From a virus, in IMG/VR virus record IMGVR_UViG_3300032898_000010, positions 1-40,217 of that record: 40,217 nucleotides of DNA; one strand, written 5' to 3'. This document shows positions 1-40,217 of the stretch, in pieces; position 1 is the stretch's first letter, and each line of letters opens with the position of its first letter. The notes below the pieces were generated by a model. It had not been told where the DNA came from. It worked only from the letters and a program-made list of their open reading frames with translations, and ran no database searches. The translations under genes and the position numbers were made by a program.

Positions 1-2
1 CC

Positions 3-1484
3 GCCACCCCTCCCGGCTTCCCGACGATAGAAGAGTTCCGTTCCTGGAATGCCGAGACCCAGAAGAAGTTCCTGGAGACAGTCGAGCTTCAGGTCGCTAA
101 GCGCGAGGTCCGGCCCTGGCGGAAGACGGCGCGGCCCAAGCAGCTGCCGCCCGACGACCCGGATCACTGCAAGCCGGACGCGCGCGGAATCCGCTGCGGC
201 TGCCACGGCACCGACCGTAAGTACAACATTCACCTGGTCATGGCCGGGCGTGGCATGGGCAAGACGTTCATGGGCGCCAACTGGATCGCCGAGCAGGCGG
301 CGGCCAACCCGAACTCCGAGTGGGCTGTGCTCGCGCCCAGTTTCCGGGATGTCCGCAAGACCTGCTTTGAGTCGGATGTCGGGGTCATCCGGGCACTGAT
401 GCCGGGCGAGATGACGAATTACCGTCGGAATGAGCTTCAGATCGTCCTGTCGAATGGCTCGGTCATTTACGGCTACTCGGCGGAGAACCCGGACAAGGTC
501 CGTGGCGCGAACCTGTGGGGCGCGTGGTGCGATGAGCTAGCCTCGTGGCGCTATCCCGCCACCTGGTACGAGGGCCTGCTGCCCGCCCTGCGGAAAGGCA
601 AGCACCCGAGGATCGTGGTCACCACCACGCCGCGTCCCGTCCGGCTGATCAACGACCTGGTCGGCCGCTCCGACGGCTCGGTCCACGTCACCAGGGGATC
701 TACCTGGGAGAACGAGGCCAACCTCTCCGACATCGCGCTCGATGAGCTGCGGCGCCGGTACGAGGGAACCCGGCTCGGACGCCAGGAGCTGGAAGGCGAG
801 CTTCTCGAAGACCTTGAGGGCGCGCTGTGGAACCGCAGGATGCTGGACGACGCCAGGGTCACAAGGGACGATGTCCCGGACCTGGTGCGCGTCGTCGTCG
901 CGGTGGACCCCGCGCTGTCCAGTGACCCGGAGAGCGACGAGACGGGCATCGTGGTCGCGGGCGAGGGCGCTGACGGTCACGGCTACATCCTGGACGACCT
1001 GAGCGCCCGGGTCAGCCCCATGCAGGCGATGAAGCTGGCGATCCGCGCCTACCGCCAGTGGGAAGCCGACTGCGTCGTCGCGGAGACCAACAACGGCGGC
1101 GACTTCGTCCGCGACCTGCTGCGAAACGTGGACCCGCAGGTGCCCTACAAGTCGATCCGGGCATCGCGCGGCAAGGCAGTCCGGGCGCAGCCGGTCTCGG
1201 CACTGTACGAGCAGGGCAAGATCCACCACGTCGGCGTGTTCGCCGCCCTCGAAGACCAGATGTGCCTGTGGGTGCCCGAGTCGCTGGACTCGCCGGACCG
1301 GATGGACGCCATGGTCTGGGCGGTCAGCGAGCTTCGCGGTCTCGGCGACGGCTCGTGGGCCAGCGTGTACGGCACGACACGGTGCGCGAGATGTGACAGG
1401 ATGTTCATCCTGCGGGACCGGAAGGCGTGCCCGCACTGCGGGGCGGTGATCGAGCAGGATGGCGCAGCGGCAGCTAGCGGTTAA
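3..1484 (+). CDS. terL: Terminase large subunit (5' end outside window)
   Basis: ATPase-nuclease motor that packages phage DNA into the prohead through the portal. The frame is open from the first bases of the window, so the true start lies upstream; the ATG at 240 is internal, just before the P-loop. Counting visible codons from position 3: Walker A GRGMGKT at 82-88, Walker B ending in Asp177-Glu178 (GAWCDE), coupling motif TTTPRP near 207. The RNase H-like nuclease domain has acidic residues in AVDPALS (Asp302), VVAETN (Glu361) and RMDAMVW (Asp435). The C-terminus carries a zinc-ribbon-like Cys461-x2-Cys464...Cys476-x2-Cys479, an extra beyond the usual fold. Family assignment is firm; the zinc role is inferred. 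Confidence 0.95.
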   Translation, partial: ATPPGFPTIEEFRSWNAETQKKFLETVELQVAKREVRPWRKTARPKQLPPDDPDHCKPDARGIRCGCHGTDRKYNIHLVMAGRGMGKTFMGANWIAEQAAANPNSEWAVLAPSFRDVRKTCFESDVGVIRALMPGEMTNYRRNELQIVLSNGSVIYGYSAENPDKVRGANLWGAWCDELASWRYPATWYEGLLPALRKGKHPRIVVTTTPRPVRLINDLVGRSDGSVHVTRGSTWENEANLSDIALDELRRRYEGTRLGRQELEGELLEDLEGALWNRRMLDDARVTRDDVPDLVRVVVAVDPALSSDPESDETGIVVAGEGADGHGYILDDLSARVSPMQAMKLAIRAYRQWEADCVVAETNNGGDFVRDLLRNVDPQVPYKSIRASRGKAVRAQPVSALYEQGKIHHVGVFAALEDQMCLWVPESLDSPDRMDAMVWAVSELRGLGDGSWASVYGTTRCARCDRMFILRDRKACPHCGAVIEQDGAAAASG

Positions 1485-2088
1485 CGTGAACTTGCAGGTC
1501 AGTGCGGAGATGATCCGCAGGGAACTGGAGCGCGCCACGGCAGCCTTCGATGATCTCGCCGGAAGGATGGCACCGATGGATGAACTGCTCTGGGACGAGA
1601 TCTACCGGCTGCGAGGGGAACTGAACGCCGCCCGCGCTGACCTGGCGGAGGCGCGGCGCGAGATAGAAGAACTGCGCGAGAACCCGTGGACCCTGAGTAC
1701 CCTCCCGGTATCCGGAACTGGCGTGATGGGAACTGCGCCGCTCCCGGCGTCAGTCTGGTCTGCGCCTGTGTACAGCGGCACTCTCGCCCCCTATGACCTG
1801 CAGGCTCCCGCTCAGATCCTGACGCCCTCGTACTCGCCGATGCGCAACGGCAGCTACACGATCAGCGGCAGCACAGGCGGGAACACGTTCACGATCACCG
1901 GGGCGACCATCGACTGCATTTCCGTGAGCAGCGGAGGGGGCGGCGGGGGTACCTGCTGCGGGCCGCTCAGCGCGATCATGCCTGTTCCCGTGGATGAGGA
2001 GCCGCACGCCATCGAGCCCCGCAGGTGGGAGTATCCGGTGATCGGGAACCTCCCGCCAGAAGATCAGTCCCAGAGCGACGGAAGCTGA
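1459..2088 (+). CDS. Coiled-coil protein with portal-like PVPVDE tail motif
   Basis: 209 residues, not recognised as a known family. Residues about 15-77 are charged and heptad-like, predicting a coiled coil; the middle is Ser/Thr/Gly-rich with a six-glycine run; the C-terminus holds PVPVDEE followed by a Trp-Tyr...GNLP pattern. The N-terminal arm of the portal protein downstream has the same arrangement (PVPVDE, then Trp-Gln-Tyr...WNLP), so the two may share an interaction surface. The gene overlaps the terminase end by 26 bases. The start is uncertain: ATG 1459 has only a poorly spaced GCAGG ahead, and GTG 1486 is an in-frame alternative just after the terminase stop. A head-assembly role is inference from position. 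Confidence 0.75.
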   Translation: MAQRQLAVNVNLQVSAEMIRRELERATAAFDDLAGRMAPMDELLWDEIYRLRGELNAARADLAEARREIEELRENPWTLSTLPVSGTGVMGTAPLPASVWSAPVYSGTLAPYDLQAPAQILTPSYSPMRNGSYTISGSTGGNTFTITGATIDCISVSSGGGGGGTCCGPLSAIMPVPVDEEPHAIEPRRWEYPVIGNLPPEDQSQSDGS

Positions 2089-2612
2089 TCGGCCATCAGC
2101 CGCAGGGCGTCCTGTGCGTCGCTGATGATCTTGTCCTCGCGCTCGCGGTGCTGCTCGTAAGTCTCGCCGTCCAGGCGTTCCCATTCCCAGTGGCTCTTGT
2201 AGGCGAGCAGCGGGCCTGAGATCCGGTCCAGGGCGTCGTTATAATCCTGCAGGCAGGTGCAGGTATCAGGAGCGCGGTAGATGCCGTCAGGCCCGGGGGC
2301 ATGCTCGCAGTTGCACGGGTAGCCGTGGCTGACGCGCTTCAGTTCTGCGGTCATCTCGCCGAGAAGCTGGCAGATGTAGTCGTCCATGCTCCACAGGTCG
2401 GGCCGCGCCCAGCCGTGACGGCCCCGCTGGATGAAGGCGCGCGCCTGGTAGTACCACCGGCGCGGCATCATGATGCGGCGCCTCAGCCTGGCCAGGAACG
2501 GGCGCAGGGTCTTGTGCCTGAAGCGCCGGTCCCACCGCTGGCGCTTCCAGTACGCAGCCCAGTCTTCCCGGGTGCGGGCGCGCCTCGGCGGCCACTCATC
2601 GACGGTCGTCAC
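2064..2612 (-). CDS. Minus-strand hypothetical protein with Cys cluster
   Basis: 182 residues on the strand opposite to the structural genes. The N-terminus is very basic and Trp-rich (residues 1-65); then comes a Trp/Asp/Tyr segment (LWSMDDYICQLLGEM) and a Cys-rich stretch (CNCEH...CTC) that could bind metal. The start is GTG, overlapping the stop of the upstream minus-strand gene as GTGA, the signature of translational coupling. Its 3' end overlaps the end of the 1459-2088 gene by 25 bases (convergent). The segment around the LWSMDDY motif resembles hypothetical proteins seen near phage structural genes, from memory only. Function unknown. Confidence 0.7.
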   Translation of the reverse strand: MTTVDEWPPRRARTREDWAAYWKRQRWDRRFRHKTLRPFLARLRRRIMMPRRWYYQARAFIQRGRHGWARPDLWSMDDYICQLLGEMTAELKRVSHGYPCNCEHAPGPDGIYRAPDTCTCLQDYNDALDRISGPLLAYKSHWEWERLDGETYEQHREREDKIISDAQDALRLMADQLPSLWD

Positions 2613-2926
2613 AGACCGCCCAGCCCGGTGTCATCGCCTAGCTGGCGGTGGATGGCGTCCACCATCGCGGCCATGCTTTCCTTCTGGTTCAGGGAGGACT
2701 GGCGCAGGCTCTCGCTCATCTTCGCCGAGGTGGAGGCGGTTAGCAGTGCCGCCGACCCTGCGAGCAGGTTCGCGGTGGCCGTGACGACGGCCAGGTGCAG
2801 GTTGGCGATCTTCACCATGTCGTCCACGTCGTCATAGCGGGCCAGGCTCTCCACTGCCCGGAGCGCCTTCCTGGCGCTCTGCAGGTGCTCCTGCGCGTTC
2901 TCGAAGTCGCTTGCCATGTCGTTCAT
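2609..2926 (-). CDS. Minus-strand small helical protein
   Basis: 105 residues, predicted almost entirely alpha-helical, with an Ala/Leu-rich central part (about residues 42-65) that is amphipathic or weakly membrane-associated. No family recognised. The start ATG is preceded on the minus strand by a good ribosome binding site GGAGGG five to seven bases upstream, which argues strongly that this strand is the coding one here. It is the first gene of a two-gene minus-strand operon with the 182-residue gene. Its start is only about 30 bases from the next plus-strand start, so any divergent promoter must be compact or lie inside coding sequence. Confidence 0.72.
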   Translation of the reverse strand: MNDMASDFENAQEHLQSARKALRAVESLARYDDVDDMVKIANLHLAVVTATANLLAGSAALLTASTSAKMSESLRQSSLNQKESMAAMVDAIHRQLGDDTGLGGL

Positions 2927-2957
2927 GTTCCCTCCGTTCAGGAGCCCAGCCTACAGC

Positions 2958-3269
2958 ATGACCACCATCTCGAAGGAAATGCGGGAAGCCGCCGCCCGGA
3001 CGTTCTCGGGCGAGGACCGGGAGCACCCGCCCTGCCCCGACTGCGGCGGCGTTCACCCCCGCAAGTGCCCGAGGATCGCCAGCGAGCGGGTCGTCATCGA
3101 CCCGAGCCACACCGACCCGGAAGGTCACCCGATCATCACCGAGCGGGACGTGACCTACTGGGCGCCGGGAACCTGGGAAAAGTACGTGCTGGTCTGGGCG
3201 GAGGACATCTTCGATGACGATGACGAGGGCGGAGGCAGCCCGGACGCTCAGCCTCATGATCACGGCTAA
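2958..3269 (+). CDS. Small Cys/His (zinc-knuckle-like) hypothetical protein
   Basis: 103 residues from ATG 2958; an in-frame ATG at 2916 would add 14 residues but lies inside the divergent gene's start region. AGGAG at 2940-2944 precedes, with long spacing. The sequence has CPDCGGVHPRKC (residues about 26-37), a compact Cys/Cys/His/Cys arrangement typical of small zinc-binding modules, then a folded core with WAPGTWEKYVLVW, and an acidic tail. Its last 56 bases overlap the next gene in another frame. Function unknown; it sits just upstream of the portal gene. Confidence 0.7.
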   Translation: MTTISKEMREAAARTFSGEDREHPPCPDCGGVHPRKCPRIASERVVIDPSHTDPEGHPIITERDVTYWAPGTWEKYVLVWAEDIFDDDDEGGGSPDAQPHDHG

Positions 3270-3405
3270 GAACGCGGGCACGTCCTGGGCTGATATCGCC
3301 CGCCTGAATGGCTACGAGAACGGCAAGGCGGCGCGGAAGGCCGCGAAAGAGGCGGCGCGGATGACCCAGGCTTTCCTGCTAGAGAAGGAGTATGGCAAGT
3401 CCTGA
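3214..3405 (+). CDS. Small helix-turn-helix-like protein
   Basis: 63 residues. The central part (about residues 20-45, SWADIARLNGYENGKAARKA) matches the pattern of a small helix-turn-helix: helix, tight turn with Gly, then a basic Ala-rich recognition helix. The start ATG 3214 has GGAGG at 3200-3204 with nine-base spacing; ATG 3256 is a weaker alternative. It overlaps the preceding gene by 56 bases and the portal gene by 14. Small HTH proteins near phage packaging genes can act as terminase small subunits, so it is a candidate DNA-recognition partner, but that is speculative given its size. Confidence 0.68.
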   Translation: MTMTRAEAARTLSLMITAKNAGTSWADIARLNGYENGKAARKAAKEAARMTQAFLLEKEYGKS

Positions 3406-6400
3406 CGCTGCCATCAGGGCCTTTAAGGCCATGCCAGGCGCCGCTACCCCCACGGTGGCGCCGCAGGGTGCCAACGCGCCCTTCTTCGGGAACATCTCGC
3501 CTCTTACGGCTCAGCTTTCAAACGAAAGAGGGTACGCGAACAGCTACGGGCCGTTCCTGCCGAGAATGCCGCGCTCTTTCACTGACGGCGCATTCGGGCC
3601 GTTCAGCCCGATCCTTCCGGTTCCTGTCGATGAGCCCGCTCCGGGGGCAGAACTCCCGGATGCCCGGCTCTGGCAGTATATGGTGGGCTGGAACCTTCCG
3701 GTCGGCCAGCCAGGCACTGAGGGCATCAAGCTCGCCGATTTCGGCACCCTGAAGACCCTCGCTGACCTCTACTCGGTCGCGCGGGCCTGCATCGAGCTGC
3801 GCAAGAACGAGATCATCGGCCTGGACTGGGATGTCGTGCCCACCAAGGACGCGGCGAAGGCCTACCACGGCTCTGACCGCCAGTGGAAGGACTTCGGGGC
3901 GCGCCGCGCCCAGGCGCTGAAGTTCTTCCGCAAGCCGGACCCGGACTACTTCAGCTACGACCAGTTCATGGCGGCGGTGCTGGAGGAGATCTTCGTCTTC
4001 GACGCGCTGTCGATCCTCATCCGGCCCAAGCGGGGCCAGGGAATCCGGGGCGGCAGGATGTCGCGGGTCGGGTGGCTGGGCAGCGACCTGGACTGCATCG
4101 AGCTGATTTCCGGCCCGACGATGCGCCCCCTGGTCGGGATGCACGGCGAGATCCCGCGTCCCCCCAACCCCGCTTACCAGCAGTACCTGTACGGCGTGCC
4201 GCGCTCCGACTACATGACGATGGTCACTGAGCGTGACATCGACGAGGGCGGCCTGACCGAGGCAATCGTCAACTCCTGGACCTCCGACCAGTTCCTGTAC
4301 CTGCCGATGGTGCCGCGCCGCTGGACGCCGTACGGCTTCCCGCCGATTGAGCGTGCCCTCGTCCCGGTGATGTCCGGCCTCCAGAAGCAGGCCTACCAGC
4401 TGGACTTCTTCAAGGAAGGCACCATCCCGGCGGTCTACATCTCGCCAGGCGACGTCAACATGACGCCCAACCAGATCCGCGAGCTCCAGGACGCCCTGAA
4501 TGCGTTCGCCGGAGACCCGGCCTGGCACCACAAGGTGATCGTGCTGCCGCCAGGCTCGAAGGTGGACCCGCAGAAGCCGGTCGATGTCGCCGACCAGTTC
4601 GATGACGTGGTCATGACCCAGGTCTGCATGGCGTTCGACGTCAACCCGATGGAACTGGGCATCCTGCCGAAGGTGTCGGCCACCGCGACCCCGTCGCAGG
4701 TCAAGCAGCTAGCGCAGGGCATGGGCCAGGTCCACGAGCGGCTGTCCACCAAGCCGCTGCTGAAGTTCCTGTCGGGCATCTTCGACGTGCTGCTGCATGA
4801 TGTCATGCACCAGGAAGACATGACGTTCACGTTCGAGGGCCTTCAGGAGGACGCGGAGCAGGGCGCGCTCACCGACCTGCTCATCAAGCAGGTCCAGTCC
4901 GGCCTGCGGTCGGTGGACGAGGCCCGCGACCAGCTGGAACTCCAGCCCTGGGGGCTGGACGCCACATCAGAGCCGGTCGTCTTCACCGCCGCAGGTCCCA
5001 TCCCGTTCGGCCAGCAGGTGCTGCCTGCCACCCCGGGGCAGGCGCAGGGCGGGCAGCAGAACGCAGCCGCCGGACGGCAGCGTGCCCCGACGGCGGGCCC
5101 GGCTCCGCTGCCGCAGGCAGGACGCCAGGGCGCGCCCGCCGCGCCGACCCCGGGTCACGCCTCCGCCAGGGCCACCAACTCCGGGCTCCGGGCTGCCCGC
5201 AAGCCGCAGTCGGCGGCGCCTGCCGCGTCCGGCTCCGTGACCGCCCAGAAGCTGTCGGCGGCAGCTGTCGAGTCCGAGCTGGACATGCTGGTCCGTCACC
5301 TGAACAAGGGACGCCGGATCACCACCTGGGAAGCCAGGCACATCCCGTCGCATGCGATGGCGGTCATCAGCGAGGACCTGTCAAAAGGCCTGTCGCCCGA
5401 GCAGTGCGCGGACATCGCCCGGACGATAGTGCTGTCCAGCGACGAATACGAGTGGCTCCCAAAAGCTGACGCCCCCTGGGGCACCCTCCACGTCTGGGAA
5501 GAACGAGTTGACGGGGCGTTCGGCGAGGCGATCAGCGACATCGACGACGTGATCCGCCGCTGGTGGGCGGGTCAGGTCATGATCACCCGTCAGGAACTGC
5601 TGAACGTCATCGCGGGCATCATCCGCAAGCGCCTGGAGCCCGTCCTGAGCGACCTGTGGGCCGAGGGCTGGCGTCACGGCGACGAGACCGCCGGCGGGCT
5701 GTTCGAGGCCTGGGAAGCGTCCTACGGGCGCACTGTGGCGGAGGCGATCTCCCGCACCAGGGTGGATCAGATCGGCGAGGCGATCAAGGAGGCCGTCACC
5801 AGCGGGCGCGGGCCGGACTACGTCACCGGCCAGCTGGCAGCGCTGCTGGATGTCGGGCACCGCTCCCGGCTCATCGCGGTCACCGAGATGGCCAGGGCGG
5901 CCACTGACGCCACCGTCGCGAACTTCCGCCGGACGCGGGTCGCTTACAAGCACTGGCAGACGCGGGACGACGCGCGAGTCTGCCAGGTGTGCAGGGACGC
6001 GCAGGACGAGGGGCCGGTCCCGCTCGAAAGCCTGTTCGCCAACGGGCTGCCGGGACCGCCAGCCCACCCGCAGTGCCGCTGCACCCTGGTGCCTGGCTAC
6101 ATGGCCATCACCAAGGATCAGTCGGCGGAACTGCACGGCCCGGAGGGCACCGCCGAGTGTGATCGCGGTCATACTCACCACGGCGAGTACGGCGGAGCCG
6201 GGCTGCTGATCCGGCACAGGGGCGACGACGGCAAGCTCCGCTACCTGCTCCAGAAGCGCTCTCCGGAGGAAGACGACCCGGGCACCTGGAGCATTCCCGG
6301 CGGCGCGCTCCTCCAGGGCGAGCAGCCACTGCACGGCGCCTACCGCGAAGCTGGCGAGGAGATGGGTGATATCCCGCCCTCGGTGACCGAGCATCACCGG

Positions 6401-7429
6401 GTCGTGGATGATCATGGCGGCTGGGCCTGGACGACCCTGGTCTGCGACACCCCGGAGCAGTTCGCCCCGAGCGTCGATGGCGCGACCTCCGACGAGACGG
6501 CGGGCTGGGGCTGGTTCACCGCCGACGAGATCTCGCGGCTGGACCTGCACCCGCACTTTAAGGAGTCGTGGGACGCGGTCAGGCGCACCCGCAAGAGCAC
6601 CACGCTCGCAGGCAAGTGCGTCCGGCGCCGGGTCAACCTGGACGGCCAGGAGTTCTGGGAAGTCGAGGAGCCCGAGCGTCCCTACCCGCAGGCAGCGGGC
6701 GGCGGCGGGCCGGAATTCATGCCGCACGATGCCCAGGGCATCCAGCAGGGACGCGCTTCCGGCTCCCGTGGCGGCGGCACCAGCGGTCACATTGACGACG
6801 CGAGCATCCAGATGCCGCGCCCGCCAGCGGAGCCGTCAGGCGATGACGGCATGTGGCCGCAGCATCGCGGCGTCCCCCCGCACCAGGGGGGCGGGCCGCA
6901 GGGCTATCAGGGCGGGCACTGGCCGCGCGGCGGTCACGGCACCCAGGAAGCCGGCCCGCATCAGCCTGTGTCAACGGCACCGCGCGGCACAGGGGCAGGC
7001 AACGGAAGCCTCAGCCGGAAGCGGGACGCGAAGGCAGCCGTCGAGGCTCAGATGCGGGAGAACTTCCCCGATGACGCGCTGACCTGGATGCGGGAGGCAA
7101 AATGGTCCGGCCCGCACCAGATCCCGCTGAGGGACATTGACTTCAGTGACCGGAAAGAATGGTCGGCTTACAAGGAGCCTGACCGCGTTAAGCATTTCGA
7201 GCGCCTTATCGAGGACGGCGAGGACTTCAATCCCCCTGTTCTCGTGAGAATGACAGGGAAGAAGCGCCTGCGGATCGTGGACGGTCACCATCGCGGCCTG
7301 GCCTACTACAACAAGGGCCTGCCGCTGAAAGAGGGCTGGATCGGCGACATCCCGGCCGGGCTTCAGCAGGCTGCGGAGGAGACTCACAGCAGCCAGGAGC
7401 ACCAGGGCGCTTCGGAGGAGAACGAATGA
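3392..7429 (+). CDS. Portal-MuF-Nudix-ParB-like fusion protein
   Basis: 1345 residues, far longer than a usual portal (about 400-550). Residues about 60-550 are the portal ring protein through which DNA enters the capsid; the first 60 form an arm with PVPVDE and WNLPVGQPG. A Pro/Gln/Ala-rich linker (about 545-625) leads to a MuF/SPP1 gp7-like head morphogenesis domain (about 630-905) with Cys864-x2-Cys867 and HPQCRC at 892-897. Then a Nudix hydrolase domain (about 930-1070) with an intact Nudix box: Gly971, Glu977, Arg985-Glu986, Glu989-Glu990, Gly992. After a Gly/Pro/His-rich linker, residues about 1190-1330 are ParB/sulfiredoxin-like with DGHHR at 1297-1301. ATG 3392 follows AAGGAG very closely. 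The first two domains are secure; the enzyme activities are inferred from motifs. Confidence 0.92.
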   Translation: MASPDAAIRAFKAMPGAATPTVAPQGANAPFFGNISPLTAQLSNERGYANSYGPFLPRMPRSFTDGAFGPFSPILPVPVDEPAPGAELPDARLWQYMVGWNLPVGQPGTEGIKLADFGTLKTLADLYSVARACIELRKNEIIGLDWDVVPTKDAAKAYHGSDRQWKDFGARRAQALKFFRKPDPDYFSYDQFMAAVLEEIFVFDALSILIRPKRGQGIRGGRMSRVGWLGSDLDCIELISGPTMRPLVGMHGEIPRPPNPAYQQYLYGVPRSDYMTMVTERDIDEGGLTEAIVNSWTSDQFLYLPMVPRRWTPYGFPPIERALVPVMSGLQKQAYQLDFFKEGTIPAVYISPGDVNMTPNQIRELQDALNAFAGDPAWHHKVIVLPPGSKVDPQKPVDVADQFDDVVMTQVCMAFDVNPMELGILPKVSATATPSQVKQLAQGMGQVHERLSTKPLLKFLSGIFDVLLHDVMHQEDMTFTFEGLQEDAEQGALTDLLIKQVQSGLRSVDEARDQLELQPWGLDATSEPVVFTAAGPIPFGQQVLPATPGQAQGGQQNAAAGRQRAPTAGPAPLPQAGRQGAPAAPTPGHASARATNSGLRAARKPQSAAPAASGSVTAQKLSAAAVESELDMLVRHLNKGRRITTWEARHIPSHAMAVISEDLSKGLSPEQCADIARTIVLSSDEYEWLPKADAPWGTLHVWEERVDGAFGEAISDIDDVIRRWWAGQVMITRQELLNVIAGIIRKRLEPVLSDLWAEGWRHGDETAGGLFEAWEASYGRTVAEAISRTRVDQIGEAIKEAVTSGRGPDYVTGQLAALLDVGHRSRLIAVTEMARAATDATVANFRRTRVAYKHWQTRDDARVCQVCRDAQDEGPVPLESLFANGLPGPPAHPQCRCTLVPGYMAITKDQSAELHGPEGTAECDRGHTHHGEYGGAGLLIRHRGDDGKLRYLLQKRSPEEDDPGTWSIPGGALLQGEQPLHGAYREAGEEMGDIPPSVTEHHRVVDDHGGWAWTTLVCDTPEQFAPSVDGATSDETAGWGWFTADEISRLDLHPHFKESWDAVRRTRKSTTLAGKCVRRRVNLDGQEFWEVEEPERPYPQAAGGGGPEFMPHDAQGIQQGRASGSRGGGTSGHIDDASIQMPRPPAEPSGDDGMWPQHRGVPPHQGGGPQGYQGGHWPRGGHGTQEAGPHQPVSTAPRGTGAGNGSLSRKRDAKAAVEAQMRENFPDDALTWMREAKWSGPHQIPLRDIDFSDRKEWSAYKEPDRVKHFERLIEDGEDFNPPVLVRMTGKKRLRIVDGHHRGLAYYNKGLPLKEGWIGDIPAGLQQAAEETHSSQEHQGASEENE

Positions 7430-7632
7430 GCGTCCTCGCGCGCAACATGAACCCGCTGACCCGGCGCAGCGTGCAATTGATCCCGCCGATTGAGATCCAT
7501 TCCGGCGATGAGTACGCCGAGTTCAGCCGGTGGTTCCAGGCGCAGTGCCTGAAGGCCTGGAAGTCGGAGGACTGGAAGGCCAAGGACCCGAAGACGATGG
7601 ACTGCAGCGGCTGGAGAGACTCCGGTCTCTAG
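7426..7632 (+). CDS. Small hypothetical protein after portal
   Basis: 68 residues. The start ATG overlaps the portal stop as ATGA, and GGAGGAG lies a few bases upstream, so translation is probably coupled to the portal. The sequence is polar with three Trp residues in the second half and no recognisable domain or membrane segment. Position suggests a minor structural or assembly role, but nothing in the sequence proves one. Confidence 0.65.
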   Translation: MSVLARNMNPLTRRSVQLIPPIEIHSGDEYAEFSRWFQAQCLKAWKSEDWKAKDPKTMDCSGWRDSGL

Positions 7633-7641
7633 GCTAGGGGG

Positions 7642-7903
7642 ATGGCAAATTGCGCAATCCCCGGCTGCAAGCGACCGCACTCCTGTAGAGACTGGTGTGC
7701 TGCGCATTACCAGCGCTGGCTGAAGTACGGCGATCCAGAGGCTGGTCCCCCGATGCGGGCGCAGCGGCGACCGAGTGCCCGAGCAGGCACCACCCCGGAG
7801 TATTCGGCAGGCGGCACTCAGGCGCTGGTCCGATCCGGCGCAAGTCGAGCAGGCCCGACAGAATGCCCTCCGACGGGAGGCTCGCAAGCGCGCTGGGGGG
7901 TGA
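7642..7903 (+). pseudogene. Zinc-module protein with broken frame (HNH N-terminus-like)
   Basis: The first 40 residues from ATG 7642 (CAIPGCKR...WCAAHYQRWLKYGDP) match the small Cys2-Cys-His module seen at the N-terminus of both HNH endonucleases in this window. In that frame the sequence loses coding character after about 7780. The next frame (+1) then reads a natural basic helical tail, RQAALRRWSDPAQVEQARQ onward, ending at TGA 7901-7903, five bases before the next start. Removing one C from the run at 7778-7780 would join them into a protein of about 86 residues. So this is either a decayed gene or a sequence error; it could be a remnant of a homing endonuclease or a stand-alone zinc protein. 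Confidence 0.5.
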
Positions 7904-7907
7904 TGAC

Positions 7908-8275
7908 ATGTCCGGCAGCAAAGTTACTCTTACGGCACACGAACTGGCAGAGCTACAGAAATCGCCGCTTACCTGGTACTACTCCCACACCCCGTACCAG
8001 CTTGGCCCCGAGGGTCTGTGGCACACCCCCAGCAAGAAAGTGCCGCATAAGCAAAAGCTGCCGGACTTAAAGGCTATATTGAGCAAGTGGCGCGCGCCCT
8101 TATCCAGCAGCAGGGGATGGGCGAACAGCAAGCCATTGCGACGGCTATCAACGCCATTAAGCGGTGGTCAAAAGGCCGGCTTGGCTGGGGTAAGTACAAA
8201 ATTACGCCAGAAGTGGTCAGGGCCTCGAAAGATGCGCTTGCGCAATGGGAAAAACTAAAAGAAAGTCACCATTGA
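7908..8275 (+). CDS. Small phage protein split by a -1 frameshift
   Basis: ATG 7908 follows GGGGGGTGA at good distance. The N-terminal half (SGSKVTLTAHELAELQKSP, then Trp/Tyr-rich, then basic KKVPHKQKLPDLK) is in one frame. The C-terminal half (GYIEQVARALIQQQGM, then AINAIKRWSKG, then PEVVRASKDALAQWEKLK) is in the -1 frame and ends at 8275. The second half resembles a small domain that in phages follows a KLPxYV-type basic stretch, so the two halves probably belong to one 122-residue protein. The switch falls near CTTAAAG (8066-8072), where a -1 slip would give DLK-GYIEQ. Programmed frameshift, mutation and sequencing error are all possible. A stand-alone product from GTG 8087 (62 residues) is the alternative. 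Confidence 0.55.
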
Positions 8276-8652
8276 CGATCTACGTTGTTCCCGGCAAAGA
8301 CCTCGGGCCGACTGAGCTTCTTAACCTGCAAGACGCCTTGCGGCGCGAGCATTCAGGCAGCAGGGAGCGGATCATTGTCCTGCCTGCGCACGGCAAGGCC
8401 GGGCCTGACGCCATGGTCTCGCTGACTACGGCGGACGTGGACCGCTTCCGGCAGCGCGTGAGGGAGGTGCGCTTCGAGAATGAGCAAGCAGTCAAAGAAG
8501 AAAGCGCGGAAGCGGCGGCAGCGGCGCGACTCGCTGACCTACTACATCCAGTGCCCGGCCTGCGGCGCACGGGAAGACGGAAGCACCGGCGCCATGCTCA
8601 CCGCGCTCGCCGACTCGATGAACCTGCTCTCCGATTCCGGAGCGCGGATTAA
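8245..8652 (+). CDS. Portal-fragment-like small protein
   Basis: 135 residues. Residues about 10-60 (IYVVPGKDL..., LQDALRRE, IIVLPAHGK, then a TAD segment) align by eye with an internal part of the portal protein (VYISPGDVN..., LQDALNAF, VIVLPPGSK, then VAD; about 4430-4600 in the window), suggesting a duplicated and diverged piece. It overlaps the end of the preceding frame by 31 bases. The last 50 residues are Arg-rich and lie over the next gene, so they look like out-of-frame reading; the true C-terminus may be nearer 8480. No catalytic motif seen. Confidence 0.5.
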   Translation: MGKTKRKSPLTIYVVPGKDLGPTELLNLQDALRREHSGSRERIIVLPAHGKAGPDAMVSLTTADVDRFRQRVREVRFENEQAVKEESAEAAAAARLADLLHPVPGLRRTGRRKHRRHAHRARRLDEPALRFRSAD

Positions 8653-8800
8653 GGTCCGGCACGGCTACATCCTGGCCGAGTCGGAGCTGGGCGGCGGCTA
8701 CGTGCTGCCGCTTAAGGACGGGCGCTGGACTGCCCGCACGGTTACCTACGATCCGTTCCCGCAGGTACCTGTCCTGCGGGATGACGATCTGGATGATTAG
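8480..8800 (+). CDS. Basic N-terminus, single Cys-pair protein
   Basis: 106 residues. The first 16 are strongly basic (KKKARKRRQRR), followed by YYIQCPACGARE, one half of a zinc ribbon, and then a predicted alpha/beta region with an acidic end (RDDDLDD). GGGAGG lies at 8462-8467, a long 12 bases ahead of the ATG. The single Cys pair means either a dimeric zinc site or none. The next gene starts 11 bases downstream, so it belongs to the same operon. Function unknown; nucleic-acid binding is possible from charge alone. Confidence 0.65.
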   Translation: MSKQSKKKARKRRQRRDSLTYYIQCPACGAREDGSTGAMLTALADSMNLLSDSGARIKVRHGYILAESELGGGYVLPLKDGRWTARTVTYDPFPQVPVLRDDDLDD

Positions 8801-8811
8801 GAAGGACAGTC

Positions 8812-9126
8812 ATGTCAGCGATCAACTCGATCTCGTTTGACCAGGCGTCGTACACCCAGGGCGCAACCATCACGGTCACCATCGATTACACGCCGGACAC
8901 GCCGTCGGTGGTACCGCAGACCAATACGCTGACGGCAACCATCACCAACTCGGGCGGCACCGTCACCGCGCAGACGACGGCGGACTTCACCGTCAATGTC
9001 CCGAACCCCGGCGGCGACACCGTGCAGGTTTCCGACACCGGGAACCGCACCTGGACCGAGGGCGCGACCACCCCTGACCAGACCGTCAGCGGGAACCTGG
9101 ACGTGGTCTTCACCGCCACTGCATGA
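8812..9126 (+). CDS. Small Ig-like beta-sandwich protein
   Basis: 104 residues rich in Thr, Val and Asn with alternating hydrophobic strands (ATITVTIDYTP, NTLTATITNSGG, NLDVVFTATA), the pattern of an immunoglobulin-like beta-sandwich. Such small domains commonly decorate phage capsids or tails. AAGGA precedes ATG 8812. Its stop overlaps the next start as ATGA. Structural role is inferred; family not recognised. Confidence 0.7.
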   Translation: MSAINSISFDQASYTQGATITVTIDYTPDTPSVVPQTNTLTATITNSGGTVTAQTTADFTVNVPNPGGDTVQVSDTGNRTWTEGATTPDQTVSGNLDVVFTATA

Positions 9127-9341
9127 CCGTTTACACCCTCACCGCCCGGATCATCTCGGGCGGCGAGGTGGTCGCGGTGAAGCAGGCCCCGTTTCATGTC
9201 ATGGACGGCGCTGAGGCTGACCTGACGGCTGCGCTGCAGGCGCTGCTGAAGGCTGAGGCGGACATTGCCGAGGCTGCCCAGGATCTTCAGGACGCGGCAA
9301 AGGACATCAGTCACCCCAAGCACCACTGGTGGCAGCGGTAA
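9123..9341 (+). CDS. Small protein with beta N-terminus and helical C-terminus
   Basis: 72 residues, coupled to the previous gene by an ATGA overlap. Residues 1-28 look like beta strands (VYTLTARIISGGEVVAVKQ) and residues 30-62 form an Ala/Asp/Glu-rich helix likely to coil; the tail is His/Trp-rich. No family recognised. It may partner the Ig-like protein encoded just upstream, based only on coupling. Confidence 0.65.
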   Translation: MTVYTLTARIISGGEVVAVKQAPFHVMDGAEADLTAALQALLKAEADIAEAAQDLQDAAKDISHPKHHWWQR

Positions 9342-9350
9342 GGAGCCAGG

Positions 9351-11138
9351 ATGCCGTTCATCCCTGGCTCGTGGTTCGCGGGCCAGCAGGTCTCGGGACT
9401 TGTGGACGGCACCGTCATCAATGGTGCCCAGATCGTCGCCGACGGCGAGACCGGCCAGATCCTGATCTACTCGGGCGAGCCTGCGAACGGGAACCTGATC
9501 GGCTCATGGTCGGGTGCGGCCGGAACCGATGACTACGGGAACACTTACCCCGAGGGCCTGTCGGTCACATCGACCAGCATCGAGGGCACCGATTTCATCC
9601 TGGACACCAGCGGGCTGTTCTATTACAACGGCACGCCTGCGCTCGGGAACGCGCCGATCCTTTCCATCGTCACGACCGGCGTCACGGAAGACCCTTTCGG
9701 CAATACGGTTGCAGCCCTTCTCACCATCGGCGAGTACGCCGCCGCTCACGTTTCCTACGACATTCAGGGAAACGGCTACCTTTACGACACGACCGACACG
9801 CTGCGGATCGTGCTCGCCAACGGCAGCGCCACGTTCTCGGGGATTACCGACCCGTCGATCATCTTCTACAACTCCTACGGCGCGGTCGTCCTGGTGGTTG
9901 ACCAGGTCGCGGGCGGCATCTTCCAGTACGAGGACCTGGGGTCGGCGACGCAGGGCGCGCTGATCCTGGCCCAGTCCGGCAAGACCACTACTGACCCGAT
10001 CAACAGCGAGACGCTGAGCGCGGGCGTCACGCTCGCCAACAGTTCCGGCGATCAGCTCACGCAGATCACCAGCGCTAACGGGCGCATCCGGTTCAACAAC
10101 ATTTACGGTGCCGCCGTCTCCGTCATCGCGCCCGATATCGGCGGGATCTTCTTCTACAACGACGAGGGCTCCGCCGTCCAGGGCGGCACCATTGGTGCGC
10201 TGGTCTGGGCACTGTCGCCTGTCGCTGATCCGATCAACAGCACGACTTTCAGCCCAGGCACGACATCGCGTGACCCTATTGCCGCCGGTTATTACTTCTA
10301 CGACCCCGGCAATGTGTACATGGGCAACGCGGCGTCAATGGCCTACTACGCCCATATCAACGGCATCGGCCAGGGGTCTGGATCGGCCACCAGGGTTTAC
10401 ACGGGCATTTACGGGCCGACATCGGCGTTCAGCCCTGGCAGCGGGGCCGCGCACGCCGTCCTTCACGTCGCGGGGGCGTCGCCGGATGGCTCACACGCCG
10501 CTCAGGTGCTGATGGGCACCGCCACGGCCACCGCTGACCCGACTCCGGCGACGACGGCGTACCTGGAGATCCAGGGCACGTCGGCGCTGCTGGATCAGCC
10601 GGCGCCGACGGCTGTGACGAGCTACGCGATGCCGTTCGCGTCCGGCGGCGCGCTGAACGTGGTGGACGGCACTGACGGCAACACCTACGACACCCAGCGG
10701 CTGACGTTGTGGAACAACGGCCAGACGATCACCGCCACGTCAGGCACCCCGGCGGCTGTCACTAACCTGTCTGCCGCCCTCGGAGCCAGGTCCTACCGCG
10801 CTAAGACGTATATCGCCTACAAGGGCGGCAGTGCCGCAGGCACCCCGACGTTCACCCTGACGGCCACGGGCACGCAGACGTTCACGGCGGGAACCTGGGA
10901 GTTCACAACCAACAGCCCGACCGCCGCGACGGTGACCGAGGGCGGATTCACGTCCTTCCCGGCCGCGACCACCGGCCTGACGATGCAGACCAGCATCTGC
11001 AAGTGCGAGTTCGAGTGCCTCACGACATTCAGCGTGGCGGGGACGATGAGCGTGACCGGCTACACCAGCAGCGCCACCGACTCGATCATCATCGAGGGCG
11101 CGTACCTGGAGATCTCGCCGCTGGTGGCGGGGGCGTGA
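9351..11138 (+). CDS. Large repetitive virion protein (minor tail or fibre-like)
   Basis: 595 residues, beta-rich, dominated by Gly, Thr, Ser, Ala and Asn. The N-terminus (PGSWFAGQQVSGLVDGTVIN) is closely echoed in the small protein at 24427. Three related modules begin near residues 88, 188 and 263, each with G-I/L-F-x-Y ... DP ... T ... G (for example GGIFQYEDLGSATQG and GGIFFYNDEGSAVQG). A separate C-terminal domain (about residues 470-595) contains CKCEFEC. AGGAG sits six bases before ATG 9351. This layout, an anchor then repeats then a C-terminal domain, suits a tail or head fibre that could bind the host surface; the specific role is inferred. Confidence 0.72.
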   Translation: MPFIPGSWFAGQQVSGLVDGTVINGAQIVADGETGQILIYSGEPANGNLIGSWSGAAGTDDYGNTYPEGLSVTSTSIEGTDFILDTSGLFYYNGTPALGNAPILSIVTTGVTEDPFGNTVAALLTIGEYAAAHVSYDIQGNGYLYDTTDTLRIVLANGSATFSGITDPSIIFYNSYGAVVLVVDQVAGGIFQYEDLGSATQGALILAQSGKTTTDPINSETLSAGVTLANSSGDQLTQITSANGRIRFNNIYGAAVSVIAPDIGGIFFYNDEGSAVQGGTIGALVWALSPVADPINSTTFSPGTTSRDPIAAGYYFYDPGNVYMGNAASMAYYAHINGIGQGSGSATRVYTGIYGPTSAFSPGSGAAHAVLHVAGASPDGSHAAQVLMGTATATADPTPATTAYLEIQGTSALLDQPAPTAVTSYAMPFASGGALNVVDGTDGNTYDTQRLTLWNNGQTITATSGTPAAVTNLSAALGARSYRAKTYIAYKGGSAAGTPTFTLTATGTQTFTAGTWEFTTNSPTAATVTEGGFTSFPAATTGLTMQTSICKCEFECLTTFSVAGTMSVTGYTSSATDSIIIEGAYLEISPLVAGA

Positions 11139-11245
11139 TGCGCCGGCTGCGGGACTGGTGGGCGCGCCGGAAATGCTGGCTGTACGCAGGCCAGTGCCCG
11201 CTCTGCGAGGCTTACCGCCTGTGGAACATGGAGGGCAAGCGGTAG
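11138..11245 (+). CDS. Tiny basic CPLC protein
   Basis: 35 residues. ATG 11138 overlaps the upstream stop by one base (TGATG). The sequence is basic and aromatic (RRLRDWWARRKCW) with a CPLC pair. In the same frame an upstream ATG at 11003 would lengthen it, but that part is clearly shadow of the large virion gene. Its 3' end overlaps the convergent minus-strand gene by 34 bases. Its reality rests on coupling and composition only. Confidence 0.5.
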   Translation: MRRLRDWWARRKCWLYAGQCPLCEAYRLWNMEGKR

Positions 11246-11436
11246 CTCTCGCGCTCGCTGAGCCGCTTCAGCGTCATGTCCGCCTGGCGGGCGGCTTCTT
11301 CCCTCGCCTCGGGCGTGGTGTTCAGCAGCAGCACCCCGAGGGCTGTCTGGTACCACAGCAGCTGTAGTTCGGCGGGCACGTCCGAGGGTGCCCGGCTCCA
11401 CGGCTCGTAAGCCTTTTTGTATTTCGGCCCGTTCAT
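11212..11436 (-). CDS. Minus-strand small helical protein
   Basis: 74 residues filling the gap between two plus-strand structural genes. The central part (AELQLLWYQTALGVLLLN) is hydrophobic and helical, followed by a charged helix rich in Arg and Glu. The amino-acid pattern is more natural than any plus-strand reading across the gap. The ribosome binding site is weak (TCTGGA just before ATG). No family recognised. It belongs to a set of lone minus-strand genes in this window that look like late insertions (morons). Confidence 0.6.
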   Translation of the reverse strand: MNGPKYKKAYEPWSRAPSDVPAELQLLWYQTALGVLLLNTTPEAREEAARQADMTLKRLSERESYRLPSMFHRR

Positions 11437-11462
11437 GTCCAGATCATAAGTCAGGAGACTGT

Positions 11463-11984
11463 GTGTCGATTGCCCGTTACTACAAGATTGGCGTCTTTGA
11501 CACCAGCACTCCGCTGGCCACGGGCGCGTCTGTCACCTCCACCACGCCAGCGGCAATCCTGGTCGGGCACACCACGGCCACGAACGACGCGAACGTCAGC
11601 GCCGTGCGCGCCTCAGCCCTCGGCGCATCCACGTTCCCGGCGAACGCCTCGTTCGCGGCGTCGCTGAACGTGGCTACCGGCTCGCTGAGCGGCGGCAACT
11701 CGGCGACGGCCTACCAGATCGGCGGCGGCGGCGTGACGCTGGCCGCGAACACGCTGTTCTGGACTGCTGGCGGCACCAGCGCGTCGGCAATCTCCGGCCT
11801 GACGCTGGGTCAGTTCCTGTGGTCGCAGGAGATCCCGTTCACTGCGGGCGCGAACTGGGGTGAGTGGTACACCCCCGGCTTCGAGATCAACGTCCACGCC
11901 TCCAGCACATTCGCGCTGTACATCACCGAGTCCTCGGCGGGTACAGGCACGACGTTCACAGGCGAGATCGAGTTCACGGAGTAG
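11463..11984 (+). CDS. Beta-rich virion protein (decoration-like)
   Basis: 173 residues from GTG 11463, which has AGGAG at 11453-11457 with five-base spacing; the longer reading back to 11388 crosses the ribosome site and is rejected. The sequence is Ala/Thr/Ser/Gly-rich with beta-strand patterns and a well-ordered C-terminus (FTAGANWGEWYTPGFEINVH, then TGEIEFTE). No catalytic motif. Likely a virion surface or minor tail component by composition and position. The next gene, a glycosyltransferase, begins three bases after its stop. Confidence 0.68.
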   Translation: MSIARYYKIGVFDTSTPLATGASVTSTTPAAILVGHTTATNDANVSAVRASALGASTFPANASFAASLNVATGSLSGGNSATAYQIGGGGVTLAANTLFWTAGGTSASAISGLTLGQFLWSQEIPFTAGANWGEWYTPGFEINVHASSTFALYITESSAGTGTTFTGEIEFTE

Positions 11985-11987
11985 CCG

Positions 11988-13142
11988 ATTAAGATCCTCT
12001 GGCACAGCGCCCCGCCGTGGATGCCCACGGGTTATGGCACGCAGACCGCGCTCACCGTGGCGGGGCTGAGAAGCCTCGGCCATGATGTCACCTGCTCATC
12101 GGCGCTGATGCGCACAGGGATCACCATCGAATGGGACGGCGTTCCCGTCCTGACGGGCTGGGCCGACGTGCGCGGGGGGAACGACTGCCTGATCCCGCAC
12201 GCGCAGTACTCTGGCGCTGACGTGGTCATCACGCTGATGGACTCCTACGTGATGAACCCGAGGGTGCTGTCGCAGGTCAGGGCGGCGTGCTGGATGCCGG
12301 TGGACGCCGCGCCAGCCGACCCGCGCGAGATCGCGCTGATCCGCACGAGCGGCGCGATGCCCGTGGCGATGTCGAAGTTCGGGGAGCGCGTCCTGCGCGA
12401 GGGCGGGCTGTACCCGCTGTACGTGCCGCATGCGGTGGACAGATCCGTCTACCACCCGCTGGATGGCAGCAAGACGCGGGCAGCCTGCGGCATCAGCGAT
12501 GACACCTTCCTGGTGGGATTCTGCGCCGCGAACCGGGACGTGTTCCGGAAGGGCTTCGCGGAGCAGTTCCAGGCGTTCGCGCAGTTCGCGGCGCGGCATC
12601 CGGACTCGCTGCTGCTGGTGCATACGGCGGCGGTGCAGAGTGACGCGCTGGACCTGACCCAGCTTGCCGTGGCCTGCGGGATCGGGGACAAGGTTGTCTT
12701 CCCTGATGAGCATGCGCTTGTGTCCGGGCTGATCACCGGGGCTGAGATGGCGCAGTGGTACTCAATGCTGGACGTCCTGTCCGCCTGCTCGTACGCCGAG
12801 GGATTCGGCCTGCCGATCATCGAGGCGCAGGCGTGCGGCGTCCCGGTGGTCGTCACTGACTTCGGGCCGATGACCGAGCTGTGCGGAGCCGGGTGGACGG
12901 TGCCAGGGCAGCCGTTCTGGGTGCGGGTCAAGCAGGGCTGGTGGTGCCAGCCTGACGTGCAGAAGATGGCGGACGCTTACGAGGATGCCTGGCAGGCACG
13001 GGAGAACGGCGAGATGACCGCCCTGAAGGCGAAAGCCCTCGATTTCGCGGCGGGATATGACTCGGAGCGCGTCCGGGATGAGTACTGGGTGCCCGCGCTC
13101 GCCGAGATCGAGTTCCGCCTCCTGTCCGGCGCTGAGCGGTGA
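11988..13142 (+). CDS. GT-B glycosyltransferase with apparent ATT start
   Basis: Transfers a sugar from an activated donor; cytoplasmic. The first ATG in frame (12021) would cut off the N-terminal strand that the paralogue at 25830 has as RILWYSNAPW. Reading from ATT 11988 gives IKILWHSAPPW, which matches, and GGAG at 11978-11981 is six bases ahead, so ATT is the best start (384 residues). GYGTQT lies in the N-terminal Rossmann lobe. The donor-binding lobe has the E-x7-E motif EGFGLPIIE (Glu271, Glu279), typical of GT4/GT1-type retaining enzymes, followed by ACGVPVV. Substrate unknown; the surrounding virion proteins suggest these are the targets. Confidence 0.85.
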   Translation: MKILWHSAPPWMPTGYGTQTALTVAGLRSLGHDVTCSSALMRTGITIEWDGVPVLTGWADVRGGNDCLIPHAQYSGADVVITLMDSYVMNPRVLSQVRAACWMPVDAAPADPREIALIRTSGAMPVAMSKFGERVLREGGLYPLYVPHAVDRSVYHPLDGSKTRAACGISDDTFLVGFCAANRDVFRKGFAEQFQAFAQFAARHPDSLLLVHTAAVQSDALDLTQLAVACGIGDKVVFPDEHALVSGLITGAEMAQWYSMLDVLSACSYAEGFGLPIIEAQACGVPVVVTDFGPMTELCGAGWTVPGQPFWVRVKQGWWCQPDVQKMADAYEDAWQARENGEMTALKAKALDFAAGYDSERVRDEYWVPALAEIEFRLLSGAER

Positions 13143-13145
13143 GAG

Positions 13146-13373
13146 ATGACAGCCTGCCAGATGCGGATCAAGACTGACGAGCGGCTGAGCCTCCTGGTGC
13201 CGTGCGGCAGGCCAGACACCGCCCTCATCCGCGTCGCCTGCCCCCGGATGGGACATGTCGAGAATGTCGTGATGTGCAGGCGCTGCATGCACGCGATCAC
13301 GTACTGCCAGCAGTGCTTCGACCAGGACAGGCTGCTGATCCGGGCTAGCAGGCTCGCGCTGGCGGTCGGATGA
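13146..13373 (+). CDS. Small zinc-binding Cys-rich protein
   Basis: 75 residues. The C-terminal half contains CRRCMHA...YCQQC, a zinc-ribbon-like pair of Cys pairs, plus two earlier Cys. It starts three bases after the glycosyltransferase stop, with GGTGAG close upstream, and its stop overlaps the next start as ATGA. No family recognised. It is one of many small Cys-pair proteins encoded here. Confidence 0.65.
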   Translation: MTACQMRIKTDERLSLLVPCGRPDTALIRVACPRMGHVENVVMCRRCMHAITYCQQCFDQDRLLIRASRLALAVG

Positions 13374-14095
13374 CTTCGTACACCGTCACGGCCACGCAGG
13401 TCAGCAACACGTACCAGGGCATGATCCTCCAGGTGCTGGTGCTGGACGGCGCGGCAGCTGCTACCAGCCAGCCTGGTGGCACGGGCGCTGACAGCGTTGG
13501 CGGCTGCACCGTCCCGATTACGACGACCCAGGCCGGATCAGTCATCTACGGCGCAGCGATGTGCGACGACGCCGCGTCGATGACGTTCTATGCGAACAGC
13601 ACCCCGTTTTCCGGGTCGCCGTTCCACGACACCGTCAACGCCAATTACTACGCCACCTGGTACACCGCCGCGACGGTGACGCCGGGCGGTCCGACGGACT
13701 ACTGCTGCTCGGGCAGCGGCGCTGGCAGTGCCGCTGGGGCCGAGATCCTGCCGAACGGCACCATCAGCATCGATGCCTCGTCGCCAGCGGTCGTAACCGG
13801 ATCGCCAGGCTGGACGAATCTTTCCTGCACGACCGCGTCGTTCATCCCGCCTGGCGGCACGCTGCTCGTCGCCCTGGTGCCTTCTGACGGTTCAGGGTCC
13901 GGCCAGACCACCGTGTCGGTGACATCCAGCCCGTCGCTGACCTGGACGCAGCTGATCGCCAACACCGGCGATTACGAGTACAGCGGCGTCTGGGTCGCGC
14001 AGGTGCCATCTGCCCCGGCTGGCGCGCCGTCCGTCTTCTATCCGCGCCCCGCTAACCGGGTGGTCACGGTGCCGTTTTTCTCGGGTTCGAGGTAA
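13370..14095 (+). CDS. Virion-like beta protein
   Basis: 241 residues, coupled to the preceding gene by ATGA. Begins YTVTATQVSNTYQGMILQV and continues with Gly/Ser/Thr/Ala-rich strands; it contains DYCCSGSG and several isolated Cys. From memory, this opening resembles structural-region proteins of Streptomyces-type phages, without an assigned function. No enzyme motif, signal peptide or membrane segment. Probably an appendage or surface protein and a possible acceptor for the nearby glycosyltransferases (Thr/Ser-rich); that last point is inference. Confidence 0.68.
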   Translation: MTSYTVTATQVSNTYQGMILQVLVLDGAAAATSQPGGTGADSVGGCTVPITTTQAGSVIYGAAMCDDAASMTFYANSTPFSGSPFHDTVNANYYATWYTAATVTPGGPTDYCCSGSGAGSAAGAEILPNGTISIDASSPAVVTGSPGWTNLSCTTASFIPPGGTLLVALVPSDGSGSGQTTVSVTSSPSLTWTQLIANTGDYEYSGVWVAQVPSAPAGAPSVFYPRPANRVVTVPFFSGSR

Positions 14096-14127
14096 AGCGC
14101 GGGCAACAGCCGATAGGAGGCGGCGTA

Positions 14128-15108
14128 ATGGCGACTGGCGTCCTGTTCCAGGAAGAACTATTCTGCAATAACGTCTCGAACCTGATCGGCAGCGGCACGC
14201 CCTATAACGGCTCGGCGACGGCCGATACGCCTGCTGCCTACACGTCGGAGTCGTGGACGTTCAGCGCGGTGACGGGCTGGCCGGCCGCCACCAACACGAC
14301 CGTGCCGACGACCGGCTTCAGGATCGCGAACACGAACGCCTCGTACTCCTCGGAAATTATGGCAGTCATCGACATTTCCGGCGATACCTGCACGGTGCTG
14401 CGCGGCATCGAGAGCACCACGACGGTCGCGCATCCGGGCGGCTCGACGTTCGTCGCGCTGGCGACGGCGGGGACGCTCCAGAACTTCAAGCAGGCGACGA
14501 CGGCGGGAGTCTCGGAAGTCACGATCAGCAATTCATCGACTGAGACCGTGATCGCCACCTACACGCCGCTGGGCACCGAAGTTGAGGACGGTACCACCTT
14601 CGAGATCATCGCCAGCGGCACGATGGGCATCCTTACCACGGCGATCCCCACGCTCCAGTGGACGCTGTACTCGGGCGGCTCGGGCAGTGTAGGCGGGGCC
14701 TACACGCCTGGCACGCTCCTGTGCCAGATGATCACCGGGAACACGACCACCACCAACATGTGCCCGCCGCTGGCCACCACGACGGCTACCACCACTTCCA
14801 CGACAGACCTGACAGCCTACTGGTTGTCGTCACATCGCTGGGTTCCCGGCACCTCGTTTGACGTGAACGGCACCATTGAATGGGTTTCCACGACATCGGC
14901 AATCGGCAACCTGAACTTTTTCTGGTCCGTCGCCGGCCTGAACGCCACGACCACGCCGACCGTGGGAATGACTGGCTGCGTCACCAGCGCGGCAGCGGTC
15001 ACCGGCCTGACTTCCACCAACGGGCTGTTCCTGACCTGCAAGTGGAGCGCAGCCGCCACGTCTAACGTCGTCACTGCTCCCGCGCCGCTGATCTACCGGG
15101 CAGCGTAG
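14128..15108 (+). CDS. Thr/Ser-rich virion protein (minor tail-like)
   Basis: 326 residues preceded by AGGAGG at good spacing. The N-terminal third (YNGSATADTPA ... FRIANTNASYSSEIMAVIDISG ... RGIESTTTVAHPGG) forms a beta-rich module; from memory similar modules occur in actinophage minor tail proteins. Later come Thr runs (TTTTNM, TTTATTTSTT) and a jelly-roll-like C-terminus. Thr runs of this kind would be good O-glycan acceptors. Its TAG stop overlaps the next GTG start by one base. Role inferred. Confidence 0.7.
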   Translation: MATGVLFQEELFCNNVSNLIGSGTPYNGSATADTPAAYTSESWTFSAVTGWPAATNTTVPTTGFRIANTNASYSSEIMAVIDISGDTCTVLRGIESTTTVAHPGGSTFVALATAGTLQNFKQATTAGVSEVTISNSSTETVIATYTPLGTEVEDGTTFEIIASGTMGILTTAIPTLQWTLYSGGSGSVGGAYTPGTLLCQMITGNTTTTNMCPPLATTTATTTSTTDLTAYWLSSHRWVPGTSFDVNGTIEWVSTTSAIGNLNFFWSVAGLNATTTPTVGMTGCVTSAAAVTGLTSTNGLFLTCKWSAAATSNVVTAPAPLIYRAA

Positions 15109-15725
15109 TGCGCGTCATCTACGTTTACTCACAGTGGTGCGCTCCCGCAGTGGAAGCGATCCGCAGGCACGCGCCAGGCGCGGTGTTCTTCGAGACTTCC
15201 GGCCTTTACGACTACAACGTGGTAATGGCGCAGGAATGGGACAGCGGCGAGGACCTGGTCGTTGTCGAGGGCGACAAGGTACTGCATTACGGCGTCATGC
15301 CGTCATTCGCTGACTGCGGCAAGCCGTGGTGCCTGTTCGGGTACCACAGCTACCCGCCGCCGTACGTCCGGCCCATCACCATCGGGCTGGGCTGCACGAG
15401 GTTCTCCGCTGCGCTTCAGCACGAGTTCGGCCCGGAGGAATTTCTCGTAGACGACGATCCGGGCTGGGGCTTCTGCACTCCCTGCAACGGGCACGGCTGC
15501 TGGCGCTACCTGGACAGCCGGATCGACAAGTGCCTGTGGGCGCGCGGGCACAGCCCCCACCTGCACGGCTGGGTAGAGCACCTGCATGAGTACCCGGAGG
15601 ACTGGGGCGAGACAATCGGGCAGTACCTGGACGGCTTCGGGCCGGTAACCGTCGCGGGCGAGTTCCGCCGCCGCGATCCGCCCGATCACAGGCAAGGGAG
15701 CGCAGTGCCAGACCGCGTGAGGTGA
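15108..15725 (+). CDS. Possible GT-A-type glycosyltransferase
   Basis: 205 residues from GTG 15108, overlapping the upstream stop. The start RVIYVYSQWCAPAVEAI resembles a nucleotide-sugar-binding strand and helix. Next come an acidic EDLVVVEGD segment (where some phage glycosyltransferases have EHD), KPWCLFGYHSYPPP, and a GLGCTRFSAAL motif. This order matches what I remember of small putative glycosyltransferases in actinophages, but no textbook DxD is present. A cluster of Cys and His (CTPCNGHGC) could bind metal. Location between virion proteins and near a GT-B enzyme supports a sugar role; confidence in the function is moderate, in the gene high. Confidence 0.65.
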   Translation: MRVIYVYSQWCAPAVEAIRRHAPGAVFFETSGLYDYNVVMAQEWDSGEDLVVVEGDKVLHYGVMPSFADCGKPWCLFGYHSYPPPYVRPITIGLGCTRFSAALQHEFGPEEFLVDDDPGWGFCTPCNGHGCWRYLDSRIDKCLWARGHSPHLHGWVEHLHEYPEDWGETIGQYLDGFGPVTVAGEFRRRDPPDHRQGSAVPDRVR

Positions 15726-15729
15726 CGTC

Positions 15730-17928
15730 GTGGCGACCTTCAGTTACGCCGTCCCCCCGATGGTCCTGCCGTTCATCCCGGACACGCTGCCGCCGGGCGT
15801 CAACGTCGTCGCCTCGTACTCGTCGTCGCAGCCCGCTGGCGTCCGGGTTGTCTACCAGCGTCAGGGCTCCGCGCAGTCCACCCGCCTCATCCCGGCCACG
15901 CCGCCCGTCCAGGCAACGTTCTACCCGCTGAACCACCCCGCAGCCGCCGTTACCCGCCCGCTGCCGCTACGCGGGCGCACCGCTGGCCGCACAGGCAAGT
16001 TTGACCAGGCGGGGCCGCCGTTCTACCCGCTCAGGCATCCGGTCCAGGCGCGCCAGCCGCTTCCGGCCCGAGGGCGTACGTACAGCCGCGCCGGAAAGCT
16101 CAGCGTCCCGCAGACGGCGCCGTTCTACCCGCTGGATCATCCCGCGCAGGCACGTCAGCCGCTGCCAGCGCGGGGTCGGGTCGTCAGCCGCGCTGGCATC
16201 TACGATCAGGCGGGACCGAAGTTCTATCCGCTGAACCACCCGTCGGCAGCTGTTACCCGTCCGCTGCCGGCCCGGGGCAGGACTGCGGCTCGCGCGGGTA
16301 CCTACAGCCAGGCGGGACCGCCGTTCTACCCGCTCAGGCGTCCCGCCGCAGCGGTGGTGCGCCCGCTGCCAGCTCGCGGTCGCACTTACGGGCGCGCAGG
16401 CACTTACGATCAGGCCGGTCCGCCGTTCTACAGCCTGCCGAGACCGCATGCGGCGGCTGTCCGGCCGCTGAGCATCCGGGGTCGCACCAGCGGACGCGCT
16501 GGCTTCTACACCGTCCAGGCGACGTTCTACCCGCTGAACCACCCCGTCCAGGGACGCCAGCCACTGCCTGCCCGTGGGCACAGCCAGGGCAGGACTGGCA
16601 CCTACAGCCAGGCCGGGCCGCAGTTCTACCCGCTGAACCATCCCGTTCAGGCCCGCAGGCCGCTGCCGTCGCGCGGGAGCGCTCAGCGGCGCTACGGAAC
16701 GTTCACCGAGACCGCCCCCGCCACCTTCTACCCGCTGCACCACCCGGCTGGCGCTGTCGTCAGGCCACTTCCCGTCCGTGGGCGCACCTCGGGCCGGGCG
16801 GGAACGTTCGACCAGCAGGGCTCGCCGTTCTACCTGCTGCGTCACCCCGTCCAGGCCAGGCAGCCGCTGCCTGCCAGGGGCAGGACGGCGTGGCGCTACG
16901 GCGTCTTCACCGAGACCGCGCCAGCGGTCTTCTACCCGCTGAACCGGCCTGCCGCAGCGGTTGTCCGGCCCCTGCCGATCCGTGGCAGGACGACTGGCCG
17001 CGCTGGCACCTACGACCAGATCGGTCCTGCGTTCTACCCCCTGCACCACCCGGTGCAGGCACGGCGTCCGCTGCCGCCGAAGGGCACTGCGCAGTGGCGT
17101 TACGGCGTCTTCACGGCAACAGCGCCAGCGCCGTTCTACCCGCTGAACCACCCGGCCGCTGCCGTCGTCAGGCCGCTGCCGCTGCGGGGCCGTGCGCAGG
17201 GCCGTACCGGGACGCTCACGTCCTCGGTCACGGTGTTCTACCCCCTGCACCACCCGGTGCAGGCACGGCAGCCCCTGCCAGCCCGTGGTCGGGTCCGCAG
17301 CAATCCGGGCGTCTACGACCAGGCGGGACCGAGGGTCTACCCGCTTCAGCGGGCAGTGCGGGCGCGCCTGCCGCAGCAGCCTCCGCCGAAGGGTCACGCT
17401 CAGGGCCGCAGCGGCACCTTCAGCCAGTCCGGCCCGCCCGTCACGCCGCTGCAGCGGGCAGTCAGGGCACGCCTGCCGCAGCAGCCACCGCCGCGCGGCA
17501 GCGCGCAGGGCCACGCCGGGAAGTTCGCTCAGCCCGGTCCTCCGGTCAGGCCGCTGCAGCACCCGGTGTACGCCTGGCGTCCGGGCCCACGGCGGGGCGT
17601 CTGCCTGACCAGCGTCCGTCCGGCACCCCCGGTCAAGAACGTCACAAGGGCGTTCCCGCTCCAGCGTCCTGTTCAGGCTCGCAGGCCACTTCCGCCTGCG
17701 GGCCGCACTTACCGGACGCTGCCGTACGTGCCGCCGTACGTCCCGCAGGGCGGCCACGGCTATCCGTATAACGGCGCGCTCCAGGTGAACCCGCGCTGGG
17801 CGGCGGTGCTGGACAAGCCGGACTGGAATGTCGAGTACACAGGCGTCCCGGTGCGGTACCAGGCGACGTGTGATGACGCTCGCTGGCCTGCGCAGCTCCA
17901 GCCGCAGCCGCGCTGGTCCGCGTACTGA
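15730..17928 (+). CDS. 732-residue Pro/Arg-rich tandem-repeat protein
   Basis: After a 60-residue N-terminal segment (VPPMVLPFIPDTLPPGVNVV), residues about 64-666 consist of some 18 tandem units of 32-35 residues. The consensus is FYPLNHP, then VQARQ or AAAVVR, then PLPARGR, four variable residues, RAGTYDQAGPP. The last units degenerate (LPQQPPP variants). A short C-terminal domain (WNVEYTGVPVRYQATCDDAR) ends the protein. It is almost free of Cys and acidic residues inside the repeats, so it is strongly basic and probably extended. GAGGTGA precedes the GTG start. No enzyme motif. It may be a rod, fibre or DNA- or surface-binding filament; function unknown. Confidence 0.8.
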   Translation: MATFSYAVPPMVLPFIPDTLPPGVNVVASYSSSQPAGVRVVYQRQGSAQSTRLIPATPPVQATFYPLNHPAAAVTRPLPLRGRTAGRTGKFDQAGPPFYPLRHPVQARQPLPARGRTYSRAGKLSVPQTAPFYPLDHPAQARQPLPARGRVVSRAGIYDQAGPKFYPLNHPSAAVTRPLPARGRTAARAGTYSQAGPPFYPLRRPAAAVVRPLPARGRTYGRAGTYDQAGPPFYSLPRPHAAAVRPLSIRGRTSGRAGFYTVQATFYPLNHPVQGRQPLPARGHSQGRTGTYSQAGPQFYPLNHPVQARRPLPSRGSAQRRYGTFTETAPATFYPLHHPAGAVVRPLPVRGRTSGRAGTFDQQGSPFYLLRHPVQARQPLPARGRTAWRYGVFTETAPAVFYPLNRPAAAVVRPLPIRGRTTGRAGTYDQIGPAFYPLHHPVQARRPLPPKGTAQWRYGVFTATAPAPFYPLNHPAAAVVRPLPLRGRAQGRTGTLTSSVTVFYPLHHPVQARQPLPARGRVRSNPGVYDQAGPRVYPLQRAVRARLPQQPPPKGHAQGRSGTFSQSGPPVTPLQRAVRARLPQQPPPRGSAQGHAGKFAQPGPPVRPLQHPVYAWRPGPRRGVCLTSVRPAPPVKNVTRAFPLQRPVQARRPLPPAGRTYRTLPYVPPYVPQGGHGYPYNGALQVNPRWAAVLDKPDWNVEYTGVPVRYQATCDDARWPAQLQPQPRWSAY
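15919..17727 (+). repeat. About 18 in-frame tandem repeats of roughly 100 bp
   Basis: Each unit opens with a codon block for Phe-Tyr-Pro-Leu, carries PLPARGR near its middle and closes with an Ala-Gly-Pro type sequence. Units vary in the two central positions (VQARQ versus AAAVVR) in a partly alternating way, which suggests a two-unit (about 200 bp) higher-order repeat. Nucleotide identity is moderate, so the array is old or under protein-level selection. There are no spacers, so it is not a CRISPR array. Confidence 0.85.
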
Positions 17929-17940
17929 GGGAGGTGATCC

Positions 17941-18258
17941 GTGGCCCTGCCGAACACCAGCATTTACGTGACATCGCTGGAAGAAGTCCCGGTCACGGTC
18001 ACCGTTCCCATCGGCATCAACCCGACCGGCGACACGGTGCAGATGGCATTCCTCGCGACGCCGCCGCCGACGCAGCCGACATCCGAGGACTGGGTGACCG
18101 CGACCTGGCTGTCCACTTCCGCGCCCTATACCGCCTTGTGCCTCGTCGGGCCAGGCGGGACGACCCAGCTAACGCAGGGCCAGTGGGCTGTATGGATTAA
18201 AATCACCGCAAGTCCTGAAATACCGGTCAAATACTGCGGCATACTTCAGGTAAGTTGA
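17941..18258 (+). CDS. Small beta-sandwich virion protein
   Basis: 105 residues from GTG 17941, preceded by a near-perfect ribosome site GGAGGTGATCC (17930-17940). The sequence alternates hydrophobic strands (SIYVTSLEEVPVTVTVPIG, later VWIKITASPEIPVKYCGIL), typical of an Ig-like domain. The strong ribosome site predicts high expression, as for decoration proteins. Its last 13 bases overlap the end of the inverted HNH gene. Function inferred from fold pattern. Confidence 0.7.
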   Translation: MALPNTSIYVTSLEEVPVTVTVPIGINPTGDTVQMAFLATPPPTQPTSEDWVTATWLSTSAPYTALCLVGPGGTTQLTQGQWAVWIKITASPEIPVKYCGILQVS

Positions 18259-18827
18259 TTATCCGAGTTTATCCGCGTCATCCTGTAGCGGCGTGTTCGC
18301 TCGCGTTGGCAAATCCGGCAGCGACGGCGTCCTGACGGGTCCGTGTAAGTGTTTACGTCGTCAAATCGGTGCCCATTCACGCATTCGGTTCGTGCTGCGT
18401 TGACGGCGGGCAGAGATATGTCGCTGCGCAATGCGTTTTCGCGTTCCGTTACCGGCTCCAGGTGCTCGCCCCGCACGCAGTTCCTGACACGGCACAGATG
18501 ATCAAGGTCAAGGCCAGGCGGGATCGGGCCGACCTGAAGTTCATACCCGACTCGGTGAGCCGCACGGCTGGGGTTGCCGAGTACTCCGTATCCACCCCAT
18601 GACAAGGCTCCCGTCCACAGCCAGCATGGTCCCAGTTCCGGTCTGTAGGCGCTCGGCGGACCGTTCTTGTCTACCTTCGCCCAGAATCGTTCCTCGAAAG
18701 GCCGGCCACGCAACTGCCTTGGCGCATCTAGTGGCCGGCCACGCAGCAGGCGCGTGTAGTGCATCTTGCACAGCCCTCGCGCAAACAAGGGCGTGTCACA
18801 GTTCGCGACACTGCACCGTTTCTCCAC
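18246..18827 (-). CDS. HNH homing endonuclease (inverted)
   Basis: 193 residues on the minus strand from GTG. The N-terminal zinc-like module (CSVANCDTPLFARGLCKMHY) is followed by ERFWAKVDKNG and PCWLWTGALSWGGYG, then the HNH core DLDHLCRVRNCVRGEHLEPV (metal- and DNA-cleaving ββα fold), and a C-terminal Cys ribbon (CVNGH...CRICQRERTRRYR). This is the phage HNH_3 layout. Its codons are visibly less GC-biased than the neighbours', suggesting recent arrival. It lies between a decoration gene and the capsid protease gene and overlaps the end of the former by 13 bases. It probably spreads by cutting cognate DNA lacking the insert. Confidence 0.88.
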   Translation of the reverse strand: MEKRCSVANCDTPLFARGLCKMHYTRLLRGRPLDAPRQLRGRPFEERFWAKVDKNGPPSAYRPELGPCWLWTGALSWGGYGVLGNPSRAAHRVGYELQVGPIPPGLDLDHLCRVRNCVRGEHLEPVTERENALRSDISLPAVNAARTECVNGHRFDDVNTYTDPSGRRRCRICQRERTRRYRMTRINSDNQLT

Positions 18828-18859
18828 TCGCAGATTTTACTACGTCCTGACGGAGCCGT

Positions 18860-21800
18860 GTGGCAACTTCGATTACCAGCGACGGGCACATCTCCTACGC
18901 CTCGTTTCCCATTGAGAAAGTGGAGAGCACGCCTGACGGCGACCTGATGGTGTGGGGCAAGGCATCGGACGGCAGCGTCGATTCCGATGAGCAGATTGTT
19001 GACCCGGACTGGGCCGCAAAAGGACTCGCGGAATGGCTCGCTACCGGTCCTAATTTGCGCGTGCAACATCAGCCTCAGCGCGATCCGGCAGGCGTCGGCC
19101 TCACGGTGGAGCGCGATGGTGACGCTCACTGGCTGAAGGCCCTGGTGGTTGAGCCGGTAGCAAAGAAGCTGGTTCAGGCGGGGGCTTTGCGTGCTTACTC
19201 AGTGGGTATCGCCCGGCCGACCATCATTCGCGACTCCGTGGCACGTGGCGGTCGCATCACGGACGGGACTCTGGTCGAAGTGTCCCTGGTGGACAGGCCA
19301 GCAAACAAGGCGTGTCAGTTCCAGCTAGTGAAGGCTGATAAGTACGGGCATGCGCAATTCACCGGAAAGGTATTCGGGGCTGATGATGTGCTGACCAAGT
19401 CCGCCGATGACGTTACGATCACGCTCCCGCAGGATGTGCAGGTCTCTTTCTCGCCGCTGGACATGGCGAAGATCCTGGCGCGCAGGAACGGCGCTAACAA
19501 GGACGTGACGACTACCTACCATGGGGGCGTGCCGGGTGGCTCCGTCCCGAAGGCGGACGACGAGGAGGAGATCGAGAAGGACGCCGTCCGCTACGACGGC
19601 GGTGTCCCGATGGGGTCGAAGGCCGACGACGAGGGTCATGACATGTGCAAGTGCATGGCCTGCAAGGACGCGGGGATCAGGAAGGGGAAGCTGTCCACCG
19701 AGGCCCGCAACAAGCTGCCGGACTCCGACTTCGTCTTCCCCGAGGATCGCCGGTACCCGATCCACGACAAGAACCACGCCCGCAACGCCCTCGCCCGGGT
19801 CGCCCAGCACGGCACCCCCGAGGAGAAGGCGAAGGTCCGCGCTGCCGTTCACCGCCGGTACCCGGGTATCGGCCAGGAGAAGCCGTCGAAGAAGAAGGCA
19901 GCGAAGGCAGCCGCGTCAGTGGCGCAGGAAGCCCTGGCCGACATGACCAAGAAGGGCGAGCTGGTCAAGAAGGTCAAGGTCGCCTGCATGTCCTGCGGCG
20001 CGATGCAGAACAAGGCTCATGGCTACTGCTCCGAGTGCGGCACCAAGATGGATTCCGCGATGCCGGTGGAGAAGAACCACGATTTCATGTGCCTGAAGTG
20101 CGGCTACAAACTGGACAAGGGCGAGAGGCACTGCCCTGGCTGCGGCAGCGAGAATCCGGGCTATAACCCGATGGCGGACCTGAAGATTCCTGCTAACAAG
20201 ATGCTGCTGACGAAGGCAGCCGGAGAGGATCGTGTGCCTGTCACCAAGGCGAAGAAGAAGGGCAAGGGCAAGCCGTTCGGTGGCAATCAGGCACCGCCTT
20301 TCGGCAAGGACAAGGACGGCGACGACGGCAAGACCGAGAAGGCCAAGAAGAAGAAGGGCAAGGTGCCGCCCGTAATGGCGTCCGAGGAGGCGGCAGAGAA
20401 GGGCGGCTTCGGGCACACTGCGTCCCCTGGCGAGGGCGTGACGGGGGAGCACACCCAGTCCGTGCCGCGTCACCGCGAGCCGGACGGAGCTGAGGTGGAG
20501 ATGTTTGAGCGGGACTCCGGGCTGCCGACCAACGGTGACTCAAACAAGGGCCTTGGCGGCAAGACCACGACGCCCCCGGCCGGGCGCGCTGACATGCACG
20601 GCACTCCCGTCAACGGGCGCGGCAAGCGGAAGAAGAAGTCAAAGCCGTCGATGCCGACACCGCCAGGCGCTCACGGCGCGCAGGGCGCGCCCGGCTCGTC
20701 GATGGGGCCGTCTGACGAGGAGTTCGACCGGATGGCGGGCAAGTCCGCTGACCCGGAGGTTGCCGTCACCATGCGGCTCAAGAGCCTCGGCGTGGACGCG
20801 GGGATGGGCTTCCTGCACGACCTGACCTGCCCGGCCTACAAGTACGACGATGTCATGAAGGCGTACCCGACGGGGCTGGAGCGGTTCTCCGCCGACGAGT
20901 GGCAGGCCAAGGCGCTTTCCGCCGCAGCCTCCGCCCCGCTGGCTGAGGCGCAGGCCGCGTCCCAGCTTGGTCAGCATGCGTTCACCATCAAGTCGGCTGA
21001 CGTTAACGACCTGCACGATGTCAAGAACGACATCAACAAGGCGTTCCGGGACGCGAACCCCGGGCCGTCCAGCTTCCCGACGCCGGGTCACATCAGCGCG
21101 CAGCAGTTCCAGCGCCCGCACATCACCACGGGCCTGGCTGCCTACAGCCACCAGTACGACGGCCCGAACTCCGGTCACGTTCCTTCCGAGGGCGGCATCG
21201 CGGCGTCCGGCTTCACGCGGGGCAACATCGGCGGGACGGCCAGCCAGTCGCCTGCCCAGAAGGGCGAGAACACTACCCCGTACCCGTCCGAGACCGGCTC
21301 CCCTGTTAACCTGAACTACTCCAGTGTTCACAAGCAGAACCTGATGCAGGCGTTCAAGGCGATGCACGACCACTTCGACCGGATCATGCCATCGGGTGTC
21401 TGCCCGATGAACGCTCCCGCTGACGGCCCGGCCGCGCACCCGCTGCACTCCGCAGAGAAGGGTGCGCCAGAGCCCGCGCTGGCCAAGAAGGTCTCCGCTG
21501 ACGGGATGACCAAGAAGGCCCGCAAGAAGATGAACAAGAAGCTCGTCCGTGCGGTCATGAAGGGCAAGATGCCGCTTGACGAGGCGCGGATCAAGATGGG
21601 CAAGAAGCCGAAGAAGTCCCCGGAGCCGCTGAACCCGTCGAAGTCGGCGCAGCCGGACGTGACCAAGGCCACGACCGGGGATGCGGATCGCTTCACCGTC
21701 GTCATGAAGTCGGAATTCGCAGCGGCGCTGCGGAAGGCCGAGAAGAAGAATGCCGGCAAGATCAGGGCCCTGACGAGGGCCGTGAACGCAATGGCGGGCC

Positions 21801-22024
21801 AGCCAGACCCGGCCACCCAGGCATTCAAGGGAATGGCACTGAACCCAGTACGCAAGAACGCGAGCCCGGCGGGCGTCGCGTCAATCGCTGAGAACGCGGA
21901 GCGCACTCAGATGATGATCCTGCGGGAACTGGAGAGCGAGGCAAGGAACTCGCCTTATCCGGAGCGGCGGGAGGCCGCCTGGAATGCAGTCCTGAAGATG
22001 AAGGGCCTTAGCGATCTCGGCTAG
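18860..22024 (+). CDS. Capsid maturation protease with zinc ribbons and long C-terminal region
   Basis: 1054 residues from GTG 18860 (GGAG just upstream). Residues 1-165 are an HK97-type prohead protease, with a candidate triad His70 (LRVQHQPQ), Ser114 (RAYSVGIARP) and Glu140 (GTLVEVSLVDRP). The rest is unusual. Residues about 285-340 carry LPDSDFVFPEDRRYPIHDKN and HARNALARV, a motif recurrent in phage protease and structural proteins. Two zinc ribbons follow: Cys376/379/390/393 and Cys411/414/425/428. Then come Lys/Gly/Pro-rich linkers, a long region that may act as a scaffold, and a helical C-terminus. The protease normally cleaves scaffold and itself inside the prohead. The major capsid gene follows. 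Confidence 0.88.
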   Translation: MATSITSDGHISYASFPIEKVESTPDGDLMVWGKASDGSVDSDEQIVDPDWAAKGLAEWLATGPNLRVQHQPQRDPAGVGLTVERDGDAHWLKALVVEPVAKKLVQAGALRAYSVGIARPTIIRDSVARGGRITDGTLVEVSLVDRPANKACQFQLVKADKYGHAQFTGKVFGADDVLTKSADDVTITLPQDVQVSFSPLDMAKILARRNGANKDVTTTYHGGVPGGSVPKADDEEEIEKDAVRYDGGVPMGSKADDEGHDMCKCMACKDAGIRKGKLSTEARNKLPDSDFVFPEDRRYPIHDKNHARNALARVAQHGTPEEKAKVRAAVHRRYPGIGQEKPSKKKAAKAAASVAQEALADMTKKGELVKKVKVACMSCGAMQNKAHGYCSECGTKMDSAMPVEKNHDFMCLKCGYKLDKGERHCPGCGSENPGYNPMADLKIPANKMLLTKAAGEDRVPVTKAKKKGKGKPFGGNQAPPFGKDKDGDDGKTEKAKKKKGKVPPVMASEEAAEKGGFGHTASPGEGVTGEHTQSVPRHREPDGAEVEMFERDSGLPTNGDSNKGLGGKTTTPPAGRADMHGTPVNGRGKRKKKSKPSMPTPPGAHGAQGAPGSSMGPSDEEFDRMAGKSADPEVAVTMRLKSLGVDAGMGFLHDLTCPAYKYDDVMKAYPTGLERFSADEWQAKALSAAASAPLAEAQAASQLGQHAFTIKSADVNDLHDVKNDINKAFRDANPGPSSFPTPGHISAQQFQRPHITTGLAAYSHQYDGPNSGHVPSEGGIAASGFTRGNIGGTASQSPAQKGENTTPYPSETGSPVNLNYSSVHKQNLMQAFKAMHDHFDRIMPSGVCPMNAPADGPAAHPLHSAEKGAPEPALAKKVSADGMTKKARKKMNKKLVRAVMKGKMPLDEARIKMGKKPKKSPEPLNPSKSAQPDVTKATTGDADRFTVVMKSEFAAALRKAEKKNAGKIRALTRAVNAMAGQPDPATQAFKGMALNPVRKNASPAGVASIAENAERTQMMILRELESEARNSPYPERREAAWNAVLKMKGLSDLG

Positions 22025-22025
22025 G

Positions 22026-22047
22026 GCGTAATTACTCCAGCTTACGC
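22026..22047 (+). promoter_or_regulatory. Small inverted repeat before the capsid gene
   Basis: GCGTAA and TTACGC form a 6-bp stem with a 10-base AT-richer loop in the 50-base gap between the protease and capsid genes. It ends about 28 bases before the capsid start. It could be an operator, an RNA processing site or chance; there is no T-tract for a terminator. Confidence 0.25.
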
Positions 22048-22075
22048 AGAATTATCGCACAGAAAGGCGGTGCGT

Positions 22076-23953
22076 GTGGCCGACGTTCTCACGGCCAGTG
22101 ACTCCGCTCCTGGCGCGCCGAGCGCACTCACGCAGGCGGCCAGCGAAGCGGGCCGGTTCTCCTCCACGGGGGAGATGATCAAGAACGCGATGCCGGGCCT
22201 CGTCAAGGGCGCTGGCTACGCGAGCACCTCGCACGGCGTAGCGGGCCAGGGCGGCATGGGCAGCCCCGGCACCAAGCCGCTGGGCGACAACGACCCGGGC
22301 GTGATGCTGAAGGCTCAGCAGGCAACCCTGGATCTCCGCACGGAGACCTTCCGTGGCATCAACCAGCGCGCTGAGGTTGTCAAGGGGCTGAACCAGGGCT
22401 TCCTGAGCAACTTCGGGTACCTGAAGACGGCGCTGACCAGCCCGTCGCTGGGCGAGTCGCTGGCCTCGATGTTCCAGGGCGGGGCTGTCAGCCCTGACCT
22501 GACCCGTAGCTTCACTGCGGGCAACCTGGGCATTGGGTCCGTATATGGCCTGGTTCCGTTCGATTTGAGGGCACCTAGCAGGCTTATCTACCCGGTGTAC
22601 ACTGTGTACCGGAATAAGCTGCCTCGTCCTCCTGGTCAGGGCACCTCAATGCAGGAGCGCGTGTTCACTGGCGTGTCCGGCTCCCAGACCGGCGGTCAGG
22701 GTCCCCTGGACATCTCCATCACTGAGCTTGTCTCGACTGGCTCAGCCACCTTCTCCACCTGGCCGCTGAACCTGCCTGGCGCAGGCTCGCAGACCGAGGT
22801 CAACCTCAATGTCCCCTACCGCTTCTTCGGCCTGACCGAGCAGCTTTCCTGGCTGGCGCAGTTCGCGGGCCAGGGCTTCGAGGACATCTCGGCTCTCGCG
22901 AACCTGATCCTGCTGCAGGAGATGATGCTGAACGAGGAGTATCAGCTGATCTCCGGCTCCACGGTCAACATCGCGACCCCGGCCGCTCCCACCCTGACGG
23001 TCCGCACCGCGCAGTCGAACGAGACCGCGATCACCGGCACCGCCGCCAGCTCCGGCTACTACGTCGAGGTCGTTGCGGTCAACTACTTCGGCACCACTGC
23101 CGCGTCAACAGGCACGGCGATGACCGGCTTCGCCGCAGGCGATGTGGTGGACGTGTTCATCACGCCGTCAGCGGGCGCGCTGGAGTACCAGATCTGGCTC
23201 ACCGCCAGCAGCGGCGCTGCCACCGGCTACTTCTGGGCGACTGTCGGCGGCACCAAGTACACCGTCCAGGGCGCAACGCCTGGCGCGACGGCGACAGTGC
23301 CCGCATCCGACAGCGGGACCGGCAAGTCCACCCGCATGGAGGGCATCGTCCCGACCCTGACCGGCCTGTCCGCTCAGGGCGGCATCTACCCGACATCCCC
23401 GGTCTCATGGCAGGGCGGCTACGTCAACAACGGCGTCGGCACCCACCTGTCATACAGCGCCATCTACGCGGTGCTGAAGGGCCTGTGGGATAGCACCCAG
23501 ACCAGCCCTGGCGCGTTCAAGGCCGACCCGGCCGAGATCGTCTCCTCGGGCTCCGACATCGCGAATCTGAGCCAGGATGTCATCAGCCAGGGCGCGGGCA
23601 CCAACTACGAGCTGTTCATCCAGCAGGGCGATGTCGGCAACGTCACCGTCGGCGCTGCGGTGAGCCAGTTCCAGAACCCGCTGACCCGCTCGCTGGTCAA
23701 GCTGGTCGTCCACCCGTTCTACTACCAGGGCAACGCCGACATCCTGACCTACCAGCTTCCGCAGACCTGGTCGAATGTCGCCAACGCCTGGGAGATGACC
23801 TGCGTCCAGGACTACGTGTCCATCGCGTGGCCGGTCATCGACGCAACGTTCCGCTACTCCATCTTCCTGTACGGCGCGCTCTGCGCGCACGCCCCGCAGT
23901 TCTCCGCTCACCTCGGCGGGCTGCAGCAGTCGGACGTGACCCCGTACAGCTAA
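22076..23953 (+). CDS. Major capsid protein (HK97-like) with inserted beta domain
   Basis: 625 residues from GTG 22076, which sits eight bases after AAAGG; GTG 22070 is in frame but inside the ribosome site. The shell protein of the head. The N-terminal arm (about 1-110) is flexible and Ala/Gly-rich, likely removed or reshaped by the upstream protease. Core segments include SPDLTRSFTAGNLGIG, LRAPSRLIYPVYTVYRNKLP and, near the end, NPLTRSLVKLVVHPFYYQGN. Residues about 300-417 form a Thr/Ala/Gly-rich beta insertion (YYVEVVAVNYFG, then YQIWLTASSGAATGYFW) resembling an Ig/FN3 module, probably exposed on the capsid surface. Assignment rests on order after the protease, size and composition. Confidence 0.85.
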   Translation: MADVLTASDSAPGAPSALTQAASEAGRFSSTGEMIKNAMPGLVKGAGYASTSHGVAGQGGMGSPGTKPLGDNDPGVMLKAQQATLDLRTETFRGINQRAEVVKGLNQGFLSNFGYLKTALTSPSLGESLASMFQGGAVSPDLTRSFTAGNLGIGSVYGLVPFDLRAPSRLIYPVYTVYRNKLPRPPGQGTSMQERVFTGVSGSQTGGQGPLDISITELVSTGSATFSTWPLNLPGAGSQTEVNLNVPYRFFGLTEQLSWLAQFAGQGFEDISALANLILLQEMMLNEEYQLISGSTVNIATPAAPTLTVRTAQSNETAITGTAASSGYYVEVVAVNYFGTTAASTGTAMTGFAAGDVVDVFITPSAGALEYQIWLTASSGAATGYFWATVGGTKYTVQGATPGATATVPASDSGTGKSTRMEGIVPTLTGLSAQGGIYPTSPVSWQGGYVNNGVGTHLSYSAIYAVLKGLWDSTQTSPGAFKADPAEIVSSGSDIANLSQDVISQGAGTNYELFIQQGDVGNVTVGAAVSQFQNPLTRSLVKLVVHPFYYQGNADILTYQLPQTWSNVANAWEMTCVQDYVSIAWPVIDATFRYSIFLYGALCAHAPQFSAHLGGLQQSDVTPYS

Positions 23954-23962
23954 CTGATGCGT

Positions 23963-23997
23963 CCCTGCCAGGGGTGAGGCAAGCGCCCCTGGCAGGG
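23963..23997 (+). terminator. Perfect 12-bp hairpin after the capsid gene
   Basis: CCCTGCCAGGGG (23963-23974) and CCCCTGGCAGGG (23986-23997) are exact reverse complements around an 11-base loop, starting ten bases after the capsid stop. There is no T-tract, which is common for terminators of high-GC bacteria and their phages. It may end or attenuate transcription after the capsid gene, or protect the capsid mRNA 3' end. Confidence 0.7.
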
Positions 23998-24004
23998 CCA
24001 CCAC

Positions 24005-24049
24005 CCGGATAGCTAGAAGCCATCCGGCTTCGAGAACGCCCGCGAGGGC
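24005..24049 (+). promoter_or_regulatory. Overlapping alternative hairpins in the leader of the next gene
   Basis: CCGGAT (24005-24010) can pair with ATCCGG (24022-24027), or GAAGCC (24016-24021) with GGCTTC (24026-24031); the two cannot form together. A third stem GCCC-GCGA-GGGC (24038-24049) has a GNRA-type tetraloop. They lie between the capsid hairpin and the ribosome site at 24060-24068. Such competing stems suggest attenuation or translational control, but short stems in GC-rich DNA also arise by chance. Confidence 0.35.
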
Positions 24050-24072
24050 TTCGTACCAGAAAGGGTGATTGT

Positions 24073-24423
24073 GTACCAATTTTCGACGTAGGTTCTCCCG
24101 CCTATCAGGGACCGACGACCGTAGGCACGGCGGCGGCAGCCAAGATCTGGAGCGGCACCGCCTCGGCGCTCAACTCCATCTCCCCGGCCGTAGTGCTCCG
24201 TGACATCACCGTGGTCAACTCGGGCACGGCGCTGATGTACGTCGGCGGCACTTCCGTCAGCACGACCACGGGCATGCTCGTTCCGGCCGGCGGCCAGCTG
24301 ACCGTCCAGGGCTGGCTGGGCACGTCCGGCGCAGCGACCAACGACGTGTTCGCCATCGCGGCGTACGCGACGGGGGCTACCACCGCTAACGCCGGACTGG
24401 CGAGCAACGCCTGGGTGGTGTAA
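24073..24423 (+). CDS. Small decoration-like protein with unusual start (GTA?)
   Basis: The first standard start in frame is GTG 24193 (76 residues), but coding character continues upstream: PIFDVGSPAYQGPTTVGT, then AAAAKIWSGTASALN. The ribosome site AAAGGG(TGAT) at 24059-24069 points to about 24071-24075. The only GTG there (24071) is in another frame and stops after six codons; in the coding frame the codon at the expected place is GTA 24073. So initiation at GTA, a start-site slip or a missing base is implied (116 residues if from 24073). The C-terminal half (TALMYVGGTS, then LVPAGGQLTVQGW) is a beta module like that of the protein at 24788. Likely capsid decoration. Confidence 0.6.
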   Translation, partial: VPIFDVGSPAYQGPTTVGTAAAAKIWSGTASALNSISPAVVLRDITVVNSGTALMYVGGTSVSTTTGMLVPAGGQLTVQGWLGTSGAATNDVFAIAAYATGATTANAGLASNAWVV

Positions 24424-24426
24424 CCG

Positions 24427-24786
24427 ATGCCCGGCACCTGGTTCCCAGGACAGGTCGCGGTCGGTGGCAGGGTCTTCAACAACAATGTCATCATCAACGG
24501 GCAGGCGATCCTTCAGAAGGGGATTACCTCCTACCCGCCATCGGTGACGACACCAGGAACGGTCGCCTCGGCCGGAACGGTGTACAACACCACCGGCTAC
24601 GACTGCATGGTGTACGCCTCGGCCACCACCGGCATCGGCAAGGTCGTGACCGCTCAGGGCACGCTGAGCACCGGAAACACGGTATCGGCATCGAACGCGC
24701 TAGCAGGCGGCTTCTACGTGCCTGCCAACGCCTACATCAGCGTCACCTACGCCGGGACGCTCACCTGGTTCTGGGCAGCGGTCTGA
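24427..24786 (+). CDS. Small beta protein sharing an N-terminal anchor motif
   Basis: 119 residues, starting four bases after the previous stop. Its N-terminus PGTWFPGQVAVGGRVFNNNV, followed by IINGQAIL, parallels the start of the 595-residue protein at 9351 (PGSWFAGQQVSGLVDGTVIN). The rest is Thr/Ala/Gly-rich strands with one central Cys and ends YAGTLTWFWAAV. The shared N-terminal block suggests both proteins attach to the same virion partner. No enzyme motif seen. Confidence 0.68.
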   Translation: MPGTWFPGQVAVGGRVFNNNVIINGQAILQKGITSYPPSVTTPGTVASAGTVYNTTGYDCMVYASATTGIGKVVTAQGTLSTGNTVSASNALAGGFYVPANAYISVTYAGTLTWFWAAV

Positions 24787-24787
24787 G

Positions 24788-25078
24788 ATGTTCACTACTG
24801 GCCAGGCCAACGCGGGCACGGTCGCGGCGCTCATGTGCGTCATGCCGCCAGGACCGTGCCTTGTGGCCATCAACAACGTGTCATCGGTAACGGTGTACGT
24901 CGGGCCAGGAACGGCCCTGACCGCCACGAACGGGTTCCCAATCGCGGCCGGTCAGGCTGTGGCCTGGAACGGTTACCCGGCCGGCGGTGGCGGAGCGCTG
25001 AACGTCATCGCCGCGTCTGGCACCGCCAACCCGGTCGGGTTCCTGGTCTCGGGCGCGTCATTCCAGACTGGTCCCTGA
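24788..25078 (+). CDS. Small beta decoration-like protein
   Basis: 96 residues; ATG 24788 lies one base after the previous stop. The pattern SSVTVYVGPGTALTATNGFP, followed by IAAGQAVAWNGY, is close to the C-terminal part of the protein ending at 24423 (LMYVGGTSVSTTTGMLVP, AGGQLTVQGW), so the two are probably paralogues. Such small beta modules often cap or decorate phage capsids. Function inferred. Confidence 0.67.
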   Translation: MFTTGQANAGTVAALMCVMPPGPCLVAINNVSSVTVYVGPGTALTATNGFPIAAGQAVAWNGYPAGGGGALNVIAASGTANPVGFLVSGASFQTGP

Positions 25079-25081
25079 TCC

Positions 25082-25807
25082 ATGACGAAGGTCACGTTCA
25101 CGACTCCGGGCACAGCCCAGTGGACGTGCCCGCCAGGCGTGACCAGCGTTCTGGCTGAATGCTGGGGCGGCGGCGGCGGCGGCGGTGATCACATCGGCAC
25201 GTCCGGCGCTGGCGGCGGCGGCGGCGGTGAATACGCGAATGAGCCCGCCGTCGCCGTCACGCCAGGTCAGCAGTACTCCTACACCGTAGGCGCGGCCGGG
25301 ACGGGCAGCAGCACGAGCGGCACCAACGGCGGCAACGGCGGCAATTCCACGTTCGCCGGGAACTCCGTCACCGTCACCGCTCATGGCGGCACAGGCGGCA
25401 AGTCGTCATCGGGCAACCCTGCCACCGGGGGGACCGGATCATCTAACACTAACCACCAGAACGGCGGTACTGGCGCGGCTGGCGCCGGCGGTACAGGAGG
25501 CGGCGGCGGAGGCGGCGGCGGTTCCGGGGCTAACGGGATAGCGGGCAACGCCGGCACCACCGGAGGCAGCCCCGGAGGCGGAGCCGGCGGTACGGCGGTA
25601 ACAGGCGGTGGTCCAGGTGGTGCGGGCGCCGCCAGCACAGGCAGCCCCAGTGCGCCGGCTTCGGGTCCCGGAGGCGGGGGCGGAGGTGCTGGCGGGACCG
25701 GCGCTGCCGGTGGCGCTAACGGTTTCGCTGGTCAGGTGCAGCTAACTTACGGCTCGGGACGCGGCGAGGACACCCTTATCGCAGCGATTATCGCGTCGCA
25801 ATTCTGA
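25082..25807 (+). CDS. Glycine-rich adhesin-like protein
   Basis: 241 residues. Residues 1-29 (VTFTTPGTAQWTCPPGVTSV) are the typical opening of phage glycine-rich domains; the following 190 residues are up to half glycine, in runs such as GGGGGGG and GGTGGGGGGGGG; the C-terminus is a short hydrophobic tail (DTLIAAIIASQF). Glycine-rich polyproline-II-type sandwiches form receptor-binding tips in several phages, so a host-recognition or surface role is plausible. It closes the decoration cluster just before the sugar operon. Confidence 0.72.
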   Translation: MTKVTFTTPGTAQWTCPPGVTSVLAECWGGGGGGGDHIGTSGAGGGGGGEYANEPAVAVTPGQQYSYTVGAAGTGSSTSGTNGGNGGNSTFAGNSVTVTAHGGTGGKSSSGNPATGGTGSSNTNHQNGGTGAAGAGGTGGGGGGGGGSGANGIAGNAGTTGGSPGGGAGGTAVTGGGPGGAGAASTGSPSAPASGPGGGGGGAGGTGAAGGANGFAGQVQLTYGSGRGEDTLIAAIIASQF

Positions 25808-25829
25808 TGAAACAGGAGCTGTGTGACAG

Positions 25830-27011
25830 TTGAGGATTCTCTGGTATAGCAACGCGCCCTGGAACACCTCGGGCTACGGCACCCAGACCGTGCTCTGGGT
25901 CAACAAGCTCAAGGACATGGGGCACGAGGTGGCCGTCGCTGCCTTCCACGGGCTGCAGGGCGTCCCGCTGAACTGGAACGGCATCACGGTCCTGCCGGGC
26001 TCCTCGGAGGACATCTGGGCGCAGGATCTCATGGTCGGCCACTACCAGCAGTGGAAGGCTGACCTGCTGATCACCCTCATGGACTACTGGGTGCTCGATG
26101 CCGCCAAGCTGCGGCAGGGGATTGACGAGTTCGGCATGAAGATCGTGCCGTGGCAGCCGGTGGACACTGAGCCGCTCGGCGCGCTGGATCAGCGCAACCT
26201 GATGATAACCGGCGTCCGGCCCATCGCGATGTCCCATCACGGCGAGAAGCAGCTGAAAGAGTTCTCGCCGTGGTACATTCCCCACGGCATCGACACGAAG
26301 AACCTGTGGAAGCCGCCGACGAAGAAGCAGCGCGCCGAGTCGCGCGGCAAGGGCGATTTCGAGGACAAGTTCCTGATCGGCATGAACGCCGCCAACCAGG
26401 ACCCGGTCCGCAAGGGCTTCGGCGAGCAGCTGCTGGCCTTCCGGCTGTTCGCGGACAGGCACCCCGACGCGCGGATGCTGATCCACACGCGCCGCCAGAC
26501 CAGGCACGGCATCGACTTTGACCGGCTCATTGACGTCCTGAAGCTCCAGGGCAGGGTCCACTTCGGCGACCAGTACCTGACATCTGCCGGGATGACGACA
26601 TCCGCCGAGCTTGCCCGCTGGTACGGCACCCTGGACCTGCTGTCCAACTGCTCTTACGGGGAGGGCTTCGGGCTTCCGGTCCTGGAAGCGCAGGCCTGCG
26701 GGACGCCGGTCGTGGTGACCAACTGCTCGTCCATGACCGAATTGTGCGGCTCGGGCTGGCTGATAGAAGGCGAGTTCTACTGGAACGCGGGGCACTCCGC
26801 GTGGTGGACGCGCCCCTCGGTGCAGGCGATCCTGACAGCGTACGAGCAGGCTTACGAGCGAGCGCGCGACCCGGTCATGCGGAGAGAGGCTCGCAAGTTC
26901 GCCCAGCAGTACGACGTGGAAGTGGTGGCCCGGCGGTACTGGGAGCCGTTCCTCGCCGAGATCGACTTCCAGCTTGCTGAAGCCGATGCCGCGAAGGCTG
27001 CCTCAGCGTGA
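25830..27011 (+). CDS. GT-B glycosyltransferase (paralogue of 11988 gene)
   Basis: 393 residues from TTG 25830; AGGAG is 12 bases upstream, rather far, but this start gives the complete N-terminal strand RILWYSNAPW. GYGTQT follows. The donor lobe has EGFGLPVLE (Glu278, Glu286), the E-x7-E of GT4-type retaining enzymes, then ACGTPVVVTNCSSMTEL. Its similarity to the 11988 gene is spread over the whole length (GYGTQT, the DPVRKGFGEQ versus DVFRKGFAEQ region, the E-x7-E block), so the two are duplicates with perhaps different sugars or acceptors. First gene of a tightly coupled sugar operon; its stop overlaps the next start as GTGA. Confidence 0.9.
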   Translation: MRILWYSNAPWNTSGYGTQTVLWVNKLKDMGHEVAVAAFHGLQGVPLNWNGITVLPGSSEDIWAQDLMVGHYQQWKADLLITLMDYWVLDAAKLRQGIDEFGMKIVPWQPVDTEPLGALDQRNLMITGVRPIAMSHHGEKQLKEFSPWYIPHGIDTKNLWKPPTKKQRAESRGKGDFEDKFLIGMNAANQDPVRKGFGEQLLAFRLFADRHPDARMLIHTRRQTRHGIDFDRLIDVLKLQGRVHFGDQYLTSAGMTTSAELARWYGTLDLLSNCSYGEGFGLPVLEAQACGTPVVVTNCSSMTELCGSGWLIEGEFYWNAGHSAWWTRPSVQAILTAYEQAYERARDPVMRREARKFAQQYDVEVVARRYWEPFLAEIDFQLAEADAAKAASA

Positions 27012-27892
27012 GGGCCCTGATCACCGGCTCAGCCGGGTTCGTGGCGGGGTACCTGGAGGCGTCCCTGGTCGCGGACGGGCACCATGTCCAGGGACTGGAT
27101 CATCATGAGGGCCGCGACATCCGCGACTACGAGGTAGTGCGGCGCGCCGTCCTGGAGGCCAATCCTGACTGGATCTTCCACCTCGCGGCGGTCAGCACCC
27201 CGAAAGAATCGCTGTCTGACCCGCGCCGGTCGATGGAAGTCAACGTCACGGGAACGCTGAACCTCCTGGAAGCCGTCCGTAACACCGGCTTCGAGTGCAA
27301 GATCCTGGTCGCGGGCTCCGCCGACGAGTACGGCAACGACGCCGGCGTCAGGGTGACCGAGGAGTCGCCGTGCTTCCCGTCCGGTCCCTACGGCGTCTCC
27401 AAGCTGGCCGCTACAAGCCTTGCCATGACCTACGCCAGCCGCTACGGGATGCCTGTAGTCGCTACGAGGGCGTGGAACCACATCGGCCCGGGACGCCGCA
27501 GCGTCAGCGTCGCGTCCGGCTTCGCCCGCAGGATCGTCTCAGCAGAGCGCGGCGAGACCAGCGTCGTGCTGCACGGCCCGCTGGGCGTGGAGATCGATTT
27601 CATTGACGTGAACGATGTTGTGCGGGCATACCGCCAGGTCATTGACCTGCCGCCCGGCATCTGGAATGTGTGCTCGGAGAAGCAGGTGTCGCTGGACGCC
27701 GTGCTGCTGATGCTCCTTGATGCCTCGAAGGTGCCGGACGCGGCAACCCAGCAGGACCCGCGCTTCGGCGATCCGAAACGGCGGTTCGCCGTCGGCTCCT
27801 GCGCTAAGCTCCGCGACGCCACAGGATGGAAGCCGGAAATACCGCTGGAACAGACCCTCCGTGAGATCCTTGATTTCTGGAGGGAGCAGTGA
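27008..27892 (+). CDS. NAD(P)-dependent nucleotide-sugar epimerase/reductase
   Basis: 294 residues, an extended short-chain dehydrogenase. Rossmann motif TGSAGFVAG (Gly7, Gly10, Gly14); PDWIFHLAAVS; catalytic Ser104 (AGSADEYG), Tyr128 and Lys132 (YGVSKLA). The patterns GSADEYG, then WNHIGPG, and FIDVNDVVRAY resemble GDP-4-dehydro-6-deoxy-D-mannose reductases (GDP-rhamnose synthesis), so a 6-deoxyhexose product is my best guess; a 4-epimerase or dehydratase is possible. GTG start overlaps the previous stop (GTGA). It would supply or modify the donor for the flanking glycosyltransferases. No partner dehydratase is seen in the window, so the host may provide the precursor. Confidence 0.88.
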   Translation: MRALITGSAGFVAGYLEASLVADGHHVQGLDHHEGRDIRDYEVVRRAVLEANPDWIFHLAAVSTPKESLSDPRRSMEVNVTGTLNLLEAVRNTGFECKILVAGSADEYGNDAGVRVTEESPCFPSGPYGVSKLAATSLAMTYASRYGMPVVATRAWNHIGPGRRSVSVASGFARRIVSAERGETSVVLHGPLGVEIDFIDVNDVVRAYRQVIDLPPGIWNVCSEKQVSLDAVLLMLLDASKVPDAATQQDPRFGDPKRRFAVGSCAKLRDATGWKPEIPLEQTLREILDFWREQ

Positions 27893-29310
27893 TGAAAGAT
27901 ACGACCCTGATCTTCTTCACGTTCGCGCGGCCTGAGTTCTTCGGTCCCGTCCTGGAATCCTGGGAGAAGGTTCCGGGGATTGACCAGATGGGAAAGTACG
28001 CGGTAGCCCTGGGCCGCTCGCGCAAGTCGGATGCGTGCGCGGAACTGGCGCTGGACTTCGGGAAGCGGATCGGCCGCGAGATCGAGATCTGGCCCGACTC
28101 TGACGCCGCCGCCGCCAGCCCCGGCTCGCACCGCCCCGAGGGCGAGGCGATCACCAGGGCGTTCGGTGACCCGGCCTGCGACTTCGCGATCATGACCGAG
28201 GAAGACAACATCGTCTCCGACGACATCCTCAAGTTCTACCAGTGGGGCCGCAGCCTGCGGGCTGAGCGGGACAGGATGATCACGATCTGCCCGCACAACG
28301 CGCTGGGGCAGGGCTATCATCCGCCAGGTGATGACGCTGACGCTGACCAGAACATGGTCAGGCTGCTGGAGCACGGCTTCTCATCGTGGGGCTGGGCGAC
28401 CTGGCGGGACCGCTGGAACGATGTCCTGAAGCCGGAATGGGACTGGGACTGCACTACGGGCGACCAGCCCTGGAACCACGGGTTCGACTGGCAGATCGAC
28501 CGGATCAGTCACCGGGATCACTGGTATCACCTCACGCCGGATGCCTCGCGGACGCAGAGCATCGGCCGGTACGGCAGGCACACCACCCCGGAGATCTTCG
28601 CGAAGACGCAGTCTAAATCGTTTAAGCGGCACCGCCCGCATGCCGAGACCCGGTACTTCCTGAACGCTGCCGAGGGTGCCCGGCCGCTCGTCCACGCTCC
28701 CGAGCTGGGCTGGTACTACGTGGACGAGGAGCAGGCGGTGCGCGACGCGCACTGGCATCCGGAAGCCGGGCAGGTCGTCATCGACGTGGGCTGCGCGATG
28801 GGCAACTACGCGATGCCCGCGCTGCTGGCAGGGGCGGCGGTGGTCGCCATCGACCCGGACGCGAATGCGCTTCAGCGCCTTCAGGAAACCGCTGACGCGA
28901 ATGGCGTCAGTCACCGGCTCACCATCCTGCACATGGCGCTGTATGACGACAGCGGCGGCTACGACCCCGCGATGCGGGCAGCGCTGGACGCCTCGAAGTG
29001 GCGCGACCTTACCCCGCAGCCGGGCGCGGTGTTCAGCACCCTGGACAAGGTGGCGGAGGACTGCGGCCTGGAGCGCGTGGACTGGATCAAGATGGACGTG
29101 GAGGGCGCTGAGCTTGGCGTCCTGCGCGGCGGCATGCAGACGCTGAAGAACCACCGCCCGCGCCTGCTGATCGAAGACCACTCGCTGGTGTACCCGTTCG
29201 TGAAGGAAATGGAGTCAACCCGGCAGTGCCTGGAGCTGCTGCGCGGCATCGGCTACGAGGCTGAGCAGTGGCCGTTCGATGAGCTGCGCACCTACCTGGT
29301 GGCGCGGTGA
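27892..29310 (+). CDS. Glycosyltransferase-FkbM methyltransferase fusion
   Basis: 472 residues from ATG 27892 (overlaps the previous stop by one base, GGAGGGA six bases upstream); GTG 27889 is also possible. The first half (about 1-235) is a GT-A-like domain: LIFFTFARPEFF start, acidic MTEEDNIVSDD near residue 105 and the FSSWGWATWRDRWN signature seen in glycosyltransferases acting on complex glycans. The second half (about 275-472) is an FkbM-type SAM methyltransferase: VIDVGCAMGNY near 298, AIDPDANAL, and IKMDVEGAELGVLRGG near 400. One chain may thus add a sugar and O-methylate it, making a capped, methylated glycan. Domain calls are confident, the product is not. Confidence 0.87.
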   Translation: MKDTTLIFFTFARPEFFGPVLESWEKVPGIDQMGKYAVALGRSRKSDACAELALDFGKRIGREIEIWPDSDAAAASPGSHRPEGEAITRAFGDPACDFAIMTEEDNIVSDDILKFYQWGRSLRAERDRMITICPHNALGQGYHPPGDDADADQNMVRLLEHGFSSWGWATWRDRWNDVLKPEWDWDCTTGDQPWNHGFDWQIDRISHRDHWYHLTPDASRTQSIGRYGRHTTPEIFAKTQSKSFKRHRPHAETRYFLNAAEGARPLVHAPELGWYYVDEEQAVRDAHWHPEAGQVVIDVGCAMGNYAMPALLAGAAVVAIDPDANALQRLQETADANGVSHRLTILHMALYDDSGGYDPAMRAALDASKWRDLTPQPGAVFSTLDKVAEDCGLERVDWIKMDVEGAELGVLRGGMQTLKNHRPRLLIEDHSLVYPFVKEMESTRQCLELLRGIGYEAEQWPFDELRTYLVAR

Positions 29311-30500
29311 GGTGCCGTAGCTGCGGGGCCGGGCGCGAGATCCAGCAGGTCGCGAGCCTGGGCAGGATGCGGCTGCCGGACTTCATCCCGCCAGGGGACC
29401 CGCTGCCGCCCGCCTACCCGCTGGACCTGATGCTGTGCGAGATGTGCGGGCTGCTCCAGCTAAAGGACGTGACCCCGCGCAGCGAGCTGTATCACGAGCG
29501 GTACGGGTTCAAGTCCGGCATCAACGAGGCGATCCGCGCGGACCTGGCCGACGTGGTCAAGTCGGCGCTGGAGTTCGTCCCGAGTCCGGGGCAGTGGCTG
29601 GACATCGCGAGCAATGACGGGACGCTGCTCGCGAGCGTTCCCGCTCACGTCCGGCGCTACGGGGTAGACCCGCTCGCGCAGTTCGCTGCCGAGGCGAGCC
29701 AGCACGCCGATGACATTATCGTCGGGTACTTCGATCCCGACGAGTTCTATCACGGTCAGTTCGACGTGATCACCGCCGTGTCGATGTTCTACGACCTGGC
29801 TGACCCGCGTCAGTTCGTGACCGGCGTGCGCCGCGTCCTGTCCCGCGACGGCATCTGGGTGATCCAGATGAACTACTCGCTGGAGATGCTGCGGAACTTC
29901 GCCGTGGACAACGTCGGTCACGAGCATGTGACCTACTACGGCGTCGCGCCGCTGCAGGAACTGCTGCGCAGCGAGGGCATGGACATCGTCCGGGTCACCT
30001 ACTCGCCGGTCAACGGCGGTTGCTTCCGCGCCTTCGTCTCGCACCGGGGACGGTTCACGGTGGAGCGGTCAGTCAGCGAGGCCGTCCACACCGAGCATGA
30101 CGTGATCATCAACCGGGCGCGCACCTGGGAGCGCTGGTTCAGCGAGGTGGAGCGGGAACTGAACAAGACCCGCGTCCTGCTGGATCACATCCGCGACCAG
30201 GGTCAGCGGTGCCTCCTGTACGGTGCCTCCACCAGGATCGGCACCGTCCTGCAGATGATCGACGTGCATTCCGGCCTCATCCAGGCGGCGGTGGAGCGCA
30301 ACCCGGACAAGGTCGGCAAGGTGATGGGCGCCACCGGCATCCCGGTGATCTCCGAGGAGCAGATGCGCGCTAACCCGCCTGAGTTCATGCTGATCGGCCC
30401 GTACTTCTTCCGCGACGTCTTCGTCGAGCGAGAGAAGGAATACCTGAAGTCCGGCGGCAAGATGATCTTCCCGCTGCCACGCTTTGAGGTGGTGCAGTGA
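29307..30500 (+). CDS. SAM-dependent sugar C-methyltransferase
   Basis: 397 residues with the three-part layout of deoxysugar C-3 methyltransferases (TylC3/NovU type): N-terminal zinc site (Cys3, Cys6, Cys44, Cys47), central Rossmann SAM domain (WLDIASNDGTLL near residue 98, later FDVITAVSMFYDLADP), and a C-terminal alpha/beta domain with LLYGASTRIGTVLQ near 303. The catalytic-region GHEHVTYY is present. This family C-methylates NDP-4-keto-6-deoxysugars, which fits the reductase two genes upstream. GTG start overlaps the previous stop as GTGA. Together these genes can build an unusual branched or methylated deoxysugar. Confidence 0.88.
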   Translation: MRCRSCGAGREIQQVASLGRMRLPDFIPPGDPLPPAYPLDLMLCEMCGLLQLKDVTPRSELYHERYGFKSGINEAIRADLADVVKSALEFVPSPGQWLDIASNDGTLLASVPAHVRRYGVDPLAQFAAEASQHADDIIVGYFDPDEFYHGQFDVITAVSMFYDLADPRQFVTGVRRVLSRDGIWVIQMNYSLEMLRNFAVDNVGHEHVTYYGVAPLQELLRSEGMDIVRVTYSPVNGGCFRAFVSHRGRFTVERSVSEAVHTEHDVIINRARTWERWFSEVERELNKTRVLLDHIRDQGQRCLLYGASTRIGTVLQMIDVHSGLIQAAVERNPDKVGKVMGATGIPVISEEQMRANPPEFMLIGPYFFRDVFVEREKEYLKSGGKMIFPLPRFEVVQ

Positions 30501-30781
30501 TGCCGTACGTCACCCTGCCGCCCGGCTGCCGCCGCCTCACTTTCGCCGATGGCAGCAAGCCCGCCATCGGCAACCGCCAGGGCCGCGCCTGGGTCACCGA
30601 CTCGCAGGCGAAGATGATCGACAGCATGCGCGGCAACGGCGAAGGCGGGCTGATTCACGGCCAGTCCGGGGAGTACGGCGTGACAGGGAAGGCCGGGCGC
30701 TGGTGCCAGGACTGCCGCCGTCTCTGGTACGCCTGGGCGAAGAACTGTCCTCGCTGCGGGGCGGAAACGACGCCGGAATGA
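30500..30781 (+). CDS. Zinc-ribbon protein
   Basis: 93 residues from ATG 30500 (TGATG overlap with the methyltransferase; GTG 30497 is the longer alternative). The N-terminal half is compact (LPPGCRRLTFADGSKPAIGN); the C-terminal half has WCQDCRR...NCPRCGAE, a complete Cys4 zinc ribbon. The stop overlaps the next start as ATGA. No family recognised; it closes the sugar operon or opens the next block. Confidence 0.68.
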   Translation: MPYVTLPPGCRRLTFADGSKPAIGNRQGRAWVTDSQAKMIDSMRGNGEGGLIHGQSGEYGVTGKAGRWCQDCRRLWYAWAKNCPRCGAETTPE

Positions 30782-31077
30782 CCACGCCAGCACTGAATCC
30801 AGCGCTGGCGCCAGCGCTGGCCGCAGTGCGGGCCGCACTGGACGGGATAGTCATCGTGGAGTTTCCCGCCACCGAGGGCGGCACCACCATGGCCGGCTGT
30901 CAGCTAGCGGTCTACGACGCCGTGACTGACAAGCAGATCATGACGATTACCAGCCTGGACATACACGCGGACGCGACGGGAGTGGTGACGGTCGAGGCCA
31001 GTCACGCTGACCCGTGGCCTAACGCTGCGCCGCGAACCGGAAAGTACCTGCTGGCGGGAGTGCGCATTCGCTTCTAG
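30778..31077 (+). CDS. Small beta-rich hypothetical protein
   Basis: 99 residues. ATG 30778 overlaps the zinc-ribbon stop (ATGA); the longer frame upstream is shadow. An Ala/Pro-rich N-terminus (ALNPALAPALAAV) is followed by strands (IVIVEFPA, CQLAVYDAV, GVVTVEASH, YLLAGVRIRF). No motif or membrane segment. Probably a structural accessory, by composition only. Confidence 0.62.
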   Translation: MTTPALNPALAPALAAVRAALDGIVIVEFPATEGGTTMAGCQLAVYDAVTDKQIMTITSLDIHADATGVVTVEASHADPWPNAAPRTGKYLLAGVRIRF

Positions 31078-31104
31078 CCCCGCCGATCACGGAAAGGCGA
31101 GCTA

Positions 31105-31377
31105 GTGGCGACTACTACCACGGCACCTGTAGAGAAGAAAACGGCAGCGTCGGCGTCAGCCAGCGTGGTCTCCGGTGTCATCACCTGGATTCTGGTTACT
31201 TACGTCCCGGCGTTCCATTCCGGCCTGCCAGGACCGCTGGCCACGTTCCTGCCCTACATCGTTACCACAGTCTGCGGGGCGCTGGCTGCCTATTTCGCGC
31301 CGCACACGCCGCGTGAGGACGAGATCGTCAAGTCGGCCACCGACCTGCTGAAGCAGGCGGGCGTCACCCTGCCATGA
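31105..31377 (+). CDS. Two-helix membrane protein, holin candidate
   Basis: 90 residues from GTG 31105 with GGAAAGG upstream. A polar Thr/Lys N-terminus is followed by two predicted transmembrane helices (about residues 20-38, VVSGVITWILVTYV; and 45-64, ATFLPYIVTTVCGALAAY) and an acidic-basic cytoplasmic tail. Size and topology fit class II-like holins, which permeabilise the membrane for lysis. No endolysin lies beside it in this window, so the call is tentative. Coupled to the next membrane protein by ATGA. Confidence 0.62.
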   Translation: MATTTTAPVEKKTAASASASVVSGVITWILVTYVPAFHSGLPGPLATFLPYIVTTVCGALAAYFAPHTPREDEIVKSATDLLKQAGVTLP

Positions 31378-31709
31378 AGTGGATCTGGGATTCAGTCCAC
31401 TACTGGCCCGTCTGGCTGAGCATTTTCATCGGCACGTTCCTGTTCCGCGAGGTGTGGGCGCTGGCGTCTAAGCGCCCGCAGGACACCCTGTCGGACTGGG
31501 TGTGGAACCAGCTGCATGTCATCTACAAGCAGCCCCTCAGCGACTGGGACGCCGCCCATATGGTGCGTCCTTTTCATCTGGCTTACCTGGCACTTCTTCT
31601 TCAGGGATTTTACCTAGCAGAAAGGCAGCATTATGACCCTTCATGCACGCTCGGACGTGATGAGCGTGACAGTTCCCGTGGGGAGCGGAGGCTGCGGACA
31701 GACGCATAG
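31374..31709 (+). CDS. Small membrane protein coupled to holin candidate
   Basis: 111 residues, ATGA overlap with the preceding gene. Hydrophobic stretches at about residues 11-28 (WPVWLSIFIGTFLF) and 66-82 (FHLAYLALLLQGFYL) suggest two membrane segments. The final 28 residues (charged, Arg-rich) overlap the next gene by 77 bases and look less natural. Could be a second holin or antiholin, or an unrelated membrane protein. Confidence 0.58.
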   Translation: MKWIWDSVHYWPVWLSIFIGTFLFREVWALASKRPQDTLSDWVWNQLHVIYKQPLSDWDAAHMVRPFHLAYLALLLQGFYLAERQHYDPSCTLGRDERDSSRGERRLRTDA

Positions 31710-32280
31710 CCGACCCGTGACCAACGGCAAGCCCGCGAAGATCTGGGCGCTTGACTGCGTCCCGTGCGAGTCCTACCTCAAGCAGGACATCATCAACTCC
31801 AACTACCGCAAGCGCCGCATCGGCAATGGCGCGAAAGAAGACCTGAAGGAACGCTGGCCAGGCCTGTGGGGTCACTCCGAGACCGCCGTGCCGGAAACGC
31901 CAGGCGAGGAGGAGCAGCGCGAGTTCGGCGAGGCCGAGGCCGCGAAGAATGCCGCGAGGCTCCAGCTGGAGAACGCGACCACGACCGCTGAGTCCCTGAA
32001 ACTGATGGCGGAGGCTGTCGCCGGGAACAGTGCGCTGATGTCGCAGATCCTGGCTGCCGCCGCGAAGGGCGCAGCCCCGGAGCTGCCCGCTGAGGTGATG
32101 CCGCCGACCACCCTGGTGCATGACGGCTTTAACTCGCGGGCCTGCGAGGACTGCAACGCTGACATTATCCGTGCCGAGGGGCAGAAGGGCGCGCTGCCGC
32201 ACCGCTGCCCGGCCTGCAAGGCAAGGCGACGGGCGCAGCAGAACGCCGCATACGAGATGAAGCGGCGTCAGGTGGCCTGA
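31633..32280 (+). CDS. Cys-rich hypothetical phage protein
   Basis: 215 residues. GAAAGG about eight bases before ATG 31633; ATG 31660 (MSVTVPVGSGG) is an alternative that avoids most of the overlap. The N-terminal part has VPVGSGGCGQTHSRPVTNGK, then CVPCESYL, a pattern I recall from actinophage structural-region proteins. A long Glu/Ala helical middle (about 75-150) follows, then CEDCN...CPACKARRRAQQ, a zinc ribbon with a basic tail. Zinc modules at both ends around a helical spacer suggest a dimeric or nucleic-acid-binding scaffold-like protein. Function unknown. Confidence 0.7.
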   Translation: MTLHARSDVMSVTVPVGSGGCGQTHSRPVTNGKPAKIWALDCVPCESYLKQDIINSNYRKRRIGNGAKEDLKERWPGLWGHSETAVPETPGEEEQREFGEAEAAKNAARLQLENATTTAESLKLMAEAVAGNSALMSQILAAAAKGAAPELPAEVMPPTTLVHDGFNSRACEDCNADIIRAEGQKGALPHRCPACKARRRAQQNAAYEMKRRQVA

Positions 32281-32463
32281 TTGTCGAGGGCGGCGGGCCT
32301 GTGCAGATGCTGCGGCGGACCCCGCAGGGGGAAATCCGCCAGGACCGCCGCACCCGTTGCTGACTGCGCCCGGTGCGGGATTCCCGTCTGCACCCGGCAC
32401 GTCCGCTGGGATGACGACCGCTGGCTGTGCATCCGCTGTGCCCGCAAGCTGGGGAAGGAGTAG
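32281..32463 (+). CDS. Small double Cys-pair zinc protein
   Basis: 60 residues from TTG 32281, directly after the previous TGA. Contains CRCC near the start, CARCGIPVCTRH in the middle and CIRCARKLGKE at the end: eight Cys and one relevant His in a short protein, fitting two small zinc sites (treble-clef or B-box-like). It ends three bases before the connector gene, whose ribosome site AAGGAG overlaps its last codons. Function unknown. Confidence 0.6.
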   Translation: MSRAAGLCRCCGGPRRGKSARTAAPVADCARCGIPVCTRHVRWDDDRWLCIRCARKLGKE

Positions 32464-32466
32464 GCC

Positions 32467-33420
32467 ATGACGACACCTGGCGGTGCTGGCCTGACGCCGT
32501 ACGTTACCCCGGCGATCCTGACGCAGGCGCCCACTGGCATCTCATGGAACACGATCCCGTTCGGCACCCAGGTCACGCCGCAGCAGCGCACCGCCGAGCA
32601 GTGGAATATCTGCGTGCGCGCCACGTCGATTGCCGACGGGTACTGCAACCAGATCCTGCGGGCCACTCCGTCGGTGGAGTACGTTCAGGGGCCGGACTAC
32701 TACACCACCATCCAGCAGAACACGGGCAACATCCGCATCATCCTGTCCCAGTGGCCGGTGCTGTCCGTCGAGTCGGTCATGGTGTCGCCCAACACCTTCC
32801 CGCGCTCATGGACGGAGGTCCCGTCCGGCTACTGGCAGCCCGACCAGCCCATCGTCAGCGTCTACGGCACCTCCGCGCCGCCTGGCTCTGCCCAGGGCGG
32901 GCAGGCGATCATCGTCTCGCCGCTGGCCGGGGGCGGCTGGTGGCTGGGCCGCAATGGCTTCATCTTCCAGGTGACCTACTACGCAGGCTGGCCGCACGCC
33001 GGGCTGATGGCGGCGGCGACGGCGGGAGCGGAGAGCCTGTCCGTGGATGACTGCAGCGGATGGACGATCACCGACCCGATGGGAAACCTCGTGGGAGCGC
33101 GAGGCGTCATCTACGATGGCGGCGGCGCGGAGGAAATCGTCAGCGTGACGGCGACATCCGTGGCAGCAGGTCCGGGCACGCTGACGCTGTCCTCGGCCCT
33201 GCTGTATGACCACCCGCAGTACACGATGGTGTCGGCGCTGCCGCAGACCATCCAGTGGGCGTGCATCCTGCTGTCCACCTCGATTGCCCTGACCCGGGGG
33301 GCAACGGCCACGACGGTCCACACGATGCCAGGCGGCTCGGCCGGGCCTGCGATGAAAGGCCCGGAGACGCTGACCGAGGAAGCGGAACTCCTCCTGCACA
33401 GCTATCGCCGTGTTATCTAG
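32467..33420 (+). CDS. Head-tail connector (adaptor) candidate
   Basis: 317 residues, AAGGAG upstream of ATG 32467. Helical N-terminal part (AEQWNICVRATSIADGYCNQ) is typical of gp6/gp15-like adaptors, followed by beta segments about strand-turn pairs (IRIILSQWPVLSVESVMVSP; FIFQVTYYAGWPHAGLM), a Ser/Val-rich insert (about 195-255) and a C-terminal helix region (ETLTEEAELLLHSYRR). The adaptor ring docks under the portal and starts the tail-joining complex. It opens the neck and tail block. Assignment is by pattern and order. Confidence 0.68.
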   Translation: MTTPGGAGLTPYVTPAILTQAPTGISWNTIPFGTQVTPQQRTAEQWNICVRATSIADGYCNQILRATPSVEYVQGPDYYTTIQQNTGNIRIILSQWPVLSVESVMVSPNTFPRSWTEVPSGYWQPDQPIVSVYGTSAPPGSAQGGQAIIVSPLAGGGWWLGRNGFIFQVTYYAGWPHAGLMAAATAGAESLSVDDCSGWTITDPMGNLVGARGVIYDGGGAEEIVSVTATSVAAGPGTLTLSSALLYDHPQYTMVSALPQTIQWACILLSTSIALTRGATATTVHTMPGGSAGPAMKGPETLTEEAELLLHSYRRVI

Positions 33421-33446
33421 TATAGTCGTTGTGCTACGCTAGATGG

Positions 33447-34097
33447 ATGGCACAGACAGATGGCATCTGCAAGATAGAAGGCTGCGAGAAGCAGCGGTTC
33501 CGGCGCGAGATGTGCTCCATGCACTATTCGCGCCTGCAGCGGTACGGGGATCTTGAAGCTGTACATAAGCCAGGCGAGCCACGTTCTCTGGGTGCATGTT
33601 CCGTGGGTGGCTGCGGCCGCAGTGCCGTAGCTCGCGACCTGTGCGGCAAGCATTACCAGCGCTGGAAGAAATCCGGCGACCCGCTGATCGTGAAGCTGGA
33701 TCGCAACCGTACTGACCAGGAACGGTTCTGGTCTTTCGTGAACAAAGAAGGTCCTGAGCCTGCCTGCCGACCTGGCCTCGGATCGTGCTGGCTGTGGACG
33801 GGCGGAACCTCTGACGGCTACGGCATGTTCAGCATGGGCGGTCGGAACGTGCACGCTCATATCGTCTCGTTTACCTGGGCGCGGGGCGAGATTCCGGCCG
33901 GGTGGGAGCGTGACCACCTATGCCGGGTCAGGCATTGCGTGAGACCAGAGCACATGGAAGCCGTTCCCCACCAGGTGAATGTGCAGCGGGGCGTGTCGCC
34001 GTGGGCCGCCTGCGAGCATGGGTCGTCAGGTTCTTTCGACAGGTCGCGTGGAGGACGCATATGCGAGCAGTGCGCGCAGGAGCGCCGCGTGACGTAA
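33447..34097 (+). CDS. HNH homing endonuclease with two N-terminal zinc modules
   Basis: 216 residues from ATG 33447. Two successive modules of the same type, CKIEGCEKQRFRREMCSMHY and CSVGGCGRSAVARDLCGKHY, are followed by ERFWSFVNKEG, CWLWTGGTSDGYG, the HNH core WERDHLCRVRHCVRPEHMEA and a C-terminal Cys pair (CEQC). Same architecture as the inverted HNH at 18246 but with a duplicated module. It interrupts the neck genes between the adaptor and the tail terminator candidate, and uses more A/T-ending codons than its neighbours, consistent with a mobile element. Confidence 0.9.
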   Translation: MAQTDGICKIEGCEKQRFRREMCSMHYSRLQRYGDLEAVHKPGEPRSLGACSVGGCGRSAVARDLCGKHYQRWKKSGDPLIVKLDRNRTDQERFWSFVNKEGPEPACRPGLGSCWLWTGGTSDGYGMFSMGGRNVHAHIVSFTWARGEIPAGWERDHLCRVRHCVRPEHMEAVPHQVNVQRGVSPWAACEHGSSGSFDRSRGGRICEQCAQERRVT

Positions 34098-34113
34098 CCC
34101 GCAGGGTCATCTG

Positions 34114-34602
34114 ATGCTGTACAGCGTTCATGGCCGCCGCCTCATGCACTATACCCGCCGCGTCCAGGCACGCACGCGGCACGAGTCGGCGTACTGCCGC
34201 CGCCAGAACAGGCGCGAAGCCCGCTGGTACGCGCACAACGCGCACCACACAGCGAGGTGGTGGCGGCACTACTGGTCACCGGCTCAGGTTCATAAGCGCG
34301 AGCGCCACGACCGCCTGGAGCGCATCAGGCACCGCCGCAGGGAGCGGCGGGAGAAGCGGTACTTCAAGGCGACCGGCAGGAAGTGGGTCACCTACCCGTC
34401 CTGCCCCAGCCGGATCTCTAAGCGCGCCAGGGACACTGTCGCCGCGAAGAAGCGCCAGGAAGAACGCAAGGCGAAGCGGATCGCGTGCCGCAGGGCGCTG
34501 GCCGCGCAGACAGCCAGCACCGGGTCGAAGGCGGCGAGGGCCGCGAAGTCGAAGAAGTCCGCCAAGAGCACGAAGGCCCGCAGCGGGCGCACGAGGTGCT
34601 GA
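34114..34602 (+). CDS. Very basic Arg/Lys/His-rich protein
   Basis: 162 residues with roughly 40% Arg, Lys and His. The first two thirds are rich in Arg, His, Trp and Tyr (HHTARWWRHYW, RIRHRRRERREKRYF); the last third is a histone-tail-like Ala/Lys/Ser sequence (AARAAKSKKSAKSTKARSGR). Third codon positions are mostly G or C in this frame, favouring it over the overlapping frame from 34130. It may bind DNA or RNA, or shield packaged DNA charge. The next gene starts three bases after its stop. No family recognised. Confidence 0.62.
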   Translation: MLYSVHGRRLMHYTRRVQARTRHESAYCRRQNRREARWYAHNAHHTARWWRHYWSPAQVHKRERHDRLERIRHRRRERREKRYFKATGRKWVTYPSCPSRISKRARDTVAAKKRQEERKAKRIACRRALAAQTASTGSKAARAAKSKKSAKSTKARSGRTRC

Positions 34603-34605
34603 CCG

Positions 34606-35136
34606 ATGCCACTTCAGTCAGTCTGCGCATACCTGAAAGGCCTGCTGGACGGCATCCCGATGCCTGGCGGCGTGCCTAACCTGGTCGCCTACATCACGCC
34701 GCCAGCGGTCGATGAGGAACCGAACGGGGAGCCGCGCGCCTACATCTGGCCGGCCAGCTTCGAGGAATCCCGCAACCCGCAGCGGGAAGGCACCGTGCCC
34801 AGGGCGCTGGCGATGCCAGTCCCCGGAGTGTCCCCCAATTCCGGCTTCAAGCCGATTGACCACTCGATCCACATCTACGTCATCTACGACCAGGCGAACG
34901 ACGACCAGCAGGCTGACTCGCTTTTCCCGGGCATCATCGACGCGATCAACTGGGTGCTGCGGGTATCGACGGACGTGGCGGTCGCCACCGACGAGTACAC
35001 CGGCCTGCAGAGCGCCCTGATGGATGTCGGCGAGTCGATCAACGGGTCGGTCGCGGTCAGGGCGCTGGATTCTCAGCGGATGTACCGCTATGACTGCCTG
35101 CTGATCCTCCCGGTGATGGAACTTATCCAGTCCTAG
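34606..35136 (+). CDS. Tail terminator / neck protein candidate
   Basis: 176 residues. Opening helix (VCAYLKGLLDGIPMP), then VAYITPPAVDEEPNGEPRAYIW, HSIHIYVIYDQAND, a helix (FPGIIDAINWVLR) and a last strand (YDCLLILPVMEL). This strand-helix pattern and the position between adaptor and tail tube fit a tail terminator (gpU-like) or tail-completion protein, which caps the growing tail tube. Sequence identity to any one family cannot be judged here. Confidence 0.6.
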   Translation: MPLQSVCAYLKGLLDGIPMPGGVPNLVAYITPPAVDEEPNGEPRAYIWPASFEESRNPQREGTVPRALAMPVPGVSPNSGFKPIDHSIHIYVIYDQANDDQQADSLFPGIIDAINWVLRVSTDVAVATDEYTGLQSALMDVGESINGSVAVRALDSQRMYRYDCLLILPVMELIQS

Positions 35137-35172
35137 TTTGTCGCTTTTATCACTACCATAAAACGGAGATGT

Positions 35173-35421
35173 GTGGCTGGCCCTTACCTGTACCTGGGCA
35201 CCCAGGAGAACTGGTACCAGGATTACCTGGACGACGCCACCGGCAAGATGCTGGCCGCGCAGCCTGGCGAATCCTACTCAATGACCGGCGTCAACGGCGG
35301 TCCTGTGCCTCCCACTGACGGTCGCTGGAGCGACCCGTCAGGGACTCCTGAGCCAGAGCCTGTCTGGTCAGCCCCAGCGCCTGCCCCCGAGCAGGCCCAG
35401 CCCGAAGGTGGTGTTAACTGA
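35173..35421 (+). CDS. Small Pro-rich-tail hypothetical protein
   Basis: 82 residues from GTG 35173 with CGGAG seven bases ahead. N-terminal half is Tyr-rich (GPYLYLGTQENWYQDYLDD); the C-terminal half is Pro/Glu/Ala-rich and probably disordered. The 36-base gap before it is unusually AT-rich and may hold a promoter, though I cannot match both hexamers. Its stop overlaps the tail tube start (TGATG). Function unknown. Confidence 0.65.
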   Translation: MAGPYLYLGTQENWYQDYLDDATGKMLAAQPGESYSMTGVNGGPVPPTDGRWSDPSGTPEPEPVWSAPAPAPEQAQPEGGVN

Positions 35422-36662
35422 TGCCGTCGCCGAATATCGCGCAGATCGCGCCAGCCTCCAAGACCTGGCTCGGCGTCGGCCGCGAGCTTTTCGCCGGCAC
35501 GGCGGTGCTGCCGGTCCAGACGATCCCGCTGCTCAAGAACTCCTACCAGCCCGAGGACACGCCCAAGTGGCTGCACGACGAGGCGATCCGTGGCTCCATG
35601 GCGCTGGTGTTCAATGACATCCAGGGTGTCGTGGACTCCACGTTCTCCTACGGCGGTCCCGCGTTCCTGGACGTGGAAGGCTACTTCCTGGATAACCTGT
35701 TCGGTGATAAGTCCGACACGGCGACCACTTTTTCCGGCACCACCACCCTGAGCGCGCAGGCCACCATCGGCGCGACCCAGATCGGGGTGGCGTCCACGGC
35801 TAACTTCACTGCTGGCCAGTACGCCCAGGTCGGCGTCGGCAGCATCGCCGAGATCGTCGGCACCATCGGCGTGGTCGCAGGGTCGATCACCTTCACCAAC
35901 ACGCCGCTGCGGTTCGTCCACGCCAGCGCAGGCACGGTGTACGCGGTCAACGGCTCAACCGGCGGCCCGTTCACGCACACCTGGAACATCCTGAACAACT
36001 CCAGCGGCCAGCCGCCGACGCACACCTTCACCGACTTCACGTCGCTGACCGGCACCGTCGGGGCACGGGCGTACGCAGGCGCGTGCGTGGGCGTCATCGA
36101 CATCACCGGCAACTCCGAGCAGCTGCTGGAGTTCAAGATGACGGGCAACGCCTTCCTGTCCGTCCCGGCTGCCACGTACCCGACCAACACCGTGTCCACT
36201 GCCGTGCCCATCCCGAACTGGCGCTCCACGGTATCGGTGGCCGGAAGCCAGGTCTATGACGTCGGCGAGTGGTCGGTGTCGCTCAAGCGCACCCTGCAGG
36301 TCTACTGGACCGACCAGGGCACCGACCAGAGCCCGTACATCATCGCGCGGGGTCCGCTGGACGCCACCGGGATGGTCAACTTCACGGTGCCCACCGATGA
36401 GTCCCCGCTGACCGACATGCTGTACAACGCCCAGCCAGCGGTCGTGTTCGCCGTCAACAACGGCTTCTCCGGGGCCGGCACCCTGGGCATGACGATCACC
36501 GCCAGCCAGGCAGCGTTCGAGAAGGCCAAGCCGGAACGCAGCCAGGTGCTGGTCGGCTACCAGGACGACTTCCAGACCGTCGCGAACTTCACGAACGCAG
36601 GCGGGTCCGGGGGACAGGGACCGATCACCGTCCAGGTGGTCAACCAGGTCCCGACATACTAA
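35421..36662 (+). CDS. Major tail tube protein with inserted beta module
   Basis: 413 residues. N-terminal part (PKWLHDEAIRGSMALVFNDI, then VDSTFSYGGPAFLDVEGYFL) and C-terminal part (YDVGEWSVSLKRTLQVYWTD; AQPAVVFAVNNG; FEKAKPERSQVLVGYQ) are typical of phage tail tube proteins, which stack as hexameric rings to form the tail. Residues about 104-180 (Thr/Ala/Gly-rich, TTLSAQATIGATQIGVAS) look like an inserted domain exposed on the tube. The tail assembly chaperone follows five bases later, the standard order. High confidence in the tail tube role. Confidence 0.82.
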   Translation: MPSPNIAQIAPASKTWLGVGRELFAGTAVLPVQTIPLLKNSYQPEDTPKWLHDEAIRGSMALVFNDIQGVVDSTFSYGGPAFLDVEGYFLDNLFGDKSDTATTFSGTTTLSAQATIGATQIGVASTANFTAGQYAQVGVGSIAEIVGTIGVVAGSITFTNTPLRFVHASAGTVYAVNGSTGGPFTHTWNILNNSSGQPPTHTFTDFTSLTGTVGARAYAGACVGVIDITGNSEQLLEFKMTGNAFLSVPAATYPTNTVSTAVPIPNWRSTVSVAGSQVYDVGEWSVSLKRTLQVYWTDQGTDQSPYIIARGPLDATGMVNFTVPTDESPLTDMLYNAQPAVVFAVNNGFSGAGTLGMTITASQAAFEKAKPERSQVLVGYQDDFQTVANFTNAGGSGGQGPITVQVVNQVPTY

Positions 36663-36667
36663 GGAGC

Positions 36668-37054
36668 ATGCCTGTGCTGAACGTCGATCTCCCGTCTGGC
36701 CAGAAAGTCGAGATCCGGGACAAGCTGAAGGCGAAGGACCGCTTCGCCGCGCAGGCCGCGATGCGCATCCACATGACAGCGGAAGGCGACCAGGACGCTA
36801 CCGGCGCCATCGTCAACGACATGCGCAACGCCCTGCTGACCACGCTCATCCAGTCCTGGACGGTAACCGGCGACGACGGCCAGGTCATGCCCGTCCCGAA
36901 GGAAGCCCCGGTCGTCAACGCGATGACGGGCGAGACGCGGGATGTGCTCGGCGAGATGGACATTGACGACTATAACGCGCTCGCTGACGCGATCCAGCCC
37001 CTGATGAACAAGGTGACGAACAGCCCAAATCGCAGCGGGCGATCCGGCAACTGA
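36668..37054 (+). CDS. Tail assembly chaperone, short form (gpG-like)
   Basis: 128 residues, AAGGAG six bases before ATG 36668. Helical after a beta N-terminus (PVLNVDLPSGQKVEIRDKL), with DIDDYNALADAIQPLMNK near the end. It lies between tail tube and tape measure genes, as G-type chaperones do, and ends soon after a canonical slippery site. It binds the tape measure and recruits tail tube subunits during assembly, and is absent from finished virions in studied phages. Confidence 0.85.
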   Translation: MPVLNVDLPSGQKVEIRDKLKAKDRFAAQAAMRIHMTAEGDQDATGAIVNDMRNALLTTLIQSWTVTGDDGQVMPVPKEAPVVNAMTGETRDVLGEMDIDDYNALADAIQPLMNKVTNSPNRSGRSGN

Positions 37055-37296
37055 CCACAGTCTTCGTCTCGCAGGGTCTTCAGGGGCAGCTGCCCGAGGA
37101 CATGCCGCCCGAGGTCATGCTGTACGGGTGGTTCGCGGAGGCTTACCACTGGACGCCCGAGCAGGTGCGGGAACTGGAACTTGACGAGCTGACCTGGCTG
37201 CCGATCCGGCACCAGGGTATTGCGGAGGCGCAGCGGGTAGAGCGGGAGCGGGAGGAGCGCATGTCGCGGTCAAGCTCGGTGCGCCGTGGACGTTGA
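36668..37296 (+). CDS. Tail assembly chaperone, frameshifted long form (gpGT-like)
   Basis: A -1 shift at CCCAAAT (37024-37030) joins the first 121 codons to the -1 frame, giving a product of about 209 residues. The extension reads SQRAIRQLTTVFVSQGLQG, then PPEVMLYGWFAEAYHWTPEQ and a helical Glu/Arg-rich end; MPPEVMLYGW-type sequences are typical of T domains. In the zero frame the heptamer is C CCA AAT, matching X XXY YYZ, so both tRNAs can re-pair in the -1 frame. Overlapping coding, position and heptamer agree. Long-to-short ratio is usually critical for tail assembly. Confidence 0.85.
37024..37030 (+). promoter_or_regulatory. -1 frameshift slippery site CCCAAAT
   Basis: Canonical X XXY YYZ heptamer in the correct zero-frame phase, 22 bases before the short-form stop (37052-37054). 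The GC-rich sequence just downstream (CGCAGCGGGCGATCCGG) could form a weak stimulatory stem. Confidence 0.85.
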
Positions 37297-37771
37297 CGAG
37301 CTTCCGGCCATGTTCGACGAGATCATCGCGCGGGTCATTAATACCTGCCCGGCCTGCGCGCTGTCGATGGCGCACACGTTCAGGAACCAGCTGAAGAACG
37401 TAACCCTCGTCATGTACTCGCACGCAGCGGGCACCAGGACGCCGTCGCCAGCGGGTGTCGGGCCGCCCGCCACGGTGTCCGGCGACCTGCGGCGGTCAGT
37501 CCTCGCGTGGATGGGGGCCAGCGGAGTCGTTTCGACGGCTTACTCTGGCCCCACTATTTTTTATGCCCCTATTCAGGAGTACGGCGGTCAGATGTGGCAC
37601 CGCCGCTTCCAGTACATGCACTTCATGTACGACGGACCGCAGTGGCGCAAGCACGTCGTCGTCCCGGAGCGCCCCTATATGGGCAAGGCGCTAGCCGCCG
37701 TCATCGGCAACGGCTCGCTCCAGGCCGATGTCATGGAGATCTTCATGATCGGGGTCTGGGGCGGGGCCTGA
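37286..37771 (+). CDS. HK97 gp10-like tail/neck protein
   Basis: 161 residues from GTG 37286, overlapping the chaperone end by 11 bases. After a helical start (DVDELPAMFDEIIARVINTC) come VSGDLRRSVLAW and FYAPIQEYGGQMWHRR, the latter close to the Tyr-x-x-x-x-Glu-Tyr-Gly signature of HK97 gp10-like neck proteins, and a C-terminal VPERPYMGKAL pattern also typical of that family. Normally such genes precede the tail tube; here it lies between chaperone and tape measure. Cys at CPAC near residue 21 is an extra. Confidence 0.72.
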   Translation: MDVDELPAMFDEIIARVINTCPACALSMAHTFRNQLKNVTLVMYSHAAGTRTPSPAGVGPPATVSGDLRRSVLAWMGASGVVSTAYSGPTIFYAPIQEYGGQMWHRRFQYMHFMYDGPQWRKHVVVPERPYMGKALAAVIGNGSLQADVMEIFMIGVWGGA

Positions 37772-37921
37772 CTCGCATTCCAGGTCGTAATAGCAGCACA
37801 AGTCGCCCCGCTCGATAGCACAGGCGCCGCGCAGCATCCGGAGCTTCGCCCAGTCCACCTGATGGCGTCCGGCCTCGTATTCCGGCTCCGGGTCGTCCCA
37901 GTCGTCGTCCCACATAGCCAT
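37691..37921 (-). CDS. Minus-strand acidic hypothetical protein
   Basis: 76 residues, very acidic (WDDDWDDPEPEYE, later DPDHEDLHD) with a central CAIERGDLCCYYDLEC that holds four Cys. It covers the 174-base gap before the tape measure and overlaps the gp10-like gene by 81 bases tail to tail. No clear ribosome site (GAGTACGCT before ATG). Composition is protein-like, so it may be another lone minus-strand gene, but overlap and weak start keep confidence modest. Confidence 0.45.
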   Translation of the reverse strand: MAMWDDDWDDPEPEYEAGRHQVDWAKLRMLRGACAIERGDLCCYYDLECESGPAPDPDHEDLHDIGLERAVADDGG

Positions 37922-37965
37922 AGCGTACTCGCGAGGGAGGTGATTGTGTACCCGATTTGCCCGAA

Positions 37966-40217
37966 GTGAACCAAACTTTCGATGCCGATGTCGGGCCGTA
38001 CATCGCCGCCCTTCGCGAGGCTATCGCCGAGACCAAGGACCTGCGGGACGAGATCCTGGAGGCTGCGGCGGCGGCGAAGGCGCTGGGCGAGGCGATGGGC
38101 AGCGCGGCCGGCGATGGCGAGGCGCTGGCAGCCATCCAGCGGGAAGCGGCCGACGCCACGACTGAGCTGACAGCGCAGACATGGCTGCTGGTCTCGGTGG
38201 ATGACCGCCTCGCGTCGATCCAGCGCGACGTAGCGGAGTCGGCGGCCACCCTGGCGGGCATGAACGAGCTGCTGTCCGGCAGTTTCGACGAGATCAACGG
38301 CCAGATTGATGACGTGATCGCCCACCTGGCATTGCTGCGGGGCGCGCAGGCGGCTACGTCAGCCGATACAGGGCGTCAGACGGGGATCATGCTCGGCTGG
38401 TGGCGGCTCACAGGCAACCAGATCCACTGGATCATCGCGGGCACGGCGGAGTACCTCGCGGTGGCGCTGCCCGGCTCCATCGCGCTGGCCCTCGGCGCGT
38501 TCGTCCTGTACCAGGGCACGGTGGAGGATGTCACGCGCCGTCTGGTCGCACTGTACGGGGCGACGGAGTCCACGGCGTCGATCTTCGGGAAGACGACGGG
38601 CGACGTGCTGGGCCTGGGGCATGCGTTCCAGACGGCGCAGAACGAGGCCAACCCGATCCCCTACCAGCTGCTGGGCAACTACATCGAGGTTGCCAGCCAC
38701 CACATGGACAACTTCGCAGCCGCCGGCCTGGAGGTCGCTGACGCGGTGCGGAAGCTGGGCGCGGAGATCCAGGTTGACCTGGTCTCGCACAGCGCGGAGT
38801 TCACCGGCCTGCTGGCGCACATGGTCTCGGACGTTATCGAGTTCGGCCAGATCCTCGGCAACCTGGGGCATGCCATCCTGAACCTCGCGGCTGACATGCC
38901 GGGTCTGGCGGAGGTGCTGCTGCGGGTCGCGGACGCGATCACCCAGGTGATCGGGTGGATCTCGCGGCTGCCCCGCTGGATGATCCTCGGGTTCATGGCG
39001 TTTGAGGAGTTCATCCGCTGGGGTGGCCTGCTGTTCAGCCTCCTGGGCCGGCTGGTCGGGGTGTTCTCCAGCCTTGCCGAGGCGGTCGGCGCAGCCGGGC
39101 TGGCCACGTCGCTCACGGAGACCAGCAGCGCGATGGCGGCGGCTTCTACGACGGCCACGCATTTCGGCGGGGTGCTGAAGGGCGTGATCGTCTTCCTCGG
39201 CAGCACTCTTGTGGGGGCTCTCCAGATAGGCAAGCTCGTCTTCATGGAGTTCATCGGCGTGATGGCTGGCGGCACAGGCATCCTGAGCGCCCTGTCCGCC
39301 GCCTGGGACGTGCTGGTTTTCAACATCAAGGTCGGCATCACCGAGATCGAGATGGCGCTGGGGCCGGTGGGAATGCTGTTCGCCGGACTGAGCCTGCTGG
39401 CCGGCGGCATCTTCCTCCTGGTGCGTTCTTCCCACGAGGGGGCCAGCGCCATCCAGGACTTCGGCAACTCGCTGGAGAACGCTGTCGCCAAGTCCAGCAA
39501 CGTCAACGCGCTGGCGACCATCAACGACAGCCTGGGCAAGGTGAACGAGCAGCTCAAGGAGATGCCGCAGTACCAGAACGTCGCTTCCGGCGCGATGGCA
39601 CGGGCGGGTGATTCGATTCGCACCGCGTCAGTGGCGTACCAGCAGTTGTCGCAGTACCAGGCTAAGCTGATGGGGCAGGGCGCCAACGTCATCGACGGGG
39701 CGGAGAAGATCTCCCGGGCCTACGGGACGAACTTCGCGCAGTCGCTGGCCCTCGCCGATGTCGCGGGCGTGAAGCTGGCTAACACGCAGATCACCCTGGG
39801 CAAGAACGCGAACGTCGCGGGCGCGCAGATCGAGGGCCTGGTGGCGGGCTACTCCCGGCTGGATCAGGTCGGCGGCGCGCTCGGCACCGACATGAACGCG
39901 CTCGCGATCCAGTCCGGCCTCGCGGGCACGAGGGTGTCATCGCTGAACCAGGCGCTGGATCAGTTCGTCAGCAACTCGACCAGCGTGACCAGCAGCCTGG
40001 CGACGATGAACCAGGACCTGACGGAGATCGGGAACACCGGCGTGGCGGTCGGCGGGAAGTTCGAGGCGTTCAGCGGCACGACCGCCATCTCCATCAACAA
40101 GGCCGCGAAGTCGCTGGAATCATTCTCCGGCACCGGGGCGCAGACCTGGCAGAACTACGACGCGGCGCTGTCGCAGGCGCAGCAGCTGACTGATTCCTTC
40201 CGGGTCGCCGCAGCCTA
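37966..40217 (+). CDS. Tape measure protein (3' end outside window)
   Basis: Sets tail length and is threaded through the tail tube; at least 750 residues are visible and the frame is open at the window end. N-terminus VNQTFDADVGPYIAALREAI is typical of tape measures; residues about 25-115 are coiled coil; hydrophobic segments occur near 140-175, 305-365 and 395-500 (GWISRLPRWMILGFMAFEEF; MLFAGLSLLAGGIFLLV); the rest is Gln/Asn/Ser-rich helix. The start is unclear: the excellent ribosome site GGAGGTGAT (37936-37944) points to GTG 37946, which is out of frame and stops after seven codons at a TGA overlapping in-frame GTG 37966. TTG 37957 and GTA 37948 are other in-frame candidates. Confidence 0.85.
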   Translation, partial: MNQTFDADVGPYIAALREAIAETKDLRDEILEAAAAAKALGEAMGSAAGDGEALAAIQREAADATTELTAQTWLLVSVDDRLASIQRDVAESAATLAGMNELLSGSFDEINGQIDDVIAHLALLRGAQAATSADTGRQTGIMLGWWRLTGNQIHWIIAGTAEYLAVALPGSIALALGAFVLYQGTVEDVTRRLVALYGATESTASIFGKTTGDVLGLGHAFQTAQNEANPIPYQLLGNYIEVASHHMDNFAAAGLEVADAVRKLGAEIQVDLVSHSAEFTGLLAHMVSDVIEFGQILGNLGHAILNLAADMPGLAEVLLRVADAITQVIGWISRLPRWMILGFMAFEEFIRWGGLLFSLLGRLVGVFSSLAEAVGAAGLATSLTETSSAMAAASTTATHFGGVLKGVIVFLGSTLVGALQIGKLVFMEFIGVMAGGTGILSALSAAWDVLVFNIKVGITEIEMALGPVGMLFAGLSLLAGGIFLLVRSSHEGASAIQDFGNSLENAVAKSSNVNALATINDSLGKVNEQLKEMPQYQNVASGAMARAGDSIRTASVAYQQLSQYQAKLMGQGANVIDGAEKISRAYGTNFAQSLALADVAGVKLANTQITLGKNANVAGAQIEGLVAGYSRLDQVGGALGTDMNALAIQSGLAGTRVSSLNQALDQFVSNSTSVTSSLATMNQDLTEIGNTGVAVGGKFEAFSGTTAISINKAAKSLESFSGTGAQTWQNYDAALSQAQQLTDSFRVAAA

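Follow-up and report, generated by a model that had tools for sequence, protein, structure and literature searches.

Polyvalent proteins, multi-domain proteins packaged in the phage head, combine ParB, ADP-ribosyltransferase (ART) and 2H domains with MuF or portal fusions, the setting in which packaged effectors are classically found (Iyer et al. 2017, PMC5512222). Nudix domains fused to portal or MuF proteins have been published and were proposed to be packaged and injected, and most phage Nudix domains were assigned to T4 NudE-like and NadM-like clades (Iyer et al. 2022, PMC9503650). Portal and MuF encoded in one gene are known in Microbacterium phages (PMC7302621), and gp3 of the cultured Arthrobacter phages Mufasa8 and Sonali (YP_009885083.1, YP_009819676.1) is a single chain with the order portal-Nudix-MuF, whose gene adjoins terminase and protease genes. 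In polymorphic toxins, the tip that acts as the toxin can be a DGHHR ParB domain (PMC3482391).

The window analyzed here comprises positions 1 to 40,217 of the IMG/VR record IMGVR_UViG_3300032898_000010, and the product of its portal ORF is referred to as the window chain. Like the fusions of Iyer et al. 2022 (PMC9503650), it carries a Nudix domain on a head protein, but it also contains a ParB domain, and ParB has 0 occurrences in that paper. Similarly, Nudix or ParB is not reported on the Microbacterium portal-MuF gene in the accessible part of its description (PMC7302621). In the Arthrobacter gp3 chains, whose matched parts are ~28% identical to the window chain, the Nudix domain lies between portal and MuF and is of a different subfamily, and a ParB domain is lacking. 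As several effector domains are combined with a head-packaging domain and a late-gene context, the sequence places the window chain in the polyvalent class, although its anchor, unlike that of polyvalent proteins (PMC5512222), is a full portal protein and its ParB domain is of the DGHHR type, which is not established as their DdrB-like type. The polymorphic toxins (PMC3482391) share a C-terminal ParB-fold domain with strongly conserved DGHHR, but their carriers are RHS or filamentous hemagglutinin toxins instead of phage portal proteins. The sequence-only reading had set the chain apart from known portal-MuF fusions; within the accessible parts of the sources, portal-MuF and Nudix-portal/MuF fusions (PMC7302621, PMC9503650) as well as the Arthrobacter portal-Nudix-MuF order were already on record, while the Nudix-ParB pair was new. 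New here are the portal-borne DGHHR ParB domain, its pairing with Nudix and the swapping of cassettes. The relevant features are:

3..1484, + strand: large terminase subunit, truncated at its 5' end by the window start (phrog_979, E 2.4e-35)
3392..7429, + strand: portal-MuF-Nudix-ParB/Srx chain, 1345 aa; same order in 17 further IMG/VR chains
3782..4930, + strand: portal domain, aa 131-513 (PF04860, E 6.4e-13; phrog_2662 portal, E 3e-60)
4979..5236, + strand: linker 1, Pro/Gly/Ala-rich, aa ~530-615, portal to MuF; variable in the family alignment
5237..6106, + strand: MuF region, aa ~616-905 (PF04233 core aa 792-899, nt 5765-6088, E 1.6e-9)
6164..6604, + strand: Nudix domain of type A, aa ~925-1071 (PF00293 core aa 945-1054, E 4.5e-12)
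6302..6367, + strand: Nudix box GX5EX7REUXEEXG, aa 971-992
6623..6658, + strand: conserved linker motif RRRVNLDGQEFW, aa 1078-1089 (consensus RRxVxxxGQEfW)
6659..7006, + strand: linker 2, long, Gly/Pro-rich, aa ~1090-1205; low conservation
7034..7426, + strand: ParB/sulfiredoxin-fold domain, aa 1215-1345 (profile versus PDB, AlphaFold2, Foldseek)
7280..7294, + strand: DGHHR motif, aa 1297-1301
18860..22024, + strand: probable capsid maturation protease/scaffold, 1054 aa (homology and synteny)
22070..23953, + strand: probable major capsid protein, 627 aa (phrog_13692, E 1.9e-53, 'unknown function'; synteny)

The window chain is encoded by one ORF with 0 internal stops, and the frame is thus unbroken before residue 900. 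Four domains in a single chain, joined by long Pro/Gly-rich linkers, had been proposed from the letters of the sequence; all four were recovered by Pfam, profiles and models, and the linkers were located at about aa 525-615 and 1090-1205. The Pfam matches for portal, MuF and NUDIX all exceeded the gathering cut-offs, with the portal match covering positions 4-318 of the 321 in the PF04860 model. By domain and gene position the N-terminal part is an HK97-type portal protein (PF04860), and homology identifies residues 1-530 as the portal subunit. Identity between window and relatives was 51-72% in the portal domain and 26-36% in the MuF region, where the C-terminal C..C/H..CRC motif is present as CQVC and HPQCRC. 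The gene is situated between the terminase and a capsid module (18860-23953) of putative protease and capsid genes. The protease role comes from a reading of the sequence only, without HMM support; a homologue of this protein lies directly 3' of the portal chain in two relatives (L059 and L067). The putative major capsid protein is 51-64% identical to its relatives. In the relatives the RRxVxxxGQEfW motif is found 3' of Nudix, or of MuF where Nudix is absent. Its interpretation as a prohead-protease site common to the capsid protein was unsupported, since the motif has no second copy in the window, and no cleavage site was identified in the window chain.

The Nudix domain was modeled with a pLDDT of 88, and its structure matches were Nudix enzymes (E down to 1.6e-12). 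The box noted earlier at Gly971, Glu977, Arg985-Glu986 and Glu989-Glu990 was found at exactly these positions together with G992, and all seven residues (G971, E977, R985, E986, E989, E990, G992) are invariant in 21/21 portal-fused type-A sequences. It is complete through the second Gly, with Asp993 at the final U position. By fold and box the domain belongs to the Nudix hydrolase superfamily, and the prediction is a catalytically competent, metal-dependent enzyme that hydrolyzes X-diphosphate-Y nucleotides; its substrate cannot be read from the modeled fold. The closest solved structure was RenU of Mycobacterium smegmatis (6uuf; 30-32% identity, similar length), followed by the ADP-ribose-binding NrtR, Ap4A hydrolases and RppH. 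RenU and the window Nudix have a C-terminal LHPxF..sW element in common, but in the alignment the REXXEE part of the box is missing from RenU.

The proposed C-terminal ParB/sulfiredoxin-like domain was likewise borne out. From the window sequence alone, only a weak match to PHROG 1033 (E 5.7e-5) and no Pfam match was obtained; the assignment becomes firm with the relatives, as a profile built from 26 homologues matched the PDB structures of SerK and SbnI at E 0.0017-0.01. Foldseek, run with the AlphaFold2 model (mean pLDDT 91), retrieved almost exclusively ParB/Srx-fold structures, the best being Noc, ParB, Srx, SbnI and SerK (probability 0.98-1.00, E from 0.004, query TM about 0.4-0.53). DGHHR as well as T1331, H1332 and Q1335 (TH..Q) are identical in 26/26 ParB domains, as is the active-site-loop Arg (GxxR/DGHHR; R1301). 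Judged by the modeled fold and this Arg, the domain belongs to the ParB/sulfiredoxin superfamily, and both C-terminal domains therefore carry intact predicted active-site motifs. At residue 1261 the window has Lys and 25 relatives have His. ParB/Srx folds are able to bind CTP, ATP or GTP (PMC12704722), and the DGHHR domain is predicted to be an NTP- and metal-binding phosphotransferase or nuclease, "ParB-like nuclease" being only one option. SerK and SbnI, ATP/ADP-using kinases of free serine, are its closest solved relatives by sequence and share the fold, but the SerK C-terminal domain is lacking, and at the uncertainly aligned position that may match the catalytic Glu30 of SerK, most relatives have Gln and the window has Glu, which renders a serine-kinase reading doubtful. 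No HTH and no C-terminal dimerization domain of ParB clamps was found in the window chain, which ends with the ParB domain at residue 1345 and thus does not have the architecture of a ParB partition clamp.

Whole-protein scans with the window chain yielded no close relatives in IMG/VR and GTDB genomes, nor did a scan with its ParB part. The family was opened only by aligning the window chain with a chain reached via the Nudix domain (L030), and comprises 36 loci of uncultivated tailed phages. The GTDB genomes, searched again with the family alignment, contained no relatives, and therefore no host or prophage is known. Against 50,697 cultured phage records, the window ParB had only weak Vibrio matches (E 0.1 or worse) and that of L037 had none. 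The portal-MuF-NudixA-ParB order is shared by 18 non-identical chains including the window. For the closest pair (L038/L039), dN/dS was 0.03 for portal, 0.09 for MuF and 0.08 for Nudix; the closest informative pair for ParB gave 0.10. Outside the invariant Nudix box and DGHHR, sequences diverge to 31-43% identity, and Nudix and ParB domains are intact across dozens of relatives.

Five chains (L037, L057, L059, L060 and L063) end in the order portal-(MuF)-ParB-Nudix. Their Nudix domain, designated type B, is related to that of Mufasa8 and Sonali, lies C-terminal to ParB and is unrelated to type A; the branch between the two types in the Nudix tree measures 2.64 changes per column. On the portal tree, well-supported branches force three changes for type B, and L037 falls within a group of type-A chains; the two Nudix types have been exchanged more than once. 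Replacement of one Nudix by an unrelated one at another position of the same scaffold, and its repetition, suggests selection for Nudix activity on the portal chain. Nudix is nevertheless not essential to the family, since L055 lacks it and the fragment of L062 carries none. ParB, retained in L055, is the most persistent appendage. Among the remaining relatives, a 2H phosphoesterase is joined to the tail in L065 (Pfam-tested) and L058 (by sequence likeness), while L062 has a separate adjacent ORF with ParB, 2H (E 1e-10) and ADP-ribosyltransferase (E 4.5e-19). ParB is a gene of its own in L047, where a coupled GTG start with a Shine-Dalgarno-like sequence was preferred over a programmed frameshift, and it occupies its own ORF in L065, where the gap gave no Rfam match for a group I intron. 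Giant polyvalent phage proteins, which also bear ParB-like DGHHR/NGHHR and 2H domains, contain Nudix domains that mostly share 48-59% identity with the window Nudix. Re-acquisition from such proteins is not claimed despite the highest identity of 59% (to L016), since a single portal type-A clade was not rejected (AU p 0.34).

The portal subunit, among the most conserved parts of the virion, thus serves one phage family as a mount for exchangeable enzymes, and two protein architectures unrelated to each other link Nudix to a DGHHR ParB/Srx domain. The latter domain is small, defined and well modeled, has a clear partner enzyme and is amenable to testing; to our knowledge, no substrate is assigned to it in phages. 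For the location, delivery, substrates and activity of the tail we infer the following. In known phages, portal C-termini and MuF proteins face the head interior, and by analogy the MuF region and tail would be expected inside the head, which makes the virion location proposed earlier plausible. We consider it reasonably likely that the gene encodes a portal protein with a portal-anchored 'polyvalent' effector tail. This tail would be packaged into the head by way of the portal/MuF anchor and would probably be delivered together with the DNA, either freed by linker cleavage, for which the capsid maturation protease is one candidate, or let go upon ejection. Against delivery counts that a portal-fused part would have to be cleaved or unfolded to pass the narrow portal channel. 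Once in the cell, its enzymes may act on molecules of the nucleotide or ADP-ribose type, neutralizing or diverting those that host defenses use or that takeover needs. The suggested role in NAD-derived or nucleotide signals is consistent with the 2H phosphoesterase and ADP-ribosyltransferase companions in relatives. As the domains are intact in dozens of relatives and swapped as cassettes, they are probably ready-made enzymes that the virus carries in its head and uses as infection begins.

Among the alternatives, the chance that the window, a metagenomic contig without cultured counterpart, represents a chimera or a read-through gene is negligible: artifact and coincidence are ruled out by the 17 further non-identical contigs from different samples with the same domain order. 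It is also very improbable that Nudix and ParB are exapted non-catalytic folds forming an internal core. Internal protein of about 80 kDa per subunit would resemble such a core, and RenU itself lacks the full Nudix box, but the invariance of Nudix box and DGHHR amid the divergence described above and the replacement of Nudix by a non-homologous Nudix argue for enzymes. We regard it as improbable, if less so, that the tail is cut off or separately made late in infection to act in the cytoplasm, with the fusion serving co-expression. Long linkers with the RRxVxxxGQEfW motif and the separately translated L047 ParB would fit; co-expression, however, needs no fusion, most relatives keep the single chain, and MuF/portal fusions typically accompany packaged effectors (PMC5512222).

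A function in assembly, in which the domains remain attached to the portal ring and work inside the procapsid or at the vertex used for packaging and nothing is injected, appears unlikely but deserves more weight. In this case the ParB/Srx domain would contact DNA as an NTP-gated module, with Nudix clearing nucleotides or by-products. The physical link to the portal, the ability of ParB folds to serve as NTP-dependent DNA clamps (PMC12704722) and the persistence of ParB in the Nudix-less L055 speak for it. On the other hand, the clamp HTH and dimerization domains are absent, and swapping with 2H and ART domains as well as free-gene ParB (L047, L065, L062) misfit a fixed packaging function. It is likewise a minor possibility that the portal ring is a twelve-fold enzyme platform on which the Nudix and DGHHR-ParB module would stay and process nucleotide signals at the vertex or ejection site. 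With regard to such a platform, the module is kept even where an unrelated Nudix lies on the other side of ParB.

The DNA window (G+C about 66%, no tRNA genes found in its 40,217 bases) is a virus contig from IMG/VR that carries, on the plus strand at 3392-7429, an uninterrupted ORF of 1345 residues. Three of its domains scored above the Pfam cut-off:

aa 131-513, portal domain
aa 792-899, MuF domain
aa 945-1054, NUDIX domain

Among the PHROGs, a portal-MuF family match spanned aa 91-905, MutT/Nudix families were matched as well, the Nudix part was matched by 'portal protein' family 15528, and the single sequence gave a weak ParB match at aa 1257-1306. The residue numbers that the sequence-only reading had assigned to the Nudix box and the DGHHR motif were right when re-checked against the sequence. 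The gene is part of the head module, with the terminase large subunit upstream and two probable head genes further downstream. The latter correspond to direct neighbours 3' of the portal chain in relatives and, from sequence and synteny, are read as a putative capsid maturation protease/scaffold and a putative major capsid protein; for both genes, the HMM matches included no named protease or capsid family.

The architecture is conserved. A Nudix search reached L029 and L030, an identical phage from two samples with all four domains present, and an alignment including this chain found 36 viral loci. Portal, MuF, Nudix of the window's subfamily (type A) and ParB were encoded in one ORF in the window and in 17 further chains, counting non-identical chains not truncated ahead of the ParB region. 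Identity to the window across the family was 51-72% for the portal, 26-36% for MuF, 31-47% for type-A Nudix and 33-43% for ParB. Variants included L047, in which a separate ParB gene, preceded by a Shine-Dalgarno-like AGAAGG, starts three bases past the stop of the portal-MuF-Nudix ORF, and L065 (region L065:13100-14978), in which a stretch of about 1.3 kb holding two reverse-strand ORFs splits the linker ahead of ParB and leaves ParB in its own ORF; this interruption had no intron match in Rfam. L055 encodes a portal-ParB chain without Nudix, and L062 encodes portal and MuF-like sequence in one ORF and ParB, 2H phosphoesterase and ADP-ribosyltransferase in the next. No relatives were found in GTDB genomes (one per species), nor close relatives among cultured phages.

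For the C-terminal domain, the single window sequence had no Pfam match. A profile built from an alignment of 26 sequences had PDB matches to SerK, a free serine kinase (5x0e, E 0.0017), and to SbnI (E 0.009) over the segment containing DGHHR, the AlphaFold2 model reached a mean pLDDT of 91 and a pTM of 0.83, and its best Foldseek neighbours were Noc, ParB, sulfiredoxin, SbnI, SerK, PadC and KorB (probability 0.98-1.00; E-values, from 0.004, and query TM-scores, about 0.4-0.53, were modest). Profile, model and neighbours together identify the domain as a member of the ParB/Srx superfamily. Identity as a partition clamp was rejected; the chain ends with this domain, without an HTH or dimerisation part.

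All seven Nudix box residues were identical in 21/21 portal-fused type-A domains, and DGHHR, T1331, H1332 and Q1335 in 26/26 ParB domains. The dN/dS values for the closest pair, L038/L039, were 0.03 (portal), 0.09 (MuF) and 0.08 (Nudix), and 0.10 for ParB in L042/L048, the closest informative pair. Five relatives (L037, L057, L059, L060 and L063) carry an unrelated type-B Nudix C-terminal to ParB, which groups in the tree with the Nudix domains carried by Mufasa8 and Sonali, two Arthrobacter phages, and is separated from type A by a branch of 2.64 changes per column. The type-B chains did not form one group on the portal tree, where L037 joined the type-A chains L034 and L067 with starred support; this scatter indicates that an unrelated Nudix has been swapped in more than once, which is the strongest sequence evidence that Nudix activity is wanted on the portal chain. 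A search of eight contigs with the NUDIX Pfam model gave no more than one Nudix per contig, in every case on the portal chain.

Partner domains were also observed. In L065, MuF and Nudix are separated by a 2H phosphoesterase (PF13563, E 1.2e-6); a closely similar stretch is present in L058. The window Nudix was mostly 48-59% identical to that of giant phage proteins (1059-2196 residues), many of which also have ParB-like segments (DGHHR, NGHHR or EGNHR); a scan of one such protein confirmed 2H domains. As three of these ParB-like segments are among the hits of the portal ParB profile (E 1e-8 to 1e-6, 19-sequence set), the Nudix and ParB/Srx pair is present in two unrelated architectures. Nudix domains of this broad subfamily also open plasmid proteins about 1100 aa long and occur within a very large toxin-like protein (L005 and L010, Streptomyces plasmids; L007, Mycolicibacterium plasmid).

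In known phages, portal C-termini and MuF proteins point to the head interior, so the tail of the chain beyond this anchor, with Nudix and ParB/Srx, would probably lie inside the head in up to twelve copies, and the long flexible linkers would permit proteolytic release or independent domain motion. Structural neighbours of the Nudix (RenU, NrtR with ADP-ribose, Ap4A hydrolases and RppH) indicated no single substrate. Nudix, 2H, ADP-ribosyltransferase and ParB make up the domain set of packaged, injected phage conflict proteins (PMC9503650; PMC5512222), DGHHR ParB domains form the tips of toxins, where their active site is predicted to bind metal (PMC3482391), and the nucleotides bound by ParB folds are CTP, ATP or GTP (PMC12704722). 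From this domain set, the toxin-tip precedent and nucleotide binding, we infer that the chain is a polyvalent effector that is packaged and acts in early infection on molecules of the nucleotide or ADP-ribose type. In mobile elements of actinobacteria, the Nudix subfamily may serve more generally as a conflict domain.

The four-domain portal proposed from sequence was a sound finding, and its main claim was partly anticipated: portal-MuF fusions are described in PMC7302621 and Nudix-MuF/portal fusions in PMC9503650, and the cultured phages Mufasa8 and Sonali have a portal-Nudix-MuF chain. In open-access text, no report was found of a DGHHR ParB domain on a portal, nor of a portal bearing the Nudix and ParB pair, and portal, MuF and Nudix each had 0 occurrences in a ParB-fold survey (PMC12704722). 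Family-wide conservation and cassette exchange go beyond the published fusions.

Several further features were noted. A conserved linker motif, RRxV[ND]x[ND]GQE[FY]W (RRxVxxxGQEfW; window 6623-6658 and relatives, no further copies in the window), travels with the linker, following Nudix, or MuF where Nudix is absent. Short extensions after ParB were of two types, both without a Pfam match: LPAYIQNIARALMRDQG...AVKRWA (L067:13059-13325, L042, L045, L040 and L047) and a W-rich WGtpGDF type (L041:12261-12500, L048 and L062). Intein-like inserts of 286-378 aa interrupt the portal domain of four relatives, each at a different site and each with Cys as first residue and Asn as last, ahead of Ser/Thr:

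L052:8367-9224, intein-like insert
L067:8751-9884, intein-like insert, LAGLIDADG match below cut-off
L064:3173-4237, intein-like insert, LAGLIDADG match
L065:8898-9950, intein-like insert

Portal genes as recurrent intein targets are possibly of interest. A small window ORF (8245-8652) is a possible portal fragment duplication, its residues 11-61 resembling portal 347-400 (30% identity, E 0.001 in a two-sequence comparison). The 209-aa protein at 1459-2088 ends C-terminally in a copy of the portal N-terminal motif (GPLSAIMPVPVDEE..RRWEYPV.GNLP; portal version GPFSPILPVPVDEP..RLWQYMVGWNLP) and has a phrog_13692 segment in common with the probable capsid protein. The window also encodes a 732-aa protein of tandem FYPLxHPxxARxPLPxRG repeats (15730-17928, DNA period about 204), a longer repeat protein lying upstream of the portal in L067, as well as two glycosyltransferases (phrog_2170; 12021-13142 and 25830-27011) within the structural region.
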